Below are positions 1 through 64,000 of a DNA stretch of 64,000 nucleotides, one piece after another; positions within the stretch are counted from its first letter, which is position 1, and every line of letters begins with the position of its first letter. The stretch is taken from contig NZ_FNQB01000006.1 of assembly GCF_900107455.1 (NCBI RefSeq), positions 124,001-188,000 of the forward strand, read 5' to 3'. The notes under the pieces are model-generated. The model saw nothing but the letters and a program-made list of their open reading frames with translations. It searched no databases and had not been told where the DNA came from. The position numbers were made by a program, and so were the translations under genes. Source of the DNA: Asanoa ishikariensis (lineage in GTDB: Bacteria > Actinomycetota > Actinomycetes > Mycobacteriales > Micromonosporaceae).

Positions 1-144
1 CGCGAGCAGGCCGCGGAACATCAGCCCGAGCTCGTCGGCCGTCGAACGGGCGTCGGTCTTGATCCGCCAGTTGTGCACCAACTTGTCGCCGTCGAACGTG
101 GCGAGCACCGTGTTGGTGTTACCGATGTCGATGCACAGCAGCAT
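1..144 (-). CDS. coaX: Type III pantothenate kinase, N-terminal part (partial)
   Basis: The first 48 codons of a gene that runs off the left edge of the window. The product begins MLLCIDIGNTNTVLATFDGD, whose DIGNTNT stretch is the ATP-binding phosphate motif of type III pantothenate kinases (ASKHA fold). The enzyme phosphorylates pantothenate in the first step of coenzyme A synthesis. It follows nadC by 6 nt on the same strand, so it is probably the last gene of a nadB-nadC-coaX operon, and panC nearby makes its substrate. The C-terminal catalytic part cannot be seen, but the N-terminal motif is distinctive. Confidence 0.9.
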   Translation of the reverse strand, partial: MLLCIDIGNTNTVLATFDGDKLVHNWRIKTDARSTADELGLMFRGLLA

Positions 145-150
145 GTGGGG

Positions 151-1050
151 TCAGCTCCGGCTCAGGTGCGGCGGGCGAAGATCGAGTGCGATGTCCAAGA
201 TAGGTGACGAATGCGTCAAGGCCCCTACGGAAAGGTAGTCGACGCCGGTGGCGGCGTACGCCGGTGCGACCTCCAAAGTGAGCCCTCCGGTGGCCTCGAG
301 CTCCGCCCGGTCACCCACCGCGGCGACCACCTCGCGGAGGACGGCCGTCGACATGTTGTCGCAGAGCAGGAAATCGGCGCCGGTGTCGACGGCCTCGATG
401 GCCTCCTCGACCGTGGTGACCTCCACCTGCACCGGGACGTCCGGGAAGGCCTCCCGGACCCGGCGGTACGCCTCGGCCACGCTGCCCGCCGCCAGCTTGT
501 GGTTGTCCTTGATCATGGCGACGTCGTAGAGGCCCATCCGCTTGTTCGTGCCACCGCCGGCCCGCACGGCGTACTTCTCCAACGCCCGTAGCCCCGGTGT
601 GGTCTTGCGGGTGTCCAGCACCATCGCCTTGGTGCCGGCCAGCGCGTCCGCCCACCGGCGGGTGTGCGTCGCCACCCCGGAGAGGCGGCTGAGCAGGTTG
701 AGCGCGGTGCGCTCGGCGGTGAGCAGGGTGCGGGTCGGGCCGGTCACGGTGGCCAGCAGATCTCCGGCGGAGACCGCGTCGCCGTCCCGGGCTTTCAGCA
801 CGATCTCGGGTGTACGCGCACCGGCGAGCGCGAACACCGCGGCCGCGACCGGCAGCCCCGCCAACACGCCGTTGGCCCGGGCCACCACGTCGGCCGTGTC
901 GACCTGCTCGGCCGGGATGGTCGCCTCGCTGGTCACGTCGCGGTGCGCCGGGCCGAGGTCTTCGTCCAGGGCGCCGCGCACCACCCGCTCGACCTCGGCC
1001 GGGTCGAGCCCCTTGGCCCGCAGGTCATCGGTGATCCACTGCGGCAACAT
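151..1050 (-). CDS. nadC: Nicotinate-nucleotide pyrophosphorylase (quinolinate phosphoribosyltransferase)
   Basis: Converts quinolinate and PRPP to nicotinate mononucleotide in de novo NAD synthesis. The 299-residue product carries the family signature TRKTTPGLRALEKYAV followed by GGG(T)NKRMGLYD and IKDNH, which form the substrate and PRPP site. The C-terminal half has the barrel strand EATGGL. The start chosen is the ATG at 1050, whose first base is the last base of the nadB stop codon (TGATG), which indicates translational coupling. Its length is close to the family norm of about 285 residues. Confidence 0.95.
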   Translation of the reverse strand: MLPQWITDDLRAKGLDPAEVERVVRGALDEDLGPAHRDVTSEATIPAEQVDTADVVARANGVLAGLPVAAAVFALAGARTPEIVLKARDGDAVSAGDLLATVTGPTRTLLTAERTALNLLSRLSGVATHTRRWADALAGTKAMVLDTRKTTPGLRALEKYAVRAGGGTNKRMGLYDVAMIKDNHKLAAGSVAEAYRRVREAFPDVPVQVEVTTVEEAIEAVDTGADFLLCDNMSTAVLREVVAAVGDRAELEATGGLTLEVAPAYAATGVDYLSVGALTHSSPILDIALDLRPPHLSRS

Positions 1051-2696
1051 CACGCCTCCCAGGCGAGGGTCGGGATCCCGGCGCCGTCCAGCGCGGGGAA
1101 CAGGTGGCCGAGCCACTCTTCGCGAGCCGCGGGGAAGTCCTCGCGCCAGTGGCAGCCGCGCGTCTCCTCCCGAGCGGTGGCGGCGGCGACCAGCGCCGCG
1201 GCCACGGTCACCAGGTTGGTCGCCTCCCAGCTCGCGGTCGCCGCGCGGCCGCGGGTGGCGCCCAGCCCGACGATCGTGCCGGTGGTGGCGGCCAGCGAGC
1301 CGGCCGAGCGCAACACCCCGGCGCCCCGGGTCATCGCACGTTGCAGTGCCGGCCGGACTCCCGGGTCGAGCACCCAGGCCGCGCCGGTCGCCGGCGCCGC
1401 CTCGGACTGCTCGGGCAGGTCGCCCGCGATGTGGTCGGCGATCCGCCGGGCGAACACCAGCCCCTCCAGCAACGAGTTGCTGGCCAGCCGGTTGGCGCCG
1501 TGCACGCCGGTGCAGGCCACCTCGCCGCAGGCGTAGAGCCCGGGAATCGAGGTGCGACCGTGCAGGTCCGTGCGGACGCCGCCGCTGGCGTAGTGCGCCG
1601 CCGGTGCGACCGGGATCGGCTCGGTGGCCGGGTCGACGCCCGCGGCCAGGCAGGACGCCACGATCGTCGGGAAACGCCGGGCCAGGAAGTCGCCGCCCAG
1701 GTGCCGGGCGTCGAGGTAGACGTGGTCGGTGCCGTTGGCCAGCATCACCCGGTGGATGCCCTTCGCGACGACGTCGCGCGGGGCGAGCTCGGCCAGGTCG
1801 TGCTGCCCGACCATGAACCGCTTGCCGTCGGCGTCGACCAGGTGGGCGCCCTCGCCGCGCAGCGCTTCGCTGACCAGCGGCTGCTGGGCCCGGCGGTCGT
1901 CACCGCCACCGAGGTAGAGCGCGGTCGGGTGGAACTGCACGAACTCGACGTCGGTCACCTCGGCGCCGGCCCGGATCGCCAGGGCGACACCGTCTCCGGT
2001 GGACACCACGGGGTTGGTGGTCGACGCGAAGACCTGGCCCATGCCGCCGGTGGCCAACACGACCGCGCGGGCCATGATCGCTCCGACCCCGTCCTCGGTG
2101 CCCTCGCCCAGCACGTGCAGGGTGATCCCGCAGGCCCGGCCGGTGGCGTCGGTGAGCAGGTCGAGCACCAGCGCGTGGTCGACCACCCGGATCCAGGGGT
2201 CGCGCCGGACCGCCGCGTGCAGCGCGCGCTGCACCTCGGCGCCGGTCGCGTCGCCGCCGGCGTGCACGATCCGGTTGGCGTGGTGGCCGCCCTCCCGGGT
2301 GAGCATCAGCGACCCGTCCTGGTTGCGGTCGAACTCGGCGCCCAGCCGCATCAGCTCACGGACGCGGGTCGGACCCTCTTCGACCAGCACCCGCACCGCG
2401 GCCGGGTCACACAGGCCGACGCCGGCGATCTCGGTGTCGGCGGCATGCGCCTCGGGGGTGTCGAACGGGTCGAGCACCGCGGCGATGCCGCCCTGTGCCC
2501 AGCGGGTCGAACCGTCGTCGATGTTCTCCTTGGTGACCACTGTGACGTGGCGGCCGGCCGCGCGCAGGTGCAGCGCGGCGGTCAGCCCGGCGATGCCCGA
2601 GCCGACCACCACGACATCGGTCGACTCGGCCCAGCCGGGCTCCGGTCCGGCGAGGCGTCGAGGCAGTTCCGGCAACTCCGCGACACGGGGGTCCAT
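1050..2696 (-). CDS. nadB: L-aspartate oxidase
   Basis: A 548-residue FAD enzyme that oxidises L-aspartate to iminoaspartate, the first step of de novo NAD synthesis. Visible are the dinucleotide-binding motif VVVVGSGIAGLTAALHL at about residues 28-44, the RWAQGGIAA segment, the ANRIVHAGGDATG active-site loop, and NRLASNSLLEGLVF near the FAD site. A C-terminal helical domain follows, as in the succinate dehydrogenase/fumarate reductase flavoprotein family. It lies upstream of nadC with a 1-nt overlap. nadA is not visible in this window, although it usually sits next to these genes. Confidence 0.95.
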   Translation of the reverse strand: MDPRVAELPELPRRLAGPEPGWAESTDVVVVGSGIAGLTAALHLRAAGRHVTVVTKENIDDGSTRWAQGGIAAVLDPFDTPEAHAADTEIAGVGLCDPAAVRVLVEEGPTRVRELMRLGAEFDRNQDGSLMLTREGGHHANRIVHAGGDATGAEVQRALHAAVRRDPWIRVVDHALVLDLLTDATGRACGITLHVLGEGTEDGVGAIMARAVVLATGGMGQVFASTTNPVVSTGDGVALAIRAGAEVTDVEFVQFHPTALYLGGGDDRRAQQPLVSEALRGEGAHLVDADGKRFMVGQHDLAELAPRDVVAKGIHRVMLANGTDHVYLDARHLGGDFLARRFPTIVASCLAAGVDPATEPIPVAPAAHYASGGVRTDLHGRTSIPGLYACGEVACTGVHGANRLASNSLLEGLVFARRIADHIAGDLPEQSEAAPATGAAWVLDPGVRPALQRAMTRGAGVLRSAGSLAATTGTIVGLGATRGRAATASWEATNLVTVAAALVAAATAREETRGCHWREDFPAAREEWLGHLFPALDGAGIPTLAWEA

Positions 2697-2757
2697 CTGT
2701 TCAGTGAACCCTGTCGGATCAGCGGGTGTCCGCCCGGAGCACGGAAACGTGCGCAGG

Positions 2758-3639
2758 CTAACTCGGCAGGCCGACGTTGGCTGGGAAACCCTTCTCGCCG
2801 ACGCCCTTCGTCGATGCCGTCAGCGGCCGGAACCTGATCCAGATGAAGCAGCGGACACCACGGTCGCCCAGCGTCCAGGCGTCCTTGGTGGCCATCACCG
2901 GGATGTATCCGGTGCGCGCCGCGAATCCCGGCTCGAACGGCATGTTCACGTACGCCGCGATGGTCTTCAGGCAGCCCTCGTAGAACGGCACGTAGTCGCG
3001 GTCCTTGACCGGGTAGCGCACCTTGCGCGGCGCGGTCCAGACCCCGGCGAACTCGCCCTCGTGCTTGACGTCGCAGGCGCTGTCGGCGACCGTCTCGACG
3101 TTCTTGCGCTTGTCGAGCTTGACCAGCGCGCACCGCAGCAGCAGCGGCGAGCCGTCGATCAGCGCGCCGGCCAGGCTGCCGGAGCGGGCCGCGACCTTCC
3201 CGTCAGGACCGACGCCGGTCAACTCGACCAGATCGCAGCGGTACCAGCGTTGGCCCGCCTGCCACGCCCCGGCCGCGGGCAGGACCACGTCGAGCCGGAG
3301 CCGGGCCACGCGCCAGTCGGCGCCGATCGTCGCGGCCGCCTGCTTGTCGCACTCACCGAAGACGGTGCTGGCCGGCGGCGCCTCGGCCGCGTCGGCGTCG
3401 GCACCGGTGAACGTGCCGGAGTGGACGGTCTCGGCCTGGTGCGACGCGGCACAGTCGACAGTGCCCTCGAGGGCATCGGCCGTGCGCGCGGCCACCTGCG
3501 CGTGACAGCGCGGCGGTGACGGGCTCGCCGCCACCGGCGGTGCCGGCGCGGCCGCTGAGCCGCCTCCCCCACCGCCGTCCGTGCCGCACGCGGCGCTCGT
3601 CATAACCAACACCACGACCGCTGCCGTCCATCGACGCAT
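2758..3639 (-). CDS. Septum-formation-family lipoprotein
   Basis: A 293-residue secreted protein with a signal peptide ending in the lipobox TSAAC (Cys18), so it is probably a membrane-anchored lipoprotein. A Gly/Ala/Pro-rich linker follows. The remainder has spaced cysteines and motifs (C..SHQAETV, FGECDKQAA, W-YRCDLVEL, GVRCFIWIRF) typical of the actinobacterial septum-formation domain (Septum_form). The precise role of that family is poorly known. The gene stands alone between panC and nadB, about 60 nt upstream of nadB. The assignment rests on motif recognition from memory. Confidence 0.65.
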   Translation of the reverse strand: MRRWTAAVVVLVMTSAACGTDGGGGGGSAAAPAPPVAASPSPPRCHAQVAARTADALEGTVDCAASHQAETVHSGTFTGADADAAEAPPASTVFGECDKQAAATIGADWRVARLRLDVVLPAAGAWQAGQRWYRCDLVELTGVGPDGKVAARSGSLAGALIDGSPLLLRCALVKLDKRKNVETVADSACDVKHEGEFAGVWTAPRKVRYPVKDRDYVPFYEGCLKTIAAYVNMPFEPGFAARTGYIPVMATKDAWTLGDRGVRCFIWIRFRPLTASTKGVGEKGFPANVGLPS

Positions 3640-3733
3640 CGCGTCCTCCCCAGGGACCCCGGGCGCTGTGCAGTCCTAACCAGAGCACACCTGGACGGCG
3701 GAGCGCAACCGTACGGTCACGCCAGGTTAGTAA

Positions 3734-4570
3734 TCAACCAAGATCGATCGGTGCGTTGTCGATCAGGCGGGTCGCGCCGACGCGGGCGGCGACCAGCATC
3801 CGCGCTGGTCCGTGGCCGGGTGGCGGGCCGAGGTCGGGGTCGAGCACCACCAAATAGTCGAGGAGCACGTCGGTCGTACCGTCGGCGAAGATCCGGTGTG
3901 CCGCGGCCAGCGCACCGTCGGCGTCGGCGCCGCTCACGGCGGCGGACGCACCGGCCCGCAGGGCGGCCGAGAGCCGCAGGGCCGCCAGCCGCTCCGACTC
4001 GGTCAGGTAGCGGTTGCGGCTCGACAACGCCAGGCCGTCGGCCTCCCGCACGGTCGGCACGCCGCGCACGTCGATCGGCAGGTTGACGTCGAGCACCATC
4101 CGGCGGATCAGCGTGAGCTGCTGGTAGTCCTTCTCGCCGAAGAACGCGAGATCCGGTCGGACCAGGTTGAAGAGCTTGAGCACCACGGTGAGCACGCCGT
4201 GGAAGAAGCCGGGCCGGCTGGCGCCTTCGAGCAGTTCGCCGAGCGGGCCGGGGTTCACCCGCACCAGCGGTTCACCGCCGGGGTAGACCTCGTCCCGATG
4301 CGGCGCGAAGACCAGGTCGACGCCGGTCCGCCGGCACATCTCCAGATCGGCTTCCATGGTGCGCGGATAGCGGTCGAAGTCCTCGTTGGGTCCGAACTGG
4401 AGCGGGTTGACGAAGATCGTGGCGACGACCGAGTCTGCGCTGGCCCGGGCGGCGCGCAGCAGCGCCTCGTGCCCCGCGTGCAGCGCGCCCATGGTCAGCA
4501 CCACCGCGACCGAGCCGGGCAGGGCCGCGCGGGCGACCGCCAGGTCGGCCCTCGTCTCCACCAGCTTCAT
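3734..4570 (-). CDS. panC: Pantothenate synthetase (pantoate-beta-alanine ligase)
   Basis: Joins pantoate and beta-alanine with ATP to make pantothenate, the substrate of CoaX at the left edge. The 278-residue product has the class I nucleotidyltransferase HIGH-like motif MGALHAGH (residues 27-34), the pantoate site [26 protein letters not shown], and the KMSKS-like [10 protein letters not shown]. Start is the ATG at 4570, which overlaps the stop of the upstream gene by 4 nt (ATGA). This replaces a longer open frame that lies inside the neighbour. Confidence 0.95.
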
Positions 4571-5463
4571 GCGACCCGCTCCGGCCGGTTGCTGGCCAGC
4601 ACGCCGAGCAGCGCTTCGGCGTCGTGCGGGCGCAACTGCCCCGCCGCGATGGCCCGGTCCGCGGTGCGGCGGGCCATGGCGACATACGCGGGTACGGAGT
4701 CCGGCGCGGTCGCCTCGATCGCCGCGACGTGCCGGGCGACGGTGCCGGCGTCGCCGCGCGAGACCGGCCCGGTCAGCGCCGCGTCGCGCATCCGCAGGGT
4801 GTTGTCGAGCGCGGCGTGCAGCAGCGGACCGATCACCTTCTCGGGATAGACGACACCGGCGTCGGTCAGCCGGTCCATCGCCTCGTTGACGAGCGTGACC
4901 AGGTGGTTCGCACCGTGCGCGAGCGCGGCGTGGTAGAGCGCGCGGTCGTCCTCGGCCACCCACTCGGGGTGGCCGCCGAGGTCGTGCACGATGTCCTCGG
5001 CGAATGCCTTGAGGTCGGCCGGCGCGGTGATCCCGTACGAGATGCCGGCCAGCCGGTCGAGATCGGCGGCCGTGCCGGTGAAAGTCATCGCCGGATGCAG
5101 GGCGAGCGGTCGGGCGCCGGCGATCGCGGCCGGGCCGAGGACGGCCAGCCCGTGCGCGCCCGAGGTGTGCAGCACGACCTGGCCGGTGCGCAGCGCGCCC
5201 GTCCGGGCCAGGCCGGCGACGAGGTCCGCCAAGGCGTCGTCGGGGACCGCGATGATCAACAGGTCGGTGGCGGCGCCGGCTACCTCGTCGGCCGGCAACA
5301 CCGGGGTGCCGGGCAGGAGGCGGGCGATTCGGCCCTTGGCGGCGGCCGAGGCGGCGGACGCGGCGACCACGTCATGGCCTCTGGCGCGAAGGGCCGCGCC
5401 GAGCACGGCTCCGACTCGGCCGGTGCCGATGATGCCGACCCTCTGGCGCTCCAGTGCGCTCAT
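4567..5463 (-). CDS. Rossmann-fold oxidoreductase-like protein (DUF2520)
   Basis: A 298-residue protein with an N-terminal NAD(P)-binding motif GIIGTGRVG (residues 10-17) and a C-terminal helical domain of the DUF2520 type ([20 protein letters not shown]). Such genes are commonly found next to panC in actinobacteria and may act in pantothenate synthesis, possibly as a ketopantoate-reductase-like enzyme; the reaction is not established. The ATG at 5463 is preceded by GAGGA at a reasonable distance and precedes the dinucleotide-binding motif correctly. It overlaps panC by 4 nt. Confidence 0.85.
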
Positions 5464-5584
5464 ATTGATCCAGTCCTCGTAGGTTAGGTACCGGTCAACA
5501 TCAAGTATGCGATCCGGAAACAGACCGGACACAGCATGTGTGAAGACTTTCACGGGCGGGTTTACCCCCTACTAAGCTGCTTTG

Positions 5585-6571
5585 ATGCGCTGGTCTGCGG
5601 CGATGTCGCGCGCTCTCTACGGGCCGCACGGATTCTTCGTCTCCGGTGCCGGGCCGGCCGGCCACTTCCGCACCAGCGCCAATGCCTCACCGGTCCTGGC
5701 GGCGGCCGTGCTGCGGCTGCTGCACCGGGTCGACGAGGCCCTCGGCCGGCCGGGCCGGCTGGACCTCGTCGATGTCGGCGCGGGCCGAGGCGAGCTGCTC
5801 ACCGGTGTGCTCGCGGTGGCGCCCACCGACCTGCGCGATCGGCTCCGCCCGGTCGCCGTGGAGGTCGCGCCGCGGCCCGCGTTCCTCCCCGACGAGCTCG
5901 ACTGGCTGGAGGCGCCACCGGAGCGGATCACCGGTCTGCTGATCGCCACCGAGTGGCTCGACAACGTGCCGCTCGACGTGGTCGACGGTGACCACTATGT
6001 GGAGGTCGACCCGGCGACGGGTGACGAGCGGCCCGGTGCGCCGATCGACCCGGCCGACGCCGCGTGGCTCGACCGCTGGTGGCCCTCCCGCACGCGGCGC
6101 GAGGTCGGGCGCGGCCGGGACGAGGCGTGGGCCGGGGCGGTCGGCGCGGTCGAGCGCGGGTTGGCGGTCGCCGTCGACTACGGGCACCTGCTCGACCAGC
6201 GCCCGTTCGACGGCACGCTCACCGGGTATCGCGACGGGCGGCAGGTGCCGCCGGTGCCGGACGGCAGCCGCGACGTGACGGCGCACGTCGCCGTCGACGC
6301 CGTCGCGGCGGCCGGTTCCGGGGTCGCCGGGCGCCCGTACCGGCTGATGACCCAACGGCAGGCGTTGCGGGCCCTCGGTGCCGACGGCGGGCGACCACCG
6401 ATCAGCCTGGCGAGCACCGACCCCGCCGGCTACGTGCGGGCGCTGGCGGCGGCGTCGGCCGTGGCGGAGCTGACGGCGCCCGCTGGCCTCGGCGATCACT
6501 GGTGGCTCTTCCAGCCGGTGGGTATCGACGACTGGACGTGGGACGATGGCGCGTATGCCGGATCTCCGTGA
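5585..6571 (+). CDS. SAM-dependent methyltransferase, MidA/NDUFAF7 type (COG1565)
   Basis: A 329-residue protein with the opening [20 protein letters not shown] and the SAM-binding loop [12 protein letters not shown] (about residues 61-72), the hallmarks of the MidA/NDUFAF7 family. In mitochondria, NDUFAF7 dimethylates an arginine of the complex I 49-kDa subunit (NDUFS2, the NuoD homologue). Here the next gene encodes a NuoD-like protein and overlaps this one by 26 nt, which makes a matching enzyme-substrate relation plausible. No clear ribosome binding site precedes the ATG at 5585; an in-frame TTG lies directly upstream. Confidence 0.85.
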
Positions 6572-7697
6572 GGTGACTGTCGGCACCGGTGCCGGGCTCG
6601 ACACAGCCGACATGGTGCTCAACATCGGCCCGCAGCACCCCTCCACGCACGGCGTTCTCCGGCTGCGGCTGGTGCTCGACGGCGAGCGGGTGGTCGCCTG
6701 CGAGCCGATCATCGGCTACATGCACCGGGGCGCGGAGAAGCTGTTCGAGGTGCGCGACTACCGGCAGATCATCGTGCTGGCCAACCGGCACGACTGGCTC
6801 TCGGCGTTCTCCAACGAGCTCGGCGTGGCGCTCGCGGTCGAGCGGCTGATGGGCATCGAGGTGCCCGAGCGCGCGGTGTGGTTGCGGATGGCGCTGGCCG
6901 AGCTCAACCGGGTGCTCAACCACCTGATGTTCCTCGGCTCCTATCCGCTGGAGATCGGCGCGATCACGCCCGTCTTCTACGCGTTCCGCGAGCGCGAGAC
7001 GCTCCAGACGGTGATGGAGGAGGCCTCCGGCGGCCGGATGCACTACATGTTCAACCGGGTCGGCGGCCTCAAGGAAGAGGTGCCGGCCGGCTGGACCCGG
7101 CGAGCCCGGGAGGCGATCGGCGAGGTCCGGCGCCGGCTGCCCGACCTCGACAACCTGATCCGGCGCAACGAGATCTTCCTGGCCCGCACGGTCGGCGTCG
7201 GGGTGCTGACGGCCGAGCAGGCGGCCGCCTACGGCGCGTCCGGTCCGGTCGGCCGCGCCTCCGGCCTCGACTTCGACCTGCGCCGCGACGATCCCTATCT
7301 GGCGTACGGGGAGCTGTCGGTGCCGGTGGTGACCCGCACGGCCGGTGACTGCCACTCGCGGTTCGAGGTGCTGCTCGACCAGGTGTACGTGTCGCTGGAC
7401 CTCGCACAGCAGTGCCTGGACCGGGTCGACCAGTTGACCGGGCCGGTCAACGTGCGGTTGCCCAAGGTGGTCAAGGCGCCGGAGGGGCACACGTACGCGT
7501 GGACCGAGAACCCGCTCGGAATCAACGGCTACTACCTGGTCTCCCGTGGCGAGAAGACGCCGTGGCGCATGAAGCTGCGCACCGCGTCGTACGCCAACGT
7601 GCAGGCGCTGAGCACGCTGCTGCCGGGTTGTCTCGTGCCGGACCTGATCGCGATCCTGGGCTCGATGTTCTTCGTGGTCGGCGACATCGACAAGTAG
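6546..7697 (+). CDS. nuoD: NADH-quinone oxidoreductase subunit D-like protein (49-kDa subunit family)
   Basis: A 383-residue member of the complex I 49-kDa / NiFe-hydrogenase large-subunit family. Visible are [31 protein letters not shown] (Arg61 in HRG), [11 protein letters not shown], and the C-terminal [17 protein letters not shown] and [15 protein letters not shown]. The C-terminus ends GDIDK, close to the GDVDR end of NuoD. No other nuo gene is adjacent, so it is probably a second, stand-alone copy and the full nuo operon should lie elsewhere. The ATG at 6546 overlaps the methyltransferase; a second ATG at 6555 is also possible. Confidence 0.85.
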
Positions 7698-7701
7698 CGC
7701 G

Positions 7702-9174
7702 TCAGCGCCAGCGGTCGTCACCACCACGGTCGTCGTCGTAGCCGCCCCGACCCCACTCGGCCTCGCGGTCGGCACCCCGGTCGCGGCTCCACTCGCCGCT
7801 CACGGCACTGTCCTGGCCACGGCCGTAGGTGCCCGCACCGCCCCGGTTCTGTTCGCCCTGCCAGGCGTCGGCGTACCAGGCGCCCGGCCCGTCGGCCGGA
7901 CGGTCGTCGTCGCGGCGGACCGCGGCCCAGCGGTCCTCGACCCGGTATTCCGTGCCGGACTCGTCGGCCCGGACGCTCGCCCGCCGCTCGCCCATCCGCA
8001 GCTCCCGGCCGCGGTCGTCGGACCGGACCGCGGCCCAGCGGTCGCCGCCGCGCGAAGAGGACCACTGGTCGTCGTACGCGGGCGCGTCGCCGCGCTCGAT
8101 CGCCGGCTGGTCGGCGCGCAGCTCACGCAACCGACGGTCGGTGAACGACTCTTCGCCGGACGAGCCCCAGGACGCCGCCGGCTCCTCGTCGGCCCGCCGG
8201 CGGCGCCCGTAGCCGCCGCCGTCGTAGTCGGCGGCGTCGTCCTGAGTTCGCCGGCTGCCGTACTCGCCTTCGCCCTGTCGGCTGTCGTCGCCGTAGCGCT
8301 TGTCCTCGCCATATCGGCTGTCGGCGCCGTAACGGTTCTCGTCCTGGTAGCGCTCGCCGTAGACGTCGCCGGTGCCGTACGTGCCGCCGCCGCCTCCGCG
8401 CCCGTCGACCACCGTGTGCCGGGTGGTGACCTGGACGGTCTCGGTGTGCCGGACGACGCCGCCGGGCACCCGCGCCCGGGGTGGCCGGGCCGCACCGGCT
8501 GCGGTGCCCTCGGCCGGAGCGCCGTAGGTCCGACTCGGGGAAGCCATGGCCGGCTGCGGGTTGGCGGCCCGTTCGTCGTCGGCGCTCTCCCGCCCGTAGC
8601 CGCCGCTCTCACCCCCGCCGCCGTACGCGGCGCCCGTGCTCGCGCGTCCTGAACCGTAGGTGGCGCCGTCGGCACGCCCGTAGGTCGCGCCCTCGCGAGC
8701 GGCACCGCCGCCGTAGGTGCCGCCACCCTGCGCGGTGCCCGGGTCACGCGCCTGAGCCTGTGCCGGCACACCGACCGCGGGCGGTCGCGGCCCGGCCCGT
8801 TGGGCGTCGAGCTGGGCGCGCATCGCGTCGACGGACTGCTGCAGCGCCTGGACCCGCTCGCCGAGCTGTCGGTGGGTGGCCCGCGCCGCGGTCTCGATGT
8901 CCCGGCGCACGTCGCCCTGGAGCCCGTCGATCTCGTCGGCGACCATGTCCTCCAGCTCGACCCGGATGGAGTCGGCGTCGCCCCGCAGGCCGATCGACAG
9001 TCCGATCAGGACGACCGCGAGCACGGCCAGCACGGCGGCGATCCGCAGCGGGCCGTTGCCGTCGGCGAGGAGCAGCAGGAGCATGGCGATCGGGGCGAGT
9101 CCGACACCGGCCCAGAACAACAACTTGAGCAGCGGGCGGCCCCGTGGCTGCTCGTTCTCGTCGCTGTCCGGCAT
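7702..9174 (-). CDS. Membrane protein with coiled coil and long disordered Tyr/Gly/Arg/Asp-rich tail
   Basis: Function not recognised. The 490-residue product has two hydrophobic segments near residues 16-55 (LLKLLFWAGVGLAPIAMLLL and LRIAAVLAVLAVVLIGLSIG). A predicted coiled coil follows (about 65-120, with DMVADEIDGLQGDVRRDIET). The tail of more than 300 residues is low complexity, rich in TYG repeats and in Arg/Asp pairs. Near the C-terminus RWAAVR occurs twice, bracketing GERRASVRADESGTEYRVED, which looks like an internal repeat. The start is the ATG at 9174, since the earlier open frame has no hydrophobic or conserved character. It ends 4 nt from the converging nuoD-like gene. Confidence 0.6.
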   Translation of the reverse strand: MPDSDENEQPRGRPLLKLLFWAGVGLAPIAMLLLLLADGNGPLRIAAVLAVLAVVLIGLSIGLRGDADSIRVELEDMVADEIDGLQGDVRRDIETAARATHRQLGERVQALQQSVDAMRAQLDAQRAGPRPPAVGVPAQAQARDPGTAQGGGTYGGGAAREGATYGRADGATYGSGRASTGAAYGGGGESGGYGRESADDERAANPQPAMASPSRTYGAPAEGTAAGAARPPRARVPGGVVRHTETVQVTTRHTVVDGRGGGGGTYGTGDVYGERYQDENRYGADSRYGEDKRYGDDSRQGEGEYGSRRTQDDAADYDGGGYGRRRRADEEPAASWGSSGEESFTDRRLRELRADQPAIERGDAPAYDDQWSSSRGGDRWAAVRSDDRGRELRMGERRASVRADESGTEYRVEDRWAAVRRDDDRPADGPGAWYADAWQGEQNRGGAGTYGRGQDSAVSGEWSRDRGADREAEWGRGGYDDDRGGDDRWR

Positions 9175-9267
9175 GGGTCGTGATGCTACCGAGACATCCG
9201 GACCAGCGGAATGGCCTGCGCCAGAGGCACGCAACGACGATTGCCCGGTCACCGCGGGTAAGAACGG

Positions 9268-9306
9268 CTCGGGGCCGGCCTTCCGCGTGGGAAGGCCGGC
9301 CCCGAG
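9268..9306 (-). terminator. Strong hairpin terminator of the osmoprotectant binding-protein gene
   Basis: A perfect 17-bp inverted repeat (9268-9284 and 9290-9306) around a 5-nt loop, lying 17 nt after the stop codon of the substrate-binding protein gene. It has no U-tract, as is common for actinobacterial terminators. It also separates this gene from the downstream disordered membrane-protein gene. Confidence 0.85.
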
Positions 9307-9322
9307 GCGCGTTGCGGTGTGG

Positions 9323-10324
9323 TCAGGCGGCCAGATCACCGTCGGAGGACAACACCAGGCCGACGCTGATCGCGCCGGTCTTCAGCGCGTTCTTCGTCTG
9401 CGGGCCACCGGCGTCCAGCGAGCTGAACGAGCCGGCGTTGAACTTGTAGGTAGCGACTAGACCCTGCTGGCACTTCGGGCGCTGCGGGCACTCCGGAGGC
9501 CCACCCAGGATCGTGGCGGCGCCGGAGCACTTCTCCGCCAACTGGGACAGCGTGGTCACGCCGTACTTGTCGGAGAACTCCTTGGTCACCGCGAAGGCGT
9601 TCTGGTCCTGCGCGGACGAGGGCTCGCCGAAGGTGATGCCCACCTTCTCGCCGAGCGGGCGGAGCTGCGACATCGTCTGGTTGATGTCGGGGGACGACAA
9701 CGGCTGCGCGTTGGCCCCGTTGACCTTGCTGTTGAGGAAGTCGAGCGCGGAGGCCGCGTATTCCGGAACGACCTGGATGTCGCCCTTCTCCAGCGCCGGC
9801 TCGTAGAGCTCACGGTTGCCGATCGTCTGGACCGTGACGTTGTATCCCGCCGCGGTCAGCGCGATCTTGTAGAGCTCGCCGAGCGTCTGGTTCTCACTGA
9901 AGTTGGCCGCGCCGACGATGATGTTGCCGCTCGCACCTGTCGGAATGCCCGCGGTCAGGTTGTTCGCGGTCGCGAACTCCTGTGCCGCCACCGCCGGCGT
10001 CTTGCGGTCGACGTCGACCGCCCGGTTGAGCTGGATCAGCTTCTGGGTGTCGAGCGACTGCGCGACCTTGTTGGTGGCCGCGACGGCCTGCGAGCTCGCC
10101 GCCTTGGTGTTGATCGCGGCGACCACGTTGTCGCTGTTCTGCAGGTTCTTGTCGTCCTGAAGGACGACCAGTTGCTGGCCGGCGACCGGGGCGCAACCCG
10201 CACCCCCGCCGGTGGCCGCGGGTGCCTGGGCGCCGGACGAACCGGCGTCACCACATCCCGCAAGAAGTCCAGCCACGAAGAGGACGCCTGCCGCCCCCGC
10301 CGCGAGCCGTGAAACTGCGCGCAT
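9323..10324 (-). CDS. Osmoprotectant (glycine betaine/choline) ABC transporter substrate-binding lipoprotein, circularly permuted OpuAC type
   Basis: A 333-residue extracytoplasmic lipoprotein (lipobox LLAGC, Cys24) that should capture betaine- or choline-like solutes for the permeases and ATPase upstream. The order of its segments is unusual. Residues about 50-123 (QLVVLQDDKNLQNSDN, then LIQLNRAVDVD and VAAQEFATANNL) resemble the end of ordinary OpuAC proteins. The normal beginning (IIVGAANFSENQTLGELY, NRELYEPALEKGDIQVVPEY) comes afterwards, from residue 134. The chain stops after VGLVLSSDGDLAA, where ordinary proteins continue into the DDK segment. Cysteines at residue 44 and in ECPQRPKC may form disulfides. 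The ATG follows GGAAGG by about 9 nt. Confidence 0.85.
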   Translation of the reverse strand: MRAVSRLAAGAAGVLFVAGLLAGCGDAGSSGAQAPAATGGGAGCAPVAGQQLVVLQDDKNLQNSDNVVAAINTKAASSQAVAATNKVAQSLDTQKLIQLNRAVDVDRKTPAVAAQEFATANNLTAGIPTGASGNIIVGAANFSENQTLGELYKIALTAAGYNVTVQTIGNRELYEPALEKGDIQVVPEYAASALDFLNSKVNGANAQPLSSPDINQTMSQLRPLGEKVGITFGEPSSAQDQNAFAVTKEFSDKYGVTTLSQLAEKCSGAATILGGPPECPQRPKCQQGLVATYKFNAGSFSSLDAGGPQTKNALKTGAISVGLVLSSDGDLAA

Positions 10325-10558
10325 AAATGCCCGCCTTCCGTGTCCCGGCGCGACCCCGTCTGGGCCGGCCGCGTGTCCGACGGACGGAGGGACATGCTTC
10401 CCGTCCGCGATTTCTCACCCAACATGTTGTCAGTGGGGACCGACAAGAAACTGTGGTTGTTGTCATCGGATTGTCACTGTCGCGTAGTAATGCCCCTACC
10501 GTCGGGTACATCAAACACGGACTTTAGCGCCGATAAACGATAAGAAGCCGCTAATCCG
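10325..10558 (-). promoter_or_regulatory. Probable promoter/regulatory region of the binding-protein gene
   Basis: A 234-bp gap between the permease stop and the binding-protein start, clearly less GC-rich than its surroundings. It holds the 10-bp palindrome CAACATGTTG (10420-10429) and, next to it, TTGTC...GACAA arms around a 10-nt centre. These could be operator sites for an osmotic regulator, and they suggest that the binding protein has its own promoter. No -10/-35 pair can be assigned with confidence. Confidence 0.3.
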
Positions 10559-11278
10559 TCAGGCGGCACCGGTCGCCATGGTCTGCCGGTCCGTCTTGCG
10601 CCGCAGCGGCCGCAGCGGCGCGGGCGTGATCAGCCGCTCGACCAGAGCCAGGATCCCTTCGACGGCCAGCGCGAGCGCGGCGACCAGCACGCCGCCGGCC
10701 AGAATCTGCCCGCCCGCCGCCGAGATGCCCAACCCGAATCCCGACGCGATGATCTGGCCGAGCCCGCCGCCGTTGACGTACGACGCCAGCGCGGTGGTCG
10801 CGACCACCTGGACGGCCGCGGTGCGGAACCCGGCCGCCAGGTAGGGAATGGCAAGGGGCAACTCGACCCGGCGAAGCAACTGCATGCCGGACAGGCCCAT
10901 CCCCTTGGCCGCGTCCCGCGTCTCGGGGTCGACCTGCCGGATCCCCGTGTACGCGTTGGAGAGCAACGGCGGTAGGGCGAACACGGCCAGCGCCACGATG
11001 ATCGGCGGCTTGCCGAAGCCGAGGATCGTCAGCGGCAGGATGGTCAGCAGCGCGATGGTGGGAATCGCCAGCGTCAGGTCGGAGACCAGCACGACCAGGC
11101 CACCGCCGCGTCCCGAGTGGCCGAGCCAGACACCGAGCGGCAGGGCGACCACGCAGCCGATCGCCACGGCTGCCGCCGAGATGGTCAGGTGCTCGCCGAG
11201 ACGGTCCAGGATGCCGCCCGGGTTGGTCCAGTTCAGCGGGTCGTTGAGGTAGACCCACGCCGACTGCACGATGTTCAT
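10559..11278 (-). CDS. Osmoprotectant ABC transporter permease (OpuCB/OpuCD type), second copy
   Basis: A 239-residue integral membrane subunit of the binding-protein-dependent transport family. About five or six hydrophobic segments are visible. The cytoplasmic EAA loop reads DPETRDAAKGMGLSGMQLLRRVELPLAIPYLAAGFRTA in two runs and would contact the ATPase. It ends in a basic tail. The start is the ATG at 11278, which overlaps the stop of the preceding permease gene by 4 nt (ATGA). With its neighbour it forms the heterodimeric channel. Confidence 0.9.
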   Translation of the reverse strand: MNIVQSAWVYLNDPLNWTNPGGILDRLGEHLTISAAAVAIGCVVALPLGVWLGHSGRGGGLVVLVSDLTLAIPTIALLTILPLTILGFGKPPIIVALAVFALPPLLSNAYTGIRQVDPETRDAAKGMGLSGMQLLRRVELPLAIPYLAAGFRTAAVQVVATTALASYVNGGGLGQIIASGFGLGISAAGGQILAGGVLVAALALAVEGILALVERLITPAPLRPLRRKTDRQTMATGAA

Positions 11279-11961
11279 CGGGCTCTCCTGGTCCACGGGG
11301 TGAGCACCCGTCCGGTACCGATCAGGATCAGATCCAGCAGCAGTGCGAGCAACACGCACAGGATGGTGCCGGTGGTGATCTGGGCCTTGAAGAAGTTGTT
11401 CTGGAACCCGCCGAGGATCAGGTTGCCCAGCCCGCCCTTGCCGATCAGCGCGCCGATGGTGACCAGTGCCACGGTCGACACCGTGGCCAGCCGGAGGCCG
11501 GTGAGGATGCCCGGCAGCGCGAGCGGCAGGTCCACCCGGAGCAGCCGGCCCCACCGCCCGTACCCCATGCCGGTGGCCGCGTCCTTCGCCTCGCTCGGCA
11601 CCTGGTTGAGGCCCGCGAGTGTGTTGCGGACGATCAGCAGCAGGGCGTAGAGGACCAGGCCGATCAGCACCGACGTCGACTTGGTCGGGCCGACCGCCGG
11701 CGCGATGAACGCCAGCAGCGCCAGGGAAGGAATGGTGTAGAGCACACCGGACAGCGCCAGGATCGGCCCGCTCAACGGGCGGAACCAGTACGCGACCACG
11801 GCCAGCGGCACTGCGACGACCATGGCGACCGCCACGGCTTCGGCTGTCAACGTGACATGCTCGCCAAGAGCGTCAAGGATGGTGCTGGAGTTGGTCCGGA
11901 TGTAGTCCCAGGAGAACCAGGGATTGGCGGCATCCTGATACGCCAGGTCGCGGAGGGACAT
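11275..11961 (-). CDS. Osmoprotectant ABC transporter permease (OpuCB/OpuCD type), first copy
   Basis: A 228-residue permease with several membrane segments (VAVAMVVAVPLAVVAYWF, LYTIPSLALLAFIAPAV). Its EAA-type loop (VPSEAKDAATGMGYGRWGRL, then LPLALPGILTGLRLA) docks to the ATPase. Together with the next gene it makes the membrane channel of an OpuC-type importer. The ATG at 11961 has no clear ribosome binding site. It faces the GTG of the ATPase gene on the other strand with only 2 nt between the two start codons, so each promoter must lie inside the opposite gene. Confidence 0.9.
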   Translation of the reverse strand: MSLRDLAYQDAANPWFSWDYIRTNSSTILDALGEHVTLTAEAVAVAMVVAVPLAVVAYWFRPLSGPILALSGVLYTIPSLALLAFIAPAVGPTKSTSVLIGLVLYALLLIVRNTLAGLNQVPSEAKDAATGMGYGRWGRLLRVDLPLALPGILTGLRLATVSTVALVTIGALIGKGGLGNLILGGFQNNFFKAQITTGTILCVLLALLLDLILIGTGRVLTPWTRRAR

Positions 11962-11963
11962 GA

Positions 11964-12980
11964 GTGGACGCTACCCCGGAAGGCGGTAACAGCGCGCCGG
12001 CCGATCGCAAGGCGGCGCCGATCGAGCTGCACGAGGTGCGCAAGCAGTACCCCGACGGCACGGTCGCCGTCGACAAGCTGAGCCTGTCCATCAACGCAGG
12101 CGAGCTCGTGGTGCTGATCGGGCCGTCCGGCTGCGGCAAGTCGACCGTGCTCCGCATGATCAACCGGTTGATCGAGCCGACCTCGGGCCAGATCGTGATC
12201 GACGGCGAGGACGTCACCAACACCGACGCGGTGCGCCTGCGCCGGCGGATCGGCTACGTCATCCAGAACGTCGGTCTCTTTCCCCACCAGACGATCCACA
12301 CCAACGTGGGTACGGTGCCCCGCCTGCTCGGCTGGCCCAAGCAGCGCACCCGCGAGCGCGCCGACGAGCTGCTCGACCTGGTCGGCCTCGACCCCGCGCG
12401 TTACGGCAGGCGCTATCCGCACGAGCTCTCCGGCGGGCAGCGCCAGCGGGTCGGCTTCGCCCGTGCCCTGGCCGCCGACCCGGTCGTACTCCTGATGGAC
12501 GAGCCCTTCTCGGCGGTCGACCCGATCGCCCGCTCCGGCCTACAGCGCGAGTTCCTGCGGCTCCAGGCCGAGGTCCGCAAGACCGTGGTGCTGGTCACCC
12601 ACGACCTCGACGAGGCGGTCCGGATGGGCGACCGGATCGTCGTGCTCTCGCAGGGCGCCCACCTTCAGCAGTTCGGCACCCCGGCGCAGCTTTTAGGCGA
12701 GCCGGCGTCGCCGTTCGTCCGCGAGTTCGTCGGCAAGGACCGCGGCATCCGGCGCCTGGCGGTGCTTCCGGTCACCGAGGACATGCTGACCCCGGCCGGC
12801 GGCGTGGCGATCGAGGGCCGCATCCCGGCCGTCGAGTTGGGCATCTCGCTCTACGACGCGCTCGCCGCGATGTTGGTCGCGAACGCCGACTACGCCGAGG
12901 TCAAGGACGGCGACCGGACGGTGGGCCTGATCAGCCGGCACCGCATCCTGAGCATCGACTACCCGGCCGAAGCCGACTGA
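11964..12980 (+). CDS. Osmoprotectant ABC transporter ATP-binding protein (OpuCA/ProV type)
   Basis: The 338-residue energising subunit of the importer. Walker A GPSGCGKST, Q-loop IQNVGLFPHQT, signature LSGGQRQRVG, Walker B VVLLMDEPFSAVDP and the switch VTHD are all present, so it should be active. The C-terminal 60 residues resemble part of a CBS regulatory domain (ALAAMLVANADYAEVKDG, VGLISRHRIL), shorter than the paired CBS domains of OpuCA. The GTG at 11964 has GGAGG about 8 nt upstream. An ATG at 11960 in another frame stops after nine codons. The gene diverges from the permeases it must work with. Confidence 0.9.
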   Translation: MDATPEGGNSAPADRKAAPIELHEVRKQYPDGTVAVDKLSLSINAGELVVLIGPSGCGKSTVLRMINRLIEPTSGQIVIDGEDVTNTDAVRLRRRIGYVIQNVGLFPHQTIHTNVGTVPRLLGWPKQRTRERADELLDLVGLDPARYGRRYPHELSGGQRQRVGFARALAADPVVLLMDEPFSAVDPIARSGLQREFLRLQAEVRKTVVLVTHDLDEAVRMGDRIVVLSQGAHLQQFGTPAQLLGEPASPFVREFVGKDRGIRRLAVLPVTEDMLTPAGGVAIEGRIPAVELGISLYDALAAMLVANADYAEVKDGDRTVGLISRHRILSIDYPAEAD

Positions 12981-12984
12981 GCGT

Positions 12985-13016
12985 GCGGACCCGGCGGGGA
13001 GGGTTGCCGGGTCCGC
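12985..13016. terminator. Bidirectional hairpin between converging genes
   Basis: An 11-bp perfect inverted repeat (12985-12995 and 13006-13016, arm GCGGACCCGGC) with a 10-nt loop. It lies 4 nt after the ATPase stop and 4 nt before the stop of the converging membrane-protein gene, so it can serve both. Confidence 0.8.
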
Positions 13017-13020
13017 GTGT

Positions 13021-13515
13021 TCAGCTTCGGGTGCCGCGGTAGCCGCCGAGGGTGGCCAGGCCGACGATCCAGCCCACGAAGAGGCCGTAGGTCGCACCCA
13101 GGCCGGCGGCGCCGAACGCGGCCAGCAGCGTCGGGTTGCTGCGGAAGAGCGCGGTGATCAGGCCGGCGAACGCGCCGGCGAAGACGTACGCACCCCAGCC
13201 GGCGAAGAACTGGCTGAGCGTGCCGCGGGCCCGGGCGAGCTGGCTGCCGGGCAGCAGATAGAGGAACAGCGCCGTGAGCACCACGACGAGGATCGCGCGC
13301 AGGTCGTCGGCGAACACGTCCTGGAGAGAGTCGCTGGAGTCGAACCGCCACGCCGGGTAACCGAGCAGCCGGAGGAACCAGCCGCCGGCCGTCTGGTCGG
13401 TGTGGTTGTCGCTGACCCAGTCGCGATACCAGGGACTACCGAAGACCAGCACCAGGATCAGGGCGGCGATCGTGCCTGATCCAACCGCTGACTTGTACCG
13501 GTTGGTGAGAGCCAT
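13021..13515 (-). CDS. Small integral membrane protein of unknown function
   Basis: No known family was recognised. The 164-residue product has an N-terminal membrane segment (TIAALILVLVFG) followed by an external loop with W residues (PWYRDWVSDNHTDQTAGGWF). Three further hydrophobic segments are DLRAILVVVLTALFLYLL, AGWGAYVFAGAFAGLITALF and AAFGAAGLGATYGLFVGWIV. Ala/Gly richness and the absence of catalytic-looking residues suggest a structural or accessory role. It is the last gene of a minus-strand run that may include the two genes upstream. Confidence 0.65.
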   Translation of the reverse strand: MALTNRYKSAVGSGTIAALILVLVFGSPWYRDWVSDNHTDQTAGGWFLRLLGYPAWRFDSSDSLQDVFADDLRAILVVVLTALFLYLLPGSQLARARGTLSQFFAGWGAYVFAGAFAGLITALFRSNPTLLAAFGAAGLGATYGLFVGWIVGLATLGGYRGTRS

Positions 13516-13571
13516 GCCGCCGGTATTTCCCGACGGGATCCATCGACGAAACCTACCGGGGGTATCTACAG

Positions 13572-13865
13572 CTATTTGTCGTGCTTGAGCAGATAGTCGA
13601 TGAACTTGGCCCGCAGCAGCGGCTCCTGCTCGCCGAAGTCGTGCCCCTCGGCCTCCCGGAACAGGGCAACGGCCTCGTCGATGTACCCCCCGGTCGCGCT
13701 GAGGTCGGGCTCCAGTCCCGCGGCGGGCTGGGCGTCGGGAAGGTGGCGCAGTACGGACCAGAAGAAGCGCACATCCAGGCGCTCGCGGGCCACGTGGAAC
13801 GCCCGCTCCCGCAGCTCCTCAGTGGACTGCGCGTCGAGCGCGGCGAACTCCGGCGATTCGGTCAT
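13572..13865 (-). CDS. Small acidic soluble protein of unknown function
   Basis: A 97-residue, probably helical protein without membrane segments (TEELRERAFHVARERLDVRF, FFWSVLRHLPDA, ALFREAEGHDFGEQEPLLRA). Similar small proteins are widespread in actinobacteria as uncharacterised open frames. The start is the ATG at 13865; the longer in-frame extension overlaps the upstream permease-like gene and has non-coding character. It sits 20 nt downstream of that gene, probably in one transcript. Confidence 0.65.
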   Translation of the reverse strand: MTESPEFAALDAQSTEELRERAFHVARERLDVRFFWSVLRHLPDAQPAAGLEPDLSATGGYIDEAVALFREAEGHDFGEQEPLLRAKFIDYLLKHDK

Positions 13866-13885
13866 GATCCGAGCGTAGCCCGCGC

Positions 13886-15178
13886 TCAGCGCTCGCCGTT
13901 GTTCCACCGCTCGGTGTCCCAGGCGTCGGCCCGGCTCTCGGTCGGCTGCGCGGGCAGCGACGACCAGGAGTCGGTGCGCTCGCCGAGCGTGGCGCCGCGC
14001 GGCTGCGTGGTCTGCCACGGCGTCTCGTCGGTGCCGGCCGACTTGGGCCGCCCGAAGGTCTCGACCAGGCGGGTCACCATAAGACCGGCCACCACCGCGC
14101 CGGCGCCCAGCGCCGCGGGTGTGACCTCTTCCCAGCCGCGCTCGACGAGATAGCGCTGGCCGACGATCAGCAGCGCGACCGCCAGCACGGTGCCGAAGAT
14201 GCCACCCCGGCGGCCGTACGCGCTGGTGCCGCCGAGCAGAGCGGCGCCGACCGCGAGCCCGGTCCATTCGAGCCCGCTGGCCGGCGCGACCGGGCCGTCG
14301 GAGGAGGACGCGATCAGTACGCCGGCACCGGCCGCGAGCGGCATCGACAAGGCGATGGCGCCGGCGGTGAGCATGGCGGCCACCGGGCCGCGGCGCCGGG
14401 CCGGGTCGGCGACCGGGCGGAACCGGCCGATCGCGCGGCGGACGGACTTGACGGTGCCGAGCAGCCCGCCGAGCACGGCCACGATCGCGACACCGACGAA
14501 CAGGTAGAGGGCGTGGTCGCTGGGGTCGAAACCGCCCTGCACGTCGACCGGCGCGGACCGGCGCTGGATGAACACCAGCGTGCCGAGGGCGGCGGCGAGG
14601 CTGGCCGCCCAGCCGGGCACGTGGAAGACCACCACGACGACGGCGACGGCCACGCCCAGCACCAGCGCCCCAACCGTGGCCTGCGCGATGGTGGGCACGA
14701 TGCCGCGGTCGCCGTTCTCGGCGAAGTGCAGGGCCGCGGCCACCGCGACCGGACCCAGCGCCAGGTTGACGGCGCCGGCCCGCAGCGTCAGCCCCGCGCC
14801 CATCGCGATCAGACCGAGGGCGGCACCGGCGACAAGCAGTTGCTCCAGGGCGTTGCCCCGCAACGCTCCGGAGTCTTCACGGAGGAGCAGGTAGCCGACC
14901 GCGCCGACGCCGAGCAGGAGGACGAACTCCCAGATGATGTGGAAGGCCAGCCGGTCCCGGCCGGGCTCACCGTCCGCCGGGTCGTCGAACACGTCGTCGA
15001 GGACCGCTGGGGAAACGGCCTGCCGCCCGGTGTCGCTCGGGTCGTTGGCCCGCAGCTCACCGACGCCGAACTCACCGGGCGGATAGTCGCCGGCCGGATA
15101 GTCGTCGCGGTAGTCGCCGGCCGGGCCCGGGTCGGTGTCGCCCGCGCGTCGCCGGTAGATCGAGTCGTCGTAGCCCAT
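13886..15178 (-). CDS. RbsC-like ABC-type permease domain protein
   Basis: A 430-residue membrane protein. An acidic N-terminal cytoplasmic region of about 75 residues is followed by roughly nine or ten hydrophobic segments. Patterns such as LEQLLVAGAALGLIAMGAGL, LTLRAGAVNLALGPVA and PGWAASLAAALGTLVFIQRR recall the RbsC/LivH branched permease fold. A C-terminal polar tail with Trp/Thr/Ser follows. No ATPase or binding protein for such a transporter lies nearby, so it is either an orphan permease or a repurposed relative. The ATG at 15178 has AGGAAGG upstream. Confidence 0.6.
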   Translation of the reverse strand: MGYDDSIYRRRAGDTDPGPAGDYRDDYPAGDYPPGEFGVGELRANDPSDTGRQAVSPAVLDDVFDDPADGEPGRDRLAFHIIWEFVLLLGVGAVGYLLLREDSGALRGNALEQLLVAGAALGLIAMGAGLTLRAGAVNLALGPVAVAAALHFAENGDRGIVPTIAQATVGALVLGVAVAVVVVVFHVPGWAASLAAALGTLVFIQRRSAPVDVQGGFDPSDHALYLFVGVAIVAVLGGLLGTVKSVRRAIGRFRPVADPARRRGPVAAMLTAGAIALSMPLAAGAGVLIASSSDGPVAPASGLEWTGLAVGAALLGGTSAYGRRGGIFGTVLAVALLIVGQRYLVERGWEEVTPAALGAGAVVAGLMVTRLVETFGRPKSAGTDETPWQTTQPRGATLGERTDSWSSLPAQPTESRADAWDTERWNNGER

Positions 15179-15251
15179 GAGGTGCGCCTTCCTACCATTC
15201 GCACGCACCCTAACCGCGCTCCCGCCCGGACGTCACCCCCTGTGAATGCGG

Positions 15252-15779
15252 CTACCGACGGGTAGATCTTGCGTCGTCGTCGTGGTTCTCGTCGTCGTCA
15301 CGGCGCTTGGGCACGCGGCAGGCGCGTTCGAGCAGCAGCGCGGCGATGACCAGGATGATGGATCCGACCACGCCACCGATCGCGGCCGGCAGGTCGTGGC
15401 GGGCCGCGTCGGTGTGCTTGAAGATCAAAAAGATCAGCAGGCCGGCGAAGAACCCGCCGAAGATCGAGCCGACCAGCGACGACGCCTTGGCCAGCACGGC
15501 GAACCGAGCGACGGACAGCGGGTCGACCGGCTCGTGGCCCGGTTTGCGCTGCACGCGGGCGCGCGTGTTGAGCGCGATGTAGCCCTCCAGCACGCCGAGA
15601 CCGGCCAGCACGGCCGTCGGCGACCAGGGCAGGTCGGGCAGGCTCGAATAGGTCATGCTGACCAGCAGCCAGGCCAGTGCCGCGGCCACCAGCGCGGCCA
15701 GCACCAGCGTGGCCGGCTGGGTCGGACCCATCCGTGGCCGGTGCGGCCCGTGGCCGCGTTCGGGAGACTGCTGGCTCAT
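15252..15779 (-). CDS. DUF3180 membrane protein
   Basis: A 175-residue protein with about four membrane segments (TLVLAALVAAALAWLLVSMT, AVLAGLGVLEGYIAL, SSLVGSIFGGFFAGLLIFLI, GGVVGSIILVIAALLL). Its C-terminus is hydrophilic and Arg/Asp-rich. DUF3180 genes regularly follow folK in actinobacterial folate clusters, but their role is unknown. The ATG at 15779 overlaps the folK stop by 4 nt, so it is translationally coupled to folate synthesis. Confidence 0.8.
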   Translation of the reverse strand: MSQQSPERGHGPHRPRMGPTQPATLVLAALVAAALAWLLVSMTYSSLPDLPWSPTAVLAGLGVLEGYIALNTRARVQRKPGHEPVDPLSVARFAVLAKASSLVGSIFGGFFAGLLIFLIFKHTDAARHDLPAAIGGVVGSIILVIAALLLERACRVPKRRDDDENHDDDARSTRR

Positions 15780-16291
15780 CCCGCCGACTGTATCCGCAGA
15801 TCCGGTCGGGCACGCACCGCCGCGACGTCGCTCGCCGCCGGCTCGGTCCGCAACAGGGCGGTCAGCGACCCGTGTCCGGGCAGCTCGGCCGCCGGGTCCA
15901 GGTCGGCCCACGGCCGTAGGACGAACGCGCGCAGGTGGGCCCTCGGGTGCGGCAGGGTGAGCTCCGGGTCGGCGCTGCGCACCGGGCGGCCCGCCGCATC
16001 GAAGACGGCGATCACGTCGACGTCCAGCGTCCGCGGGCCGAACTGCCGCTCGGGGTCGCGTACCCGGCCCTCGGCGGTCTCGATCGCCTGTGCCCGGTGG
16101 AGCCAGTCCCGCGCGGTCGCCGCGTCGTCCTGGACCACGGCCGCCGCGTTGAGATAGCTGGGCTGGTCCGGATCGCCCCACGGCGGGGTCTCATAGACAC
16201 CGGAGACCTTTACGAGTACGGGCTCCAGCGCGGCGACCGCCGCCCGCAGGTGGGCCAGCCGGTCACCGAGGTTGCTGCCGAGCGAGAGCAC
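15776..16291 (-). CDS. folK: 2-amino-4-hydroxy-6-hydroxymethyldihydropteridine pyrophosphokinase
   Basis: Transfers pyrophosphate from ATP to the pterin, giving the substrate of FolP. The product has the LSLGSNLGDR opening, VYETPPWG (pterin site), FGPRTLDVDVI (metal and ATP site) and LPHPRAHLRAFVL. The usual start for this family, MTRAVLSLGSN, appears here as LTRAVLSLGSN, where the L is a CTG at 16303 overlapping the folB stop (CTGA). GGAGG lies a normal distance before that CTG but too far from the GTG at 16291. The coordinates use the GTG; the CTG would add four residues. Confidence 0.9.
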   Translation of the reverse strand: MLSLGSNLGDRLAHLRAAVAALEPVLVKVSGVYETPPWGDPDQPSYLNAAAVVQDDAATARDWLHRAQAIETAEGRVRDPERQFGPRTLDVDVIAVFDAAGRPVRSADPELTLPHPRAHLRAFVLRPWADLDPAAELPGHGSLTALLRTEPAASDVAAVRARPDLRIQSAG

Positions 16292-16299
16292 GGCCCGGG

Positions 16300-16668
16300 T
16301 CAGCGCTCCGCCCTCCCCCGGCGCAGGCGGACCGATACGTCGGCGAACTCGTGGGGAATCGGTGCGTGGGGCTTGTGCACGGTGACCGTCGCGGTGCTGA
16401 CCCGCTCGTCGTCGAGGCAGACGTCGAGCAGCCGGTCGGCGAGCGTCTCGATCAGGTCGACGGGCTCGCCGGTGATCACCTTGACCAGCCGGCCGGCCAG
16501 CACGCCGTAGTCGACCGTCTTGGTCAGGTCGTCGTCACGGGCGGCGGCGCTCAGGTCGAGCTCGAGCACCACGTCGACGAGGAAGTCCTGACCCTCGGCG
16601 CGTTCGGTCGCCAGCACGCCGTGCCAACCCCGGGCCCTTAACCCTTTGAGCGTGATCCGGTCGGTCAT
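16300..16668 (-). CDS. folB: Dihydroneopterin aldolase
   Basis: A 122-residue enzyme that cleaves dihydroneopterin to the 6-hydroxymethyl pterin used by FolK. Visible are ITLKGLRARGWHGVLATER, with the family GxHG-like region, and the C-terminal KPHAPIPHEFADVSV. The start ATG at 16668 is overlapped by the stop of a 26-codon reading frame in the upstream 77-bp repeat, so the usual ATGA coupling is kept even though a duplication separates it from folP. Confidence 0.92.
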   Translation of the reverse strand: MTDRITLKGLRARGWHGVLATERAEGQDFLVDVVLELDLSAAARDDDLTKTVDYGVLAGRLVKVITGEPVDLIETLADRLLDVCLDDERVSTATVTVHKPHAPIPHEFADVSVRLRRGRAER

Positions 16669-16822
16669 GACGGGTCTCCACTTCGTGGTGACCCGCCCTG
16701 CCCGGGCGGGCTCTGCTGATGATGCCCTCGCCAAGGCTCGGTCATGACGGGTCTCCACTTCGTGGTGACCCGCCCTGCCCGGGCGGGCTCTGCTGATGAT
16801 GTCCTCGCCAAGGCTCGGTCAT
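16661..16822 (-). repeat. 77-bp tandem duplication between folP and folB, keeping coupled mini-reading-frames
   Basis: Two copies (16661-16737 and 16738-16814) differ at one base, and a third copy begins at 16815. Each copy holds the hairpin GGGTCTCCACTTCGTGGTGACCC and a GC-rich palindrome around CCCGGGC. Read on the minus strand, each also holds a 26-codon frame starting MTEPWRGHHQQSPPG (16742-16822 and 16665-16745). The folP stop, the first frame, the second frame and folB are joined by three successive ATGA overlaps. The single base difference is synonymous (GGA/GGG) in this frame. Confidence 0.85.
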
Positions 16823-17694
16823 GCGCTGTCCTCCTCGTACACCAGGCGGGGTCGCCCGCTGGCCTGCCACACGGCGATCGCGTCGGTGGTCTCCCGCACG
16901 TCGTGCACCCGCACGCCCCAGGCGCCGGCGGCGACCGCGAGCACGCTGGTCGCGACCGTTGCCGCTGTGCGCTGGTCGGTGGGGCGAGGTGTGCCGTCCG
17001 GCTCGGCCAACAGGCGGCCGAGGTAGGACTTGCGGCTGGCGCCGAAGAGCACGGGGTAGCCGAGGGCGATCAGCTCCGGCAGGCCCCTGGTGAGGGTCCA
17101 GTTGTGCTCGGCGCGCTTCGCGAAGCCCAGGCCGGGGTCGATGACGATCCGGTCGGCGGCCACCCCGGCCGCGAGCGCTTCGTCGACCCGCTGGCTCAGC
17201 TCGTCGCGTACCTCTTTGACCACGTCGTCGTAGTTGGCCAGGTCGGCCATCCGGCGGGAGTGGCCACGCCAGTGCATCAGCACCCAGGGGCAGCCGGCAC
17301 CGGCGACGACCTTGGCCATGTCGGGGTCGGCGAGGCCGCCGGAGACGTCGTTGACCACCGTGGCGCCGGCCTCCAGCGCGGCCGCGGCGACGCTGGCCCG
17401 GGTGGTGTCGATGCTCATGGTCACGCCCTGGTCGGCCAGCGCGCGGATGACCGGCAGGACCCGGGCCGCCTCGGTGTCCGGGTCGACCCGCTCGGCGCCC
17501 GGCCGGGTCGACTCGCCACCGACGTCGACCAGGTCCGCGCCGTCGCGATGCATGGCGATGCCGTGCGCGATCGCGGCCGCGAGACCACCGCCCGGGTCGG
17601 AGGAGAAGTATCGCCCGCCGTCCGAGAACGAGTCGGGCGTGACGTTGAGGACGCCCATCACGACCGGGTCGGGCGACCGCAGCAGATCGGTCAC
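16819..17694 (-). CDS. folP: Dihydropteroate synthase
   Basis: Condenses the FolK product with p-aminobenzoate; the target of sulfonamides. The product shows VVMGVLNVTPDSFSDGGRY, DLVDVGGESTRPGAERV, SIDTTRASVAAAALEAGATV, VNDVSGG, and DPGLGFAKRAEHNW with GASRKSYLG, covering the pterin and pABA sites of the TIM barrel. The start chosen is the GTG at 17694, giving 291 residues; upstream sequence in frame lacks conservation. Its ribosome binding site is weak. It is the first gene of folP-folB-folK-DUF3180. folE, which normally precedes it, is 15 kb away. Confidence 0.93.
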   Translation of the reverse strand: MTDLLRSPDPVVMGVLNVTPDSFSDGGRYFSSDPGGGLAAAIAHGIAMHRDGADLVDVGGESTRPGAERVDPDTEAARVLPVIRALADQGVTMSIDTTRASVAAAALEAGATVVNDVSGGLADPDMAKVVAGAGCPWVLMHWRGHSRRMADLANYDDVVKEVRDELSQRVDEALAAGVAADRIVIDPGLGFAKRAEHNWTLTRGLPELIALGYPVLFGASRKSYLGRLLAEPDGTPRPTDQRTAATVATSVLAVAAGAWGVRVHDVRETTDAIAVWQASGRPRLVYEEDSA

Positions 17695-18025
17695 CTGTAG
17701 ACCGTACCGAACAGCGTTCCGGCCCTGTCGTTCGAACTCGTGTGCCACATCGGCCACACCGGCCACGAGGGGCGCACCAGGCGCATTCTTCGTAGCTTGT
17801 TCGAAGCAGGGCTCCGCCGTACGCTTTGCAATTGCTAATGATTCCGGCGCCAAGACGGAGGAGACAGGCCGAAACCGGGACAAAACACCCGAGGATGAGA
17901 CACCGTTAGCGGTGAGCGCACAACATCCGGGCCGGCGGACAAGACGTACGACAAAACGTCACCCGAAGGCCTGACAATCACAGTGCCGCGGCTCCGCCGG
18001 CCGTCGGCACCGGGGAGGTTTTCCG
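17695..18025. promoter_or_regulatory. Divergent intergenic region, folP / secretion-like block
   Basis: 331 bp without a convincing gene. It should carry promoters for folP (leftward) and for the secretion-like operon (rightward). A locally AT-rich patch at 17824-17843 contains the palindrome GCAATTGC (17828-17835). GGGGAGG lies 9 nt before the ATG at 18026. No tRNA, integrase site or direct repeat marking an insertion boundary is visible. Confidence 0.4.
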
Positions 18026-18343
18026 ATGATCGCCACTGAGCTCGTCCAGCAGGCGTGGAGTGCGTCCGCGCACGCCGCGTCGGGCGTGCTCGCCCACGTC
18101 ATCGCGGGTGAGGCAGACCCGAAGGGCATCGACACATCAGGCATCGTCACCTTCTTCGCCAGCAAGGTGGCGCCGATTCTGCTTGCGGTGCTCGGCGTGA
18201 TCTTCATCGGCCGCGCGAGCAAGGGCGAGGTCTCCAAGGTCCTGACCAGCTCGGCCATCGCCATCGTCGGCCTCGCGTTCATCGCGGGCGCGGCGACTTT
18301 GTTCTTCGTCGGTGACTACCTGATCAAGCTGATCTTCGAATAG
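18026..18343 (+). CDS. Small two-helix membrane protein, VirB2/pilin-like
   Basis: A 105-residue protein. A weakly hydrophobic N-terminus is followed by two strong membrane helices (VAPILLAVLGVIFIGRA and SSAIAIVGLAFIAGAATLFF) joined by a short polar loop (SKGEVSKVLT). This two-helix layout, small size and position directly before VirB3-like and VirB4-like genes match VirB2/TrbC-type subunits of type IV secretion systems. No direct sequence signature proves it. It has a strong ribosome binding site (GGGGAGG), in line with high expression of a structural subunit. Confidence 0.5.
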   Translation: MIATELVQQAWSASAHAASGVLAHVIAGEADPKGIDTSGIVTFFASKVAPILLAVLGVIFIGRASKGEVSKVLTSSAIAIVGLAFIAGAATLFFVGDYLIKLIFE

Positions 18344-18358
18344 GCCGCGGAGCACGAG

Positions 18359-18721
18359 ATGCGGCTGCGCACCGATGACGACATCTACCGGGCTCGCCTG
18401 GTTTACCTGGGCCCGCCGGGATACACGCTTCCGATCCATCTGCCCTATGCGCAATATGGGCTGTTCATGCTGCTTGTGCCGCTCTATATCTTCATCCACT
18501 ACCTGTTCACGTTCAGCGTCGAGCTCTTCCCGGCCTGGGAGATCGCGCTCGCGATCGTGACGACCTCGTTCATCTTCCGCCACGTCGACCCCGACCGTCC
18601 CGCACGCGTGGTGATCCGCACGGCGCTCACCGACTGGCGCCGCACCCGCGAGCCCGCAGTCGAGCAGCGCGACCCCCGTCTGGTCGCGACCAAGATCAGG
18701 ATCCGCGAGGAGCTGGTATGA
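18359..18721 (+). CDS. VirB3/PrgI-like membrane protein
   Basis: A 120-residue protein with a polar N-terminus, two closely spaced membrane segments (QYGLFMLLVPLYIFIHYLF and ELFPAWEIALAIVTTSFIF) and a basic cytoplasmic C-terminus (RPARVVIRTALTDWRRTREP). This is the usual shape of VirB3, PrgI or TcpE proteins, which sit beside VirB4 in type IV secretion operons. The position between a VirB2-like and a VirB4-like gene supports this. Function is inferred mainly from context. Its stop overlaps the start of a 31-codon frame. Confidence 0.5.
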   Translation: MRLRTDDDIYRARLVYLGPPGYTLPIHLPYAQYGLFMLLVPLYIFIHYLFTFSVELFPAWEIALAIVTTSFIFRHVDPDRPARVVIRTALTDWRRTREPAVEQRDPRLVATKIRIREELV

Positions 18722-18813
18722 CCCGGCATCCGGAGCCCGTCCAGCAGATCAGCCGGCCGTCACCCCCTCGAAACCGAGGAGCGTTCGCGGAACGGAGCGA
18801 GGTCCTCGCATGA
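18718..18813 (+). CDS. Possible 31-residue coupled small protein
   Basis: A short frame starting MTRHPEPVQQISRPSPPRN. Its ATG overlaps the stop of the VirB3-like gene (ATGA, 18718-18721) and its stop overlaps the ATG of the VirB4-like gene (ATGA, 18810-18813). The product is Pro/Arg-rich and has no membrane segment. It may be a real microprotein, or simply a ribosome relay that couples translation of the flanking genes across the gap. Confidence 0.3.
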   Translation: MTRHPEPVQQISRPSPPRNRGAFAERSEVLA

Positions 18814-21800
18814 ATCGACCCGTCCCGCCGGAGTCCCGTCCGGCCGACACGCAGTCCGGAACCAGCGGTCACCGTCAGCGATCAACTGACTACCCTGCGA
18901 CGGATCTTGATGCCGCTGAGCTTGACGAGGAGCGGACGGACAACGAACTCGTGACCACTCCTGGTCACGGTTCGGTGGCGGTTTTCCAGGCGCCGGGGCC
19001 GGCCCGCTCCCGGCCGGCCGAGGAGCGCGGCCGCGCGGTGCCAGCCGGTCGCCGACCCGACGCCGACATCGACTCACCGTTCCTCGACCTCTTCGGTGGT
19101 GCCGCGCCGCCGCAGGCTGCTCCGCCGCAGGGTCCCCCGCCGCCGCAGGGCGGCGAACCCGCTGGCGGTCGGCACGCGCTGACCAATGGCAATGGCGCGG
19201 GGCCGACCGCCCCGCCGCGCGGCGCCGAGCCTGTTTACGGCGCTGATCCCGCGCTGACCGGCCACCTCGACGCCGTCGAGCCACCGCGGCGTGGTGCCGA
19301 CCCGCGCGGCGGCGACTCGCGTGGAACCGACCTGCGCGGTGCCGACCAGCGTGGAACCGATCGGCGTGGAACCGACCCGCGTGGAACCGACCAGCGCGGT
19401 GGCGACCCGCGTGGAACCGACCAGCGCGGTGGCGACCAGCGTGGAACCGACCAGCGCGATCCCGACCCGCGTGGAACCGACCCGCGTGGAACCGACCCGC
19501 GTGGAGCGGACCCGCGTGGAGCGGACCCGCGTGGAGCGGACCGGCGTGGAGCTGAGCCGCTTCGGGGTATCGAGGCTTCGCGGGGTGTCGAGTCGCTGGC
19601 GCCGAATGGGCCGTCGGTTGACCGGCAGCGCATTGTCAGCCGGGCCAACCGGGCGCCGGGCGAGACCGGCCGGGTCGACAACCGTGCCGGGCGGCGGGGC
19701 GAGCCCGCGCCGCATGCTGACGCCTATCTCGACCCTGGCTCCGAGATGTTGCCCGAGCCTCGGCCCGAGCCACGCCGCCGCAGCGAGCCGCCGACGGCCA
19801 GCCGGCTGGCGTCTCCGCAGCACCCGTCCCGGCCGCGGCGACCGGCCACGGGGCCCGCCTCCGGCGTACCCCCGATGCCCGCTGGTCAGGAACGTGCCGC
19901 CGAGGTCGCGCCGCGCTCGGAGCGCACGCCCGACCTGCCTGGCGCGCAGTTGCCGATCGTGCGCGAGCCGGCGCAGCCGCCGCGCCGCCGGGATAAGGGT
20001 CGCGAGCCGGCAAAGAAGCCGACCACGGTCAAGCCGCCGCAGATCAAGTTCGGCGACCGCGACCCGAGTATCGGCCTGGCAATCACCGAGATCGCCGGGC
20101 ACCTGACCTTCACTCCCAACACGGTGACCGCCTGGTACTGGCTGCCGGAGGTGCGCTGGGCGTTCCGGCCCGACGCCGAGCGCGAGGCGTTGCTGTCCGC
20201 GATCTCCGAGCAGTACGCGGGTCTCGCCGGCTTCCGCCTGCACCTGCGCCGCACCACCCGGCCGTTCCCGGCCGACGAGTGGGCCCGCACTGTCGACACC
20301 CACACGCCCTCGCCGCTGTCCAGCGTGCCGGGCGCGACGTCCTGGTCCGACCACCTGGTCGCGGCGCAGCGGCACCTGCTGTCGGTCAACCACGCCGAGG
20401 GCCAGACCTACCTGGGCGTCACGTTCGCGCGCCGGTCGCTCGGCAACAGCCTGTCCGAGCGGGTGCTGCGCACCTTCGGCCGCGGCGTCGCCGAGGGCGA
20501 GCGCCGCAAGCTGAGTCGCACGGTCGAGCAGTTCGACGAGGTGCTCGGCGCGTTCGGCATGCGCGGGCGGCGGGTCACGCCACACGAGCTTGAATGGCTG
20601 CTCTACCGCTCGGTCGCGCTGTGCATGGCGCCCCCGACCACGCTCTCGCCGGTGACCAACGGCCAGTGGGAACGCGGTGACCTGCTTGGGCTCACCGAGC
20701 AGATCGAGCGCTATCGCACGCCGTACGGGTCGACGGTCAAGCTCGTCAACCGGATGACCGGCGAGGAGCGGCACGTCGCCGTGCTGGCCGTCGGCCGGAT
20801 GGAGCCACTGGAGATCCCCGAGCGGCACGAGCCGTGGATGCACTTCCACGAGCGGCTGCCGTGGCCGATGGAGCTGTCGTCGCGGATCGACGTGCTCGGC
20901 TCGGGCGACTCGTTCCGCAACCTCGAGCACCGGCTCCGGATGATCCGGTCGCAGCAACTCGACTACGCCGAGCACGGCATCGACGCCCCGCCCGAGCTCG
21001 AGCGGCTGGCCAAGCGCGCGCTGGTGATCGGCGACGAGATGACCACCGGTCTGCCGGTCGAGTCGGCCCGCGCGCACGGCTGGCACCGCATCGCCGTCGG
21101 CGGCCGCACCCGCGACGAGTGCCTCGAGCGGGCTCGCCGGCTGATCCAGCTCTACTCCCGGGAACTGCGCATCTCGCTGCAGCACCCGAAGAACCAGGAC
21201 TGGCTGGCCCGCGAGTTCATCCCCGGCGAGCCGATCGCCAACACGGGCTACATCCGCCGGATGCCGGTCAAGCTGCTGGCGGCCGCGCTGCCGCAGGCGG
21301 CGTCCACGGTCGGCGACCGCCGCGGCGACCTGATCGGCCGCACCGCGGGCACCTGCCGCCGGCCGGTCTTCCTGGACCTGCACTTCCCGATGGAGGTACG
21401 CGAGCGCTCCGGCCTGGCGGTCTTCGTAGCCGAGCCCGGCGGTGGCAAGTCGACGCTGCTGGGTGCACTCGGCTACCTGGCGGCCCGGCGCGGCGTCCAG
21501 GTCACCCTGCTCGACCCGTCGGGCCCGCTGGCCCGGCTGTGCGCGATGCCGGAACTCCGGCCGTTCTCCCGGGTGCTCAACCTGACGGGTTCGGAGGCCG
21601 GCACGCTGGCGCCGTACTCGCTGATTCCCACGCCCTTGCGCACGGAGTTCTCACTGGGCGCGCCGGGTGACCGGGAGTACGAGATCGCGGTCTCCAACTC
21701 GCGAGCCGAGCGCCGGATGCTGGTCCAGGACATCTGTCAGATGCTGGTCCCGCCGCAGGTGGCCCGCCAGGCTTCCACGGCGACGCTGTTCCGGCACGCG

Positions 21801-22604
21801 GTGCGCCAGGTCCCGGCCGAGGAGACCTCGACGCTGGACGACATCGTCGCCTGCCTGGCCGGCATGGACGACGACGATGGCAAGGAACTGGCCAACCTGC
21901 TGCTGGACACGGCCGAAATGCCACTCGCGCTGCTGTTCTTCGGCCGCCCCCCAGAGCACCTGCTCGGCGCGGACGCGGCCCTGACGGTCATCACGATGGC
22001 CGGCCTGCGCCTACCGGACCTGAAGATCGAACGCGAGTACTGGTCAGCCGAGGAATCGTTGGCGCTGCCCATGCTGCACACGGCCCACCGCCTGGCGGTC
22101 CGGCGCTGCTACGGCGGCTCGATGTCATCGCGGAAAATGGTCGGCCTGGACGAAGCGCACTTCATGGAGGGCTGGCGTTCGGGCCGCTCGTTCCTGGTGC
22201 GCCTGGCCCGAGACTCCCGCAAGTGGAACCTGGCGGCCCTGGTGGCGTCGCAGAACCCACGCGACATCCTGGGCCTGGACGTCCAGAACCTCGTGTCGAC
22301 GGTGTTCGTGGGCCGGATCGCGGAAGACCAGGAAATCGCGTCGGAAGCGCTACGCCTGCTGCGGGTCCCGGTGAACGACGGCTACGAGGCCACCCTCGCC
22401 AGCCTGTCCAACGTGGACACGGCATCATCGGCCCGGCTAGGTTTCCGCGAGTTCGTCATGCGCGACGTAGACGGCCGGGTCCAAAAGATCCGAGTCGACG
22501 TCTCGTACGTCGAAGGCCTGCTGGACCACCTGGACACCACCCCGGCGGTGGCGGCGTCGACGCCGTCCCTCCTCCCGCCGGCCCTTGCAGACCTGGAGGA
22601 GTAG
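18810..22604 (+). CDS. VirB4-like secretion ATPase with long repeat-rich N-terminal extension
   Basis: A 1264-residue protein. Residues 1 to about 400 are disordered and Pro/Arg/Asp-rich, including 17 tandem five-residue repeats of the form D-x-R-G-x at residues 164-248. The rest resembles VirB4/TraC-type ATPases: Walker A EPGGGKST (K880), a bacterial-type Walker B VGLDEAHF (D1114, E1115), then ASQNPRDIL. Such ATPases power assembly and substrate transfer in type IV secretion. Family VirB4 proteins are usually about 600-850 residues; the N-terminal extension is extra. The ATG overlaps the preceding 31-codon frame. Confidence 0.75.
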   Translation: MNRPVPPESRPADTQSGTSGHRQRSTDYPATDLDAAELDEERTDNELVTTPGHGSVAVFQAPGPARSRPAEERGRAVPAGRRPDADIDSPFLDLFGGAAPPQAAPPQGPPPPQGGEPAGGRHALTNGNGAGPTAPPRGAEPVYGADPALTGHLDAVEPPRRGADPRGGDSRGTDLRGADQRGTDRRGTDPRGTDQRGGDPRGTDQRGGDQRGTDQRDPDPRGTDPRGTDPRGADPRGADPRGADRRGAEPLRGIEASRGVESLAPNGPSVDRQRIVSRANRAPGETGRVDNRAGRRGEPAPHADAYLDPGSEMLPEPRPEPRRRSEPPTASRLASPQHPSRPRRPATGPASGVPPMPAGQERAAEVAPRSERTPDLPGAQLPIVREPAQPPRRRDKGREPAKKPTTVKPPQIKFGDRDPSIGLAITEIAGHLTFTPNTVTAWYWLPEVRWAFRPDAEREALLSAISEQYAGLAGFRLHLRRTTRPFPADEWARTVDTHTPSPLSSVPGATSWSDHLVAAQRHLLSVNHAEGQTYLGVTFARRSLGNSLSERVLRTFGRGVAEGERRKLSRTVEQFDEVLGAFGMRGRRVTPHELEWLLYRSVALCMAPPTTLSPVTNGQWERGDLLGLTEQIERYRTPYGSTVKLVNRMTGEERHVAVLAVGRMEPLEIPERHEPWMHFHERLPWPMELSSRIDVLGSGDSFRNLEHRLRMIRSQQLDYAEHGIDAPPELERLAKRALVIGDEMTTGLPVESARAHGWHRIAVGGRTRDECLERARRLIQLYSRELRISLQHPKNQDWLAREFIPGEPIANTGYIRRMPVKLLAAALPQAASTVGDRRGDLIGRTAGTCRRPVFLDLHFPMEVRERSGLAVFVAEPGGGKSTLLGALGYLAARRGVQVTLLDPSGPLARLCAMPELRPFSRVLNLTGSEAGTLAPYSLIPTPLRTEFSLGAPGDREYEIAVSNSRAERRMLVQDICQMLVPPQVARQASTATLFRHAVRQVPAEETSTLDDIVACLAGMDDDDGKELANLLLDTAEMPLALLFFGRPPEHLLGADAALTVITMAGLRLPDLKIEREYWSAEESLALPMLHTAHRLAVRRCYGGSMSSRKMVGLDEAHFMEGWRSGRSFLVRLARDSRKWNLAALVASQNPRDILGLDVQNLVSTVFVGRIAEDQEIASEALRLLRVPVNDGYEATLASLSNVDTASSARLGFREFVMRDVDGRVQKIRVDVSYVEGLLDHLDTTPAVAASTPSLLPPALADLEE
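19299..19553 (+). repeat. 15-bp tandem coding repeat (17 units) in the VirB4-like gene
   Basis: Seventeen in-frame 15-bp units encode D-x-R-G-x pentads (DPRGT, DQRGG, DPRGA and similar). Several neighbouring units are identical or nearly identical at DNA level (for example three DPRGA units near 19501-19540), a sign of recent slippage, so the copy number may vary between strains. Confidence 0.85.
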
Positions 22605-24512
22605 ATGGCTCGGGCGCGAGCACGGGTAGTCTCTCTGGTCCTCACCCTGCTGGTGGCGGCCGTCGCCACCATCAGCTGGCCGGCCTTGGGCGCAACCGCC
22701 GCCCCGCCAACTAAGGCACCCGCTGACGTCTGCACAGTCGACGAGTGGGAGGCGAACTTCCGTGCCTGCGTCAGCAAGTTGCCGGAAGTCAGCGCAGACC
22801 GCCTGACCTGCCTCAATGCCCCGAATCCAAGCAACCCTGACGCGGGTCTGGCGGGTTGGTTCGCGAGTCGACCGGAAGGTTCGGCACGCTCGGGCGTCGT
22901 CGGCATCTACAGCGACTACGGCTACGCCGGTTATAGCTATTCCACCTACGACATTGAAGGCGGCTGCGCCTCAACTGTCCTGCATCCCGACTACCGTTTC
23001 TTGACGACGGTCGCTAACGGCGAGTTCATGATCGCGACTGCGGTCGTAGGCGCTTCCAACGCCGTGCGCGAGCGCGCATGGAATCCGGCGACGATGTGGG
23101 GCTGGGCCGACCCCCTGGTAGACCAGGCAACGAAGGCGGTTTATACGAAGGTGTTCACCGCCTTCGGGGGCATCACACTGGCGATCGTTGGTTTGTACCT
23201 CATTTGGCGGTCGCGTCAGTCCGACATGAGCAACGCCATGACCACCACTGGCTGGGCGCTCCTCGTCATGGTCGCTGTGACTGCGCTGGCTGCATGGCCG
23301 GTGAAATCAGCGAACATCGCCGATGACACGCTCGTCAGCGCACTCGGCGTTGTGCACGACGCCGTCGGTCCACGCCCGGATGATGGCCAATGCCGCCTCG
23401 GCGATCCCAACGCCTGCAAGGACAACCGGCCGCCGGCCGTGCGGGCGAGTGACACCGTCACCGAGACCATGCTCTATCGCAACTGGCTTCGAGGTGTTCT
23501 CGGGTCTGCTGACAGCGTGACTGCCAAAAAATACGGTCAGGCGCTTTACGACGCCAAATCGTTCCGCTGGGACGAAGCCGAAAAGCTCCGTCAAAATCCT
23601 GGCACTCGCGACCAGATGCTCGCCGAAAAAAAGACTCAGTGGATGAAGGTCGCCGAGCAGATTAAGACCGAAGACCCCGAGGCGTACGACTACCTCCAGG
23701 GCGAACGCGACATGGATCGGGTCGGCGCTGGCTTCATCGCGCTGCTCGCGGCGTTCCTCTTCGCCTTGTTCGACCTCACCGCGTCGCTCCTCGTGTTGCT
23801 CGGCTTCTTAATCTTCCGCTGGGCAGTCATCGCTGCACCGATCTTGGGCACAGTGGGTCTGATGCGTCCGGCTAGCGCCGGCATTCGGCGGTTGGCGAAC
23901 GCGGTAGTCGCCGCGGTCTTCAACATCGCGATCTTCGGCACCGGGGCCGCGATCTACCTGTTCGCCGTCGACTTGATCATGAATACTCCGACGCTACCGG
24001 GCTGGCTCCAGGTAGTCCTCGTGTGGCTTTGCGGCGTGGTGGGCTGGCTACTGCTCCGCCCATACCGGCGAATCACACAACTCGGCGGCAAGGATGGCAC
24101 TGCCGCGATCACGTCGGCCGGCTCCTGGCATCGGCGATTCTTCCGCGACATGCGTGAGGCCGCGAAACTGGACGTCGTCGAGCCTGGTGGCACCTCCGAA
24201 CCACACGTTGGCAAGCGTCGCGGGGTCCTTGCCGAAGGAACATCGATGCGACCGGAAGCTCGGCACGAGGATCCGAGCCACGGCGCACCCAGCGGTGGAG
24301 AGCAGAATCGGCCGGAAGAGCGGTCCGACGCCCCAACCGCGACCCCGCCGCGAAGTCCTGCCGTGCGGCCGGGCCGCCGCCAACCCGAGCGATGGGTGGA
24401 GCCGGACGTTCCGCAAACCGCGCCGGCCAGCTACGCGATCTATCGGCCGGAATCCACCAAGGACGCCCCACCCGCGCCGACATCGCCACGGGTCCGATCC
24501 GAGGCGAGGTGA
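22605..24512 (+). CDS. VirB6/TrbL-like polytopic membrane protein
   Basis: A 635-residue protein with a signal peptide (VVSLVLTLLVAAVATISW) and an extracytoplasmic region of about 140 residues that contains several cysteines. At least six membrane segments lie between residues about 180 and 490 (VFTAFGGITLAIVGLYLIW, ALLVMVAVTALAAWPV, GFIALLAAFLFALF, VVLVWLCGVVGWLLL). A disordered cytoplasmic tail follows. This matches VirB6/TrbL-type channel subunits. GGAGGAG within the VirB4-like 3' end precedes its ATG. The gene and the next four are visibly less GC-rich at third positions than the folate genes. Confidence 0.55.
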   Translation: MARARARVVSLVLTLLVAAVATISWPALGATAAPPTKAPADVCTVDEWEANFRACVSKLPEVSADRLTCLNAPNPSNPDAGLAGWFASRPEGSARSGVVGIYSDYGYAGYSYSTYDIEGGCASTVLHPDYRFLTTVANGEFMIATAVVGASNAVRERAWNPATMWGWADPLVDQATKAVYTKVFTAFGGITLAIVGLYLIWRSRQSDMSNAMTTTGWALLVMVAVTALAAWPVKSANIADDTLVSALGVVHDAVGPRPDDGQCRLGDPNACKDNRPPAVRASDTVTETMLYRNWLRGVLGSADSVTAKKYGQALYDAKSFRWDEAEKLRQNPGTRDQMLAEKKTQWMKVAEQIKTEDPEAYDYLQGERDMDRVGAGFIALLAAFLFALFDLTASLLVLLGFLIFRWAVIAAPILGTVGLMRPASAGIRRLANAVVAAVFNIAIFGTGAAIYLFAVDLIMNTPTLPGWLQVVLVWLCGVVGWLLLRPYRRITQLGGKDGTAAITSAGSWHRRFFRDMREAAKLDVVEPGGTSEPHVGKRRGVLAEGTSMRPEARHEDPSHGAPSGGEQNRPEERSDAPTATPPRSPAVRPGRRQPERWVEPDVPQTAPASYAIYRPESTKDAPPAPTSPRVRSEAR

Positions 24513-24515
24513 GAC

Positions 24516-25085
24516 GTGCGGCGGGTGTTCCAACTCCTCGGTTCCTCGGCGCTGCGGTCACGACTCGGAGTCGCCGTGGTCTTGGCGATCGTGGTCTTCG
24601 GTGTGGTCGGCATCGCCCGAGTCGTTTCCGGTCCTGACGGTCGGTCCGCAGGGGTTTTCCCCGCAGTCGACATTTCCAGCACGGCGACCACCGCCGATCC
24701 GGGGGCGGCCGACGACGGTGTGGTCGAACCGCGACCGGCCACCTCCACCGTGGTGGATCCCGGGCCCAGCCTGAGTCCGGGCGCTCCGGAACCTGCGGAA
24801 ATCGCGAAAGCGTTCGCGACCTCCTGGCTGGACCGCACGGCGAAGGTAGCGGACTGGTACGCGGCGCTGGTTCCGCACGTCACTGCCGATCTCGCTGCCA
24901 AGCTCAAAGGAGTGGACCCGGTCGTCGTACCGGCGGAGCGTCTGACAGGTCCACCAACGGTGGTGCCACGGGGTACGGGTTTGGTAGAGGTCTCCTATCC
25001 GGTCGACTCCGGAACGCTGCTGCTCCGGGTCGTCGTCGCAGAGGGACGGTGGCTGGTGGACGGCGTTGACTGGGAGCGCGCATGA
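24516..25085 (+). CDS. Membrane-anchored VirB8/TcpC-like protein
   Basis: A 189-residue protein with one N-terminal membrane anchor (LGVAVVLAIVVFGVVGIARV), a Thr/Ser/Pro linker, and a C-terminal domain of about 100 residues outside the membrane (AFATSWLDRTAKVADWYAAL, ending LLLRVVVAEGRWLVDGVDW). The end pattern is typical of NTF2-like folds, which VirB8 and TcpC adopt. Starts at a GTG 3 nt after the preceding stop and overlaps the next gene by 4 nt. The role as assembly factor of the secretion channel is inferred from fold shape and context. Confidence 0.5.
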   Translation: MRRVFQLLGSSALRSRLGVAVVLAIVVFGVVGIARVVSGPDGRSAGVFPAVDISSTATTADPGAADDGVVEPRPATSTVVDPGPSLSPGAPEPAEIAKAFATSWLDRTAKVADWYAALVPHVTADLAAKLKGVDPVVVPAERLTGPPTVVPRGTGLVEVSYPVDSGTLLLRVVVAEGRWLVDGVDWERA

Positions 25086-26224
25086 CGCTGACCGGCGAAC
25101 TGGACGAGGCGATCCAGCGACGCCGCCCGAAGCGGGTGGTTGCCCTGGTCGCTGTCACCGCCACACTCGCATTGCTCTGCTGCGGTGGCGGCACCGCCGC
25201 CTTCTTCTTGGACGGCCTGAGCAACGACAACAACCAGGCCCTTTCGTCCTACGGCTGCGGCGCCGCCGGCCCACTGCCTGACGACGGTGATCTCCCACGG
25301 GTCTCTGGCTACAGCGAACCCCAGCTGCGGAACGCGGCGACGATCATCAATGTCGGCGCGGACCTCAAGGTGCCGCCAAAAGGTTGGGTCATCGCGATCG
25401 CGACCGCGATGCAGGAATCGTCGCTGAACAACCTGGGCAACCTCGGCTCACGCAATGATCACGATTCGCTCGGGCTCTTCCAGCAACGTCCGAGCCAAGG
25501 TTGGGGCACGCCGAGGCAGGTCCAGGACCCGGTCTACGCCAGCCGGAAGTTCTACCAGAAGCTCGTGAAGGTCCGCGGCTGGGAGCAGATGTCTCTGACC
25601 GACGCCGCCCAGGCAGTGCAGCGCAGCGCGTTCCCGGACGCCTACGCCAAGCATGAACCTGACGCTGCGGAGATCGTGAACATGCTGGCCGACGGTGCGG
25701 CGCGAGCGGTCGGAGCCAACTCGACATTGACCTGCGCCGCGATGGGCGACGTGGCAGCGTCAGGTTGGACCACCCCCGTCAAGGCCGGCGTCGTCTCAGG
25801 GTTCCGGACCTCATCGCGCCCCAGCCATCAGGGTGTCGACCTCGGCGCCTCCCGCGGCGACGACATCCTCGCCGCAGCCGCCGGCACGGTCATCGTGTCG
25901 CGGTGCGACAACGACCAAACACCGCCGTTCCGTTGCGACCGCGACGGTTCGCCGTCGACGCCCGGTTGCGGCTGGTATGTCGATATAATGCATGCCGACG
26001 AGGTCATGACCCGCTACTGTCACATGCTTTACCGCCCCAAGGTCCGAGTAGGGCAAGCGGTGGCCGCCGGCCAGCCGCTCGGCATCGTCGGCACGAGCGG
26101 CCACTCGTCGGGGCCCCACCTACACTTCGAGGTGCACCTGAATGGCGACCGCAGCTCAGCGGGTGCGACTGAGCCTTTGAAGTGGATGCGGGAAAAGGGC
26201 GCGCCGCTAGGCACCGGCGCATAA
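25082..26224 (+). CDS. Bifunctional cell-wall hydrolase: transglycosylase-like domain plus M23 peptidase
   Basis: A 380-residue exported protein with one N-terminal membrane segment. Residues about 75-200 resemble a lysozyme-like transglycosylase (AIATAMQESSLNNLGNLG, GLFQQRPSQGWGT). Residues about 225-375 are an M23/LytM zinc peptidase with HQGVDLGA, a YCHM segment and GPHLHFEVH, the three usual metal and catalytic motifs. It can plausibly open the peptidoglycan for a secretion channel, as VirB1 and Tcp cell-wall hydrolases do. It overlaps the VirB8-like gene by 4 nt. Confidence 0.8.
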   Translation: MTLTGELDEAIQRRRPKRVVALVAVTATLALLCCGGGTAAFFLDGLSNDNNQALSSYGCGAAGPLPDDGDLPRVSGYSEPQLRNAATIINVGADLKVPPKGWVIAIATAMQESSLNNLGNLGSRNDHDSLGLFQQRPSQGWGTPRQVQDPVYASRKFYQKLVKVRGWEQMSLTDAAQAVQRSAFPDAYAKHEPDAAEIVNMLADGAARAVGANSTLTCAAMGDVAASGWTTPVKAGVVSGFRTSSRPSHQGVDLGASRGDDILAAAAGTVIVSRCDNDQTPPFRCDRDGSPSTPGCGWYVDIMHADEVMTRYCHMLYRPKVRVGQAVAAGQPLGIVGTSGHSSGPHLHFEVHLNGDRSSAGATEPLKWMREKGAPLGTGA

Positions 26225-26260
26225 CTGCCGGACCTTCGGCGCGCGGAGCGGAGATAACTG

Positions 26261-26863
26261 ATGAGCCGCGAGCCGATGCCAGACCCGTTCGCTGACCAGC
26301 CCGACTGGGCGCCCCGGCCACCCCGCTCAATCGTGCCCACACCGGCTGCGAGCGTTGAGGATCTGCGCGGGCGACGTCTGGTAGTCGGGTTTCCGGGCGC
26401 CGGTTGGCGTGGCGATCTACGTGCCGATGATCGGATCGTGCAAGGCAGCCGCACCTACGTCCCGGCGATCCCAGAGCAGGAGTGGTACCGCGCCGAGTCC
26501 GAACAGATCGAGGTCTTCGCCCCGCTGGTACCGATCGACCGGGTCTGGGTCGAGACGTTGGGCGCTCCTGGGAAGGCCGGGGGCCATCGGGACGTGATCT
26601 CCCGGCTTGTCTCGCTCGACTTCCCGGCCACCCGCGTGGCGGTGCCAGCAGTCGATGTGGACGCTCTCTCTGGCCGACGAGTCGTTCAGGTGGTCGACGG
26701 GGTCGAGCGCCGAGATCTTCGTGCGGTCACCGAAGTACACACCAATGCAGATGGCGACATCTGCGTTCGGCTGGCGACAGAGCTCGAATGGTATCGCTGG
26801 GCGTGGAGCGGACAAGCACCGAAGACCGTCGAGGTCCCTGTGCATCTGCTCTGGATCGAATAG
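26261..26863 (+). CDS. Unknown protein with two tandem copies of a ~67-residue domain
   Basis: No known family recognised. The 200-residue soluble protein contains two related halves: residues 32-98 (VEDLRGRRLVVG, WRGDLRA, EQEWYRAES, VPIDRVWVE) and 133-200 (VDALSGRRVVQV, ERRDLRA, ELEWYRWAW, VPVHLLWIE). The match extends across L-GRR-V, R-DLRA, E-EWYR and the hydrophobic-W-(V/I)-E end. It follows the secretion genes by 36 nt with its own ribosome binding site, so it could be an accessory or immunity-like factor, but this is only context. Confidence 0.5.
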   Translation: MSREPMPDPFADQPDWAPRPPRSIVPTPAASVEDLRGRRLVVGFPGAGWRGDLRADDRIVQGSRTYVPAIPEQEWYRAESEQIEVFAPLVPIDRVWVETLGAPGKAGGHRDVISRLVSLDFPATRVAVPAVDVDALSGRRVVQVVDGVERRDLRAVTEVHTNADGDICVRLATELEWYRWAWSGQAPKTVEVPVHLLWIE

Positions 26864-27358
26864 TTAGCCGAGCAGTTGCGCACCGCAGACTTTCCACCCG
26901 TCGCCTTCGTCCACGACCCTGAACTGCCAATCTTGCGTGGACCTTTCGGCACCCGCGATTGTTCGAGTGAGTTGCGTAGCCACAGTTCGATCGGAACCAG
27001 CCTCGGTTACCGCGAGCGGACCCCACGACACATCGATCGTGATTCCAAAGCCCTCTTCCCGATGGTCCACATCTGCCCTGAAGGCCCGGATGGGCTCCAG
27101 CCCACGGTCTTCCTTGCATTCGAGCGACTCGGCACGAACGTCGTTACGTTGCACGAGGAACTCCCGCAGGTAGTTATCGACCGTCACGTCTGGCTCTCCG
27201 CGGTCGATGGCGGTGGCTTCGTCGTAGAGGTTGATTCCTACTCCTACTCCGCCCAGGCAGAGCAGGGTCAGCACCCCCCCGATCACCATCAGGAGGAGGC
27301 GCAGCGGGCGGACGCTTCGCTCGCCCGGGGTCGTGCGTGCGGAGGATGCGGCGGCCAC
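26864..27358 (-). CDS. Membrane-anchored protein with NTF2-like external domain
   Basis: A 164-residue protein. A basic N-terminus is followed by one membrane segment (LLLMVIGGVLTLLCLGGVGV) and an extracytoplasmic domain beginning PDVTVDNYLREFLVQRNDV and ending DWQFRVVDEGDGWKVCGAQL, with two cysteines that may pair. The end pattern is common in NTF2-like domains, including those of actinobacterial anchored proteins of unknown role. Its stop codon is directly adjacent to the stop of the converging gene. It diverges from the FtsK-like gene, with 86 bp between them. Confidence 0.55.
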   Translation of the reverse strand: MAAASSARTTPGERSVRPLRLLLMVIGGVLTLLCLGGVGVGINLYDEATAIDRGEPDVTVDNYLREFLVQRNDVRAESLECKEDRGLEPIRAFRADVDHREEGFGITIDVSWGPLAVTEAGSDRTVATQLTRTIAGAERSTQDWQFRVVDEGDGWKVCGAQLLG

Positions 27359-27444
27359 ATGACGAGGTTAGCCGTACGGCACGCGGAGGGGAGCGTGGGA
27401 CATTCTGCCGCGCTGCTATACCGTCACTCCGGGAGGTGAGCGGT

Positions 27445-30009
27445 GTGTCCAGGACGCAGGCGCGAGCCTTAGAAGCCGCCGCGCTGCACCGCCAAGCTGC
27501 TGCGGTCGTTGATGCCGCCGAGGTGGCGCTTGTTGGTGTTCGGGCGCCTGTCGCTGACGAGCGCGCACAGCATGACCTGGCCGAACGGCTGCGGGCCGCG
27601 GCCGGTGTGCTCACGCCCGGCTGGCTTGGTGGGCAGCTCGACGCGCGGTTCGAAGACACTCCGCTCGGTGGTCCCCGGGTGCCTTCCTTCGTGCGGATCG
27701 GCACCGCTCAGCCGCTCGACGACGCACGCTTTCCCGCGATCGTTCCGCTGCTCGGCACCGGCCACCTGACGATCGACGCCGATGCTCGCGACCCCCGGGT
27801 CGCCGGGCTGATCAGGGCCACCCTGCTCCGGTTGCTCGCCGCCGCGCCGCCCGGGTCCTTGCTCGTACGCGCCGTCGATGCCGCCGGTGGCGGGATGCTT
27901 TTCGCACCCTTCGCCGCGCTCGCCGACGCCGGGTTGATGCCTCCGCCGGCCACCGATCGCACCGCTCTGCGGGCCGTGCTCGCCGAGGCCGAGCAGTGGG
28001 TGCGCCCCGCCCGCCCTACCGCCGTCCGGCACACCCGGCGCGAACGTACCCTCCTCGTGGTCATCGCGAGTTTGCCCGAACTCACCGAGACCGCCGATCT
28101 GACCCGCATCTCCGCGTTGGCTCAGGCGGGGCCGGACGCTGGTCTGCACCTGATCGTCGCCGGTTGGCCGCCGCCGCCGCTGACCCTGGAGACCACCCAG
28201 CAGCCCATGCCGCTGGCCACCCGGATCGCGTTGCGCAACCCCCATGCCCTGGTCAGCGACCCGCCCGGCGCCAACTTCGCGACGTCGCCGCACGTCGGGC
28301 TCAACGCTCCCGTGTTCCTCGATGACGACCCGCCGCCGCACCTGTTCGAGCGGGTTTGTGCCGAGCTCGGTGCTCGGTTCGCCGCCAGCTCGCGCCTCAA
28401 CCTGCGGGACCTGTTGCCCGAGCAGGAGAGCGACACCTGGACCGACGAGTCCGCGTCCGGCCTGGCCACGGTGGTCGGCCACGACGGCGACCGGCCCGTA
28501 AACCTCCAGTTCAACGATCTGACTCCACACTGGATGATCGGCGGTCGGTCCGGTGCGGGCAAGACCGCGTTCCTGATCAACGTGCTGTACGGGTTGGCCA
28601 CCCGCTACGGCCCCGACGAGATGACGCTCTACCTGCTCGACTTCAAAGAGGGCATCTCGTTCGCCGAGTTCGTGCCGACCGAGCGCGACCGCACCTGGCT
28701 GCCGCACGCCCGCGCCGTCGGGGTCGAGTCCGACCGGGAGTACGGCCTTGCCGTGTTGCGTGACCTCGACGCCGAGATGGGTCGCCGCTCGGTCGCCTAC
28801 AAGCGGGCCGGCGTCACCCGGTTCACCGACCTGCGCGAGAGCCAGCCGCTGCCGCGGATCGTCTGCGTGATCGACGAGTTCCAGGTACTGCTGGCGGGCG
28901 CCGACCGGGCGGCCACCGAGGCGGTCACGCTGCTCGAGTCACTGGCCCGCAAGGGTCGCTCGTACGGCATCCATCTGGTCCTGGCCAGCCAGACCGTGCT
29001 CGGCGTCGAAGCGCTCTACGCCAAGCGCGACTCGATCTTCGGCCAGTTCCCGGTGCGGGTCGCCCTCCCGGGCGGCGGCGACGTGCTGGAGCCGACCAAC
29101 GACGCGGCCGCCGGCCTCCCGCTCGGCGCCGCGGTCGTCAACACGGCCGGTGGCCTCGGCGGTCCGCGCGGCGCGACCCGCGGGCACGAGCGGGTGATCC
29201 GTTTCCCGGACCCGCACGGCGACCGGTCCGCGCTGGTCAAACTGCGACACGCGCTCTGGGAACGGCGCACCGCCGACGCCGCGCCGCCCAAGGTCTTCGC
29301 CGGGTACGCGCACCAGCACCTCAACGACGACCCCACCTTCCGGGCGGCCCTCGCCGGCCGGATCACCCGTCCCGCCGCGCTGGTCGGCCGCCACATCGAC
29401 GTGTCGCTCAGCACCGCGGCCTTCCCGCTCGACACCGCGCCCGGCCGGCATCTCGCGGTGATCGGCCCGAGCGCGGCCGGCGCCGGGGTGCTCGACGCCG
29501 CAGCCCGCAGCGTCGCCGCGCACCACCCGCCGCGTACCGCCCGATTCGTGATCGCATCTCTGGTCGCCGAGGGCGACGACGTCGCCGCGGACCTGGCCCG
29601 CGACCTCGCCGAGCGGCAGGAGGTCGAGATGGTCACCGCGGCCGAGCTCGCCGACACGCTGACCATCGACCGCCCCGGCTACATGGTGGTGTTCGGAATG
29701 GACGCGATGGCCGGCGGCGCGCTGCCGCCCGACCGGCTCCGCCTGGTGTTGCGCACCGGCCCCGGCCGCGGCGTGCACCTGCTCTCCTGGTGGCGCGGCC
29801 TGCGACGGTTCACCGACGAGGTCGGCCCGGCCGCCCGCGAAGACGTCGCCGGCCTGGTGTTCCTCAACGTTCCCGGTGCCGACGTGAGCCTGCTGCTCAA
29901 CCGCCCGGTCGACTGGCAGCCGCGAGACAACCGGGCGCTGCTGCACGACCGGCACACCGACCGCACCTCCGTGATCGTGCCGTTCGTGCGCTCCGAGGCC
30001 GACCGATGA
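27445..30009 (+). CDS. FtsK/SpoIIIE-type ATPase
   Basis: An 854-residue cytoplasmic protein. The central ATPase domain has Walker A GGRSGAGKT (from residue 366) and Walker B IVCVIDEF (about 472-479), then ARKGRSYGIHLVLASQT, as in FtsK/SpoIIIE and EccC proteins. A second, C-terminal ATPase-like domain has IGPSAAGAG in place of Walker A and lacks the lysine, so it is probably inactive. There is no membrane segment. Start is the GTG at 27445, 8 nt after GGAGG. It could pump DNA or proteins, as a coupling ATPase for the upstream VirB-like genes or for its own small partner. Confidence 0.8.
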   Translation: MSRTQARALEAAALHRQAAAVVDAAEVALVGVRAPVADERAQHDLAERLRAAAGVLTPGWLGGQLDARFEDTPLGGPRVPSFVRIGTAQPLDDARFPAIVPLLGTGHLTIDADARDPRVAGLIRATLLRLLAAAPPGSLLVRAVDAAGGGMLFAPFAALADAGLMPPPATDRTALRAVLAEAEQWVRPARPTAVRHTRRERTLLVVIASLPELTETADLTRISALAQAGPDAGLHLIVAGWPPPPLTLETTQQPMPLATRIALRNPHALVSDPPGANFATSPHVGLNAPVFLDDDPPPHLFERVCAELGARFAASSRLNLRDLLPEQESDTWTDESASGLATVVGHDGDRPVNLQFNDLTPHWMIGGRSGAGKTAFLINVLYGLATRYGPDEMTLYLLDFKEGISFAEFVPTERDRTWLPHARAVGVESDREYGLAVLRDLDAEMGRRSVAYKRAGVTRFTDLRESQPLPRIVCVIDEFQVLLAGADRAATEAVTLLESLARKGRSYGIHLVLASQTVLGVEALYAKRDSIFGQFPVRVALPGGGDVLEPTNDAAAGLPLGAAVVNTAGGLGGPRGATRGHERVIRFPDPHGDRSALVKLRHALWERRTADAAPPKVFAGYAHQHLNDDPTFRAALAGRITRPAALVGRHIDVSLSTAAFPLDTAPGRHLAVIGPSAAGAGVLDAAARSVAAHHPPRTARFVIASLVAEGDDVAADLARDLAERQEVEMVTAAELADTLTIDRPGYMVVFGMDAMAGGALPPDRLRLVLRTGPGRGVHLLSWWRGLRRFTDEVGPAAREDVAGLVFLNVPGADVSLLLNRPVDWQPRDNRALLHDRHTDRTSVIVPFVRSEADR

Positions 30010-30794
30010 CCACCGACCAGCCGACCAACGGAACCCCGTACAGCGTGCCCGACCAGCCGACACCCACCCCGTTGCCGGCGCACCCGAACCCGGTGCCGCA
30101 ACAGCCGTCCTACGGCCACTCGCACCGGCCGGACGACACCGACCCGGGCACGGCCTGGTCGGACTACTGCGCCGCCGCCCAACGGCTCGACGCGGTGCGC
30201 CGGGGTGCGGCCACCGCGGCCGGCGAGCAGGCCCAGGCGACCCGGGCGGCGCGCGAGGAGCTCTCCGCGGTCCGCGCCCGGCTGGTGCCGCAACAGGCGA
30301 GGTTGCGCGAGGCCGGCGTACCCGATGTCGATCTTCACCCGACCCGCGCGGACGCCGAGGCGGCCGGCCGGACCATCGGCGGCGATCCGGCGGGTGTGTT
30401 GACCGCGTTGCACCAGGCCCGATCGACCGCCGACCGCGCCGACGCCGCCCTGCTCGGGGTGCCCGGAGCCGCGCTCGGCGTGACCGGCCCCCGCACGCCG
30501 GTCCGCAGTTGGGTGCGCAACATGCTCGTATACGGGCCGTTCGCCGCTGCGGTCCTGGTGGTCCAGATCGCGCTGCTGGTCACCGCCCAGGGCACACCGA
30601 TGACGATCTACGCACTCGGCTGTGGGCTCGCACTGCCGCTGGCCGCACTCGGGTTCGCCTGGGTCACGATCGGCGCCGCGTTCCCCGCCCCGGCCGGCGG
30701 CAAGGTCGACCGCACCCTCCCGATCGGCGCCGTGACCTGCTTCGCACCCGTCCTGATCACCCTCATCGGCCAGGCCGTCCTGGCCGTCACCTAG
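30006..30794 (+). CDS. Coiled-coil membrane protein of the FtsK-like operon
   Basis: No named family recognised. The 262-residue protein has a Pro/Thr-rich N-terminus (about 45 residues), a helical region likely to form a coiled coil (AQRLDAVRRGAATAAGEQA to about residue 120), then three C-terminal membrane segments (VYGPFAAAVLVVQIALLVT, IYALGCGLALPLAALGFAWV, VLITLIGQAVLAV). It overlaps the ATPase gene by 4 nt, so the two are co-translated and may form a complex at the membrane. Confidence 0.6.
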   Translation: MTTDQPTNGTPYSVPDQPTPTPLPAHPNPVPQQPSYGHSHRPDDTDPGTAWSDYCAAAQRLDAVRRGAATAAGEQAQATRAAREELSAVRARLVPQQARLREAGVPDVDLHPTRADAEAAGRTIGGDPAGVLTALHQARSTADRADAALLGVPGAALGVTGPRTPVRSWVRNMLVYGPFAAAVLVVQIALLVTAQGTPMTIYALGCGLALPLAALGFAWVTIGAAFPAPAGGKVDRTLPIGAVTCFAPVLITLIGQAVLAVT

Positions 30795-30803
30795 GCGGTC
30801 CGC

Positions 30804-31064
30804 ATGCCGAACGTCGAAGAGGTCAAGCTCAACGTCGCCGCCTCGGTCGACCAGACCCAACGCGCCCTGCAGACCCTGCGCGGCGTGACGGACGCGTTCG
30901 ACGAGGCCCTGACCCGCCTCCGCTTCACCGCGATCGGGTCAGCGCACCCGTCCATCATGGACGCGATCGCGAACCTGGAGCAGGCTCGGTCACGGCTCGA
31001 CGAAGCGCAGTCGCTCGCCTCGAACGCGCTCAGCTCCGCCGACAACTTCCGCAGCATGGTCTAA
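30804..31064 (+). CDS. 86-residue helical protein (ESX-like size, no WXG motif)
   Basis: A short, entirely helical protein (VEEVKLNVAASVDQTQRALQ, AIANLEQARSRLDEAQSLAS) with heptad-like spacing and a short turn around SAHPS in the middle. Size and two-helix layout resemble WXG100 secreted proteins, but WXG is absent; the turn region reads RFTAIGSAHPS. It is the last gene of a three-gene unit after an FtsK-type ATPase and a membrane protein, so it may be a substrate or a structural partner. Confidence 0.55.
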   Translation: MPNVEEVKLNVAASVDQTQRALQTLRGVTDAFDEALTRLRFTAIGSAHPSIMDAIANLEQARSRLDEAQSLASNALSSADNFRSMV

Positions 31065-31080
31065 ATCAAAAGCAAGATGC

Positions 31081-31277
31081 GGTCCCGGGTTCGTCGAGGG
31101 CGCGACCGTTGCTCCCGCCGGGGACCGGGCCGGGCCCAAGGGGGCCCGTCCCTGCCAGGTCCGCGGGACACAACCAATGATCCGGGCTTCCCGGGTCAGG
31201 TGAGGGACGATCGTTGGTCCCGCCCGAAACTGGTGCGTGCCCTGGGGGCCCGTCCCTGCCAGGTCCGCGGGACACAA
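31081..31277 (+). repeat. Intergenic direct repeat (two units, 104-bp period)
   Basis: The 366-bp gap between 31065 and 31430 holds no gene but two related units, both containing an identical 33-nt segment (31141-31173 and 31245-31277) that ends CCGCGGGACACAA. The first unit also carries a 25-nt segment (31103-31127) found in exact inverted form at 32596-32620, beyond the EamA gene. The units are GC-rich with internal palindromes. Confidence 0.8.
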
Positions 31278-31353
31278 TCCAACTGCGTTGGGCCCTTGCG
31301 TTGCGATAAGGTCCGCCGCGTGACTCGCTTCGTGCTTTCGCCGCCCGCCACTC

Positions 31354-31372
31354 GCTAACGATCATCGTTAGC
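31354..31372 (+). promoter_or_regulatory. Palindrome upstream of the EamA gene, possible operator
   Basis: Perfect 9-bp inverted repeat GCTAACGAT-C-ATCGTTAGC, about 58 nt before the EamA start and much less GC-rich than its surroundings. It has the form of a dimeric repressor site. No regulator gene is adjacent, so the binding protein is unknown. Confidence 0.45.
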
Positions 31373-31430
31373 TGACCCGGCTCTTTGCTTCTTTCCTGAG
31401 CCCGGGTCCTTCAGTGGCGCCCGGGCGGCG

Positions 31431-32411
31431 ATGACACGGAGAACTGAGTTGCACTCGAAAACAACCCTGCCCGTTGGGCGGGGAATCCTTTACATCCTCG
31501 TAGCGGCGGTGGCCTGGGGCACGGCCGGCGCCGGCGCGGCGATCCTCTACAACACCAGCGGACTGGGCCCGATCGCGGTCTCGTTCTGGCGCTTTGCCTT
31601 CGGCGTTCTGCTACTCGGCGCGGTCCAACTACTGGCACGCCGCCGCCGGCCGGCCACCCGGCAACCGCTGCGCCACGTGGTGATCACCGGGTTGGGCCTG
31701 GTCGTCTTCCAGACGGCGTACTTCGCCGCGGTCCAATACGCCGGCCTCGCCATCGCGACCGTGGTGACGTTGGGCTCCGGCCCGATCCTGATCGCCGTCG
31801 GCGCCCGCCTCACGAGCGACGACGAACGCCTGGGCCGGGGCGGCGCCCTGACCGTAGGGCTCGCGCTGCTCGGCCTGCTCCTGCTCGTCGGCGGCGGAGG
31901 TGCCACCGGCGGTTCGGCGCCGACGTTGGGCCTGGCCTGCGCCGCCGTGTCCGCCACGGGCTATGCGGCCGTCACCCTGCTCAACCGCAGGTCCGGCCCG
32001 ACCGCCGACCCGCTGTCCACGACCCTGGGCGGCTTCACGGTCGGCCTGATCTGCCTGTTCCCGGCGGCCCTGTTCGAAGGCCTGCTGCCCACCACCGGTG
32101 ACGCCGGCCAGACGGTGGCCCTGCTCGCCTACCTGGGCGCGGCACCCTCCGCCCTGGCCTACGCCCTGTTCTTCGCGGGGCTGGCAGTAGTGCGCGCGAC
32201 CACCGCCTCGGTGCTCGCCCTAGCCGAGCCCCTGGCCGCAGCCGTCATCGCAGTGCTCTGGCTCGACGAACGCCTCACGGTGTCAGCAACGGCCGGCTCG
32301 ATCCTGCTGGGCGTGGCCGTGGTCGCACTGACCCTGACCGAACGCCGGGCTGCGCGCACGGCTACCGAACCCACCCCCACGCCAACCCTCAGCACGACCA
32401 GCTCAAGGTAA
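31431..32411 (+). CDS. EamA (DMT) family exporter
   Basis: A 326-residue membrane protein with ten hydrophobic segments arranged as two EamA repeats (ILYILVAAVAWGTAGAGAAI for the first, TLGLACAAVSATGYAAVTLL for the second). Typical motifs are GPIAVSFWRFAFG and the end ASVLALAEPLAAAVIAVLWL. Such proteins export metabolites or drugs; the substrate cannot be inferred. It stands alone between inverted intergenic repeats and carries a possible operator upstream. Confidence 0.85.
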   Translation: MTRRTELHSKTTLPVGRGILYILVAAVAWGTAGAGAAILYNTSGLGPIAVSFWRFAFGVLLLGAVQLLARRRRPATRQPLRHVVITGLGLVVFQTAYFAAVQYAGLAIATVVTLGSGPILIAVGARLTSDDERLGRGGALTVGLALLGLLLLVGGGGATGGSAPTLGLACAAVSATGYAAVTLLNRRSGPTADPLSTTLGGFTVGLICLFPAALFEGLLPTTGDAGQTVALLAYLGAAPSALAYALFFAGLAVVRATTASVLALAEPLAAAVIAVLWLDERLTVSATAGSILLGVAVVALTLTERRAARTATEPTPTPTLSTTSSR

Positions 32412-32567
32412 TCGAGGCGCCGGCGGATACGGACGGGGGCAATCCACGTCCGCCGGCACCACCCCGGCCTCAAGACGCTCACACGGCCGGGCCCAGCTGA
32501 CGGCGTGCGCTCCGACCTTGGTGCCGGGTCATTGTGATCACCACAGCTCGCCGGTGAAGAAAACCCC

Positions 32568-32620
32568 TGCGGACCTGGCAGCGAAGCGAAGCGAGCGGTC
32601 CCCGGCGGGAGCAACGGTCG
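32568..32620 (-). repeat. Inverted copy of the 31.1-kb intergenic repeat
   Basis: On the minus strand this stretch reproduces 25 nt of the unit at 31103-31127 exactly (here 32596-32620) and then CTGCCAGGTCCGC (here 32568-32580), with a different spacer between them. The copies flank the EamA gene in opposite orientation, about 1.5 kb apart, and this one lies just past the folE stop. Confidence 0.75.
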
Positions 32621-32642
32621 TGCCCACCACGGACCCGGGAAA

Positions 32643-33242
32643 TCACCCGATGATCAGGGCCATCGCTTCGGATCGGCTCTTGGCGTCGCTCTGGAAGATG
32701 CCGCGGACCGCGGACGTCACCGTCTTGGCGCCGTCCTTCTGGATGCCGCGCATCGCCATGCAGAGGTGTTCGCATTCCAGCACCGCGATCACTCCGCGGG
32801 GCTCGAGCTTTTGCATCAGCAGGTCGGCTATCTGGGTCGTGAGCCGCTCCTGGACCTGCGGGCGGCGGGCGTAGATCTCGACGATGCGGGCCAGCTTGGA
32901 CAGGCCGGTTATCCGGCCGCTCGGGCCCGGGATGTAGCCGATGTGCGCCACGCCCTTGAACGGGAGCAGGTGGTGTTCGCAGACGCTCATGACCTCGATG
33001 TCGCGGACCAGCACCAGTTCCTGGTGCGCCGCGTCGAAGGTCGTGTTGAGCACCTGGGCCGGGTCGACCCGGAGGCCCGCGAAGAGTTCCGCGTAGGCGC
33101 GGGCGACTCGCAGCGGGGTCTTGGTCAGGCCGTCGCGGTCCGGGTCTTCGCCGATCGCGATCAGGATCTCGCGGACGGCCTTCTCGATCCGGCCCAGGTC
33201 GACGGCCTCTTCAACCGGGCGGCCCGCGAGCTTGCCGTCCAC
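32643..33242 (-). CDS. folE: GTP cyclohydrolase I
   Basis: Opens the folate pathway by converting GTP to dihydroneopterin triphosphate. The product has [15 protein letters not shown], the zinc and active-site region [40 protein letters not shown], and CEHLCM with the second zinc cysteine. The coordinates use the GTG at 33242 (199 residues), but reading is open and protein-like upstream to a CTG at 33305 that overlaps the ftsH stop (CTGA) and adds 21 residues ([20 protein letters not shown]). That CTG may be the true start. It follows ftsH in one transcript. Confidence 0.92.
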
Positions 33243-33301
33243 GAGCCGGGCGGCGAGGTAATCGAGCTCTACCTCGCCGTCCGCCTCGTAGTCGATGTTG
33301 C

Positions 33302-35329
33302 TCAGTGTGCGCCGTCCGAGTTGTTGTTGGGCGAGCTGCCGCCCACTCGGGCCTCGGCTCCGTCGGCCTCGGCCTGGACCTTGAGCGCGTCGCGCTCGGC
33401 CGGGGTGAGGACCGGCGGCTCGGTCGACGGGCGACGCTTGCCGAAGCCGTTGAAGGGTGCCATCGGCGGCCGCTTGACGACTCGCGCGGCGATCCGCGCC
33501 ATGTCGGCGGTCGAGATGGTCTCCTTCTCGATCAGCTCCAGCACGAGGCTGTCGAGGACGTCCCGGTATTCCACCAGGATCTCCCAGGCCTCGTCGTGCG
33601 CGAGCTCGATCAGCGAGCGGACCTCGCCGTCGATCTCGGCCGCGACCACGTCCGAGTAGTCGCGCTCGTGGCCCATCGTGCGTCCCAGGAACGGCTCGTC
33701 GCCGCTGGTGCCGTACTTGACCGCGCCGAGCTTCGACGACATGCCGTATTGGGTGACCATCGCCCGGGCCAGCGACGTGGCCTTCTTGATGTCGTCGCCC
33801 GCGCCGGTGGTCGGCTCGTGGAAGACCAGTTCCTCGGCCGCCCGACCGCCCAGCGCGTACGCCAGCGTGTCGATCATTTCGGCCCGGGTCTGGGTGTACT
33901 TGTCTTCCGTCGGCAGCACCAGGGTGTGACCCAGCGAACGCGAGCGCGGCAGGATCGTCACCTTGTGCACCGGCGCCGAGTGCGGCAGCGCCCAGGCGAC
34001 CAGCGCGTGGCCGCCCTCGTGATAAGCGGTGATCTTCTTTTCGTGGTCGCTCATCACGCGGGTCTTGCGCTGCGGGCCGGCGACCACGCGGTCGATCGAC
34101 TCTTCGAGGTTGTCGTTGGTGATCGCCCGGCCGTCGACGCGGGCGGTCAGCAGCGCGGACTCGTTGATCACGTTGGCCAGGTCGGCACCGCTGAAGCCGG
34201 GGGTACGCCGGGCGACCGCGTCGAGGTCGACGTCGGGCGCGAACGGCTTGCCCTTGGCGTGCACCCGCAGGATCGCCTTGCGGCCGTCCATGTCGGGGGT
34301 GTCGACGGCGATCTGCCGGTCGAAGCGGCCGGGACGCAGCAGCGCCGGGTCGAGGATGTCGGGCCGGTTCGTGGCCGCGATCAGGATGACCCCGCCCTTG
34401 GTGTCGAAGCCGTCCATCTCGACGAGGAGCTGGTTGAGCGTCTGCTCGCGCTCGTCGTGACCGCCGCCCATGCCGGCGCCGCGGTGGCGGCCGACGGCGT
34501 CGATCTCGTCGACGAACACGATCGCCGGAGCGTTGGCCTTGGCCTGCTCGAAAAGGTCGCGGACCCGGCTCGCGCCGACACCGACGAACATCTCGACGAA
34601 GTCCGAACCGGAGATCGAGTAGAACGGCACGCCGGCCTCACCGGCGACCGCTCGGGCGAGCAGCGTCTTACCGGTGCCCGGCTGGCCGAAGAGCAGCACG
34701 CCCTTCGGGATCTTGGCGCCGAGCGCCTGGTACTTCGCCGGGTTCTGCAGGAAGTCCTTGATCTCGCGAAGCTCTTCGACCGCCTCGTCGGCGCCCGCGA
34801 CGTCCGCGAACGTCGTCTTCGGCGTGTCCTTGGTGATCATCTTCGCCTTGGACTTGCCGAAGTTGAGGACGCGGGAGCCGCCGCCCTGCATCTGCGACAT
34901 GAAGAACAGCAGCAGCACGACGAGCAGGACGATCGGGAGCAGGTTGACGAGCAGGCTCAGCAGAACGTTGTCGCCGGAGACCTGGGTGTCGATGTCACCG
35001 CTGATCCGGTCGGCGGTCTTGGCGTTCTGGACGTCGTTCCAGATCTCGTCGCCGACCTCGGCCGGGAACTGCGCCTCGATGCGGTTGGTATTGGTGTCGC
35101 CGAACTTCTGCGGTTGGGCGAGCGTCATCTGGAGGGTCTGTTCCTTGTCCTGGAACGTAACCTCTTGGATGCTGTTGGCGGGTCCGCTGTTGAGCTGCTG
35201 CAGCGCGACGCTGGTATCCACGCGGTGGAAGCTGGGTCCACCCGTGAACAGCGAGCTGAGCGCGATTGCGCCGGCGATCACAAGGATGATCCAGACCACC
35301 GGTCGGCGGAAGAAACGCGTACGTTCCAT
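33302..35329 (-). CDS. ftsH: ATP-dependent zinc metalloprotease FtsH
   Basis: A 675-residue membrane AAA+ protease for quality control of membrane and regulatory proteins. Two membrane segments (residues about 11-29 and 122-143) enclose an external domain. The AAA module has Walker A GQPGTGKT (215-222), pore loop MFVGVGA, Walker B VFVDEID (271-277) and the second region of homology with LLRPGRFDR. The zinc site is HEGGH (437-441). The C-terminal tail is hydrophilic. Start is ATG 35329. Gene order hpt-ftsH-folE is typical for actinobacteria. Confidence 0.97.
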
Positions 35330-35590
35330 ACTGTTGTCGAGCGGCGAGCCGCCCGCATCCTCCTGATCGACGTTATGACCGTGCCGGACTGGTGCTCCGG
35401 GGTGTCGGCCCGCCGCGGCTCCCCTGCCCAGGACAAGTCCTGTTCAGGACGGCCACGACCCGCGCCGCCGGGTGCGCCACGGTCATTCGAAGGTACACCC
35501 CGAGCGCGAGGCGCAAACCACTGAGCCCCGCGCTAGTCCATACGGTAGCCGGGGATGCTGTAAGTCCGCTGTACGAAGTTGAGGAGATCC

Positions 35591-36172
35591 TCAAACTCGG
35601 GCGTATACCTCAGGCTTGAGGACGCCGACGTAGGGCAGCTCACGGTAGCGCTCGTTGAAGTCGAGCCCGTATCCGACCACGAACTCGCTCGGGATGTCGA
35701 ACCCCACGTACTTCACCGGCACGTGCACCTTGATCGCGTCCGGCTTGCGGAAGAGGGCGACCACCTCGACGCTCGCGGCAGCCCGGGACTCCAGGTATTT
35801 GAGCAGCCAGGAGAGCGTCAGCCCGGAGTCGACGATGTCCTCGACCACGATCACGTGGCGGCCGGCGATGTCCCGGTCGAGATCCTTGAGGATCCGGACG
35901 ACCCCGGACGAGGTCGTGCCCTGCCCGTACGAGGAGACGGCCATGAACTCGAGCTCCACCGGCGGGCCGTGGCGGCCTAGCTCCCGGGCGAAGTCGGCCA
36001 CGAACATCACGGCGCCCTTGAGTACGCAGACGAGCATCAGCCCGTCCGTGACGTTCGCGTAGTCGCTGGCCACCTGCTTGGCGAGGGCTCCGGTCTTCTC
36101 CCGGATCTCCTCTTCGGTGATGATCACGTGATCGATGTCGGCGTCGTACCAGGTGCCGGAGCCGTCGGTCAT
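35591..36172 (-). CDS. hpt: Hypoxanthine phosphoribosyltransferase
   Basis: Salvages hypoxanthine and guanine using PRPP. The 193-residue product has the PRPP-binding motif VIVVEDIVDSGLTL, the flexible-loop region with SSYGQGTTSSG, VCVLKGAVMF, and the purine-site end VGYGLDFNERYRELPYVGVL. The start chosen is ATG 36172; the much longer open frame has no homology. It lies upstream of ftsH with a 261-bp gap that shows only a short AGGAC/GTCCT inverted repeat. Confidence 0.95.
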   Translation of the reverse strand: MTDGSGTWYDADIDHVIITEEEIREKTGALAKQVASDYANVTDGLMLVCVLKGAVMFVADFARELGRHGPPVELEFMAVSSYGQGTTSSGVVRILKDLDRDIAGRHVIVVEDIVDSGLTLSWLLKYLESRAAASVEVVALFRKPDAIKVHVPVKYVGFDIPSEFVVGYGLDFNERYRELPYVGVLKPEVYARV

Positions 36173-36227
36173 GCCCCTAGCCTGCCCCACGCGGGTTACG
36201 CCCCGATGGCCGACCCACCAGGAAGAA

Positions 36228-36260
36228 AGGTGGCCACCCAGCGCTACCGGGCGGCCACCT
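36228..36260 (-). terminator. Probable terminator of the 44-codon gene
   Basis: Inverted repeat with 12-nt arms (36228-36239 and 36249-36260, one mismatch) and a 9-nt loop, starting 7 nt after the stop of the small membrane protein gene and before hpt. It would keep the small gene transcriptionally separate from hpt. Confidence 0.6.
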
Positions 36261-36267
36261 ACCAAGA

Positions 36268-36402
36268 TCAGTAAGTCTGTGGGTCTCGGAAACCACCGCG
36301 TGATGGCTTCCAGTCGGCCGAGTCGTGGGTGTCGGCGGTGAGGCCGGCGGCGGACGCAACCGCGAGGAGGAGCAGAAACGCGACGAAAAGGACGAGTTCC
36401 AT
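36268..36402 (-). CDS. 44-residue single-pass membrane microprotein
   Basis: A short protein with an N-terminal membrane helix (MELVLFVAFLLLLAVASAAG) and a polar tail containing the run THDSADWKPSRGGFRDP. Tails with DSADWKP recur in small actinobacterial proteins of unknown function, to my recollection. The ATG at 36402 has AGAGGGA at a good distance, and a terminator follows the stop. The upstream in-frame extension to 36495 is not needed. Confidence 0.6.
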   Translation of the reverse strand: MELVLFVAFLLLLAVASAAGLTADTHDSADWKPSRGGFRDPQTY

Positions 36403-36553
36403 GGCGGTATCCCTCTGTTTGGTAGTGCTCTTTGGGTGAGGACCGCCGGTGCGCACCGGGCTTGACATAGATAAGTCTGCGCCGGCACCGGACATACAGA
36501 CAGTGGCAGAGATGCCATAGTCCCTCGAATTTCTGCCACCCTTCCGCTAGCCT

Positions 36554-37507
36554 GTGAGCATGCTTCGCAACGTCGCAGTGGTGGTCATGGACGGCGTCGC
36601 CGCCTTCGAGCTCGGCGTGCTGTGTGAGGTCTTCGGCACCGATCGCACGGCCGACGGCTTCCCCGGCTACCGGTTCCACGTGTGCTCGCCGGACGGTGGC
36701 CCGGTGCAGGCCCAGAACGGCTTCACCCTGCTCCCGGCCGCCGACCTGAGCCCGCTGGAAGACGCCGACCTGGTCGCCGTGCCGGCGCACAAGGACGGCG
36801 CGTCCGTGCCACCGGCGGTCCTGGCCGCGCTGCGCAGGGCCGACGCCCGGGGCGCCCAACTGTTCAGCGTCTGCTCGGGCGCGTTCGTCCTGGGCGAGGC
36901 CGGCCTGCTCGACGACCGCGAGTGCACCACCCACTGGCGCTACGCCGACGCGCTACAGGACCGCTTCCCGCGCGCCAAGGTCGCCTGCAACAACCTCTAC
37001 GTCCACGACGGGAACCTGCTGACCAGCGCCGGCACGGCGGCCGGCATCGACGCCTGCCTGCACCTGGTGCGCCAGCAGCACGGCTCGGAGATCGCCACGA
37101 AGCTGGCCCGCCGGATGGTCGTCCCGCCGCACCGCGACGGCGGTCAGGCGCAGTACATCGAGGCCCCGATCGCGCGTACGCCCGAGGCACCCACCCTCGA
37201 ACCGCTGCTCACCTGGCTGATCACCAACCTCGACCGGCCGATCACCGTCGACGACCTGGCCGCCCGCGCCCACATGGCACCGCGCACGTTCGCCCGCCGG
37301 TTCCGCGCGGAGACCGGCACGACGCCGCACGACTGGGTGACCGGCCAGCGCGTCCTGCTCGCCCGGCGTCTGCTGGAGGAGACAGAGCTCGCGGTCGAGA
37401 CGGTCGCGGGCAAGAGCGGCTTCGGCGACGCGGCGACGTTGCGGCACCACTTCAGCCGGCGGGTCGGCGCGACGCCGCACGCGTACCGGTCGACGTTCCG
37501 CAAGTAG
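36554..37507 (+). CDS. GlxA-type transcriptional regulator (DJ-1/PfpI plus AraC HTH)
   Basis: A 317-residue regulator. Residues 1 to about 180 form a DJ-1/PfpI-like ligand domain, with the nucleophile-elbow region LFSVCSGAFVLGEAGLL and TTHWRYAD. Residues about 215-317 are an AraC-type double helix-turn-helix (VDDLAARAHMAPRTFARRFR, VAGKSGFGDAATLRHHFSRR). The target genes are unknown; no obvious catabolic partner is adjacent. It starts at GTG 36554 or the ATG two codons later. Its stop directly abuts that of the converging tilS. Confidence 0.9.
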   Translation: MSMLRNVAVVVMDGVAAFELGVLCEVFGTDRTADGFPGYRFHVCSPDGGPVQAQNGFTLLPAADLSPLEDADLVAVPAHKDGASVPPAVLAALRRADARGAQLFSVCSGAFVLGEAGLLDDRECTTHWRYADALQDRFPRAKVACNNLYVHDGNLLTSAGTAAGIDACLHLVRQQHGSEIATKLARRMVVPPHRDGGQAQYIEAPIARTPEAPTLEPLLTWLITNLDRPITVDDLAARAHMAPRTFARRFRAETGTTPHDWVTGQRVLLARRLLEETELAVETVAGKSGFGDAATLRHHFSRRVGATPHAYRSTFRK

Positions 37508-38494
37508 TCAGTCCGTGACGACTCGCAGCACGCCGGCGATCCGGGCCGCCCGGATCCCGCCGGGCAGGTGGACGGCGCCCTGGCCGTGCCAGCCGGTGAC
37601 CAGCGCCTCGAGCGCGGTGACGTGCCGGTGCGACAACGCGGCCGGCGAGCAGCCCAGCGACAGCGCCCACGAATGCAGGGCCCGCGCGCGCAACGCCGGC
37701 AGCAGCGCTTCGAGCATCGCGACCGACAGTCCTTCGTCGATCAGGGACCGCTCCAGCTCCTCGGCGGCGAGCACGTCGAGCGCCTCGGCGTCCTGGGCCA
37801 GCAGCCGCGCGGTGCGAGCCAGGTTGGACACCACGCCGGGGCCGAGCGCGTCGACCAGCGCCGGCAGGGCAGAACTGCGGACCCGGGACCGGGCGTACGA
37901 CGGGTCGAGGTTGTGCGGGTCCTCCCACGGCTCGAGCCCCATCGCGGCGCACGCCTTGCGGGTCTCGTCGCGGGACATGTCGAGCAGCGGCCGCAGCAGC
38001 GCCACGCCCTCGACGTCGCGCCGGTCCGGCATCGCCGCCATGCCTCGCGGGCCGGCGCCGCGGGCCAGCGCGAGCAGCACCGTCTCGGCCTGGTCGTCGC
38101 GGGTGTGGCCGAGCAGCACCGAGTTGGCGTCGTGGGCGCGGGCGGTGTCGAGCAGCGCGTCGTAGCGGGCCTCGCGCGCGGCCGCCTCGGGGCCGCCGGG
38201 CCGGCCGGACACGTCGACGGACACCACTATGGACGGGCTCAGGTCGACGGACTCACCCCAGGCGGCGACCGCGCTCGCCCGGCGGTCGGAGCCGTCCTGG
38301 AGGCCGTGGTCTATGGTGATCAATCCCGCGCGCAGGCCCATCCGGGGAGCCACGAACGCCGTCGCGGCGGCCAGCGCCAGCGAGTCGGCACCGCCGGAGC
38401 AGGCGACCAGCACCAGCGCGTCCTTGCGTATCCCGTGCAGCATGCGGCGGACCGCGACGCGAGTCGCGGCGACCGGTGGCGCGGGACCGACCAC
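37508..38494 (-). CDS. tilS: tRNA(Ile)-lysidine synthase
   Basis: Attaches lysine to the wobble cytidine of tRNA-Ile(CAU) so that it reads AUA. The 328-residue product has the N-type ATP pyrophosphatase PP-loop LVACSGGADSLALAA (SGGADS at 33-38), TIDHGLQDGSDRRA, VLLGHTRDDQAETVLLALAR and the RPLLD-(M)-SRDE tRNA-side motif. A C-terminal substrate-binding region follows. GTG start at 38494, 9 nt after the upstream stop. An essential gene; its neighbours hpt, ftsH and dacB match the usual order. Confidence 0.95.
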   Translation of the reverse strand: MVGPAPPVAATRVAVRRMLHGIRKDALVLVACSGGADSLALAAATAFVAPRMGLRAGLITIDHGLQDGSDRRASAVAAWGESVDLSPSIVVSVDVSGRPGGPEAAAREARYDALLDTARAHDANSVLLGHTRDDQAETVLLALARGAGPRGMAAMPDRRDVEGVALLRPLLDMSRDETRKACAAMGLEPWEDPHNLDPSYARSRVRSSALPALVDALGPGVVSNLARTARLLAQDAEALDVLAAEELERSLIDEGLSVAMLEALLPALRARALHSWALSLGCSPAALSHRHVTALEALVTGWHGQGAVHLPGGIRAARIAGVLRVVTD

Positions 38495-38503
38495 GGTGGC
38501 TGG

Positions 38504-39583
38504 TCAGTCCTGCGACAGCAGCGGCCCGGAGCCGCCGCCAGGGCCATGGACCCGAGCCACCCAGGCGTCCGGGTCGCCGAGTTCCTCCAGGCGGGGCAGC
38601 GTCAACGGCGAGCTGAAGATCTTGTTGAAGCCGGCCATGCCGACCCGCTCCACGACACCGTGGACGAACTTGCGCCCCTCGGCGTACTGCCGCATCTTCA
38701 CGTCGATGCCGAGCAGCTTGCGCATCGCCTTCTCCAGCGGGTTGCCCGCCTCCCGGCGCCGGTTGAACCGGGCCCGGATCTGCTCGACGGTGGGTATGAC
38801 CTCGGGGCCGACGCCGTCCATCACGAACTCGGCGTGCCCCTCCAGCAGCGTCATCAGGGCGGTCAGCCGGTCGAGGACGGCGCGCTGGCCGGGCGTCTGC
38901 ACCAGGTCGAGGACGCTGGCGCGGCTGTCCGGCTCGCGTATCGCGTCGGAGAGGGTGGCCACGGCGCGCCGGAGCCGGTCGGTGAAGTGCTCGTTGCCGG
39001 CCTGCGAGGCGTCGACGAAGGACTGCACCTCGCTGAGGAAGTAGGCGCGCATCCAGGGCACCGAGGTGAACTGGGTGCGGTGGGTGACCTCGTGCAGGCA
39101 GACCCAGAGGCGGAAGTCGCGGGTGTCGGCACCGAGCTTGCGCTCGACCTCGACGATGTTCGGGGCAACGAGCAGCAATTGCCCTGGATCGGCAGAAAAC
39201 ACCTCATACTGCCCAAGGACCCTGCCGGAGAGGTATGCCAGCACGCTGCCGGCCTGGACACCGGTCAGCCGGGAGCCGATCGCGTCGGTGAACGCGCCAG
39301 GCTCCTTGTCACCGGAGAGCCGAGTGATCAACGGGCTGATCACCTCGCGCAGCCCGGCGACGTTGACGGCGGCCCAGTCGCGGCGGTCGACGACGCGTAC
39401 CGGTGGATGTGCGACCTGCGACTGCAGGCCCGTGTAGTCACTGACGTGACCAGCCGCCTCTTCGGTCAGGCGGCGCAGGTCGGCCACCACCTCGGTGGCT
39501 TCCTCGTAGGAGGCCCGCGGGCCCGACTTACCGAGCGCGCCCGCTGTCGCGGCGGCCAGATCCCAGTCCACGAACTGCGCCAT
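38504..39583 (-). CDS. Zinc-metalloprotease-like protein (DUF2342, coenzyme F420-associated family)
   Basis: A 359-residue soluble protein with the motif LHEVTHRTQF (HEVTH at 164-168), the HExxH-like element of the DUF2342 family, annotated as putative zinc-dependent metallohydrolase linked to F420 biosynthesis. Other conserved stretches are LLLVAPNIVEVERKLG, GHAEFVMDGVG and RRREAGNPLEKAMRKLLGID. The actual activity is unproven. The ATG at 39583 is preferred over the GTG one codon upstream. It lies directly upstream of tilS and downstream of dacB. Confidence 0.85.
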   Translation of the reverse strand: MAQFVDWDLAAATAGALGKSGPRASYEEATEVVADLRRLTEEAAGHVSDYTGLQSQVAHPPVRVVDRRDWAAVNVAGLREVISPLITRLSGDKEPGAFTDAIGSRLTGVQAGSVLAYLSGRVLGQYEVFSADPGQLLLVAPNIVEVERKLGADTRDFRLWVCLHEVTHRTQFTSVPWMRAYFLSEVQSFVDASQAGNEHFTDRLRRAVATLSDAIREPDSRASVLDLVQTPGQRAVLDRLTALMTLLEGHAEFVMDGVGPEVIPTVEQIRARFNRRREAGNPLEKAMRKLLGIDVKMRQYAEGRKFVHGVVERVGMAGFNKIFSSPLTLPRLEELGDPDAWVARVHGPGGGSGPLLSQD

Positions 39584-39650
39584 CACCCCACGGTACCCGT
39601 GCGGGACACCCCCGGCGCGGCATCCGCTAGCCGAAGCTAGCGGGGTTCGG

Positions 39651-41477
39651 TCAGCGGCAGCCGCAGCGGGCCAGGGTCGCGGCGATCCGGTCCAGGGCGC
39701 TGCGGGTGGTGTCGCTGCTGGCCGTCACACCGTCGGTGAGGATGGAGAACGCGAGCAGCCGGCCATCGACCGTGGTGACGACGCCGGCCATCGCGTGGTT
39801 GCCGGTCAGCGTGCCGGTCTTGGCCCGGACCACGCCGGCGGCGGCCTTGCGGTCGGTCGCCTCGCCGAAGCGCTCGTCGAGCGTGCCAGTCCACTGCGCC
39901 ACCGGCAGACCGGCGAACATCTCGGTCAACTCGGGGCGCCTGCCGGACGCGGCGAGCGCGAGCAGTGCGGTCTGCAGGTCGGGGGTCAACCGGTCGGTGC
40001 GGGACAGGCCGCTGCCGTCCGCGAGGACCAACCCGTCGGCCGGCAGCCCGAGCTCACCGACGACCTCGGTCATCGCCGCGCGGGCACCGGCGTACGAGGC
40101 CGGCTTGCCCTTGGCCAGCGCCACCTGGCGGGCCATCGCCTCGGCCACCACGTTGTCGCTGTCGACGAGCATGTACTCGACGAGCCGGACCATCGGCGGC
40201 GACTCCACCCGGGCCAACTCCGTGCCCGGGTCGATGCTGCCGGCCGGGCTGGTCGGTGCCGCGCTCGGCCCCTGCGGCACCGAGCCCTTGGGGGCCGGGG
40301 CGGGGTTGCCTCCGACGCCGAGGGCCTTGGCGAACGCTTTCGCGGCGGCCTCGTCGGGCTTGCTGAACCGCTCGGAGTATCCGTTGTCGAGCTGCTTGGG
40401 TGTCGTCCGCGCGCCGTCGACGGTGAGCGCGGTGGACGGCCCGCCGAAGCCGCCGGTCGGGATGTCGGAGTCCCAGCCCGGCTCGTAGACCGGCCCGGAG
40501 AAGAGGGAGCTGTCGTAGTAGACCTTGGTCGGGGCTGTGCCGCCGAGCGCCTTCTTGGTGGCGGCGGCCAGCTTGTCGAGCCGGGCCGCGCCTGGGTAGA
40601 AGGTCTTGCTGTTGACGCCGAGCGTCGGGTCGCCGCCACCGACCAGGATCACCTCACCCGGGTCGGGTCCCGCGACCACCCGGGTCGGGATCCGGTGGGC
40701 CGGGCCGCGGGTCGCCAGCACGGCGGCCGCGGTGACCAGCTTCATCGTCGAGGCCGGCACGGTCGGCACGTCGCCCTTGTTGGCGTAGAGCACGTTGCCG
40801 GTGACCACGTCGCGGACCACCACGCTGGCGCGGCCGCCGAGGTCGTTGTCGGTGACCAGCTTGCCGATGGCGGTGGTCAGGCCGGCCTCGTTGGGCACGG
40901 GCGCGGTGCCGTCGAGTGAGCCGAGCACGGGGCCGGGCGGCGCGTCGGGCGGGTCGACGACCGGCGTGGGCCGGGACCCGGCGTCGTCGCCGAGCCAGGC
41001 CGCGACCGGGCCCGGGCGGAGCACGACCAGGCCGGCGGCGAAGACGACCAGGACGAGCACGCCGGTCAACGCGACCAGCATCGCGGCCCGGGGGCGGCGG
41101 CGGGGTGCCGGTGCCGGTGCCGGCGGCTGCGGCGCGACGGGCGGCGGCTGGTTCGGATGGCGGCCGACCGGTCCTAACGGGATCGGCGGGCCGCTGGGTC
41201 CGGGCGAGATCGGTGGGCCGATCGGACCCGGAGAGATCGGTGGTTGGTGGGTTGGGGCCGGTGGGACGGGTGGGCCCGCGGGCACGGCGGCGCGGGCGCG
41301 AGTCGGTCCCGCGGGCGGGAACGGGCCGGGCGGCGGCGCGGGCTGTCCGGGGCCGGAACCGTGTAGGTTGGCATCCGTCGGCGGGGGCGACTTTCGCACG
41401 GAATCGGACGTCGGTGGCGTGGCTCCGGGCACCTGTGCCCGACCGCGCGCGGGGCGCGGTTGTGAGTCTTCCCCCAC
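39651..41477 (-). CDS. dacB: D-alanyl-D-alanine carboxypeptidase/endopeptidase (PBP4 type)
   Basis: Trims peptidoglycan cross-links outside the membrane. Reading from the GTG at 41477, which has an exceptionally strong GGGAGGAGG upstream, the product has 608 residues. A proline-rich cytoplasmic N-terminus of about 125 residues is followed by one membrane anchor (about 132-154) and the S13 peptidase domain. Catalytic motifs are STMK (243-246), VDSDN and KTGTL. A longer frame starts at the GTG at 41516 but lacks a binding site. The anchor plus long cytoplasmic leader replaces the cleaved signal peptide of other PBP4 proteins. Confidence 0.93.
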   Translation of the reverse strand: MGEDSQPRPARGRAQVPGATPPTSDSVRKSPPPTDANLHGSGPGQPAPPPGPFPPAGPTRARAAVPAGPPVPPAPTHQPPISPGPIGPPISPGPSGPPIPLGPVGRHPNQPPPVAPQPPAPAPAPRRRPRAAMLVALTGVLVLVVFAAGLVVLRPGPVAAWLGDDAGSRPTPVVDPPDAPPGPVLGSLDGTAPVPNEAGLTTAIGKLVTDNDLGGRASVVVRDVVTGNVLYANKGDVPTVPASTMKLVTAAAVLATRGPAHRIPTRVVAGPDPGEVILVGGGDPTLGVNSKTFYPGAARLDKLAAATKKALGGTAPTKVYYDSSLFSGPVYEPGWDSDIPTGGFGGPSTALTVDGARTTPKQLDNGYSERFSKPDEAAAKAFAKALGVGGNPAPAPKGSVPQGPSAAPTSPAGSIDPGTELARVESPPMVRLVEYMLVDSDNVVAEAMARQVALAKGKPASYAGARAAMTEVVGELGLPADGLVLADGSGLSRTDRLTPDLQTALLALAASGRRPELTEMFAGLPVAQWTGTLDERFGEATDRKAAAGVVRAKTGTLTGNHAMAGVVTTVDGRLLAFSILTDGVTASSDTTRSALDRIAATLARCGCR

Positions 41478-41572
41478 CCGCCCCTCCTCCCGTTCGAAGC
41501 CCGGCCTAGGCGACACTACTGGCGTCCGTGCGTATGCAGGGCGCCAACGCGGTCAGCAAGGAGAGCATGAAA

Positions 41573-42073
41573 ATGGATTTCGACGTCACCGTTGAGATTC
41601 CCAAGGGGAATCGCAACAAGTATGAGGTCGACCATAAGACCGGCCGCATCCGCCTCGACCGCACGCTCTTCACCTCGACGCAGTATCCGGCGGACTACGG
41701 CTTCATCGAGGAGACCCTCGGCGAGGACGGCGACCCGCTGGACGCGCTGGTGCTGGTGACCGAACCGACCTTTCCCGGCTGCCTGATCCGCTGCCGCGCC
41801 ATTGGCATGTTCCGCATGACGGATGAAAAGGGCGGCGACGACAAGGTCCTTTGCGTGCCGTTCGAGGACCCCCGCCAGGAGCACCTGCGGGACATTCATC
41901 ACGTGGGCGAGTTCGACCGCCTGGAGATCCAGCACTTCTTCGAGGTCTACAAAGACCTCGAGCCCGGCAAGTCGGTCGAGGGCGCGACCTGGGTCGGGCG
42001 CACCGAGGCCGAGGCCGAGATCCTGGCCTCCTACCGCCGCGCGGAAGAGGCCAAGGCCGCCGGCACGTACTAG
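41573..42073 (+). CDS. ppa: Inorganic pyrophosphatase
   Basis: Hydrolyses pyrophosphate and so drives many biosynthetic reactions forward. The 166-residue product is of normal length for family I enzymes: [44 protein letters not shown] (metal-binding acidic cluster) and KVLCVP with the DI-HH region. The ATG at 41573 is favoured since AAGGAG lies 9 nt upstream; an ATG six bases earlier would be too close. Its TAG stop overlaps the stop of the converging eccD gene. Confidence 0.95.
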
Positions 42074-43440
42074 TCGACGAGTGTCTGGGCCTGTGCGAAC
42101 AGGCCCAGCACGGCGCAGGCCACCGGGATGACCGCGACCAGCAGGCCGGTGTCCAGCAGGTCCGCGGTGCGGCCCAGGTAGGGCCCCGCCGGGCGGCGGG
42201 CGTAGCCCACCCCGGCCGCGGTCAACAGCACCGCGACGGCCAGGCCGAGTGCGCCGGCGAGGACCGTGGTCAGTTGGTCGGGACGGCCGGCGACGGCGAG
42301 CGCCGCGGCGGCCAGCGCGACGGTGCCCGCCGCCAGCAGCGGCACCCGCTGGCGGACCGTGCGGAAGACCCTGGCCCGGAGCAGCAGCGCGACGCCGCAG
42401 ACGGCCGTGAGCGTCCGACCCCAACCTCCACCGGTGGCGGCCAGGAGCACGGCCGCGACCGACGCCAGCACGGCGTGGCCGATCAGCAGTCCGCCGAGAA
42501 TCTCCTCCGCGCGGGTGACGGCGGTGCGGACCCGCTCCCCCTCCTGGTCGGTGTCCGTGGCGGTCACCGGCGGAATCGGCAACCGGGCCGTCCGGATCGC
42601 CAGCAGGGGCAGCAAGCCGACTCCGCAGACCAGCACGGCGAGCAGGATCGCGGCGGCGCCCCGCGCGGTCAGCGCGAAGCCGATCCCGGCGGTCGCGGCG
42701 CCGAGCAGGCCGGTCAGCACCGCGGCCGAGAAGATCCGGCGGCCGGCGCCCACCCCGATGATGCCGAGCACGCCGTGCAGGGCCAGCGCCGCCGAGCCGA
42801 GCAGCAGCTCCGGCGCTCCGATCCAGGTCAGGCCCGGCACCGGGCCTACGGCGTCGCCGCCGGCCAGCAGCAGGGCACCGGCGGCGAAGGCGTACGGCAG
42901 CGAGTAGGCGCCCAGGGCGATGCCGGCGGGACGGTGGCCGTATGCGCGGGCCGCGAGGATGCCCGCGACCGTGAGGCTGGCGGCCACGCCGAGGGTGGTC
43001 AGCATCGCGGCGATCGAGTCGGGGCCGGCGCGGAGCAGGACGACCAGCGCGGCTCCGAGCGCCACCCCGGCCGCGGCCAGCGCCGCCACCACGGTGTGCT
43101 GGCCGGACCAGGCCGTGCCGTGGCTGCGGGCTCCGTCGGCGATCGCCTCGACGACATCGTCGAACTCGAGCTCCGGCCACTCCTGGTGGGCGGGGACGAG
43201 GTGCAGCAGCTCGCCGTCGCGTACCCCCTGGGCCGCCAGGCTCGCACCGCTCTCGAGCGCCGTGCCGTCCGTGCGGCGCAGGACCCAGCCGCCGTGCGCC
43301 TCGCCGTCGTCGGCGAGCGCGGCACCCGCGTGCCGCACGATCTCGGACAGCAGATCGGCCAGGGGTACGTCCTGCGGTAGCGCGATGTCGACGCGGCGGT
43401 GCGGTGCGTTGACGGTGACCAGGGCGAGTCCGGTGTGCAT
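42070..43440 (-). CDS. eccD: Type VII secretion integral membrane protein EccD
   Basis: A 456-residue channel component. An N-terminal ubiquitin-like domain of about 85 residues ([20 protein letters not shown], ending ELLHLVPA) is followed by about eleven membrane segments, the defined EccD layout. In mycobacterial ESX systems EccD lines the inner-membrane pore with EccB, EccC and EccE. It diverges from eccC with 149 bp between them. No ESX substrate or eccB/eccE gene adjoins it. Confidence 0.88.
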
Positions 43441-43589
43441 CGATCATCCTCCATCACGGGGGGAGCCGGGACGAGGGCACGCTATCGGTCTCGCGGGTTA
43501 TCCACATGACCCCTTTTCGGCCATCCACACCCGCCGCGATTCCCTACCATGAGCGACGCCCACGTAGCTCAGCGAGACGGGAGGGCTCG

Positions 43590-46500
43590 ATGTCGACGGT
43601 GTCCGTGCGCCGGCCGCCGCGCCGGCCCGCGCCCTCGATCCCCGGCGGCGAGCTGCGGGTCGAGGCCCCGCCGGAGCTGCCCCGGGCGACCGGCGGGCGC
43701 TGGCAGCAACTGATGCTGCTGTTGCCCATGCTCGGCGGCGGCGTCGCGATGGCGATGATGATGGGCCGGGGCGGCGGCGCGTTCTCCTATGTGGTCGGCG
43801 GCATGTTCGGCATCTCGTCGCTGGCGATGCTGGCCACGTCGTGGGGCTACGGCGGCCCGCGCAAGGCCGAGCTCGTCGCGGCCCGCCGCGACTACCTCCG
43901 CCACCTGTCGTTGCTGCGCGGGCAGGCCCGGGCCACCGTCGCGCGGCAGCGCACCGGCCTGTTCTATCGGCATCCCGACCCTTCGCGGCTGTGGTCCACG
44001 GTCGACAGCCATCGGTTGTGGGAGCGGCGCCCGGCCGACAGCGACTTCGCCGTGGTCCGGGTCGGCATCGGGCCCCAGTCGCTGGCCACCGCACTCGTCC
44101 CACCGGTGAGCCGGCCGCCCGACGACCTAGAGCCGATGACCGCCGGCGCGTTGCGGCGCTTCCTGGACGCGTACTCCGTGGTGCCTGACCTGCCCGTGGC
44201 GCTGTCGATGCGGGGCTTCGCCCGCGTGCACGTGCGGGGCTCGCCGGCCCTGGTCCGGGCTCTGCTGGCCCAGTTGGTGACGTTCCACGCGCCCGACGAC
44301 CTCGTCGTGGCGGTCGCCGCCGGCCCCGGCCGCCGCGCTGACTGGGAGTGGGTCAAGTGGCTGCCGCACGCCCGGCATCCCGCCCGGTCGGACGCGCTGG
44401 GCCCGGTGCGGCTGGTCGCCGACACGGTGGCCGGGCTGGAGCGCCTGCTCGACGGGATCTCCGCGCACCTGGTCGTGGTGGTCGACGGCGCCGGGCCGGC
44501 CCGGTTCTCCGGCACCGACGGGCTGACCGTCGTCGAGGTCGACGGCACACCGCCGCGGCTGGTGGACCCGTCGACCGTGGTGCTGACCCGTCGGCCCGAC
44601 GGCACGCTGGAGACGACCACGACCGACGGCGTGGCCGTGGTGGGTGTCGCCGATGGGCTCGACGTGGCCTCCGCGTCGGCGTTGGCTCGACGACTCGCGC
44701 CGCTGCGGCTGGCCGGCCCGGCCGGCGGCTCCCCGTTGCCGGCGGCGGACGTTGGCCTGCTCGGGGTGGCCGAGCCCGACGCGTGGACGGTCGCCGAGGG
44801 GTGGGCGCCGCGGCCGCCGCGCGACCAGCTCCGGGTGCCGATCGGGGCGGCCGGGGACGGGAGCCCGGTCGAGCTCGACCTCAAGGAGTCGGCACTCGAC
44901 GGCATGGGGCCGCACGGCCTGCTGATCGGCGCCACGGGATCCGGCAAGTCGGAGCTGCTCAGGACGTTGGTGCTCGGGCTGGCGGCGACGCACTCGTCCG
45001 AGGACCTCAACGTCGTCCTCGTCGACTTCAAGGGCGGCGCGACGTTCGCGAGCCTCGACCGGCTGCCGCACACCGCCGCGCTGATCACCAACCTGGCCGA
45101 CGAGTTGCACCTGGTCGACCGGATGGTCGACGCGGTCAACGGCGAGCTGATCCGCCGGCAGGAGCTGCTGCGCCGGGCCGGCAACTACGCGAGCCGGCGC
45201 GACTACGAGCAGGCCCGGGCGGCCGGCGCACCGCTGGCGCCACTGCCGTCACTGTTGGTCGTCTGCGACGAGTTCTCCGAGCTGCTGTCCGCCAAGCCCG
45301 ACTTCATCGACCTGTTCGTGCAGATCGGGCGGCTGGGTCGGTCGCTCGGCGTGCACCTGCTGCTGGCCTCCCAACGCCTCGAAGAGGGCCGGCTGCGTGG
45401 CCTGGACACCCATTTGTCGTACCGGATCGGGTTGCGCACGTTCTCGCCGTTCGAGTCGCGGGCCGTGCTCGGTGTCCCGGACGCCTACGAGCTGCCCAGG
45501 GCGCCCGGCCACGCCTATCTCAAGGCCGGGACCGATCCGCTGCGCCGGTTCCGGGTCGCCTACGTGTCGGGTCCGGTTCGGCCTGCCCCCGCACCCAGCA
45601 CCGGTCCGCTGGTCCTCCCTTTCACGACCTCGCCGCTTTTGTCATCCCCCGCCGTGCCGGCGCCCGGCGGCCCCAGCCTGCTCGACGCGCTGGTCGACCG
45701 GATCGCCGGGCAGGGTCCGCCGGCCCACCGGGTGTGGCTGCCTCCGCTGGCCTCGCCGGCGACGTTTGACGAGGTGCTCGGGCCGCCCGTGGTGGTGCCG
45801 GGCCGCGGCCTGACGTTCGCCAACCCCGAGCTGCACGGCGCGCTCCAGGTCCCGGTCGCGGTGGTCGACCGCCCGCTCGACCAGCGCCGCGACCTGCTCT
45901 GGTTCGCCCTCGACGGCGCGGCCGGGCACGTCGCGGTCGTCGGCGCGCCGCGCAGCGGCAAGTCCACCGCGTTGCGCACGCTGGTCTGCGGTCTGGCGCT
46001 GGCGCACACCCCGGCCGAGGCGCGCTTCTACTGCCTCGACTTCGGCGGGGGCACCCTGGCCACGCTGCGGGACCTGCCGCACGTCGGCGGGGTGGCCGGC
46101 CGGCTCGACCCGGCCGCGGTCCGCCGCACGGTCGGCGAGCTGGGCACCCTGCTCGCGTCACGTGAGGGCTGTGCTTCGAGCGGCGAGCCGCACGTCTTCC
46201 TGGTGGTCGACGGCTGGTCGACGCTGCGCTCCGAGTTCGACGACCTCGAGCCGGTGGTCACCGACCTGGCCGGGCGCGGCCTGGCGTACGGCATCCACGT
46301 CCTGGCCTCGGCCAACCGCTGGCTCGACCTCCGCCCGGCCACCCGCGACCTGTTCGCCGCCCGCCTGGAGCTACGCCTCGGCGACCCCAGCGACTCGGTC
46401 ATCTCCCGCCAGGCCGCCGCCGGGGTGCCCGCCGACTCCCCCGGCCGCGGCATCACCAGCGAGGGGCTCCACCTGCTGACCCTCAGTCCGGCGCTGACCG

Positions 46501-47312
46501 GCGACGTCCCGCTGGCCAAGGCCGTGGCGGCCGCGTGGGCCGGGCCGCCCGCCCCGCCGGTCCGGCTGCTGCCGCCCGCGGTCCCGTACGCCGATCTCGA
46601 CCAGACGGCGACCACCGGCCTGACCCTGCCGATCGGCATCGCCGAGGCCGACCTGGGCCCGGTGGCGGTCGACTTCGCGGCCGACCCACACTTCGTGCTT
46701 TTCGGCGACCAGGAATGCGGCAAGACGTCGTTCCTGCGTGCTCTGGCCGCCACTGTCACGCACCGCTTCACGCCTTCGCAGGCGCGCCTGATCGTCGTCG
46801 ACTATCGCCGCAGCCTGCTGGGAGCGGTCGAGACCGACCATCTGATTGGGTACGGCACCGCCGCAGGCGACACTTCGGAGCTGATCGAGTCGGTGGCCGG
46901 CTACATGCGGCGCCGGCTGCCGCCGCCCGATGTCACGCCCGCGCAGTTGCACGCTCGGAGCTGGTGGACCGGCCCCGAGCTGTTCGTGCTGGTCGACGAC
47001 TACGACCTGGTCGCGGCCGCGCCCGCCAACCCGCTGCTCGCCCTGGTGGAGTTCCTGCCGCAGGCCCGCGACATCGGGCTGCACCTGGTGCTGACCCGAC
47101 GCACCGGCGGCGCGGCCCGGGCGCTCTACGACCCGATCGTCCAGCGGCTCCGCGAGCTCGCCACGGCGGGCCTGGTGATGTCCGGCGACGCCGACGAGGG
47201 CCCGTTGGTCGGCTCGGTCCGGCCCGGCCCGCTGCCCGCCGGCCGCGGCCGCCTGGTCACCCGCAAGACCGGCACCCGGCTCGTCCAACTCGCCCATCTG
47301 CCCGCACCCTGA
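43590..47312 (+). CDS. eccC: Type VII secretion ATPase EccC (fused EccCa-EccCb)
   Basis: The 1240-residue motor of the type VII system. Two membrane segments (about residues 33-75, LMLLLPMLGGGVAMAMMMG and SYVVGGMFGISSLAMLATSW) precede three FtsK/SpoIIIE ATPase domains. Their Walker A motifs are GATGSGKS (about 447), GAPRSGKS (about 784) and GDQECGKT (about 1038); partner Walker B strands are LLVVCDEFSELL, VFLVVDGWSTL and LFVLVDDYDLV. All three P-loops retain the lysine. The ATG at 43590 has GGGAGGG upstream; longer in-frame sequence lacks conservation. Confidence 0.93.
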   Translation: MSTVSVRRPPRRPAPSIPGGELRVEAPPELPRATGGRWQQLMLLLPMLGGGVAMAMMMGRGGGAFSYVVGGMFGISSLAMLATSWGYGGPRKAELVAARRDYLRHLSLLRGQARATVARQRTGLFYRHPDPSRLWSTVDSHRLWERRPADSDFAVVRVGIGPQSLATALVPPVSRPPDDLEPMTAGALRRFLDAYSVVPDLPVALSMRGFARVHVRGSPALVRALLAQLVTFHAPDDLVVAVAAGPGRRADWEWVKWLPHARHPARSDALGPVRLVADTVAGLERLLDGISAHLVVVVDGAGPARFSGTDGLTVVEVDGTPPRLVDPSTVVLTRRPDGTLETTTTDGVAVVGVADGLDVASASALARRLAPLRLAGPAGGSPLPAADVGLLGVAEPDAWTVAEGWAPRPPRDQLRVPIGAAGDGSPVELDLKESALDGMGPHGLLIGATGSGKSELLRTLVLGLAATHSSEDLNVVLVDFKGGATFASLDRLPHTAALITNLADELHLVDRMVDAVNGELIRRQELLRRAGNYASRRDYEQARAAGAPLAPLPSLLVVCDEFSELLSAKPDFIDLFVQIGRLGRSLGVHLLLASQRLEEGRLRGLDTHLSYRIGLRTFSPFESRAVLGVPDAYELPRAPGHAYLKAGTDPLRRFRVAYVSGPVRPAPAPSTGPLVLPFTTSPLLSSPAVPAPGGPSLLDALVDRIAGQGPPAHRVWLPPLASPATFDEVLGPPVVVPGRGLTFANPELHGALQVPVAVVDRPLDQRRDLLWFALDGAAGHVAVVGAPRSGKSTALRTLVCGLALAHTPAEARFYCLDFGGGTLATLRDLPHVGGVAGRLDPAAVRRTVGELGTLLASREGCASSGEPHVFLVVDGWSTLRSEFDDLEPVVTDLAGRGLAYGIHVLASANRWLDLRPATRDLFAARLELRLGDPSDSVISRQAAAGVPADSPGRGITSEGLHLLTLSPALTGDVPLAKAVAAAWAGPPAPPVRLLPPAVPYADLDQTATTGLTLPIGIAEADLGPVAVDFAADPHFVLFGDQECGKTSFLRALAATVTHRFTPSQARLIVVDYRRSLLGAVETDHLIGYGTAAGDTSELIESVAGYMRRRLPPPDVTPAQLHARSWWTGPELFVLVDDYDLVAAAPANPLLALVEFLPQARDIGLHLVLTRRTGGAARALYDPIVQRLRELATAGLVMSGDADEGPLVGSVRPGPLPAGRGRLVTRKTGTRLVQLAHLPAP

Positions 47313-47489
47313 CCCGGTCGAGCCCACCGAAAGAGCAGCGATCGATGGATCACGCTACGCACACGTCCGAGGTCAACAGGCCTGCACCTCGGACAATGGC
47401 GAACTGGTCGCACATTGTGTGTCCCGAACAGGTAGGACCTCGGGGTAACCTCCCAGCACAGGAACTTCCCGGGGTGAAAAGGCCGTGAG

Positions 47490-48878
47490 GTGACGAGGCT
47501 GACGCACCAACGCCGAAGCGCCGTCCCACGGCTAGGTGGGGCGGCTCTGGTCGCTATGGCCGCGACCCTGGCGCTGACGACCGCACCGCTGCCGATCCCA
47601 TCTGGCCAGTTCGGGCCGGTCAGCCACGGGCAGGCCGCTGCCCGCACGCCGATGCTGCCGATCCCGGCCGACTCGGTCCGCGACGAGCAGTGGCAGCTCG
47701 GTGAGCTGCGGGCCAAGAACGCCTGGCGCTACTCGACCGGCAGCGGCGTGATCGTCGCGGTGATCGACTCGGGCGTCGACGCCAGCCACGAAGACCTCGC
47801 CGGCCAGGTCCTGCCGGGCAAAGACCTGGTCAAAGAGGGCGGCGGCGACGGGCACACCGACCCGGTCGGCCACGGCACCACGGTCGCCGGCCTGATCGCC
47901 GGCCGCTCGGACGACGACGACGGCGTCATGGGCCTGGCCCCCAACGCCAAGATCCTCCCGATCCGCGTCCTCGACGCCGACAACCGCTACAGCGACGCGA
48001 TGATCGTGGCCCGCGCGGTCCGCCTGGCCGTCGACAGCGGCGCCAAGGTGATCAACCTGTCGCTAGGCGGCTCCGGCACCAGCCCGGCGCTCGCGGCGGC
48101 CCTCGACTACGCCTTCGCCCGCGACGTGGTCGTCGTCGCCTGCACCGGCAACGTGCTGCCGGAGGCGACCACCAACGTCTGGTACCCGGCCCGCGAGCCC
48201 GGCGTGATCGCCGTCGCCGGTCTGGAGAAGGAAACCGACGTCCTCTGGACGGGTTCGATCACCGGCAACGCGACCGTGCTGACCGCCCCCGCCACCGACC
48301 TGGTCGGTGCCAAGACCGGCGGCTTCTGGCGGGTCCGCGGCACCAGCTTCGCCGCACCCCTGGTGTCGGCCTCCGCCGCCCTGGTCCGCTCCCGCTGGCC
48401 CACAATGCGGGCCGGCGACGTAGTCAACCGCCTGATCAACACGGCCGACGACCTAGGCGCCCCCGGCCGCGACAACACCTACGGCTTCGGCCGGGTCGAC
48501 CCACTGGCCGCCCTGACCACCCAACTACCGGGCGTCGTGCGCAACCCCCTCGACGACGACAAGTCCCCGGGCGTGGCCGGCTTCGGCCGGGCACCAGGCC
48601 AGGGCACCGACGCGGTCACCGGCAGCGGCGCCCACGAGACCGGCACGACCGAGGGCGCATCGGGGGCGTCGGGCTCCGCCGCCCAACGCTCCGCGACCCC
48701 GACGGACCCGGCCCGCCCGATCGGCTGGCGGATAGCCGCGGCGGTCTCCCTGCTGGTCCTGGCCGCCGGCGTCGTCTTCGTCATCCTGTTCTCCCGGCAT
48801 CCGGCGATGGGTCTGTTGGCGGGGCGCTCGAATCGGTGGGCACGCTCCCGCACCCGCGAGCCGAAACACGGCCGCTGA
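47490..48878 (+). CDS. mycP: Type VII secretion mycosin protease
   Basis: A 462-residue subtilisin-family protease. A signal peptide is followed by the catalytic triad at Asp93 (VIVAVIDSGVD), His128 (VGHGTTVAG) and Ser286 (RGTSFAAPLVSA), with the oxyanion Asn in ACTGN. A Gly/Ser/Thr linker leads to a C-terminal membrane helix (AAVSLLVLAAGVVFVILF), the usual mycosin anchor. Mycosins stabilise ESX membrane complexes and cleave some substrates. GTG start at 47490. The 177 bp before it contain a 47-codon frame (47345) of doubtful reality. Confidence 0.93.
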   Translation: MTRLTHQRRSAVPRLGGAALVAMAATLALTTAPLPIPSGQFGPVSHGQAAARTPMLPIPADSVRDEQWQLGELRAKNAWRYSTGSGVIVAVIDSGVDASHEDLAGQVLPGKDLVKEGGGDGHTDPVGHGTTVAGLIAGRSDDDDGVMGLAPNAKILPIRVLDADNRYSDAMIVARAVRLAVDSGAKVINLSLGGSGTSPALAAALDYAFARDVVVVACTGNVLPEATTNVWYPAREPGVIAVAGLEKETDVLWTGSITGNATVLTAPATDLVGAKTGGFWRVRGTSFAAPLVSASAALVRSRWPTMRAGDVVNRLINTADDLGAPGRDNTYGFGRVDPLAALTTQLPGVVRNPLDDDKSPGVAGFGRAPGQGTDAVTGSGAHETGTTEGASGASGSAAQRSATPTDPARPIGWRIAAAVSLLVLAAGVVFVILFSRHPAMGLLAGRSNRWARSRTREPKHGR

Positions 48879-48902
48879 ACCCTCCCGCCGCCGCGGCTCT
48901 AG

Positions 48903-49275
48903 GGCCGGGAACTGAGTCTGAGACCACCCCGGTTGGCGATCAGGTCGTTCGGCACGCGCGCCGAGCATTCAGCGCGGCGGCGCAGAACCCCGGCCGCTTA
49001 GCTCCGCCGGGCCAGATCGTCACAGAACAGCTCCCTGGAGGCCTCAAGGCCGGGAACCGCCTCTGAGCCACGCCTGAGACCACCCCCGGTTGGCGGCCGG
49101 CTCGTTGGGCACGCGTCGAACGCGGCGTGCCGACCCCGAGCGCTTAGCCCCCGGCCAGGTCGTCACAACAGCTCCCTAGAGGCCTCAACGCCGGGAACCG
49201 CCTCTCGGCCACACCTGAGACCACCCCCGGTTGGCGGCCGGCTCGTTGGGCACGCGCCCGAACACCCCGCCCGAT
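48903..49275. repeat. Degenerate intergenic tandem repeat (about 140-156 bp, ~2.7 units)
   Basis: The 605-bp gap between mycP and the marP-type gene contains no supported gene. Three related units share CCGGGAAC, CTGAGACCACCCC (at 48918, 49074 and 49215), CGGTTGGCG and GCACGCG. The segments CTCCCT(G/A)GAGGCCTCAA occur between units. The second and third units are nearly identical at their start; the first is more diverged. A shorter repeat built on GTTGGTTGCCGC lies further right (about 49308-49360). Confidence 0.7.
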
Positions 49276-49483
49276 CCCTGGATCCACTCCACCAGCCGCC
49301 GGCGCGGCTTGGTTGCCGCAGGCCATCTAGCCGCCGGGCGAGTTGGTTGCCGCGGACCATCCAGCAGCTGGAGATTCTGGACGCCGATCAATCCGGGAAG
49401 GTGACGGCGCGTCCACTAGTTCCGGGTGGCACCCGGGCGGCCTGAGATCCACAACCCGCTCGACCGGCCCGCGACCGTTGCGG

Positions 49484-50662
49484 TTAGACGCACTCGCCGG
49501 TGGCGGTGGCCTTCGTGCGTTGGATGCCGGCCGTGGCTACCTTGGAGGCTTCGTCGGCGGTCACCGCGAACCCGGTGTTCCGGTCGTCCGCCGCGGCGGC
49601 GAAGATCACGCCCAGCACGGTGCCGTCCGGGGTGACCAGGGGGCCGCCCGAGTTGCCGCTGCGTACCAGCGCTCGGATTGTGTAGATCTCTCGGGTCACC
49701 TCGCCCGACTCGTAGATGTCCGGCCCGGTGATGTCGCCGACGTCGCGGATGCGGGCCGACTGGGCGTTGTAGGGACCGTCCAGCGGGTAGCCCAGCACGA
49801 TCGCGTCGGCTTCGGCGCGAGCCAGGTTTCGGGCGAACGGCATCACCGGGGCTTCGAGGTCGGGCACGTAGATCACGGCCAGGTCCCGGTTGGGGTCGTA
49901 GACGACCACCCGGCCGCTCTCCCGATCGCCGTTGACCTCGATCGACACCCGGTCGGTGCCGGCCACCACGTGGGCGTTGGTCATCACGCGCTGCGGGGCG
50001 TACACGAAGCCGGAGCCCTCGATGCGCCGACCGCAACTCTGAGCGGACCCGAGCACCTTGACCACGGATCGCTTCGAGTTGATGACGACCTGGGAGTTGG
50101 CGAGCGCCGGGTCGGGCGCCGCGACCTCGCGGGCGCGGGTCGCGGTCAGCCCACCGAACACGTCCGGGAACCCCCGGGTGTCGACGGTGTCTCGCAGCGA
50201 CTCGGAGAGGGCCTGCGCCTGCTCCGGCAACACCTTGTCGACACCGTCGAGCAGCGCGCTGTTGCGTACGGAGCTCGCCAGCCAGGGCACCGACGAGGAC
50301 CCGAGCGGCACGGCCACCAACCAGGCGACGATCAGCACGGCCAGCGTCGAGACCACCGCGCCGCCGGCGTCGTCGACCCGGCGGCCGACATGGCTCGTGA
50401 TCGCATGCCGAAGGCGGGCGCCGACCCAGCCGGTGAGCGCCTGGCCAAGCACGGCGAGCCCGAAAATGGCGACCAAAGAAATGACGACGCGAATCGCGCC
50501 GTCAGCAAAGCGTTGGGCCACCAGCGGCCCGACCTGGAGCCCGATCAGGGCACCGCCGAAGAACCCGCAGAAGGACAAGGCCCCGATCACGAAACCCTGC
50601 CGGTAGCCGCTGATGGCGAAGACAACCATCAGCAGAACCAGGACAAGGTCGACGGCGGACAC
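49484..50662 (-). CDS. marP: MarP-type membrane serine protease
   Basis: A 392-residue protein with four N-terminal membrane segments in a CvpA-like arrangement (VDLVLVLLMVVFAISGYRQG onward) and a periplasmic trypsin-like domain. Counting from the GTG at 50662, the triad is His231 (MTNAHVVAG), Asp260 (NRDLAVIYVP) and Ser338 (VRSGNSGGPLV). Cys210 and Cys391 match the positions of the disulfide known in Mycobacterium tuberculosis MarP, which protects against acid and oxidative stress. The mature length also matches (about 397). The earlier GTG at 50755 adds non-conserved sequence. Confidence 0.92.
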   Translation of the reverse strand: MSAVDLVLVLLMVVFAISGYRQGFVIGALSFCGFFGGALIGLQVGPLVAQRFADGAIRVVISLVAIFGLAVLGQALTGWVGARLRHAITSHVGRRVDDAGGAVVSTLAVLIVAWLVAVPLGSSSVPWLASSVRNSALLDGVDKVLPEQAQALSESLRDTVDTRGFPDVFGGLTATRAREVAAPDPALANSQVVINSKRSVVKVLGSAQSCGRRIEGSGFVYAPQRVMTNAHVVAGTDRVSIEVNGDRESGRVVVYDPNRDLAVIYVPDLEAPVMPFARNLARAEADAIVLGYPLDGPYNAQSARIRDVGDITGPDIYESGEVTREIYTIRALVRSGNSGGPLVTPDGTVLGVIFAAAADDRNTGFAVTADEASKVATAGIQRTKATATGECV

Positions 50663-50902
50663 CCTGACAGGGTACGGGCGTCCGGCCACCCATGCCCCCG
50701 CCCTGCGCGACTCGGCGACCCCGTCAGTGGTTGCGACACCGTCGAATAGGGACACTCAACCATCAGACGGATAAGTCGGACCCATGGCTGCTTGGCCGGA
50801 TCATCCGATGGCCCGACCGCAAGGCGGCGGGAAGGGCAGAGCGGGTGGGGTAGGCGATCCGCAAAATGCGGCTCGACGGCTGGGCCGGCCATCGGACCGC
50901 CG

Positions 50903-51016
50903 CCAGCCCGAGCGAACGCGGCCAGCCCGAGCGAACGCGGCCAGCCCGAGCGAACGCGGCCAGCCCGAGCGAACGCGGCCAGCCCGAGCGAACGCGGCCA
51001 GCCCGAGCGAACGCCG
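50903..51016. repeat. 19-bp minisatellite, six units
   Basis: Six head-to-tail copies of CCAGCCCGAGCGAACGCGG, the first five identical and the last with one change. They lie in the 377-bp gap (50663-51039) after the NUDIX gene and before marP; the rest of the gap shows no gene. Perfect conservation of units suggests recent expansion. Confidence 0.9.
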
Positions 51017-51039
51017 CCTAGGTGACCAGAACGACGGCG

Positions 51040-51825
51040 CTAGGGCTGCTCGTCGGCGTCCGCGGTCGCGGCCGGGGGTGGGGTGGTGGGTGGCAGGTCG
51101 GCGATTCGGTCCTGCGGCCATGGGCGCGTCCAGCCCGCCATGTCCAGCAGCGTCGACAGCACGCCCGCGGTGAAGCCCCACACCAGCATTCCGCGTACCT
51201 CGAAGGCCGGACCTATCCAGCCGCTCGGGTGGCGCAGCCGTAGGCGGTTTGCCGGGTCGGTCAGTTCGGCTACCGGCAGCCGGGCGACGTGGGCCACCTC
51301 GCCCGGGTCGCGTGGGGCTACCGGGTGTGGGCGGTGCCACCACGCCAGCACCGGGGTGACCAGGAAGTCGCTTGCCGGGATCCACAGCGTCGGCAGCTCG
51401 GCCAGGAGCGTGACGCTGCTCGGGTCCAGGCCGACCTCCTCGTCGGCCTCGCGCAAAGCGGTGGCCGCCGGGTCGGCGTCGCCGGGGTCGGCTACGCCGC
51501 CCGGGAAGGCGGGCTGGCCGGCGTGGTTGCGCAGCGTTGCCGCTCGTTGCAGCACCAGGATGTCGGGACCGCCGCCGTCGGGTTCCTCGCCCAGGAGAAC
51601 CAGCACGGCGCTGTCGCGGCCGCCCTCGTCCGGGGTTGGCAGGCGGGTGAAGTCTTCCGCCCGGGATCGGTGGAGGCGGGTCAGCAGCGGCGCGAACCAG
51701 TCCGGCAGCGCCAGCTCGCCGGCCGAGGGCCGGCGTCGGGCACCTACCCCGTCGGGTAGGGCGTCTGGGAACAGCCTTGGGCCGCCGGTCGGCGCGCCTC
51801 CGTTGTCCCAGATTCCGTCAGCCAA
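51040..51825 (-). CDS. NUDIX hydrolase, CoA-pyrophosphatase-like
   Basis: A 261-residue protein with a NUDIX-type core: SAVLVLLGEE, AGQPAFPGGVADPGD and the box end ALREADEEVGL. The layout and the FPGG-(x)-DPxD segment resemble NudL/NUDT7 CoA pyrophosphatases, which trim coenzyme A and acyl-CoAs. The first acidic box position is a Gly here, so activity should be checked. Start is taken as the TTG at 51825, 8 nt inside the upstream gene, since no ATG or GTG precedes the conserved part. The substrate is inferred from family resemblance. Confidence 0.8.
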   Translation of the reverse strand: MADGIWDNGGAPTGGPRLFPDALPDGVGARRRPSAGELALPDWFAPLLTRLHRSRAEDFTRLPTPDEGGRDSAVLVLLGEEPDGGGPDILVLQRAATLRNHAGQPAFPGGVADPGDADPAATALREADEEVGLDPSSVTLLAELPTLWIPASDFLVTPVLAWWHRPHPVAPRDPGEVAHVARLPVAELTDPANRLRLRHPSGWIGPAFEVRGMLVWGFTAGVLSTLLDMAGWTRPWPQDRIADLPPTTPPPAATADADEQP

Positions 51826-52456
51826 CCGGGACCGCCACCCCGAGCTTTTGCTGCACCAGGTCGGTCAAAGCCGCTTCGTCCAGCGCAGTGCCGTTGTAGA
51901 GGTGGACCACCTTGCCCGCCTTGTCGACGAACAGGGTGACCGGGATGCCGGCCTGCTTGAGGGCGATGCGGACCTGCTCGCCCTGGTCGTAGACGCTCGG
52001 GTAGCTCAGCCCGAACTCGCTGACCATGTCTTCGCCGTTGGAGCGGATGTCGCGGGTGTCGACGCCGAGGAAGTGGACCAGGCCCGTCGTGCGTTTCGCG
52101 ACGGCGTCGACCGCCGGTAGCTCGGCGCGGCAGGGCTCGCACCACGAACCCCACAGGTTGACCACGGCCGGGCCGCGGACGTCGGCCAGCCGAAGGTTGC
52201 CACCGCCGAAGCACGGCAGCGACGCGGTCGGGAGTTTGACCGAGGTGGGCGCGCCCGAGCGAGCGTCGGTGGACTCCCGCGGTGGTGCGGTCAACGACTG
52301 GCAGTCAGCGAACGACAGCTTGGGTGGCGCCGCCGAGCCGACCGGCGCGGCATCGGAGCCCGACGAGGACGACGAGCGGTTGGAACACGAGCGCACGCCG
52401 ATGCCCGCGAGCAGGCCGAGGACCAGCAGGACGACGAGCGGTAGGTAGCGCTTCAC
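51818..52456 (-). CDS. TlpA/ResA-like membrane thioredoxin
   Basis: A 212-residue exported thiol-disulfide protein. An N-terminal membrane segment ([20 protein letters not shown]) and a Ser-rich linker are followed by a thioredoxin fold with the active site [15 protein letters not shown] and the cis-proline region [13 protein letters not shown]. Two extra cysteines precede the fold. Probably a reductant or oxidant of extracytoplasmic cysteines, for example in cytochrome c maturation; no ccs genes are adjacent. The GTG at 52456 overlaps the nth stop by 4 nt. Confidence 0.88.
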
Positions 52457-53241
52457 GGGACGTCCGCCGCGAACGCCTGCTGCGGGACGACCGACGGGTC
52501 GATGCCGACGGCCTCTGCCAGCTCCGCTGCCCGCGGGCCCTTGAGCAGCTTGGCCGCCTCGACGGGATCGGTCGGGCCGGTGCCGTAGGACGGGCAGAGC
52601 TTGGCCAGGGTGCATGCACCGCAGGCCGGCTTGCGGGCGTGGCAGACCCGCCGGCCGTGGAAGATCACGCGGTGGGAGAGCATCGTCCAGTCGCGCTTCG
52701 GGAACATGGCGCCGATGGCGAACTCGATCTTGACCGGGTCGGTCTCGGTGGTCCAGCGCCACCGGCCGACCAGCCGCTGGAAATGCGTGTCGACGGTGAT
52801 GCCCGGAACGTCGAACGCGTTGCCCAGGATCACGTTGGCCGTCTTGCGCCCGATGCCCGGCAGGCTCACCAGGTCGGTCAGCTTGGCCGGCACCTGGCCG
52901 TCGAACCGCTCGACGAGCTGCTGGCCGAGCTTCATCACCGAGTCGGTCTTGTTGCGGAAGAAGCCGGTCGGCTTGAGTGTGACCTCGAGCTCGGCCCGGT
53001 CGGCAGCGGCGTAGTCGGCCGCCGTCGGATATTGCGCGAACACCTTCGGCGTGACTTCGTTGACCTTCTTGTCAGTGGCCTGCGCCGACAGGATCGTCGC
53101 CACCGCGAGCTCCAGCGGGTTGCGGAAATCCAGCTCGCAGTGCGCGTCCGGATGCGTCTCCGCCAGGATGCGCCCCATCCGGCGAGCCCGCCGCGTGCGC
53201 CCGAGCTCGGTCTCCGCGTCGAAGGCGGCTGTCCTAGTCAC
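52453..53241 (-). CDS. nth: Endonuclease III
   Basis: A DNA glycosylase/AP lyase for oxidised pyrimidines in base-excision repair. Visible are the helix-hairpin-helix [17 protein letters not shown] with the catalytic lysine region, VDTHFQRL with the conserved Asp, and the iron-sulfur cluster C-x6-C-x2-C-x5-C in [17 protein letters not shown]. The GTG at 53241 gives 262 residues; an upstream TTG would add ten residues of no evident value. Ribosome binding site is weak. Coupled to the thioredoxin gene downstream. Confidence 0.95.
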
Positions 53242-53319
53242 GTGCAAAAGACTATTCCGCGCGTACGACAACCCGTCGCCGCCATCCGCCCGATCCGGAA
53301 ACCGGGCGGACCACCGCCG

Positions 53320-53997
53320 TCAGACGCGAGCGCGCCGGGCCAGCCGCTCAGGGTCGAGGATGATGATCGACTTGCCGTCGAGCCGCAGCCACCCTCGGCT
53401 GGCGAAGTCCGCCAGTGCCTTGTTGACCGTCTCGCGCGAGGCGCCGACCAACTGGGCGATCTCTTCCTGCGTCAGGTCGTGGGTGACCCGCAGGACGCCG
53501 CCGTCGCGGGTGCCGAACCGACCGGCCATCTGGAGCAGGTTCTTCGCCACGCGCCCGGGGACGTCGGTGAAGATCAGGTCGGCCAGAGCGTCGTTGGTAC
53601 GCCGCAGGCGGCGGGCCAGCACGCGCAGGAGTTGCTCGGCGATCTCCGGGCGGTTGTTGAGCCACGGGCGCAGCGCCTGCTTGCGGAGGCGGGCCAGGCG
53701 GGTGTCGGTGACCGCCGTGGCGGTCGCCGTGCGCGGGCCTGGGTCGAAGAGCGACAGCTCGCCCACCATGTCGGACGGGCCCATCACCGCGATCAGGTTC
53801 TGCCGGCCATCGGCGGCCCGGCGCCCAACCTTGATCTTGCCACTGAGCACGATGTAAAGGCTGTCGCCTGGTTCGCCCTCGTTGAAGACAATCTCGCCCT
53901 TACGGGCCTCGATGGTCTCCATGTCCTTGGCGAGCGCCTCGGCCGCCTCCGGGTCTACACCCTGGAAGATGCCGCTACGGGCCAGAACCTCATCCAT
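53320..53997 (-). CDS. crp: Crp/Fnr-family transcriptional regulator (GlxR/Crp type)
   Basis: A 225-residue regulator of the cAMP receptor protein type. The N-terminal cyclic-nucleotide domain ([40 protein letters not shown]) contains the phosphate-binding cassette. The helix-turn-helix ([20 protein letters not shown], then [15 protein letters not shown]) is at the C-terminus. It closely resembles the global Crp/GlxR regulators of actinobacteria, which are regularly found beside nth. Start is ATG 53997. Confidence 0.92.
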
Positions 53998-54143
53998 CGC
54001 GCACCTCAGTTCAACGAATGGCGCGGAAACCGCGCGCAGTCAGTCTAGGCGTACGCATCGCCCGACCGGCCCGGCAACCCCCGGATAGTGATCAGTCCAT
54101 GCGCTGGACCGACCCCGGTTGCCACCTGCCTTATCGTCGTCGC

Positions 54144-54797
54144 GTGCCGTTCAAGCCCATTCTTACCGCGCGGCTAGAGAACGGCGAAAGCATCCCCCTG
54201 CTGTTCTGGCGCTTACCCACCCCCATGCGAGCGGTCAGTTCGGCCCCGCTGGGCGGCGGAATCGGCCTGCGCGGGTGGGTCCTCAACGCGACGGTTCCCA
54301 TGTCGTACGCCCGGGAAGACCCGCAGCAGCACCTGGTCGCGCTGGCCGGCGACCTCGACCTCGACGGGCCTGGTGTCGGGTTGTTGACCGGCGTCGACGT
54401 GACGCAACGGGTTGCCGCGGTCGACGGGGAAGCTGAGGTCTGGGCGACCGTGGGCCTCGGGGCACCGATCATGGCCGCCGCCGAGCGCGACCTGCCCCGG
54501 CAGCACAAGCCGGGAACGATCAACATCGTCGCCTTCGTCCCGGTACGGCTGAGCGACGCGGCCCTGGTCAACGCTGTAGCGACGATCACAGAAGCCAAGG
54601 CCCAGGCGCTGTGGGAACTGGGTCTGTCGGCGACGGGCACCGCCACCGACGCGGTCACCGTGCTGTGCCCGCCGGACGGGCCTGCGGAGCCGTACGGTGG
54701 GCCGCTTTCGCTCTGGGGTGCCCGCCTTGCCAGGGCCGCGCACCGGGCCGTCCGGGAGGGCGGCAGTCGGCCCAAGATCCCCTGGTCGGAGCGGTAG
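54144..54797 (+). CDS. cbiZ: Adenosylcobinamide amidohydrolase (CbiZ-like)
   Basis: A 217-residue protein with the CbiZ pattern: LPTPMRAVSSAPLGGGIGLR, LNATVPMSYAREDPQQHL, VGLLTGVDVTQ, PGTINIVAFVPVRLSDAALV and GTATDAVTVLCP. CbiZ cleaves the amide bond of adenosylcobinamide to salvage corrinoids. No other cobalamin gene is near, which fits a stand-alone salvage function. Start is taken as the GTG at 54144; an in-frame ATG at 54099 is a possible alternative. Confidence 0.8.
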   Translation: MPFKPILTARLENGESIPLLFWRLPTPMRAVSSAPLGGGIGLRGWVLNATVPMSYAREDPQQHLVALAGDLDLDGPGVGLLTGVDVTQRVAAVDGEAEVWATVGLGAPIMAAAERDLPRQHKPGTINIVAFVPVRLSDAALVNAVATITEAKAQALWELGLSATGTATDAVTVLCPPDGPAEPYGGPLSLWGARLARAAHRAVREGGSRPKIPWSER

Positions 54798-54825
54798 CCC
54801 ATCGTACTGACGGAGGTGCCCACGG

Positions 54826-56031
54826 GTGGCTCCGGAACGATATGGTGCCCGCGTGTCTCACCCCGACTCACCCGATCGGCGTAGCCTGCGCCCGGCCATC
54901 GTGGCCGGTGTCGCCGTGGCCGCGCTCCTCGGTGTTGGTTTCGCGGCGGTCGCCGCGGTGGCCAAGGGCCGTGGCAACCCGGCCGCGGTCTGGCTCGCGC
55001 CGACCGGCCCGCCGGCGACGGGCGGCGGCACGACCACCGAAGGGGACGCACCCGAGGAAAAGAAGTCGATCTCCCTCTCGGCGACCGGCGACATCGTCAT
55101 GGGCAACGCACCGAACCGGCTGCCGTCCAACGGCGGCAAGGGCTTCTTCGACGGTGTGAAGAAAGACCTGGTCGCCGACCTGGTGATGGGCAACCTCGAA
55201 GAGCCGCTCACCGAGGACACCGGGCGCTCGAAGTGCGGGGCAGAGTCGACCGGCTGCCATCAGTTCCGGGCGCCGCCGGGCTATGCCAAGCACCTCAAGG
55301 ACGCGGGCTTCGAGCTGCTCAACCAGGCCAACAACCACGGCAACGACTTCGGGCCGGCCGGCTACGAGAACACCCAGGAAGCGCTGGAGGCGCAGGGGCT
55401 CAAGCACACCGGCGCCGTCGACCAGATCACGGTCGCCGAGGTGAAGGGCGTCAAGGTCGCGGTCGTCGGCTTCTCGTCGTACCCGTGGAACAACAGCCTC
55501 GTCAACATCGCCAAGGGCAAGGCGCTGATCGCGAAGGCGGCCAAGGCGGCCGACATCGTGGTGGTGCAGGTGCACATGGGCGCCGAGGGCTCCGGCCAGA
55601 CCCGCGTGAAGCCCGGCACCGAGATGTTCCTCGGCGAGAACCGCGGCGACCCGGTCAAGTTCTCCCGCGCCATGATCGACGCGGGCGCCGACCTGATCGT
55701 CGGTCATGGCCCGCACGTGCTGCGCGCGATGGAGTTCTACAAGGGTCGACTGATCGCCTACAGCCTGGGCAACTTCGCCGGTGGCGGCGGCACGCTCAAC
55801 AACAGCGGCCCGCTCGGCCTCGGCGCGGTGCTCAAGGTCGAGCTCAACCCGGACGGCTCGTGGGTCGACGGCAAGGTGGTCTCGACGCGGATGAACGGCG
55901 CGGGCAAGCCCGTCACCGACTCCGACGACGACAGCCTGACGATGATCACCGAGCTGACGGAAAAGGACTTCCCGAGGAGCGGCGCCGAGTTCGACGACGA
56001 GACCGGCAAGATCAACCCGCCCGACGCATAA
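54826..56031 (+). CDS. CapA-family phosphoesterase-like protein
   Basis: A 401-residue exported protein with an N-terminal membrane segment (PAIVAGVAVAALLGVGFAAV) and a metallophosphatase-type domain: LSATGDIVMGN, ADLVMGNLEEPLTE, LLNQANNHGNDFGPAGY, VVVQVHMGAEG and LIVGHGPHVLRAMEFYKG. This is the CapA (poly-gamma-glutamate synthesis) pattern, seen in many actinobacteria without other cap genes, where the function is unknown. The GTG at 54826 has GGAGG 9 nt upstream; a GTG at 54853 is less well placed. Confidence 0.85.
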   Translation: MAPERYGARVSHPDSPDRRSLRPAIVAGVAVAALLGVGFAAVAAVAKGRGNPAAVWLAPTGPPATGGGTTTEGDAPEEKKSISLSATGDIVMGNAPNRLPSNGGKGFFDGVKKDLVADLVMGNLEEPLTEDTGRSKCGAESTGCHQFRAPPGYAKHLKDAGFELLNQANNHGNDFGPAGYENTQEALEAQGLKHTGAVDQITVAEVKGVKVAVVGFSSYPWNNSLVNIAKGKALIAKAAKAADIVVVQVHMGAEGSGQTRVKPGTEMFLGENRGDPVKFSRAMIDAGADLIVGHGPHVLRAMEFYKGRLIAYSLGNFAGGGGTLNNSGPLGLGAVLKVELNPDGSWVDGKVVSTRMNGAGKPVTDSDDDSLTMITELTEKDFPRSGAEFDDETGKINPPDA

Positions 56032-56068
56032 CAGACGCAGCACCACGAGCAAGACAAACGGCAACCAG

Positions 56069-56109
56069 AAACAATCAGGCTTGACTGTTTGTTTCGGCCC
56101 CGCCATGCT
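56069..56109 (+). promoter_or_regulatory. Operator overlapping a likely promoter of the TetR gene
   Basis: The 9-4-9 inverted repeat AAACAATCA-GGCT-TGACTGTTT (56069-56090, one mismatch) overlaps a -35-like TTGACT (56081-56086). After a 17-nt spacer comes CATGCT (56104-56109). Transcription from there would begin at about the ATG at 56116, so the mRNA may be leaderless. This arrangement fits autorepression by the TetR protein. Confidence 0.55.
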
Positions 56110-56115
56110 CAGGAA

Positions 56116-56706
56116 ATGCGGACCCCGCAACAGGAGCGCAGCCGGGCGACCCAGGCCCGCCTCCTCGACGCGGCCGTCGACAGCCTGGTCGACCTGGGCT
56201 GGGCGGGCACCACGACGACCGTGATCGCCGAGCGGGCCGGCGTCTCCCGCGGCGCCCAACTGCACCACTACCCCACCAAGGCCACCCTGGTGATGGCCGC
56301 CGTCGAGCACCTCGCCGACCGCCGCGCCGCCGAGATCCGCGCCGAGGCGGCCAGCCTGCCGGCGGGCACGCAACGGGTCGACCGGGTGATCGACATGCTC
56401 GCCGCCGTGTTCACCGGCCCGCTCTACGCCGCCGCGCTGGAGGTCTGGGTCGCCGCCCGCACCGACCCGGAGTTGCGCACGGCGCTCGTGCCGGTCGAGG
56501 CCCGGGTCGGCCGCGAGCTGCACCGGCTCACCGTCGAGCTGCTCGGCGCCGACGAGCGCCGCGCCGGCGTCCGCGAGTCCGTGCAGGCCACCCTCGACCT
56601 GATGCGCGGCCTGGGCGTGGCCAACCTGCTCTCCGACGACACCGCCCGCCGGGCCGCCCTGCTCCGCGAGTGGAAGCGCCACCTCGCCGCCGTGATCCGC
56701 GACTGA
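56116..56706 (+). CDS. TetR-family transcriptional regulator
   Basis: A 196-residue repressor-type protein. The N-terminal helix-turn-helix (RLLDAAVDSLVDLGWAGTTT, VIAERAGVSRGAQLHHYPTK) is typical of TetR, and a helical ligand domain follows. It heads a run of catabolic genes on the same strand and so probably controls them in response to a pathway intermediate such as an acyl-CoA. The ATG at 56116 is chosen; an upstream TTG would extend the product by nine residues across the operator. Confidence 0.88.
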   Translation: MRTPQQERSRATQARLLDAAVDSLVDLGWAGTTTTVIAERAGVSRGAQLHHYPTKATLVMAAVEHLADRRAAEIRAEAASLPAGTQRVDRVIDMLAAVFTGPLYAAALEVWVAARTDPELRTALVPVEARVGRELHRLTVELLGADERRAGVRESVQATLDLMRGLGVANLLSDDTARRAALLREWKRHLAAVIRD

Positions 56707-56716
56707 AGGAGGACCA

Positions 56717-57499
56717 GTGGTCGAGCTCGCCGCCCTGCTCACCGATCTCGACGCCGAGACCGCCGAGGTCGACGCGCTGGTCAAGGACCGGCCGCGCCAA
56801 GACTGGGACCGCCCGACGCCGAGCGCGGGCTGGACCGTGGCGCACCAGATCGCCCACCTGGCCTGGACCGACCACGCCGCGCTGTTGGCCACGACCGACG
56901 ACGCACAGTTCGTCGCCCTGCTCGCGCCGCTCGCCGACGACCCCGACCGGATCGTCGACAAGGGAGCCGAGGGCTTCCTGGCGCCGCCCGACGAGTTGCG
57001 GCAACGCTGGCTCGCCGGCCATCGGGAGCTGGTCGAGGCGCTGCGGGCCGCGCCGCCCGGCAAGCGGATCCCGTGGTTCGGCAACCTGCTCGCTCCGCAG
57101 TCGATGGTCACCGCCCGGCTGATGGAGACCTGGGCACACGGCCTCGACATCGCCGACGCGCTCGGGGTCGTCCACCAGCCCACGCAGCGGCTGCGACACG
57201 TCGCCTTCCTCGGCTTCCGTACGCTCGGCCACTCGTTCCTCGCCCATGGTCAGGCCGTGCCATCGGCACCGGTCCGGGTGGAGCTCATCGCTCCCGACGG
57301 CTCCATGTGGGCCTTCGGCCCCGAAGCGGCAACCGACCGCTTGACCGGCCCCGCCCTCGACTTCTGCCTGCTGGTCACCCAGCGCCGCCACCCCAAGGAC
57401 CTGGCCCTGATCGCCACCGGCCCGGTCGCGACCGAGTGGCTGGGCGTGGCGCAGGCGTTCGCCGGCCCGCCCGGGGCCAAGCGGGAGCCCGTCGCATGA
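56717..57499 (+). CDS. TIGR03084-type DinB-like metal-binding protein
   Basis: A 260-residue member of the DinB/maleylpyruvate-isomerase-like superfamily. The metal-site histidines are suggested by GWTVAHQIAHLAWTDHAAL and METWAHGLDIADAL; its overall pattern matches the TIGR03084 family. The biochemical role is unknown, but the family recurs next to AtuA-like and acyl-CoA carboxylase genes. GTG start with AAGGAGG just upstream; it follows the TetR gene by 10 nt and overlaps the AtuA-like gene by 4 nt. Confidence 0.75.
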   Translation: MVELAALLTDLDAETAEVDALVKDRPRQDWDRPTPSAGWTVAHQIAHLAWTDHAALLATTDDAQFVALLAPLADDPDRIVDKGAEGFLAPPDELRQRWLAGHRELVEALRAAPPGKRIPWFGNLLAPQSMVTARLMETWAHGLDIADALGVVHQPTQRLRHVAFLGFRTLGHSFLAHGQAVPSAPVRVELIAPDGSMWAFGPEAATDRLTGPALDFCLLVTQRRHPKDLALIATGPVATEWLGVAQAFAGPPGAKREPVA

Positions 57500-59172
57500 T
57501 CCGCATCGGCAACGCGTCCGGCTTCTACGGCGACCGGTTCACCGCCTGGCGGGAGATGCTCGACGGCGGCGACCTCGACGTGCTGACCGGCGACTACCTG
57601 GCCGAGCTGACCATGCTGATCCTCGGCCGGGACCGGGCCCGCGACCCGGCCCTCGGCTACGCCAAGACCTTCCTGCGCCAGCTCGACGGCACCCTCGGCG
57701 CCGCCCTGGACAAGGGCGTCAAGCTGGTCACCAACGCCGGCGGACTCCATCCCGCCGGCCTGGCCCAGGCCATCAAGAACCTGGCCGAAGAGCGAGGGCA
57801 CAAACCCCGCATCGGGTACGTCGAAGGCGACGCTCTGCTCCGCCCGGACGCGCTGACCGCCAACGCCTACCTGGGCGCCTTCGGCATCGCCGCGTGCCTG
57901 GACGCCGGGGCCGACATCGTGGTCACCGGCCGGGTCACCGACGCCGCCCTGGTGATCGGTCCCGCCGCGGCGCACTACGGCTGGGCACGCGACGACTTCG
58001 ACGCGCTGGCCGGTGCCACCGTGGCCGGCCACGTGATCGAGTGCGGCGCGCAGGCGACGGGTGGCAACTTCAGCTTCTTCACGGAGCTGCCCGACGGCGC
58101 ACACCGCCCCGGCTTCCCGATCGCGGAGATCGCCGAGGACGGCAGCTCGGTGATCACGAAGCATCCCGGCACCGGCGGCGCGGTCACCGTCGAGACGGTC
58201 ACCGCACAGCTGCTCTACGAGATCGACTCGCCCGCCTACCTCGGCCCGGACGTGGTCACCCGGCTGGACACGGTCAACCTGCGCCAGCAGGGTCCGGACC
58301 GGGTCACCATCACCGGCGTGCGGGGCGCGCCACCGCCGCCCACCCTCAAGGTTGGGGTGGCCAACCTCGGCGGCTTCCGCAACACGATGACCTTCGTCCT
58401 CTGTGGGCTCGACATCGAGGCCAAGGCGGCGCTGGTCCGCGGCCAGCTCGAGAACGCGGTCGGCAAGGAGGGCCTGGAGTTCACCCTGGCCCGCACCGAC
58501 CACCCCGACGCCGTCGACACCGAGGCGGCCAGCGCCCTGCTGCACGTACACCTGAAGGACCAGGACCCGAAGCGGGCCGGGCGGGCGTTCTCGGCCGCCG
58601 CGGTGGAGCTGGCGCTGGCCTCCTATCCGGGTTGCACCTTGACCACCCCGCCGGGTGACGCCACCCCGTTCGGCGTGTTCACCGCCGACACGGTGTCCCA
58701 GGACGGTGTCAACCACACGGCCGTGTTGCCCGACGGCCAACGGGTGACCATCCGTCCGCCGGTCCGCACCGCGACCTGGCAACCGGTGCCGCAACACCCG
58801 AACGCGCCCGGTCAACCCGGCCCGACCACGAGGGCCCCGCTCGGCCGGCTGCTCGGCGCCCGCTCCGGCGACAAGGGCGGCGACGCCAACCTTGGGGTCT
58901 GGGCCCGCACCGACGCGGCGGCCGACTGGCTGCTCAGCGCTCTGACCACGGACCGGCTCAAGGAGTTGCTGCCGGAGACGGCGCCGTTGACCGTCGAGCG
59001 GCACGAGCTGCCCAACCTGCGGGCGGTCAACTTCGTCATCCGGGGTCTGCTGGGCGAGGGGGTCGCCGCCTCGACCCGCTTCGACCCGCAGGGCAAGGCA
59101 CTGGGTGAGCTGCTGCGCGCGCGGGTCGCCGAGGTGCCGACGGTACTGCTCGAGGACGGTGCCGCGACGTGA
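57496..59172 (+). CDS. atuA: AtuA-like protein of acyclic terpene/branched acyl-CoA catabolism (DUF1446)
   Basis: A 558-residue protein. The N-terminal DUF1446/AtuA domain (IRIGNASGFYGDRFTAWREM, VKLVTNAGGLHPAGLAQAI, DIVVTGRVTDAALVIGPAAA) covers about 450 residues. A C-terminal domain of about 105 residues (LGARSGDKGGDANLGVWAR onward) is the AtuA-like ferredoxin-fold domain. AtuA belongs to the citronellol/geraniol degradation gene set of Pseudomonas, though its reaction is undefined. Here it precedes a biotin-dependent carboxylase, as in those clusters. Confidence 0.85.
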   Translation: MIRIGNASGFYGDRFTAWREMLDGGDLDVLTGDYLAELTMLILGRDRARDPALGYAKTFLRQLDGTLGAALDKGVKLVTNAGGLHPAGLAQAIKNLAEERGHKPRIGYVEGDALLRPDALTANAYLGAFGIAACLDAGADIVVTGRVTDAALVIGPAAAHYGWARDDFDALAGATVAGHVIECGAQATGGNFSFFTELPDGAHRPGFPIAEIAEDGSSVITKHPGTGGAVTVETVTAQLLYEIDSPAYLGPDVVTRLDTVNLRQQGPDRVTITGVRGAPPPPTLKVGVANLGGFRNTMTFVLCGLDIEAKAALVRGQLENAVGKEGLEFTLARTDHPDAVDTEAASALLHVHLKDQDPKRAGRAFSAAAVELALASYPGCTLTTPPGDATPFGVFTADTVSQDGVNHTAVLPDGQRVTIRPPVRTATWQPVPQHPNAPGQPGPTTRAPLGRLLGARSGDKGGDANLGVWARTDAAADWLLSALTTDRLKELLPETAPLTVERHELPNLRAVNFVIRGLLGEGVAASTRFDPQGKALGELLRARVAEVPTVLLEDGAAT

Positions 59173-59258
59173 TGCACGACAACCACCGTGTCGACTGCGC
59201 CGAGACGCTCGTTACGGAGGTGGCAATGGCCAAGGACGCCGGTGAGGGGTGCGCGTGA
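59172..59258 (+). CDS. Possible 28-residue coupled small protein
   Basis: A short frame (MHDNHRVDCAETLVTEVAMA and eight more residues). Its ATG shares a base with the AtuA stop (TGATG), and its TGA overlaps the GTG of the carboxylase beta gene (GTGA). It may be a relay that lets ribosomes pass from atuA to the carboxylase gene. Evidence for a functional peptide is weak. Confidence 0.25.
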   Translation: MHDNHRVDCAETLVTEVAMAKDAGEGCA

Positions 59259-60856
59259 CTGTCATGGAGACCGCGGTGGACCCGCGCAACCCGTCCTACC
59301 TGGAGAATCGCTCCGCGATGTTGGAGCGCCTCCACGAGTTCGAGGACGCGCTCGACGACGCCCGCTCCGGCGGTGGCGACAAGTACGTGAACCGCCATCA
59401 CGCCCGCGGCAAGCTGCTCCCACGCGAGCGGATCGAGCTGCTGGTCGACCAGGACGCCCCGTTCCTGGAGCTGTCCCCGACCGCCGCCTGGGGCACCGAC
59501 TTCCCGGTCGGCGCCAGCGTGGTCAGCGGCATCGGCGTGATCGAGGGCGTCGAGTGCGTGATCGTGGCCAACGACCCGACCGTCCGCGGCGGCGCGATCA
59601 ACCCGTACGCGTTGAAGAAGACCCAGCGGGCCGGTCAGATCGCCCTGGCCAACCGCTTGCCGCTGGTCAACCTGGTCGAGTCCGGCGGTGCCGACCTGCC
59701 GACCCAGGCGGAGATCTTCATACCGGGCGGTGGCGTCTTCCGCGACCTGACCCGGCTCTCCGCGGCCGGCATCCCGACCATCTCGGTGGTCTTCGGCAAC
59801 GCCACCGCCGGCGGCGCGTACGTGCCCGGCATGTCCGACTACACGATCATGGTGCGGCACCAGGCGAAGGTCTTCCTGGCCGGTCCGCCGCTGGTCCGGA
59901 TGGCGACCGGCGAGATCACCGACGACGAGTCGCTCGGCGGCGCCGCGATGCACGCCGGGACGTCCGGTCTGGCCGACTATCTCGCCGAGGACGAGCGCGA
60001 CGGGCTGCGCCTGGCCCGCCAGGTGGTCCGCCGGCTCAACTGGCGCAAGCAGGGACCAGGGCCGCGCACCGCGTTGCCGCAACCGCCGAAGCACGACGTC
60101 GAGGACCTGCTGGCCATCGCCAGCGCCGACCAGCGGACCCCGTTCGACCCCCGCGAGGTGCTGCTGCGCGTGCTCGACGGCAGCGAGTTCGACGAGTTCA
60201 AGCCCGGTTACGGCGCCGCGCTGGTGACCGGCTGGGGTGAGCTGCACGGCTACCCGGTCGGCGTGCTGGCCAACGCCCGTGGCGTGCTGTTCTCCGAGGA
60301 GTCGCAGAAGGCGGCCCAGTTCATCCAGCTCGCCAACGCCAGCGACACACCGCTGCTCTTCCTGCAGAACACCACCGGCTACATGGTCGGCGCGGAATAC
60401 GAGCAGCGCGGCATCATCAAGCACGGCGCTCTGATGATCAACGCGGTGTCCAACTCCACCGTCCCGCACATCACGATCAACCTCGGCGCCTCGTACGGCG
60501 CCGGCAACTACGGCATGTGCGGGCGGGCGTACGACCCGCGGTTCCTGTTCACCTGGCCGAACGCGAAGTCCGCGGTGATGGGCCCGACCCAGCTCGCCGG
60601 CGTGCTGTCGATCGTGGCGCGGCAGGCGGCCGAGGCCAAGGGCCAGCACTACGACGAAGACTCCGACCAGGCGATGCGAATGATGGTGGAGCAGCAGATC
60701 GAGAGCCAGTCGACGGCGCTGTTCCTCTCGGGTCGGCTCTACGACGACGGGATCATCGATCCCCGCGACACCCGCACCGTCCTCGGGCTGTGCCTCTCGG
60801 CTATCCACAATGCACCGATCAAGGGCGCCGAAGGCTTCGGCGTCTTCCGGATGTGA
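59255..60856 (+). CDS. Acyl-CoA carboxylase beta (carboxyltransferase) subunit
   Basis: A carboxyltransferase of about 533 residues that moves carboxyl from biotin to an acyl-CoA. Motifs include RHHARGKLLPRERIELLVDQ, LVESGGADLPTQAEIF, FGNATAGGAYVPGMSDYTIM, FLQNTTGYMVGAEYEQRGII and GASYGAGNYGMCGRAYDPRF, all typical of the methylcrotonyl/geranyl-CoA carboxylase type. The GTG at 59255 overlaps a small upstream frame and has GAGGGG upstream; a GTG at 59249 and an ATG at 59264 are alternatives. With the next gene it forms a complete enzyme. Confidence 0.93.
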   Translation: MTVMETAVDPRNPSYLENRSAMLERLHEFEDALDDARSGGGDKYVNRHHARGKLLPRERIELLVDQDAPFLELSPTAAWGTDFPVGASVVSGIGVIEGVECVIVANDPTVRGGAINPYALKKTQRAGQIALANRLPLVNLVESGGADLPTQAEIFIPGGGVFRDLTRLSAAGIPTISVVFGNATAGGAYVPGMSDYTIMVRHQAKVFLAGPPLVRMATGEITDDESLGGAAMHAGTSGLADYLAEDERDGLRLARQVVRRLNWRKQGPGPRTALPQPPKHDVEDLLAIASADQRTPFDPREVLLRVLDGSEFDEFKPGYGAALVTGWGELHGYPVGVLANARGVLFSEESQKAAQFIQLANASDTPLLFLQNTTGYMVGAEYEQRGIIKHGALMINAVSNSTVPHITINLGASYGAGNYGMCGRAYDPRFLFTWPNAKSAVMGPTQLAGVLSIVARQAAEAKGQHYDEDSDQAMRMMVEQQIESQSTALFLSGRLYDDGIIDPRDTRTVLGLCLSAIHNAPIKGAEGFGVFRM

Positions 60857-60866
60857 GGGCTCGCGC

Positions 60867-62891
60867 ATGATCCGCAGACTGCTGGTGGCCAACCGGGGTG
60901 AGATCGCCCGCCGGGTCTTCGCCTCGTGCCGACTGGTCGGCATCGAGACGGTAGCCGTCTACTCGGACGCCGACGCCGACTCGCCACACGTGGCCGAGGC
61001 GGACTACGCCGTACACCTGCCCGGCAACGCCCCGACCGCGACCTACCTGCGCGGCGACCTGATGATCGGCGCCGCGCGCAAGACCGGTGCCGACGCGATC
61101 CATCCCGGGTACGGCTTTCTCTCGGAGAACGCCGACTTCGCCGCCCTGGTCACCGACAACGGGCTGACCTGGGTCGGTCCGCCGGCCAAGGTGATCGCCA
61201 CGATGGGCTCGAAGATCGAGGCGAAGACGCTGCTGGCCGACGCCGGCATCCCGATGCTGCCGACCTGGTTCGACGCGGACCGCGTCAGCGAGTTCCCGGT
61301 GCTGGTCAAGGCGTCGGCCGGAGGTGGCGGCCGCGGCATGCGGATCGTGCACGACCGCGCGTCGCTGCCCGAGGCGATCTCCTCGGCCCGGCGCGAGGCG
61401 GCGCTGGCGTTCGGCGACGGCACCGTGTTCATGGAGCGCTACGTGGAGAGTGCCCGGCACATCGAGGTGCAGATCTTCGCCGACGCCCAGGGCACCGTGG
61501 TGCCGTTCGGCGAGCGGGAGTGCTCGATCCAGCGGCGCTACCAGAAGGTCATCGAGGAGTCGCCGTCGCCGGTGGTCACGCCGCAACTGCGCGAACAGCT
61601 CTGCGCGGCCGCGGTCGCCGCCGCCCGGGCGGTGGGCTACGTCGGCGCCGGCACCGTCGAGTTCCTGGTCGACGCCGTGGGCGGTGGCTTCTACTTCCTC
61701 GAGATGAACACCCGGCTCCAGGTCGAGCACGGTGTCACCGAGCTGATCACGGGCTTCGACCTGGTCCAGCTCCAGCTCGCGGTGGCCGAGGGCAACCCGC
61801 TGCCGCTCAACGCGCCGCCGCCGATGCGCGGCCACGCGATCGAGGTGCGGCTGTGCGCCGAGGACCCGGCCGCGAACTGGCTGCCGTCCACCGGCACGCT
61901 GCACCGGTTCCACATCCCGCAGGTCGCCGGCGAGTTCAAGCCCCTGCAGGCGCCGGGCCTGCGGCTCGACTCCGGTGTGCGGGACGGCTCCGTCGTCGGC
62001 GTGCACTACGACTCGATGCTGGCCAAGCTGATGGCGTGGGCGCCGACCCGGGCCGACGCGGGCCGGCTGCTCTCCGGCGCCCTCGCCCGCGCCGAGATCC
62101 ACGGCGTGACGACCAACCGCGACCTGCTCGTGCGTACGCTGCGGCACCCGTCCTTCCGGGCCGGTGACATCGACACGGCGTTCCTGCAGCAGCACCCCGA
62201 GGTGTTCGCGCCGCTGCTCTCCTCGGTCGACGCGGTGCGGGTGTCCTGCCTGGCCGCGGCCCTGGCCGGCGCCGCCGCCCGGCATGCCGACGCGTCGGTG
62301 CTCGGCTCCCTCCCGTCCGGGTGGCGCAACGTCCCGTCCAGGTCGCAGACCACCGTGTACGACGGCCCGGCCGGCCCGGTCGAGGTCGGCTACCGATTGG
62401 ACCGCGCGGGCGACCTGGTCAACTGGTGGGTCCGCGCGGTCGACCCGGACGACCCGGACCTCGGCGGGCTCGGCCAGCCGCCGGCCACCGACGACCACCC
62501 ACCGGCGCAGGTCGTCTCGGCCGAGGCGGACGCGGTCGCCCTCGACGTCAACGGAATCCGGCTCATGTTCACCGTGCGCCGCATCGGCGAGGTGTCCTAC
62601 GTCGACAGTCCGGAGGGCTCGGTCGCCCTCCAGGAGCTGCCCCGGTTCCCGCTGCCGTCGGCCCAGCTAGCCGAGGGCTCGCTGGTCGCGCCGCTGCCCG
62701 GGCACGTCAGCCGGGTCATGGTGGTGCCCGGCCAGCGGGTCCGCCCCGGCGAGCTGCTGATGACGCTCGAGGCCATGAAGCTCGAGCACCCCGTGTACGC
62801 CCCGTCCGCCGGCTACGTCTCCGCGTTGCCGGTCGGCCCCGGCTCGCAGGTGGAGACCGGTGCCGTACTGGCGGTTCTCAGTCCCGAGTAA
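60867..62891 (+). CDS. Acyl-CoA carboxylase alpha subunit (biotin carboxylase plus biotin carrier)
   Basis: A 674-residue protein. The biotin carboxylase domain comes first (LLVANRGEIARRVFASCRLV, PGYGFLSENADFAALV, VKASAGGGGRGMRIVHD, ERECSIQRRYQKVIEESPSP, MNTRLQVEHGVTELITGFDL). A linker follows, then a C-terminal biotin carrier domain with TLEAMKLEHPV, whose Lys carries biotin. This is the MCC/GCC-type alpha subunit. The ATG at 60867 follows the beta gene by 10 nt and has GAGGG upstream. Confidence 0.95.
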   Translation: MIRRLLVANRGEIARRVFASCRLVGIETVAVYSDADADSPHVAEADYAVHLPGNAPTATYLRGDLMIGAARKTGADAIHPGYGFLSENADFAALVTDNGLTWVGPPAKVIATMGSKIEAKTLLADAGIPMLPTWFDADRVSEFPVLVKASAGGGGRGMRIVHDRASLPEAISSARREAALAFGDGTVFMERYVESARHIEVQIFADAQGTVVPFGERECSIQRRYQKVIEESPSPVVTPQLREQLCAAAVAAARAVGYVGAGTVEFLVDAVGGGFYFLEMNTRLQVEHGVTELITGFDLVQLQLAVAEGNPLPLNAPPPMRGHAIEVRLCAEDPAANWLPSTGTLHRFHIPQVAGEFKPLQAPGLRLDSGVRDGSVVGVHYDSMLAKLMAWAPTRADAGRLLSGALARAEIHGVTTNRDLLVRTLRHPSFRAGDIDTAFLQQHPEVFAPLLSSVDAVRVSCLAAALAGAAARHADASVLGSLPSGWRNVPSRSQTTVYDGPAGPVEVGYRLDRAGDLVNWWVRAVDPDDPDLGGLGQPPATDDHPPAQVVSAEADAVALDVNGIRLMFTVRRIGEVSYVDSPEGSVALQELPRFPLPSAQLAEGSLVAPLPGHVSRVMVVPGQRVRPGELLMTLEAMKLEHPVYAPSAGYVSALPVGPGSQVETGAVLAVLSPE

Positions 62892-62918
62892 ACGAGAGAG
62901 AGTCGGAGGCCACCCCTC

Positions 62919-64000
62919 ATGAACTTCGACCTGACCCCAGAGCAGAGCGACCTGCGCGACGCCGTGTCGGCCCTCGGCCGCCGCTACGGCCACGAGTACT
63001 TCATCAGCAAGGCCAAGGCCGGCGAGCACACCACCGAGCTGTGGGCCGAGGCCGGCAAGCTCGGCTATCTCGGCGTCAGCATCCCGGAGGAGTACGGCGG
63101 CGGTGGCGGCGGCATCACCGACCTGACCATCGTCTGCGAGGAGCTGTCGGCGACCGGCTCGCCGCTGCTGCTGCTCGTGGTGTCGCCGGCGATCATCGCC
63201 ACGATCCTGGCCAAGCACGGCACCGAGGCGCAGCGCACCGAGTTCCTGCCGAGGCTCGCGGACGGCACGCTGCTCATCGCGTTCGCGATCACCGAACCCG
63301 AGGCCGGCTCCAACTTCCACCGGCTCGGCACGGTGGCCCGCCGCGACGGCGACGAGTGGGTGCTCAACGGCCGCAAGTGCTTCATCTCGGGTGTCGACCA
63401 CGCCGACTACGTGATGGTCGTGGCGCGCACCGAGGACGCGGCGACCGGACGGCTCGTACCGGCGCTGTTCCTGGTGCCCACCGACGCCGCGGGCCTGACG
63501 AAGTCCAAGCTGGACATGGAGATCGTCTCGCCGGAGAAGCAGTGGCTGCTCTACCTCGACGACGTCCGGCTGCCAGCTTCCGCCCTGGTCGGTGCCGGCG
63601 ACGCGGGCCTACCGGCGCTGTTCTCGGGTCTCAACCCGGAGCGGATCACGGTCGCCGCGATGAGCGCCGGCACCGGCCGGTACGCGTTGGACCGGGCGTC
63701 CCGCTACACCGCCTCCCGGCAGGTCTGGGGCCGTCCGATCGGGACGCACCAGGGTGTGGCACATCCGCTGGCGCACGCGGCGATCCAGGTCGAGCTCGCC
63801 CGGTTGATGGTCTACAAGGCGGCCGCGCTCTACGACGCGGGCCGGGACCTGGAGGCGGGAGTGGCGGCCAACATGGCCAAGTACGCGACCGCGGACGCTG
63901 CGGCACTCGCCGTCGACACAGCGATCCAGGTGCACGGCGGCAACGGCATGACCACCGAGTACGGCGTCGCCACACTGCTCGGCGCGGTGCGCGCGGGCCG
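62919..64000 (+). CDS. Acyl-CoA dehydrogenase (partial, runs off the right edge)
   Basis: The first 360 codons of an FAD-dependent dehydrogenase that introduces a double bond into an acyl-CoA. It opens MNFDLTPEQSDLRDAVSALG and contains LGVSIPEEYGGGGGG, LLIAFAITEPEAGSN (flavin and substrate loop), LNGRKCFISGVDHADYVMVV and IQVHGGNGMTTEYGV. GGAGG lies about 9 nt before the ATG. It is the fifth structural gene in line and would supply the unsaturated acyl-CoA that the carboxylase acts on. The last residues are missing. Confidence 0.9.
   Translation, partial: MNFDLTPEQSDLRDAVSALGRRYGHEYFISKAKAGEHTTELWAEAGKLGYLGVSIPEEYGGGGGGITDLTIVCEELSATGSPLLLLVVSPAIIATILAKHGTEAQRTEFLPRLADGTLLIAFAITEPEAGSNFHRLGTVARRDGDEWVLNGRKCFISGVDHADYVMVVARTEDAATGRLVPALFLVPTDAAGLTKSKLDMEIVSPEKQWLLYLDDVRLPASALVGAGDAGLPALFSGLNPERITVAAMSAGTGRYALDRASRYTASRQVWGRPIGTHQGVAHPLAHAAIQVELARLMVYKAAALYDAGRDLEAGVAANMAKYATADAAALAVDTAIQVHGGNGMTTEYGVATLLGAVRAG

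Follow-up and report, generated by a model that had tools for sequence, protein, structure and literature searches.

Conjugation-type channels usually travel on mobile DNA. The conjugative type IV secretion systems (T4SSs) of monoderm bacteria (pCW3 Tcp, pIP501, pCF10, and Tn916) are built from a TcpF-kind VirB4, a VirB6, an NTF2-like VirB8, and an anchored hydrolase with two domains, and the locus described here has the same parts. Unlike these systems, it is fixed in its family, and its own genome has no tested relaxase family and no VirD4 C-domain. The relaxase-less (MOBless) T4SSs and those of Patescibacteria resemble the locus in being VirB4-based, chromosomal, and devoid of a relaxase but, in the accessible parts of two reports, come mainly from proteobacteria and ultrasmall epibionts (PMC3158045, PMC12102498). 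The available text of a 2011 survey gives few T4SSs in actinobacteria and regards low similarity of sequence as an improbable reason for this (PMC3158045). A 2025 review, in its accessible sections, treats whether Gram-positive T4SSs do more than DNA transfer as a long-standing question needing much more attention (PMC12857230). The portions open to us of two genome papers report one virB4 surrounded by unknown genes in M. lupini (PMC4182475) and one conserved VirB4-like gene in Frankia (PMC2266912).

The Streptomyces coelicolor operon cmdABCDEF (SCO4126-4131), the one such system for which mutants were found in the literature searched, encodes a VirB4-like ATPase and five membrane proteins, and was linked to the transfer genes of SLP2 (PMC2782261). 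According to the available part of that study, its deletion causes aberrant branching, defective septation, and actinorhodin overproduction, with anucleate spores at 8% and 6% in the deletions versus 0.1%. Expression of cmd climbs with aerial growth, and a type IV-like channel was raised by the authors (PMC2782261). The adjoining transglycosylase gene, tgdA (SCO4132), influences differentiation and actinorhodin, in the accessible text of a second study (PMC6585502). PMC4255298 makes no mention of cmd.

Our locus lies in a window of 64,000 nucleotides, the whole stretch of DNA analysed (71% G+C; contig positions 124001-188000), in the 9.09-Mb genome of Asanoa ishikariensis, which is 99.96% complete. 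The T4SS operon occupies 18026-26863 on the plus strand. The block that it forms with the FtsK module described below is bounded on the left by folP (16819-17883, minus strand), which is divergent from the operon, and on the right by folE (32643-33242) and then ftsH (33302-35329), both on the minus strand. The operon's seven genes, from VirB2 to a gene for a 200-aa protein, are separated by 15, 88, 0, 3, -4, and 36 bases. Scanning the window for Rfam families and tRNAs returned nothing.

The identities that the first-pass annotation gave to VirB4, VirB6, VirB8, and the wall hydrolase are supported. The 1264-aa VirB4 ATPase (18810-22604, plus strand) matches AAA_10 (7.3e-23) and TcpF (1.7e-19), carries Walker A at K880 and Walker B as VGLDEAH, and is the single AAA_10 match above the cut-off in its own genome. 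PF03135 had no match anywhere in that genome, and a phmmer search of the PDB with VirB4 gave nothing at E 0.01. Before the VirB4 core stands an N-terminal extension of ~400 aa, rich in Pro, Arg, and Gly, with 5-residue tandem repeats encoded at 19259-19588. The polytopic VirB6-like translocon protein (635 aa; 22605-24512, plus strand) and the VirB8-like protein (189 aa, a TM helix and an NTF2-like domain; 24516-25085, plus strand) both passed structure comparison with Foldseek, in which the best-ranked chains were the ones re-examined; the best match of VirB8 was TraM of pIP501. By sequence, PDB profile searches were weak for both (VirB6 to TrwI, E 0.9; VirB8 to TcpC, E 0.042). The VirB1-like, membrane-anchored hydrolase (380 aa; 25082-26224, plus strand) joins a muramidase-like domain (8b2e, 1.6e-11) to an M23 endopeptidase domain (PF01551, 3.6e-23).

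For the two small proteins at the start of the operon, both with two predicted TM helices, the assignments are putative and were made by other marks. The 105-aa protein (18026-18343, plus strand) fits VirB2 in place, size, and TM count; it had no TrbC match, and hhalign gave 26%. The 120-aa protein (18359-18721, plus strand) fits VirB3/TcpE in the same three respects and is conserved; it had no sequence match to TcpE. Sequence-only comparison of VirB2 with a TrbC-like set and of VirB3 with a TcpE-like set likewise found no match. The operon's last gene (26261-26863, plus strand) encodes the conserved cytosolic 200-aa protein, which consists of two similar halves (first versus second half, BLAST E 6e-4) and has a weak homologue 3' of the hydrolase in locus L131 (E 7e-4); its dN/dS is 0.04-0.05. 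A minus-strand gene at 26864-27358, missed in the first pass, encodes a single-TM secreted protein that is Rv0361-like (NF051431, 5.1e-7, below the family cut-off). It is convergent with the operon and was found in 80 retrieved loci.

A VirB4 of this family was found in 113 of 121 Micromonosporaceae genomes (own included), 102 of the 107 near-complete ones, and 41 of 44 genera. With second copies, fragments, and the VirB4 of the locus itself left out, identity across the family is 72-98%, and the VirB4 of the locus is 96% identical to that of other genomes of its genus. The M. lupini locus (L072) carries the T4SS operon. Eight genomes have no match: G005, G063, and G094 are 69, 77, and 87% complete; in G038 a contig breaks right at VirB3-VirB2 beside folP (L174); three belong to genus g23; and G085 has neither the family VirB4 nor an AAA_10 match above the cut-off. 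In genus g12, to which G085 belongs, the VirB4 of G099 is a fragment and that of G108 has a stop. Loss is therefore possible, and the operon is not indispensable.

Gene order was compared in 75 named loci longer than 12 kb among the nearest 80 of 265 found, a choice that favours close relatives, and it is kept across this set. Within it, VirB4, VirB6, VirB8, the hydrolase, and the 200-aa gene are each present in 75/75 loci, and VirB2, VirB3, and folP in 66 each; among the neighbours, FtsK is present in 70, folE in 62, and ftsH in 61, many of the absences in both groups being contig ends. A gene for an 86-aa helical protein occurs in just 9 of these loci. Median identity is 90% for VirB4 and for VirB3 (over the 66 loci where VirB3 was found), comparable to FtsH (87%) and FolE (82%). 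Measured against two Asanoa species, the seven genes of the operon have dN/dS values of 0.04-0.19, which indicate purifying selection. In five deeper genomes (G013, G014, G069, G004, and G046), the operon is not near folP; it was therefore either moved at least once or placed at folP later.

Marks of mobility were sought in and around the operon. The relaxase families PF03432, PF08751, and PF03389 each had 0 matches in the own genome, as did the TraG/VirD4 C-domain, PF12696. No repeats flank the block, and no integrase was present among the 10 flanking proteins scanned. The locus is a relaxase-less chromosomal T4SS, that is, a VirB4 cluster on the chromosome without the three tested relaxase families. 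Across 22 genomes, matches were found to PF03432 in 6, to PF08751 in 6, and to PF12696 in 17; relatives thus do carry genes of this kind as accessory ones. The first-pass annotation had proposed that the operon is a secretion or DNA-transfer machine fixed in this lineage, a view to be abandoned for an ordinary integrative conjugative element (ICE) if a relaxase and integrase lay alongside and presence was patchy. Its proposal stood, given the count of VirB4-bearing genomes, the kept order, and the missing relaxase and VirD4 families, and we have little doubt that the locus is a fixed relaxase-less T4SS. An ICE or prophage remnant in one genome would agree with the mobile descent of VirB4, discussed below, and with the second, mobile-looking copies in G106 and G095. 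It is extremely improbable, however, against the family-wide presence at the identities above, the shared site and order, the purifying selection, and the lack of flanking repeats and of the tested relaxases; the family-wide conservation already refutes it, unless strains within a species differ in the block.

The VirB4 trees, in which several long branches were flagged, speak to the operon's origin. A quick tree with 56 VirB4s places the 21 core rows in one clade (21/21; SH-aLRT 99). A more careful one with 34 rows also groups its 9 core rows together (9/9; 100/99), as sister to the second copies in G106 and G095 (100/100); plasmid and other systems come next outward. From this branching, the VirB4 appears to descend from mobile systems. 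The second copies have small genes around them, along with a membrane FtsK protein, DUF2637, and regulators of the GntR/UTRA or HTH type. Linear plasmids of Streptomyces, Nonomuraea, and Rhodococcus have the same order as the locus, B2-B3-B4-B6-B8-hydrolase, and their VirB4s are 31-37% identical to ours over 95-97% of the query. Unlike the locus, they are extrachromosomal, their FtsK-type protein has predicted TM helices, and ParA is often nearby. PLSDB lists the Streptomyces and Nonomuraea plasmids as non-mobilizable, and the stretches of them that were examined (one plasmid complete, three in part) had no annotated relaxase; pRHL3 is typed as MOBP. The missing relaxase may thus be old in this branch. 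The absence noted in the first pass held for three families, but it leaves DNA transfer possible, since the plasmid relatives also had no annotated relaxase.

These relatives bear on a second explanation, in which the operon would be a machine for exchanging chromosomal DNA between hyphae or strains, relaxase-free and with an FtsK-type motor. The plasmids pair the same operon with a membrane FtsK-type protein in stretches without an annotated relaxase, and the nearest mobile-looking copies show the same pairing. The core locus, however, lacks such a membrane protein: the FtsK that it has is soluble and shares just 23-28% similarity with the plasmid type over ~190 residues. Transfer of SLP2 plasmids was also unchanged in cmd mutants, in the accessible part of that work (PMC2782261), and our search found no relevant paper on Micromonospora recombination. 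DNA export or exchange between cells is unlikely in our judgement.

The first-pass annotation had also placed an FtsK-type ATPase module after the operon. The module is present, but as a unit of its own, divergent from the minus-strand gene. The ATPase of this unit (27445-30009, plus strand; 854 aa with the start that was chosen) is soluble and FtsK/EccC-like; it has no predicted TM helix and resembles EccC (PF01580, 7.5e-22; EccCa, 6.5e-24; EccC 4nh0, 7.8e-18). Next comes a 262-aa protein (30006-30794, plus strand) whose C-terminal part is predicted to hold TM helices and whose gene overlaps the FtsK stop by 4 bases, and then the 86-aa helical protein (30804-31064, plus strand), which is weakly DUF6244-like (0.023, below the cut-off). 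Of a type VII (ESX) system, the block holds just the soluble EccC-like ATPase and the 86-aa helical protein; EccB, EccD, MycP, and WXG100 are absent from it. Members of the FtsK family occur in 107 of the 121 genomes, frequently more than one per genome; the dN/dS of the FtsK gene at this locus, 0.10-0.12 against two Asanoa species, indicates purifying selection. FtsK stays beside folP in G074, where the family VirB4 is lost. As a multicopy family in its own unit, which is not near VirB4 in every genome and is kept in G074, FtsK was dropped as an obligate partner of the T4SS. It may be a candidate coupling ATPase or merely a neighbour, and an FtsK-type (TcpA-like) coupling protein may serve the T4SS.

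The same ATPase is central to a third explanation, a dedicated protein exporter that would send effectors or toxins to the medium or to neighbour cells, its substrates picked by the EccC-like ATPase or another receptor. Protein export is the common reading of T4SSs that have no relaxase, in the available text of the survey (PMC3158045). Among the 63 genomes compared (of 121), 51 have an EccC-like ATPase at most 20 kb from VirB4; this ATPase is under purifying selection, and a soluble FtsK-like protein similar to ours is also near the T4SS of locus L146. Against this stand the independence and copy number of the FtsK module, including its persistence in G074, the lack of any recognisable effector gene in the block, and the absence of a VirD4-type receptor (PF12696) from the own genome. 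Protein secretion to the outside seems to us rather improbable.

Other lineages also have VirB4 systems that are fixed. In family f19, which we take to be Streptosporangiaceae in GTDB, a different VirB4 was found in 118 of 120 genomes (106/106 near-complete), conserved at 75-94%. Its operon scores for TcpC (2.4e-13), TcpE (4.4e-24), and VirB6 TrbL (1.6e-8), includes a SLT-NlpC hydrolase, and has a VirB2-like protein that falls under the TrbC cut-off (5.7e-4). The order TcpC-B2-TcpE-B4-B6-B8-NlpC is kept as far as the retrieved stretches allow: in 21 loci, VirB4 was present in 21, VirB6 in 18, TcpC, VirB2, TcpE, and VirB8 in 17 each, and NlpC in 16. A link of this operon to typA was rejected, with TypA in just 2 of 21 further loci. 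Like our locus, the f19 system is chromosomal and near-universal in its family; its VirB4, in contrast, forms a separate clade, ~28-31% identical to ours, and it has TcpC and a TcpE protein. A third VirB4 occurs in the three g23 genomes in which that of the family is missing; its copies are 71-87% identical among themselves and ~23% to the core. The genes scanned beside it are housekeeping ones, among them hemD, hemB, and genes for a prolyl oligopeptidase and a SpoIIE-type phosphatase, and in the two longer loci the hydrolase beside it is still 50-51% identical to ours. Two f22 genomes share yet another VirB4 (96% alike). In f2, taken here for Mycobacteriaceae, 4 of 6 genomes have no AAA_10 match at E<=0.001. 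A single VirB4-type gene per genome holds in five f1 and f19 genomes but not in g70, which has further VirB4-type genes. Judged by these separate VirB4s, T4SS fixation appears to have happened more than once, in parallel, in actinobacteria.

Group g70 also leads back to cmd. A second kind of AAA_10 match was present in 7/7 g70 genomes searched and, in the six loci retrieved, lies in frames of ~480-560 aa that are likely cmd counterparts. In L200, the putative cmd set (aa/TM helices: 105/2, 283/1, 446/6, 517/2, 499/2) lies beside a SLT-NlpC protein; four of the five membrane proteins have no Pfam match and the fifth has just TraG-D_C (0.025). A Streptomyces-like match, L154, was rejected as cmd, since this locus is ICE-like and carries TraG. 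Like our locus, cmd has a chromosomal VirB4-type ATPase with membrane proteins and an adjoining transglycosylase gene, and both ATPases carry AAA_10. The cmd ATPase, however, is only ~480 aa and very distant in sequence from our VirB4; CmdB-like proteins are 21-22% identical to the f19 VirB4 over ~360 residues, and BLAST found no link between putative cmd proteins and locus proteins at E 0.01. With so weak a sequence link, function is carried over by analogy, and we rate a developmental or septal role at slightly less than an even chance.

The suggestion that the operon was undescribed held in part. No description of a family-wide T4SS in Micromonosporaceae was found in the literature searched, from which subscription papers were mostly absent, and the accessible part of PMC3482391 contains nothing on the operon's system. 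What appears new, next to these partly available sources, is a relaxase-less monoderm T4SS fixed at the family level; the lone virB4 of M. lupini (PMC4182475) and the phenotypes of the distant cmdABCDEF (PMC2782261) were already known.

Our preferred reading, to which we give a probability of roughly 0.5 as a whole, is that the operon is a monoderm T4SS taken from a plasmid or ICE and kept family-wide, with hyphal or septal transport as its likeliest job. The ancestor of Micromonosporaceae would have acquired a conjugation operon, since kept as a chromosomal system. We infer how the channel would assemble and what it would do: VirB3, VirB6, and VirB8 would form a membrane translocon powered by VirB4, with VirB2 as a short channel or stalk; local opening of the wall would fall to the muramidase/M23 protein. 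Substrates might enter via an unlinked or EccC-like ATPase. The system would then carry DNA or protein through the membranes or septa of hyphae in growth and sporulation, as may the distant cmd.

More tentatively, filamentous, spore-forming actinobacterial lineages may each have domesticated a conjugation channel for development and swapped it several times: the fol-linked type in Micromonosporaceae, the TcpF type in f19, the third type in g23, and cmd in Streptomyces. In sporulation, chromosomal DNA or morphogenetic proteins would pass through such channels, crossing hyphal septa or the envelope; we consider this broader idea doubtful but possible. In Micromonosporaceae and f19, both large actinobacterial families, a T4SS belongs to the near-core systems of the chromosome. 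The operons occur in culturable, harmless, genetically tractable genera, so the question whether Gram-positive T4SSs do more than DNA transfer is open to simple deletions; going by the cmd phenotype, mutants would show faulty septation and anucleate spores.

The synonymous rates seem to differ between the two halves of the type IV secretion operon. Against two Asanoa species, dS was 2-4 times higher from VirB6 to u200, the conserved 200-aa protein (22605-26863), than in VirB2-VirB4 (about 1.2-1.9 compared to 0.22-0.50). GC content at third positions was 0.73-0.82 from VirB6 to u200 and 0.86-0.90 in VirB2-VirB4. Within VirB4, 15-base tandem repeats (19259-19588) encode a 5-residue repeat of the RGTDQ/RGADP type, and the N-terminal extension that holds these repeats is disordered in look.

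At the folP border of the operon, a 77-base tandem duplication (16661-16814), with copies that are 99% identical, separates folP from the upstream portion of folB. This duplication bears on the start of folB. In four other genomes (G013, G014, G069, and G085), the second folP gene has a paralogue of the EccC-like FtsK gene no more than about 4 kb away. FtsK is near folP in the window too, a repeated pairing.

In the second family, an actinobacterial group with its own chromosomal type IV system and a different VirB4, the TcpE gene runs into a long tail, giving totals of 922-1493 aa (locus L133, 12498-16979; locus L135, 5256-8024). The tail contains a weak ParA/MinD-like P-loop match. It may reflect either a gene fusion or an error in gene calling. 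At another locus, L131, a related type IV operon is followed (15948-19662) by an HSP90-type ATPase/sacsin-like protein and one resembling a DNA methylase, which are defence-like in look.

Some 12 kb beyond the right edge of the block, a second, larger FtsK/SpoIIIE protein of 1268 aa is encoded (43506-47312), which matches PF01580 in two stretches (5.5e-78). This protein looks like a full EccC and, therefore, there may be a type VII (ESX) locus near this position.
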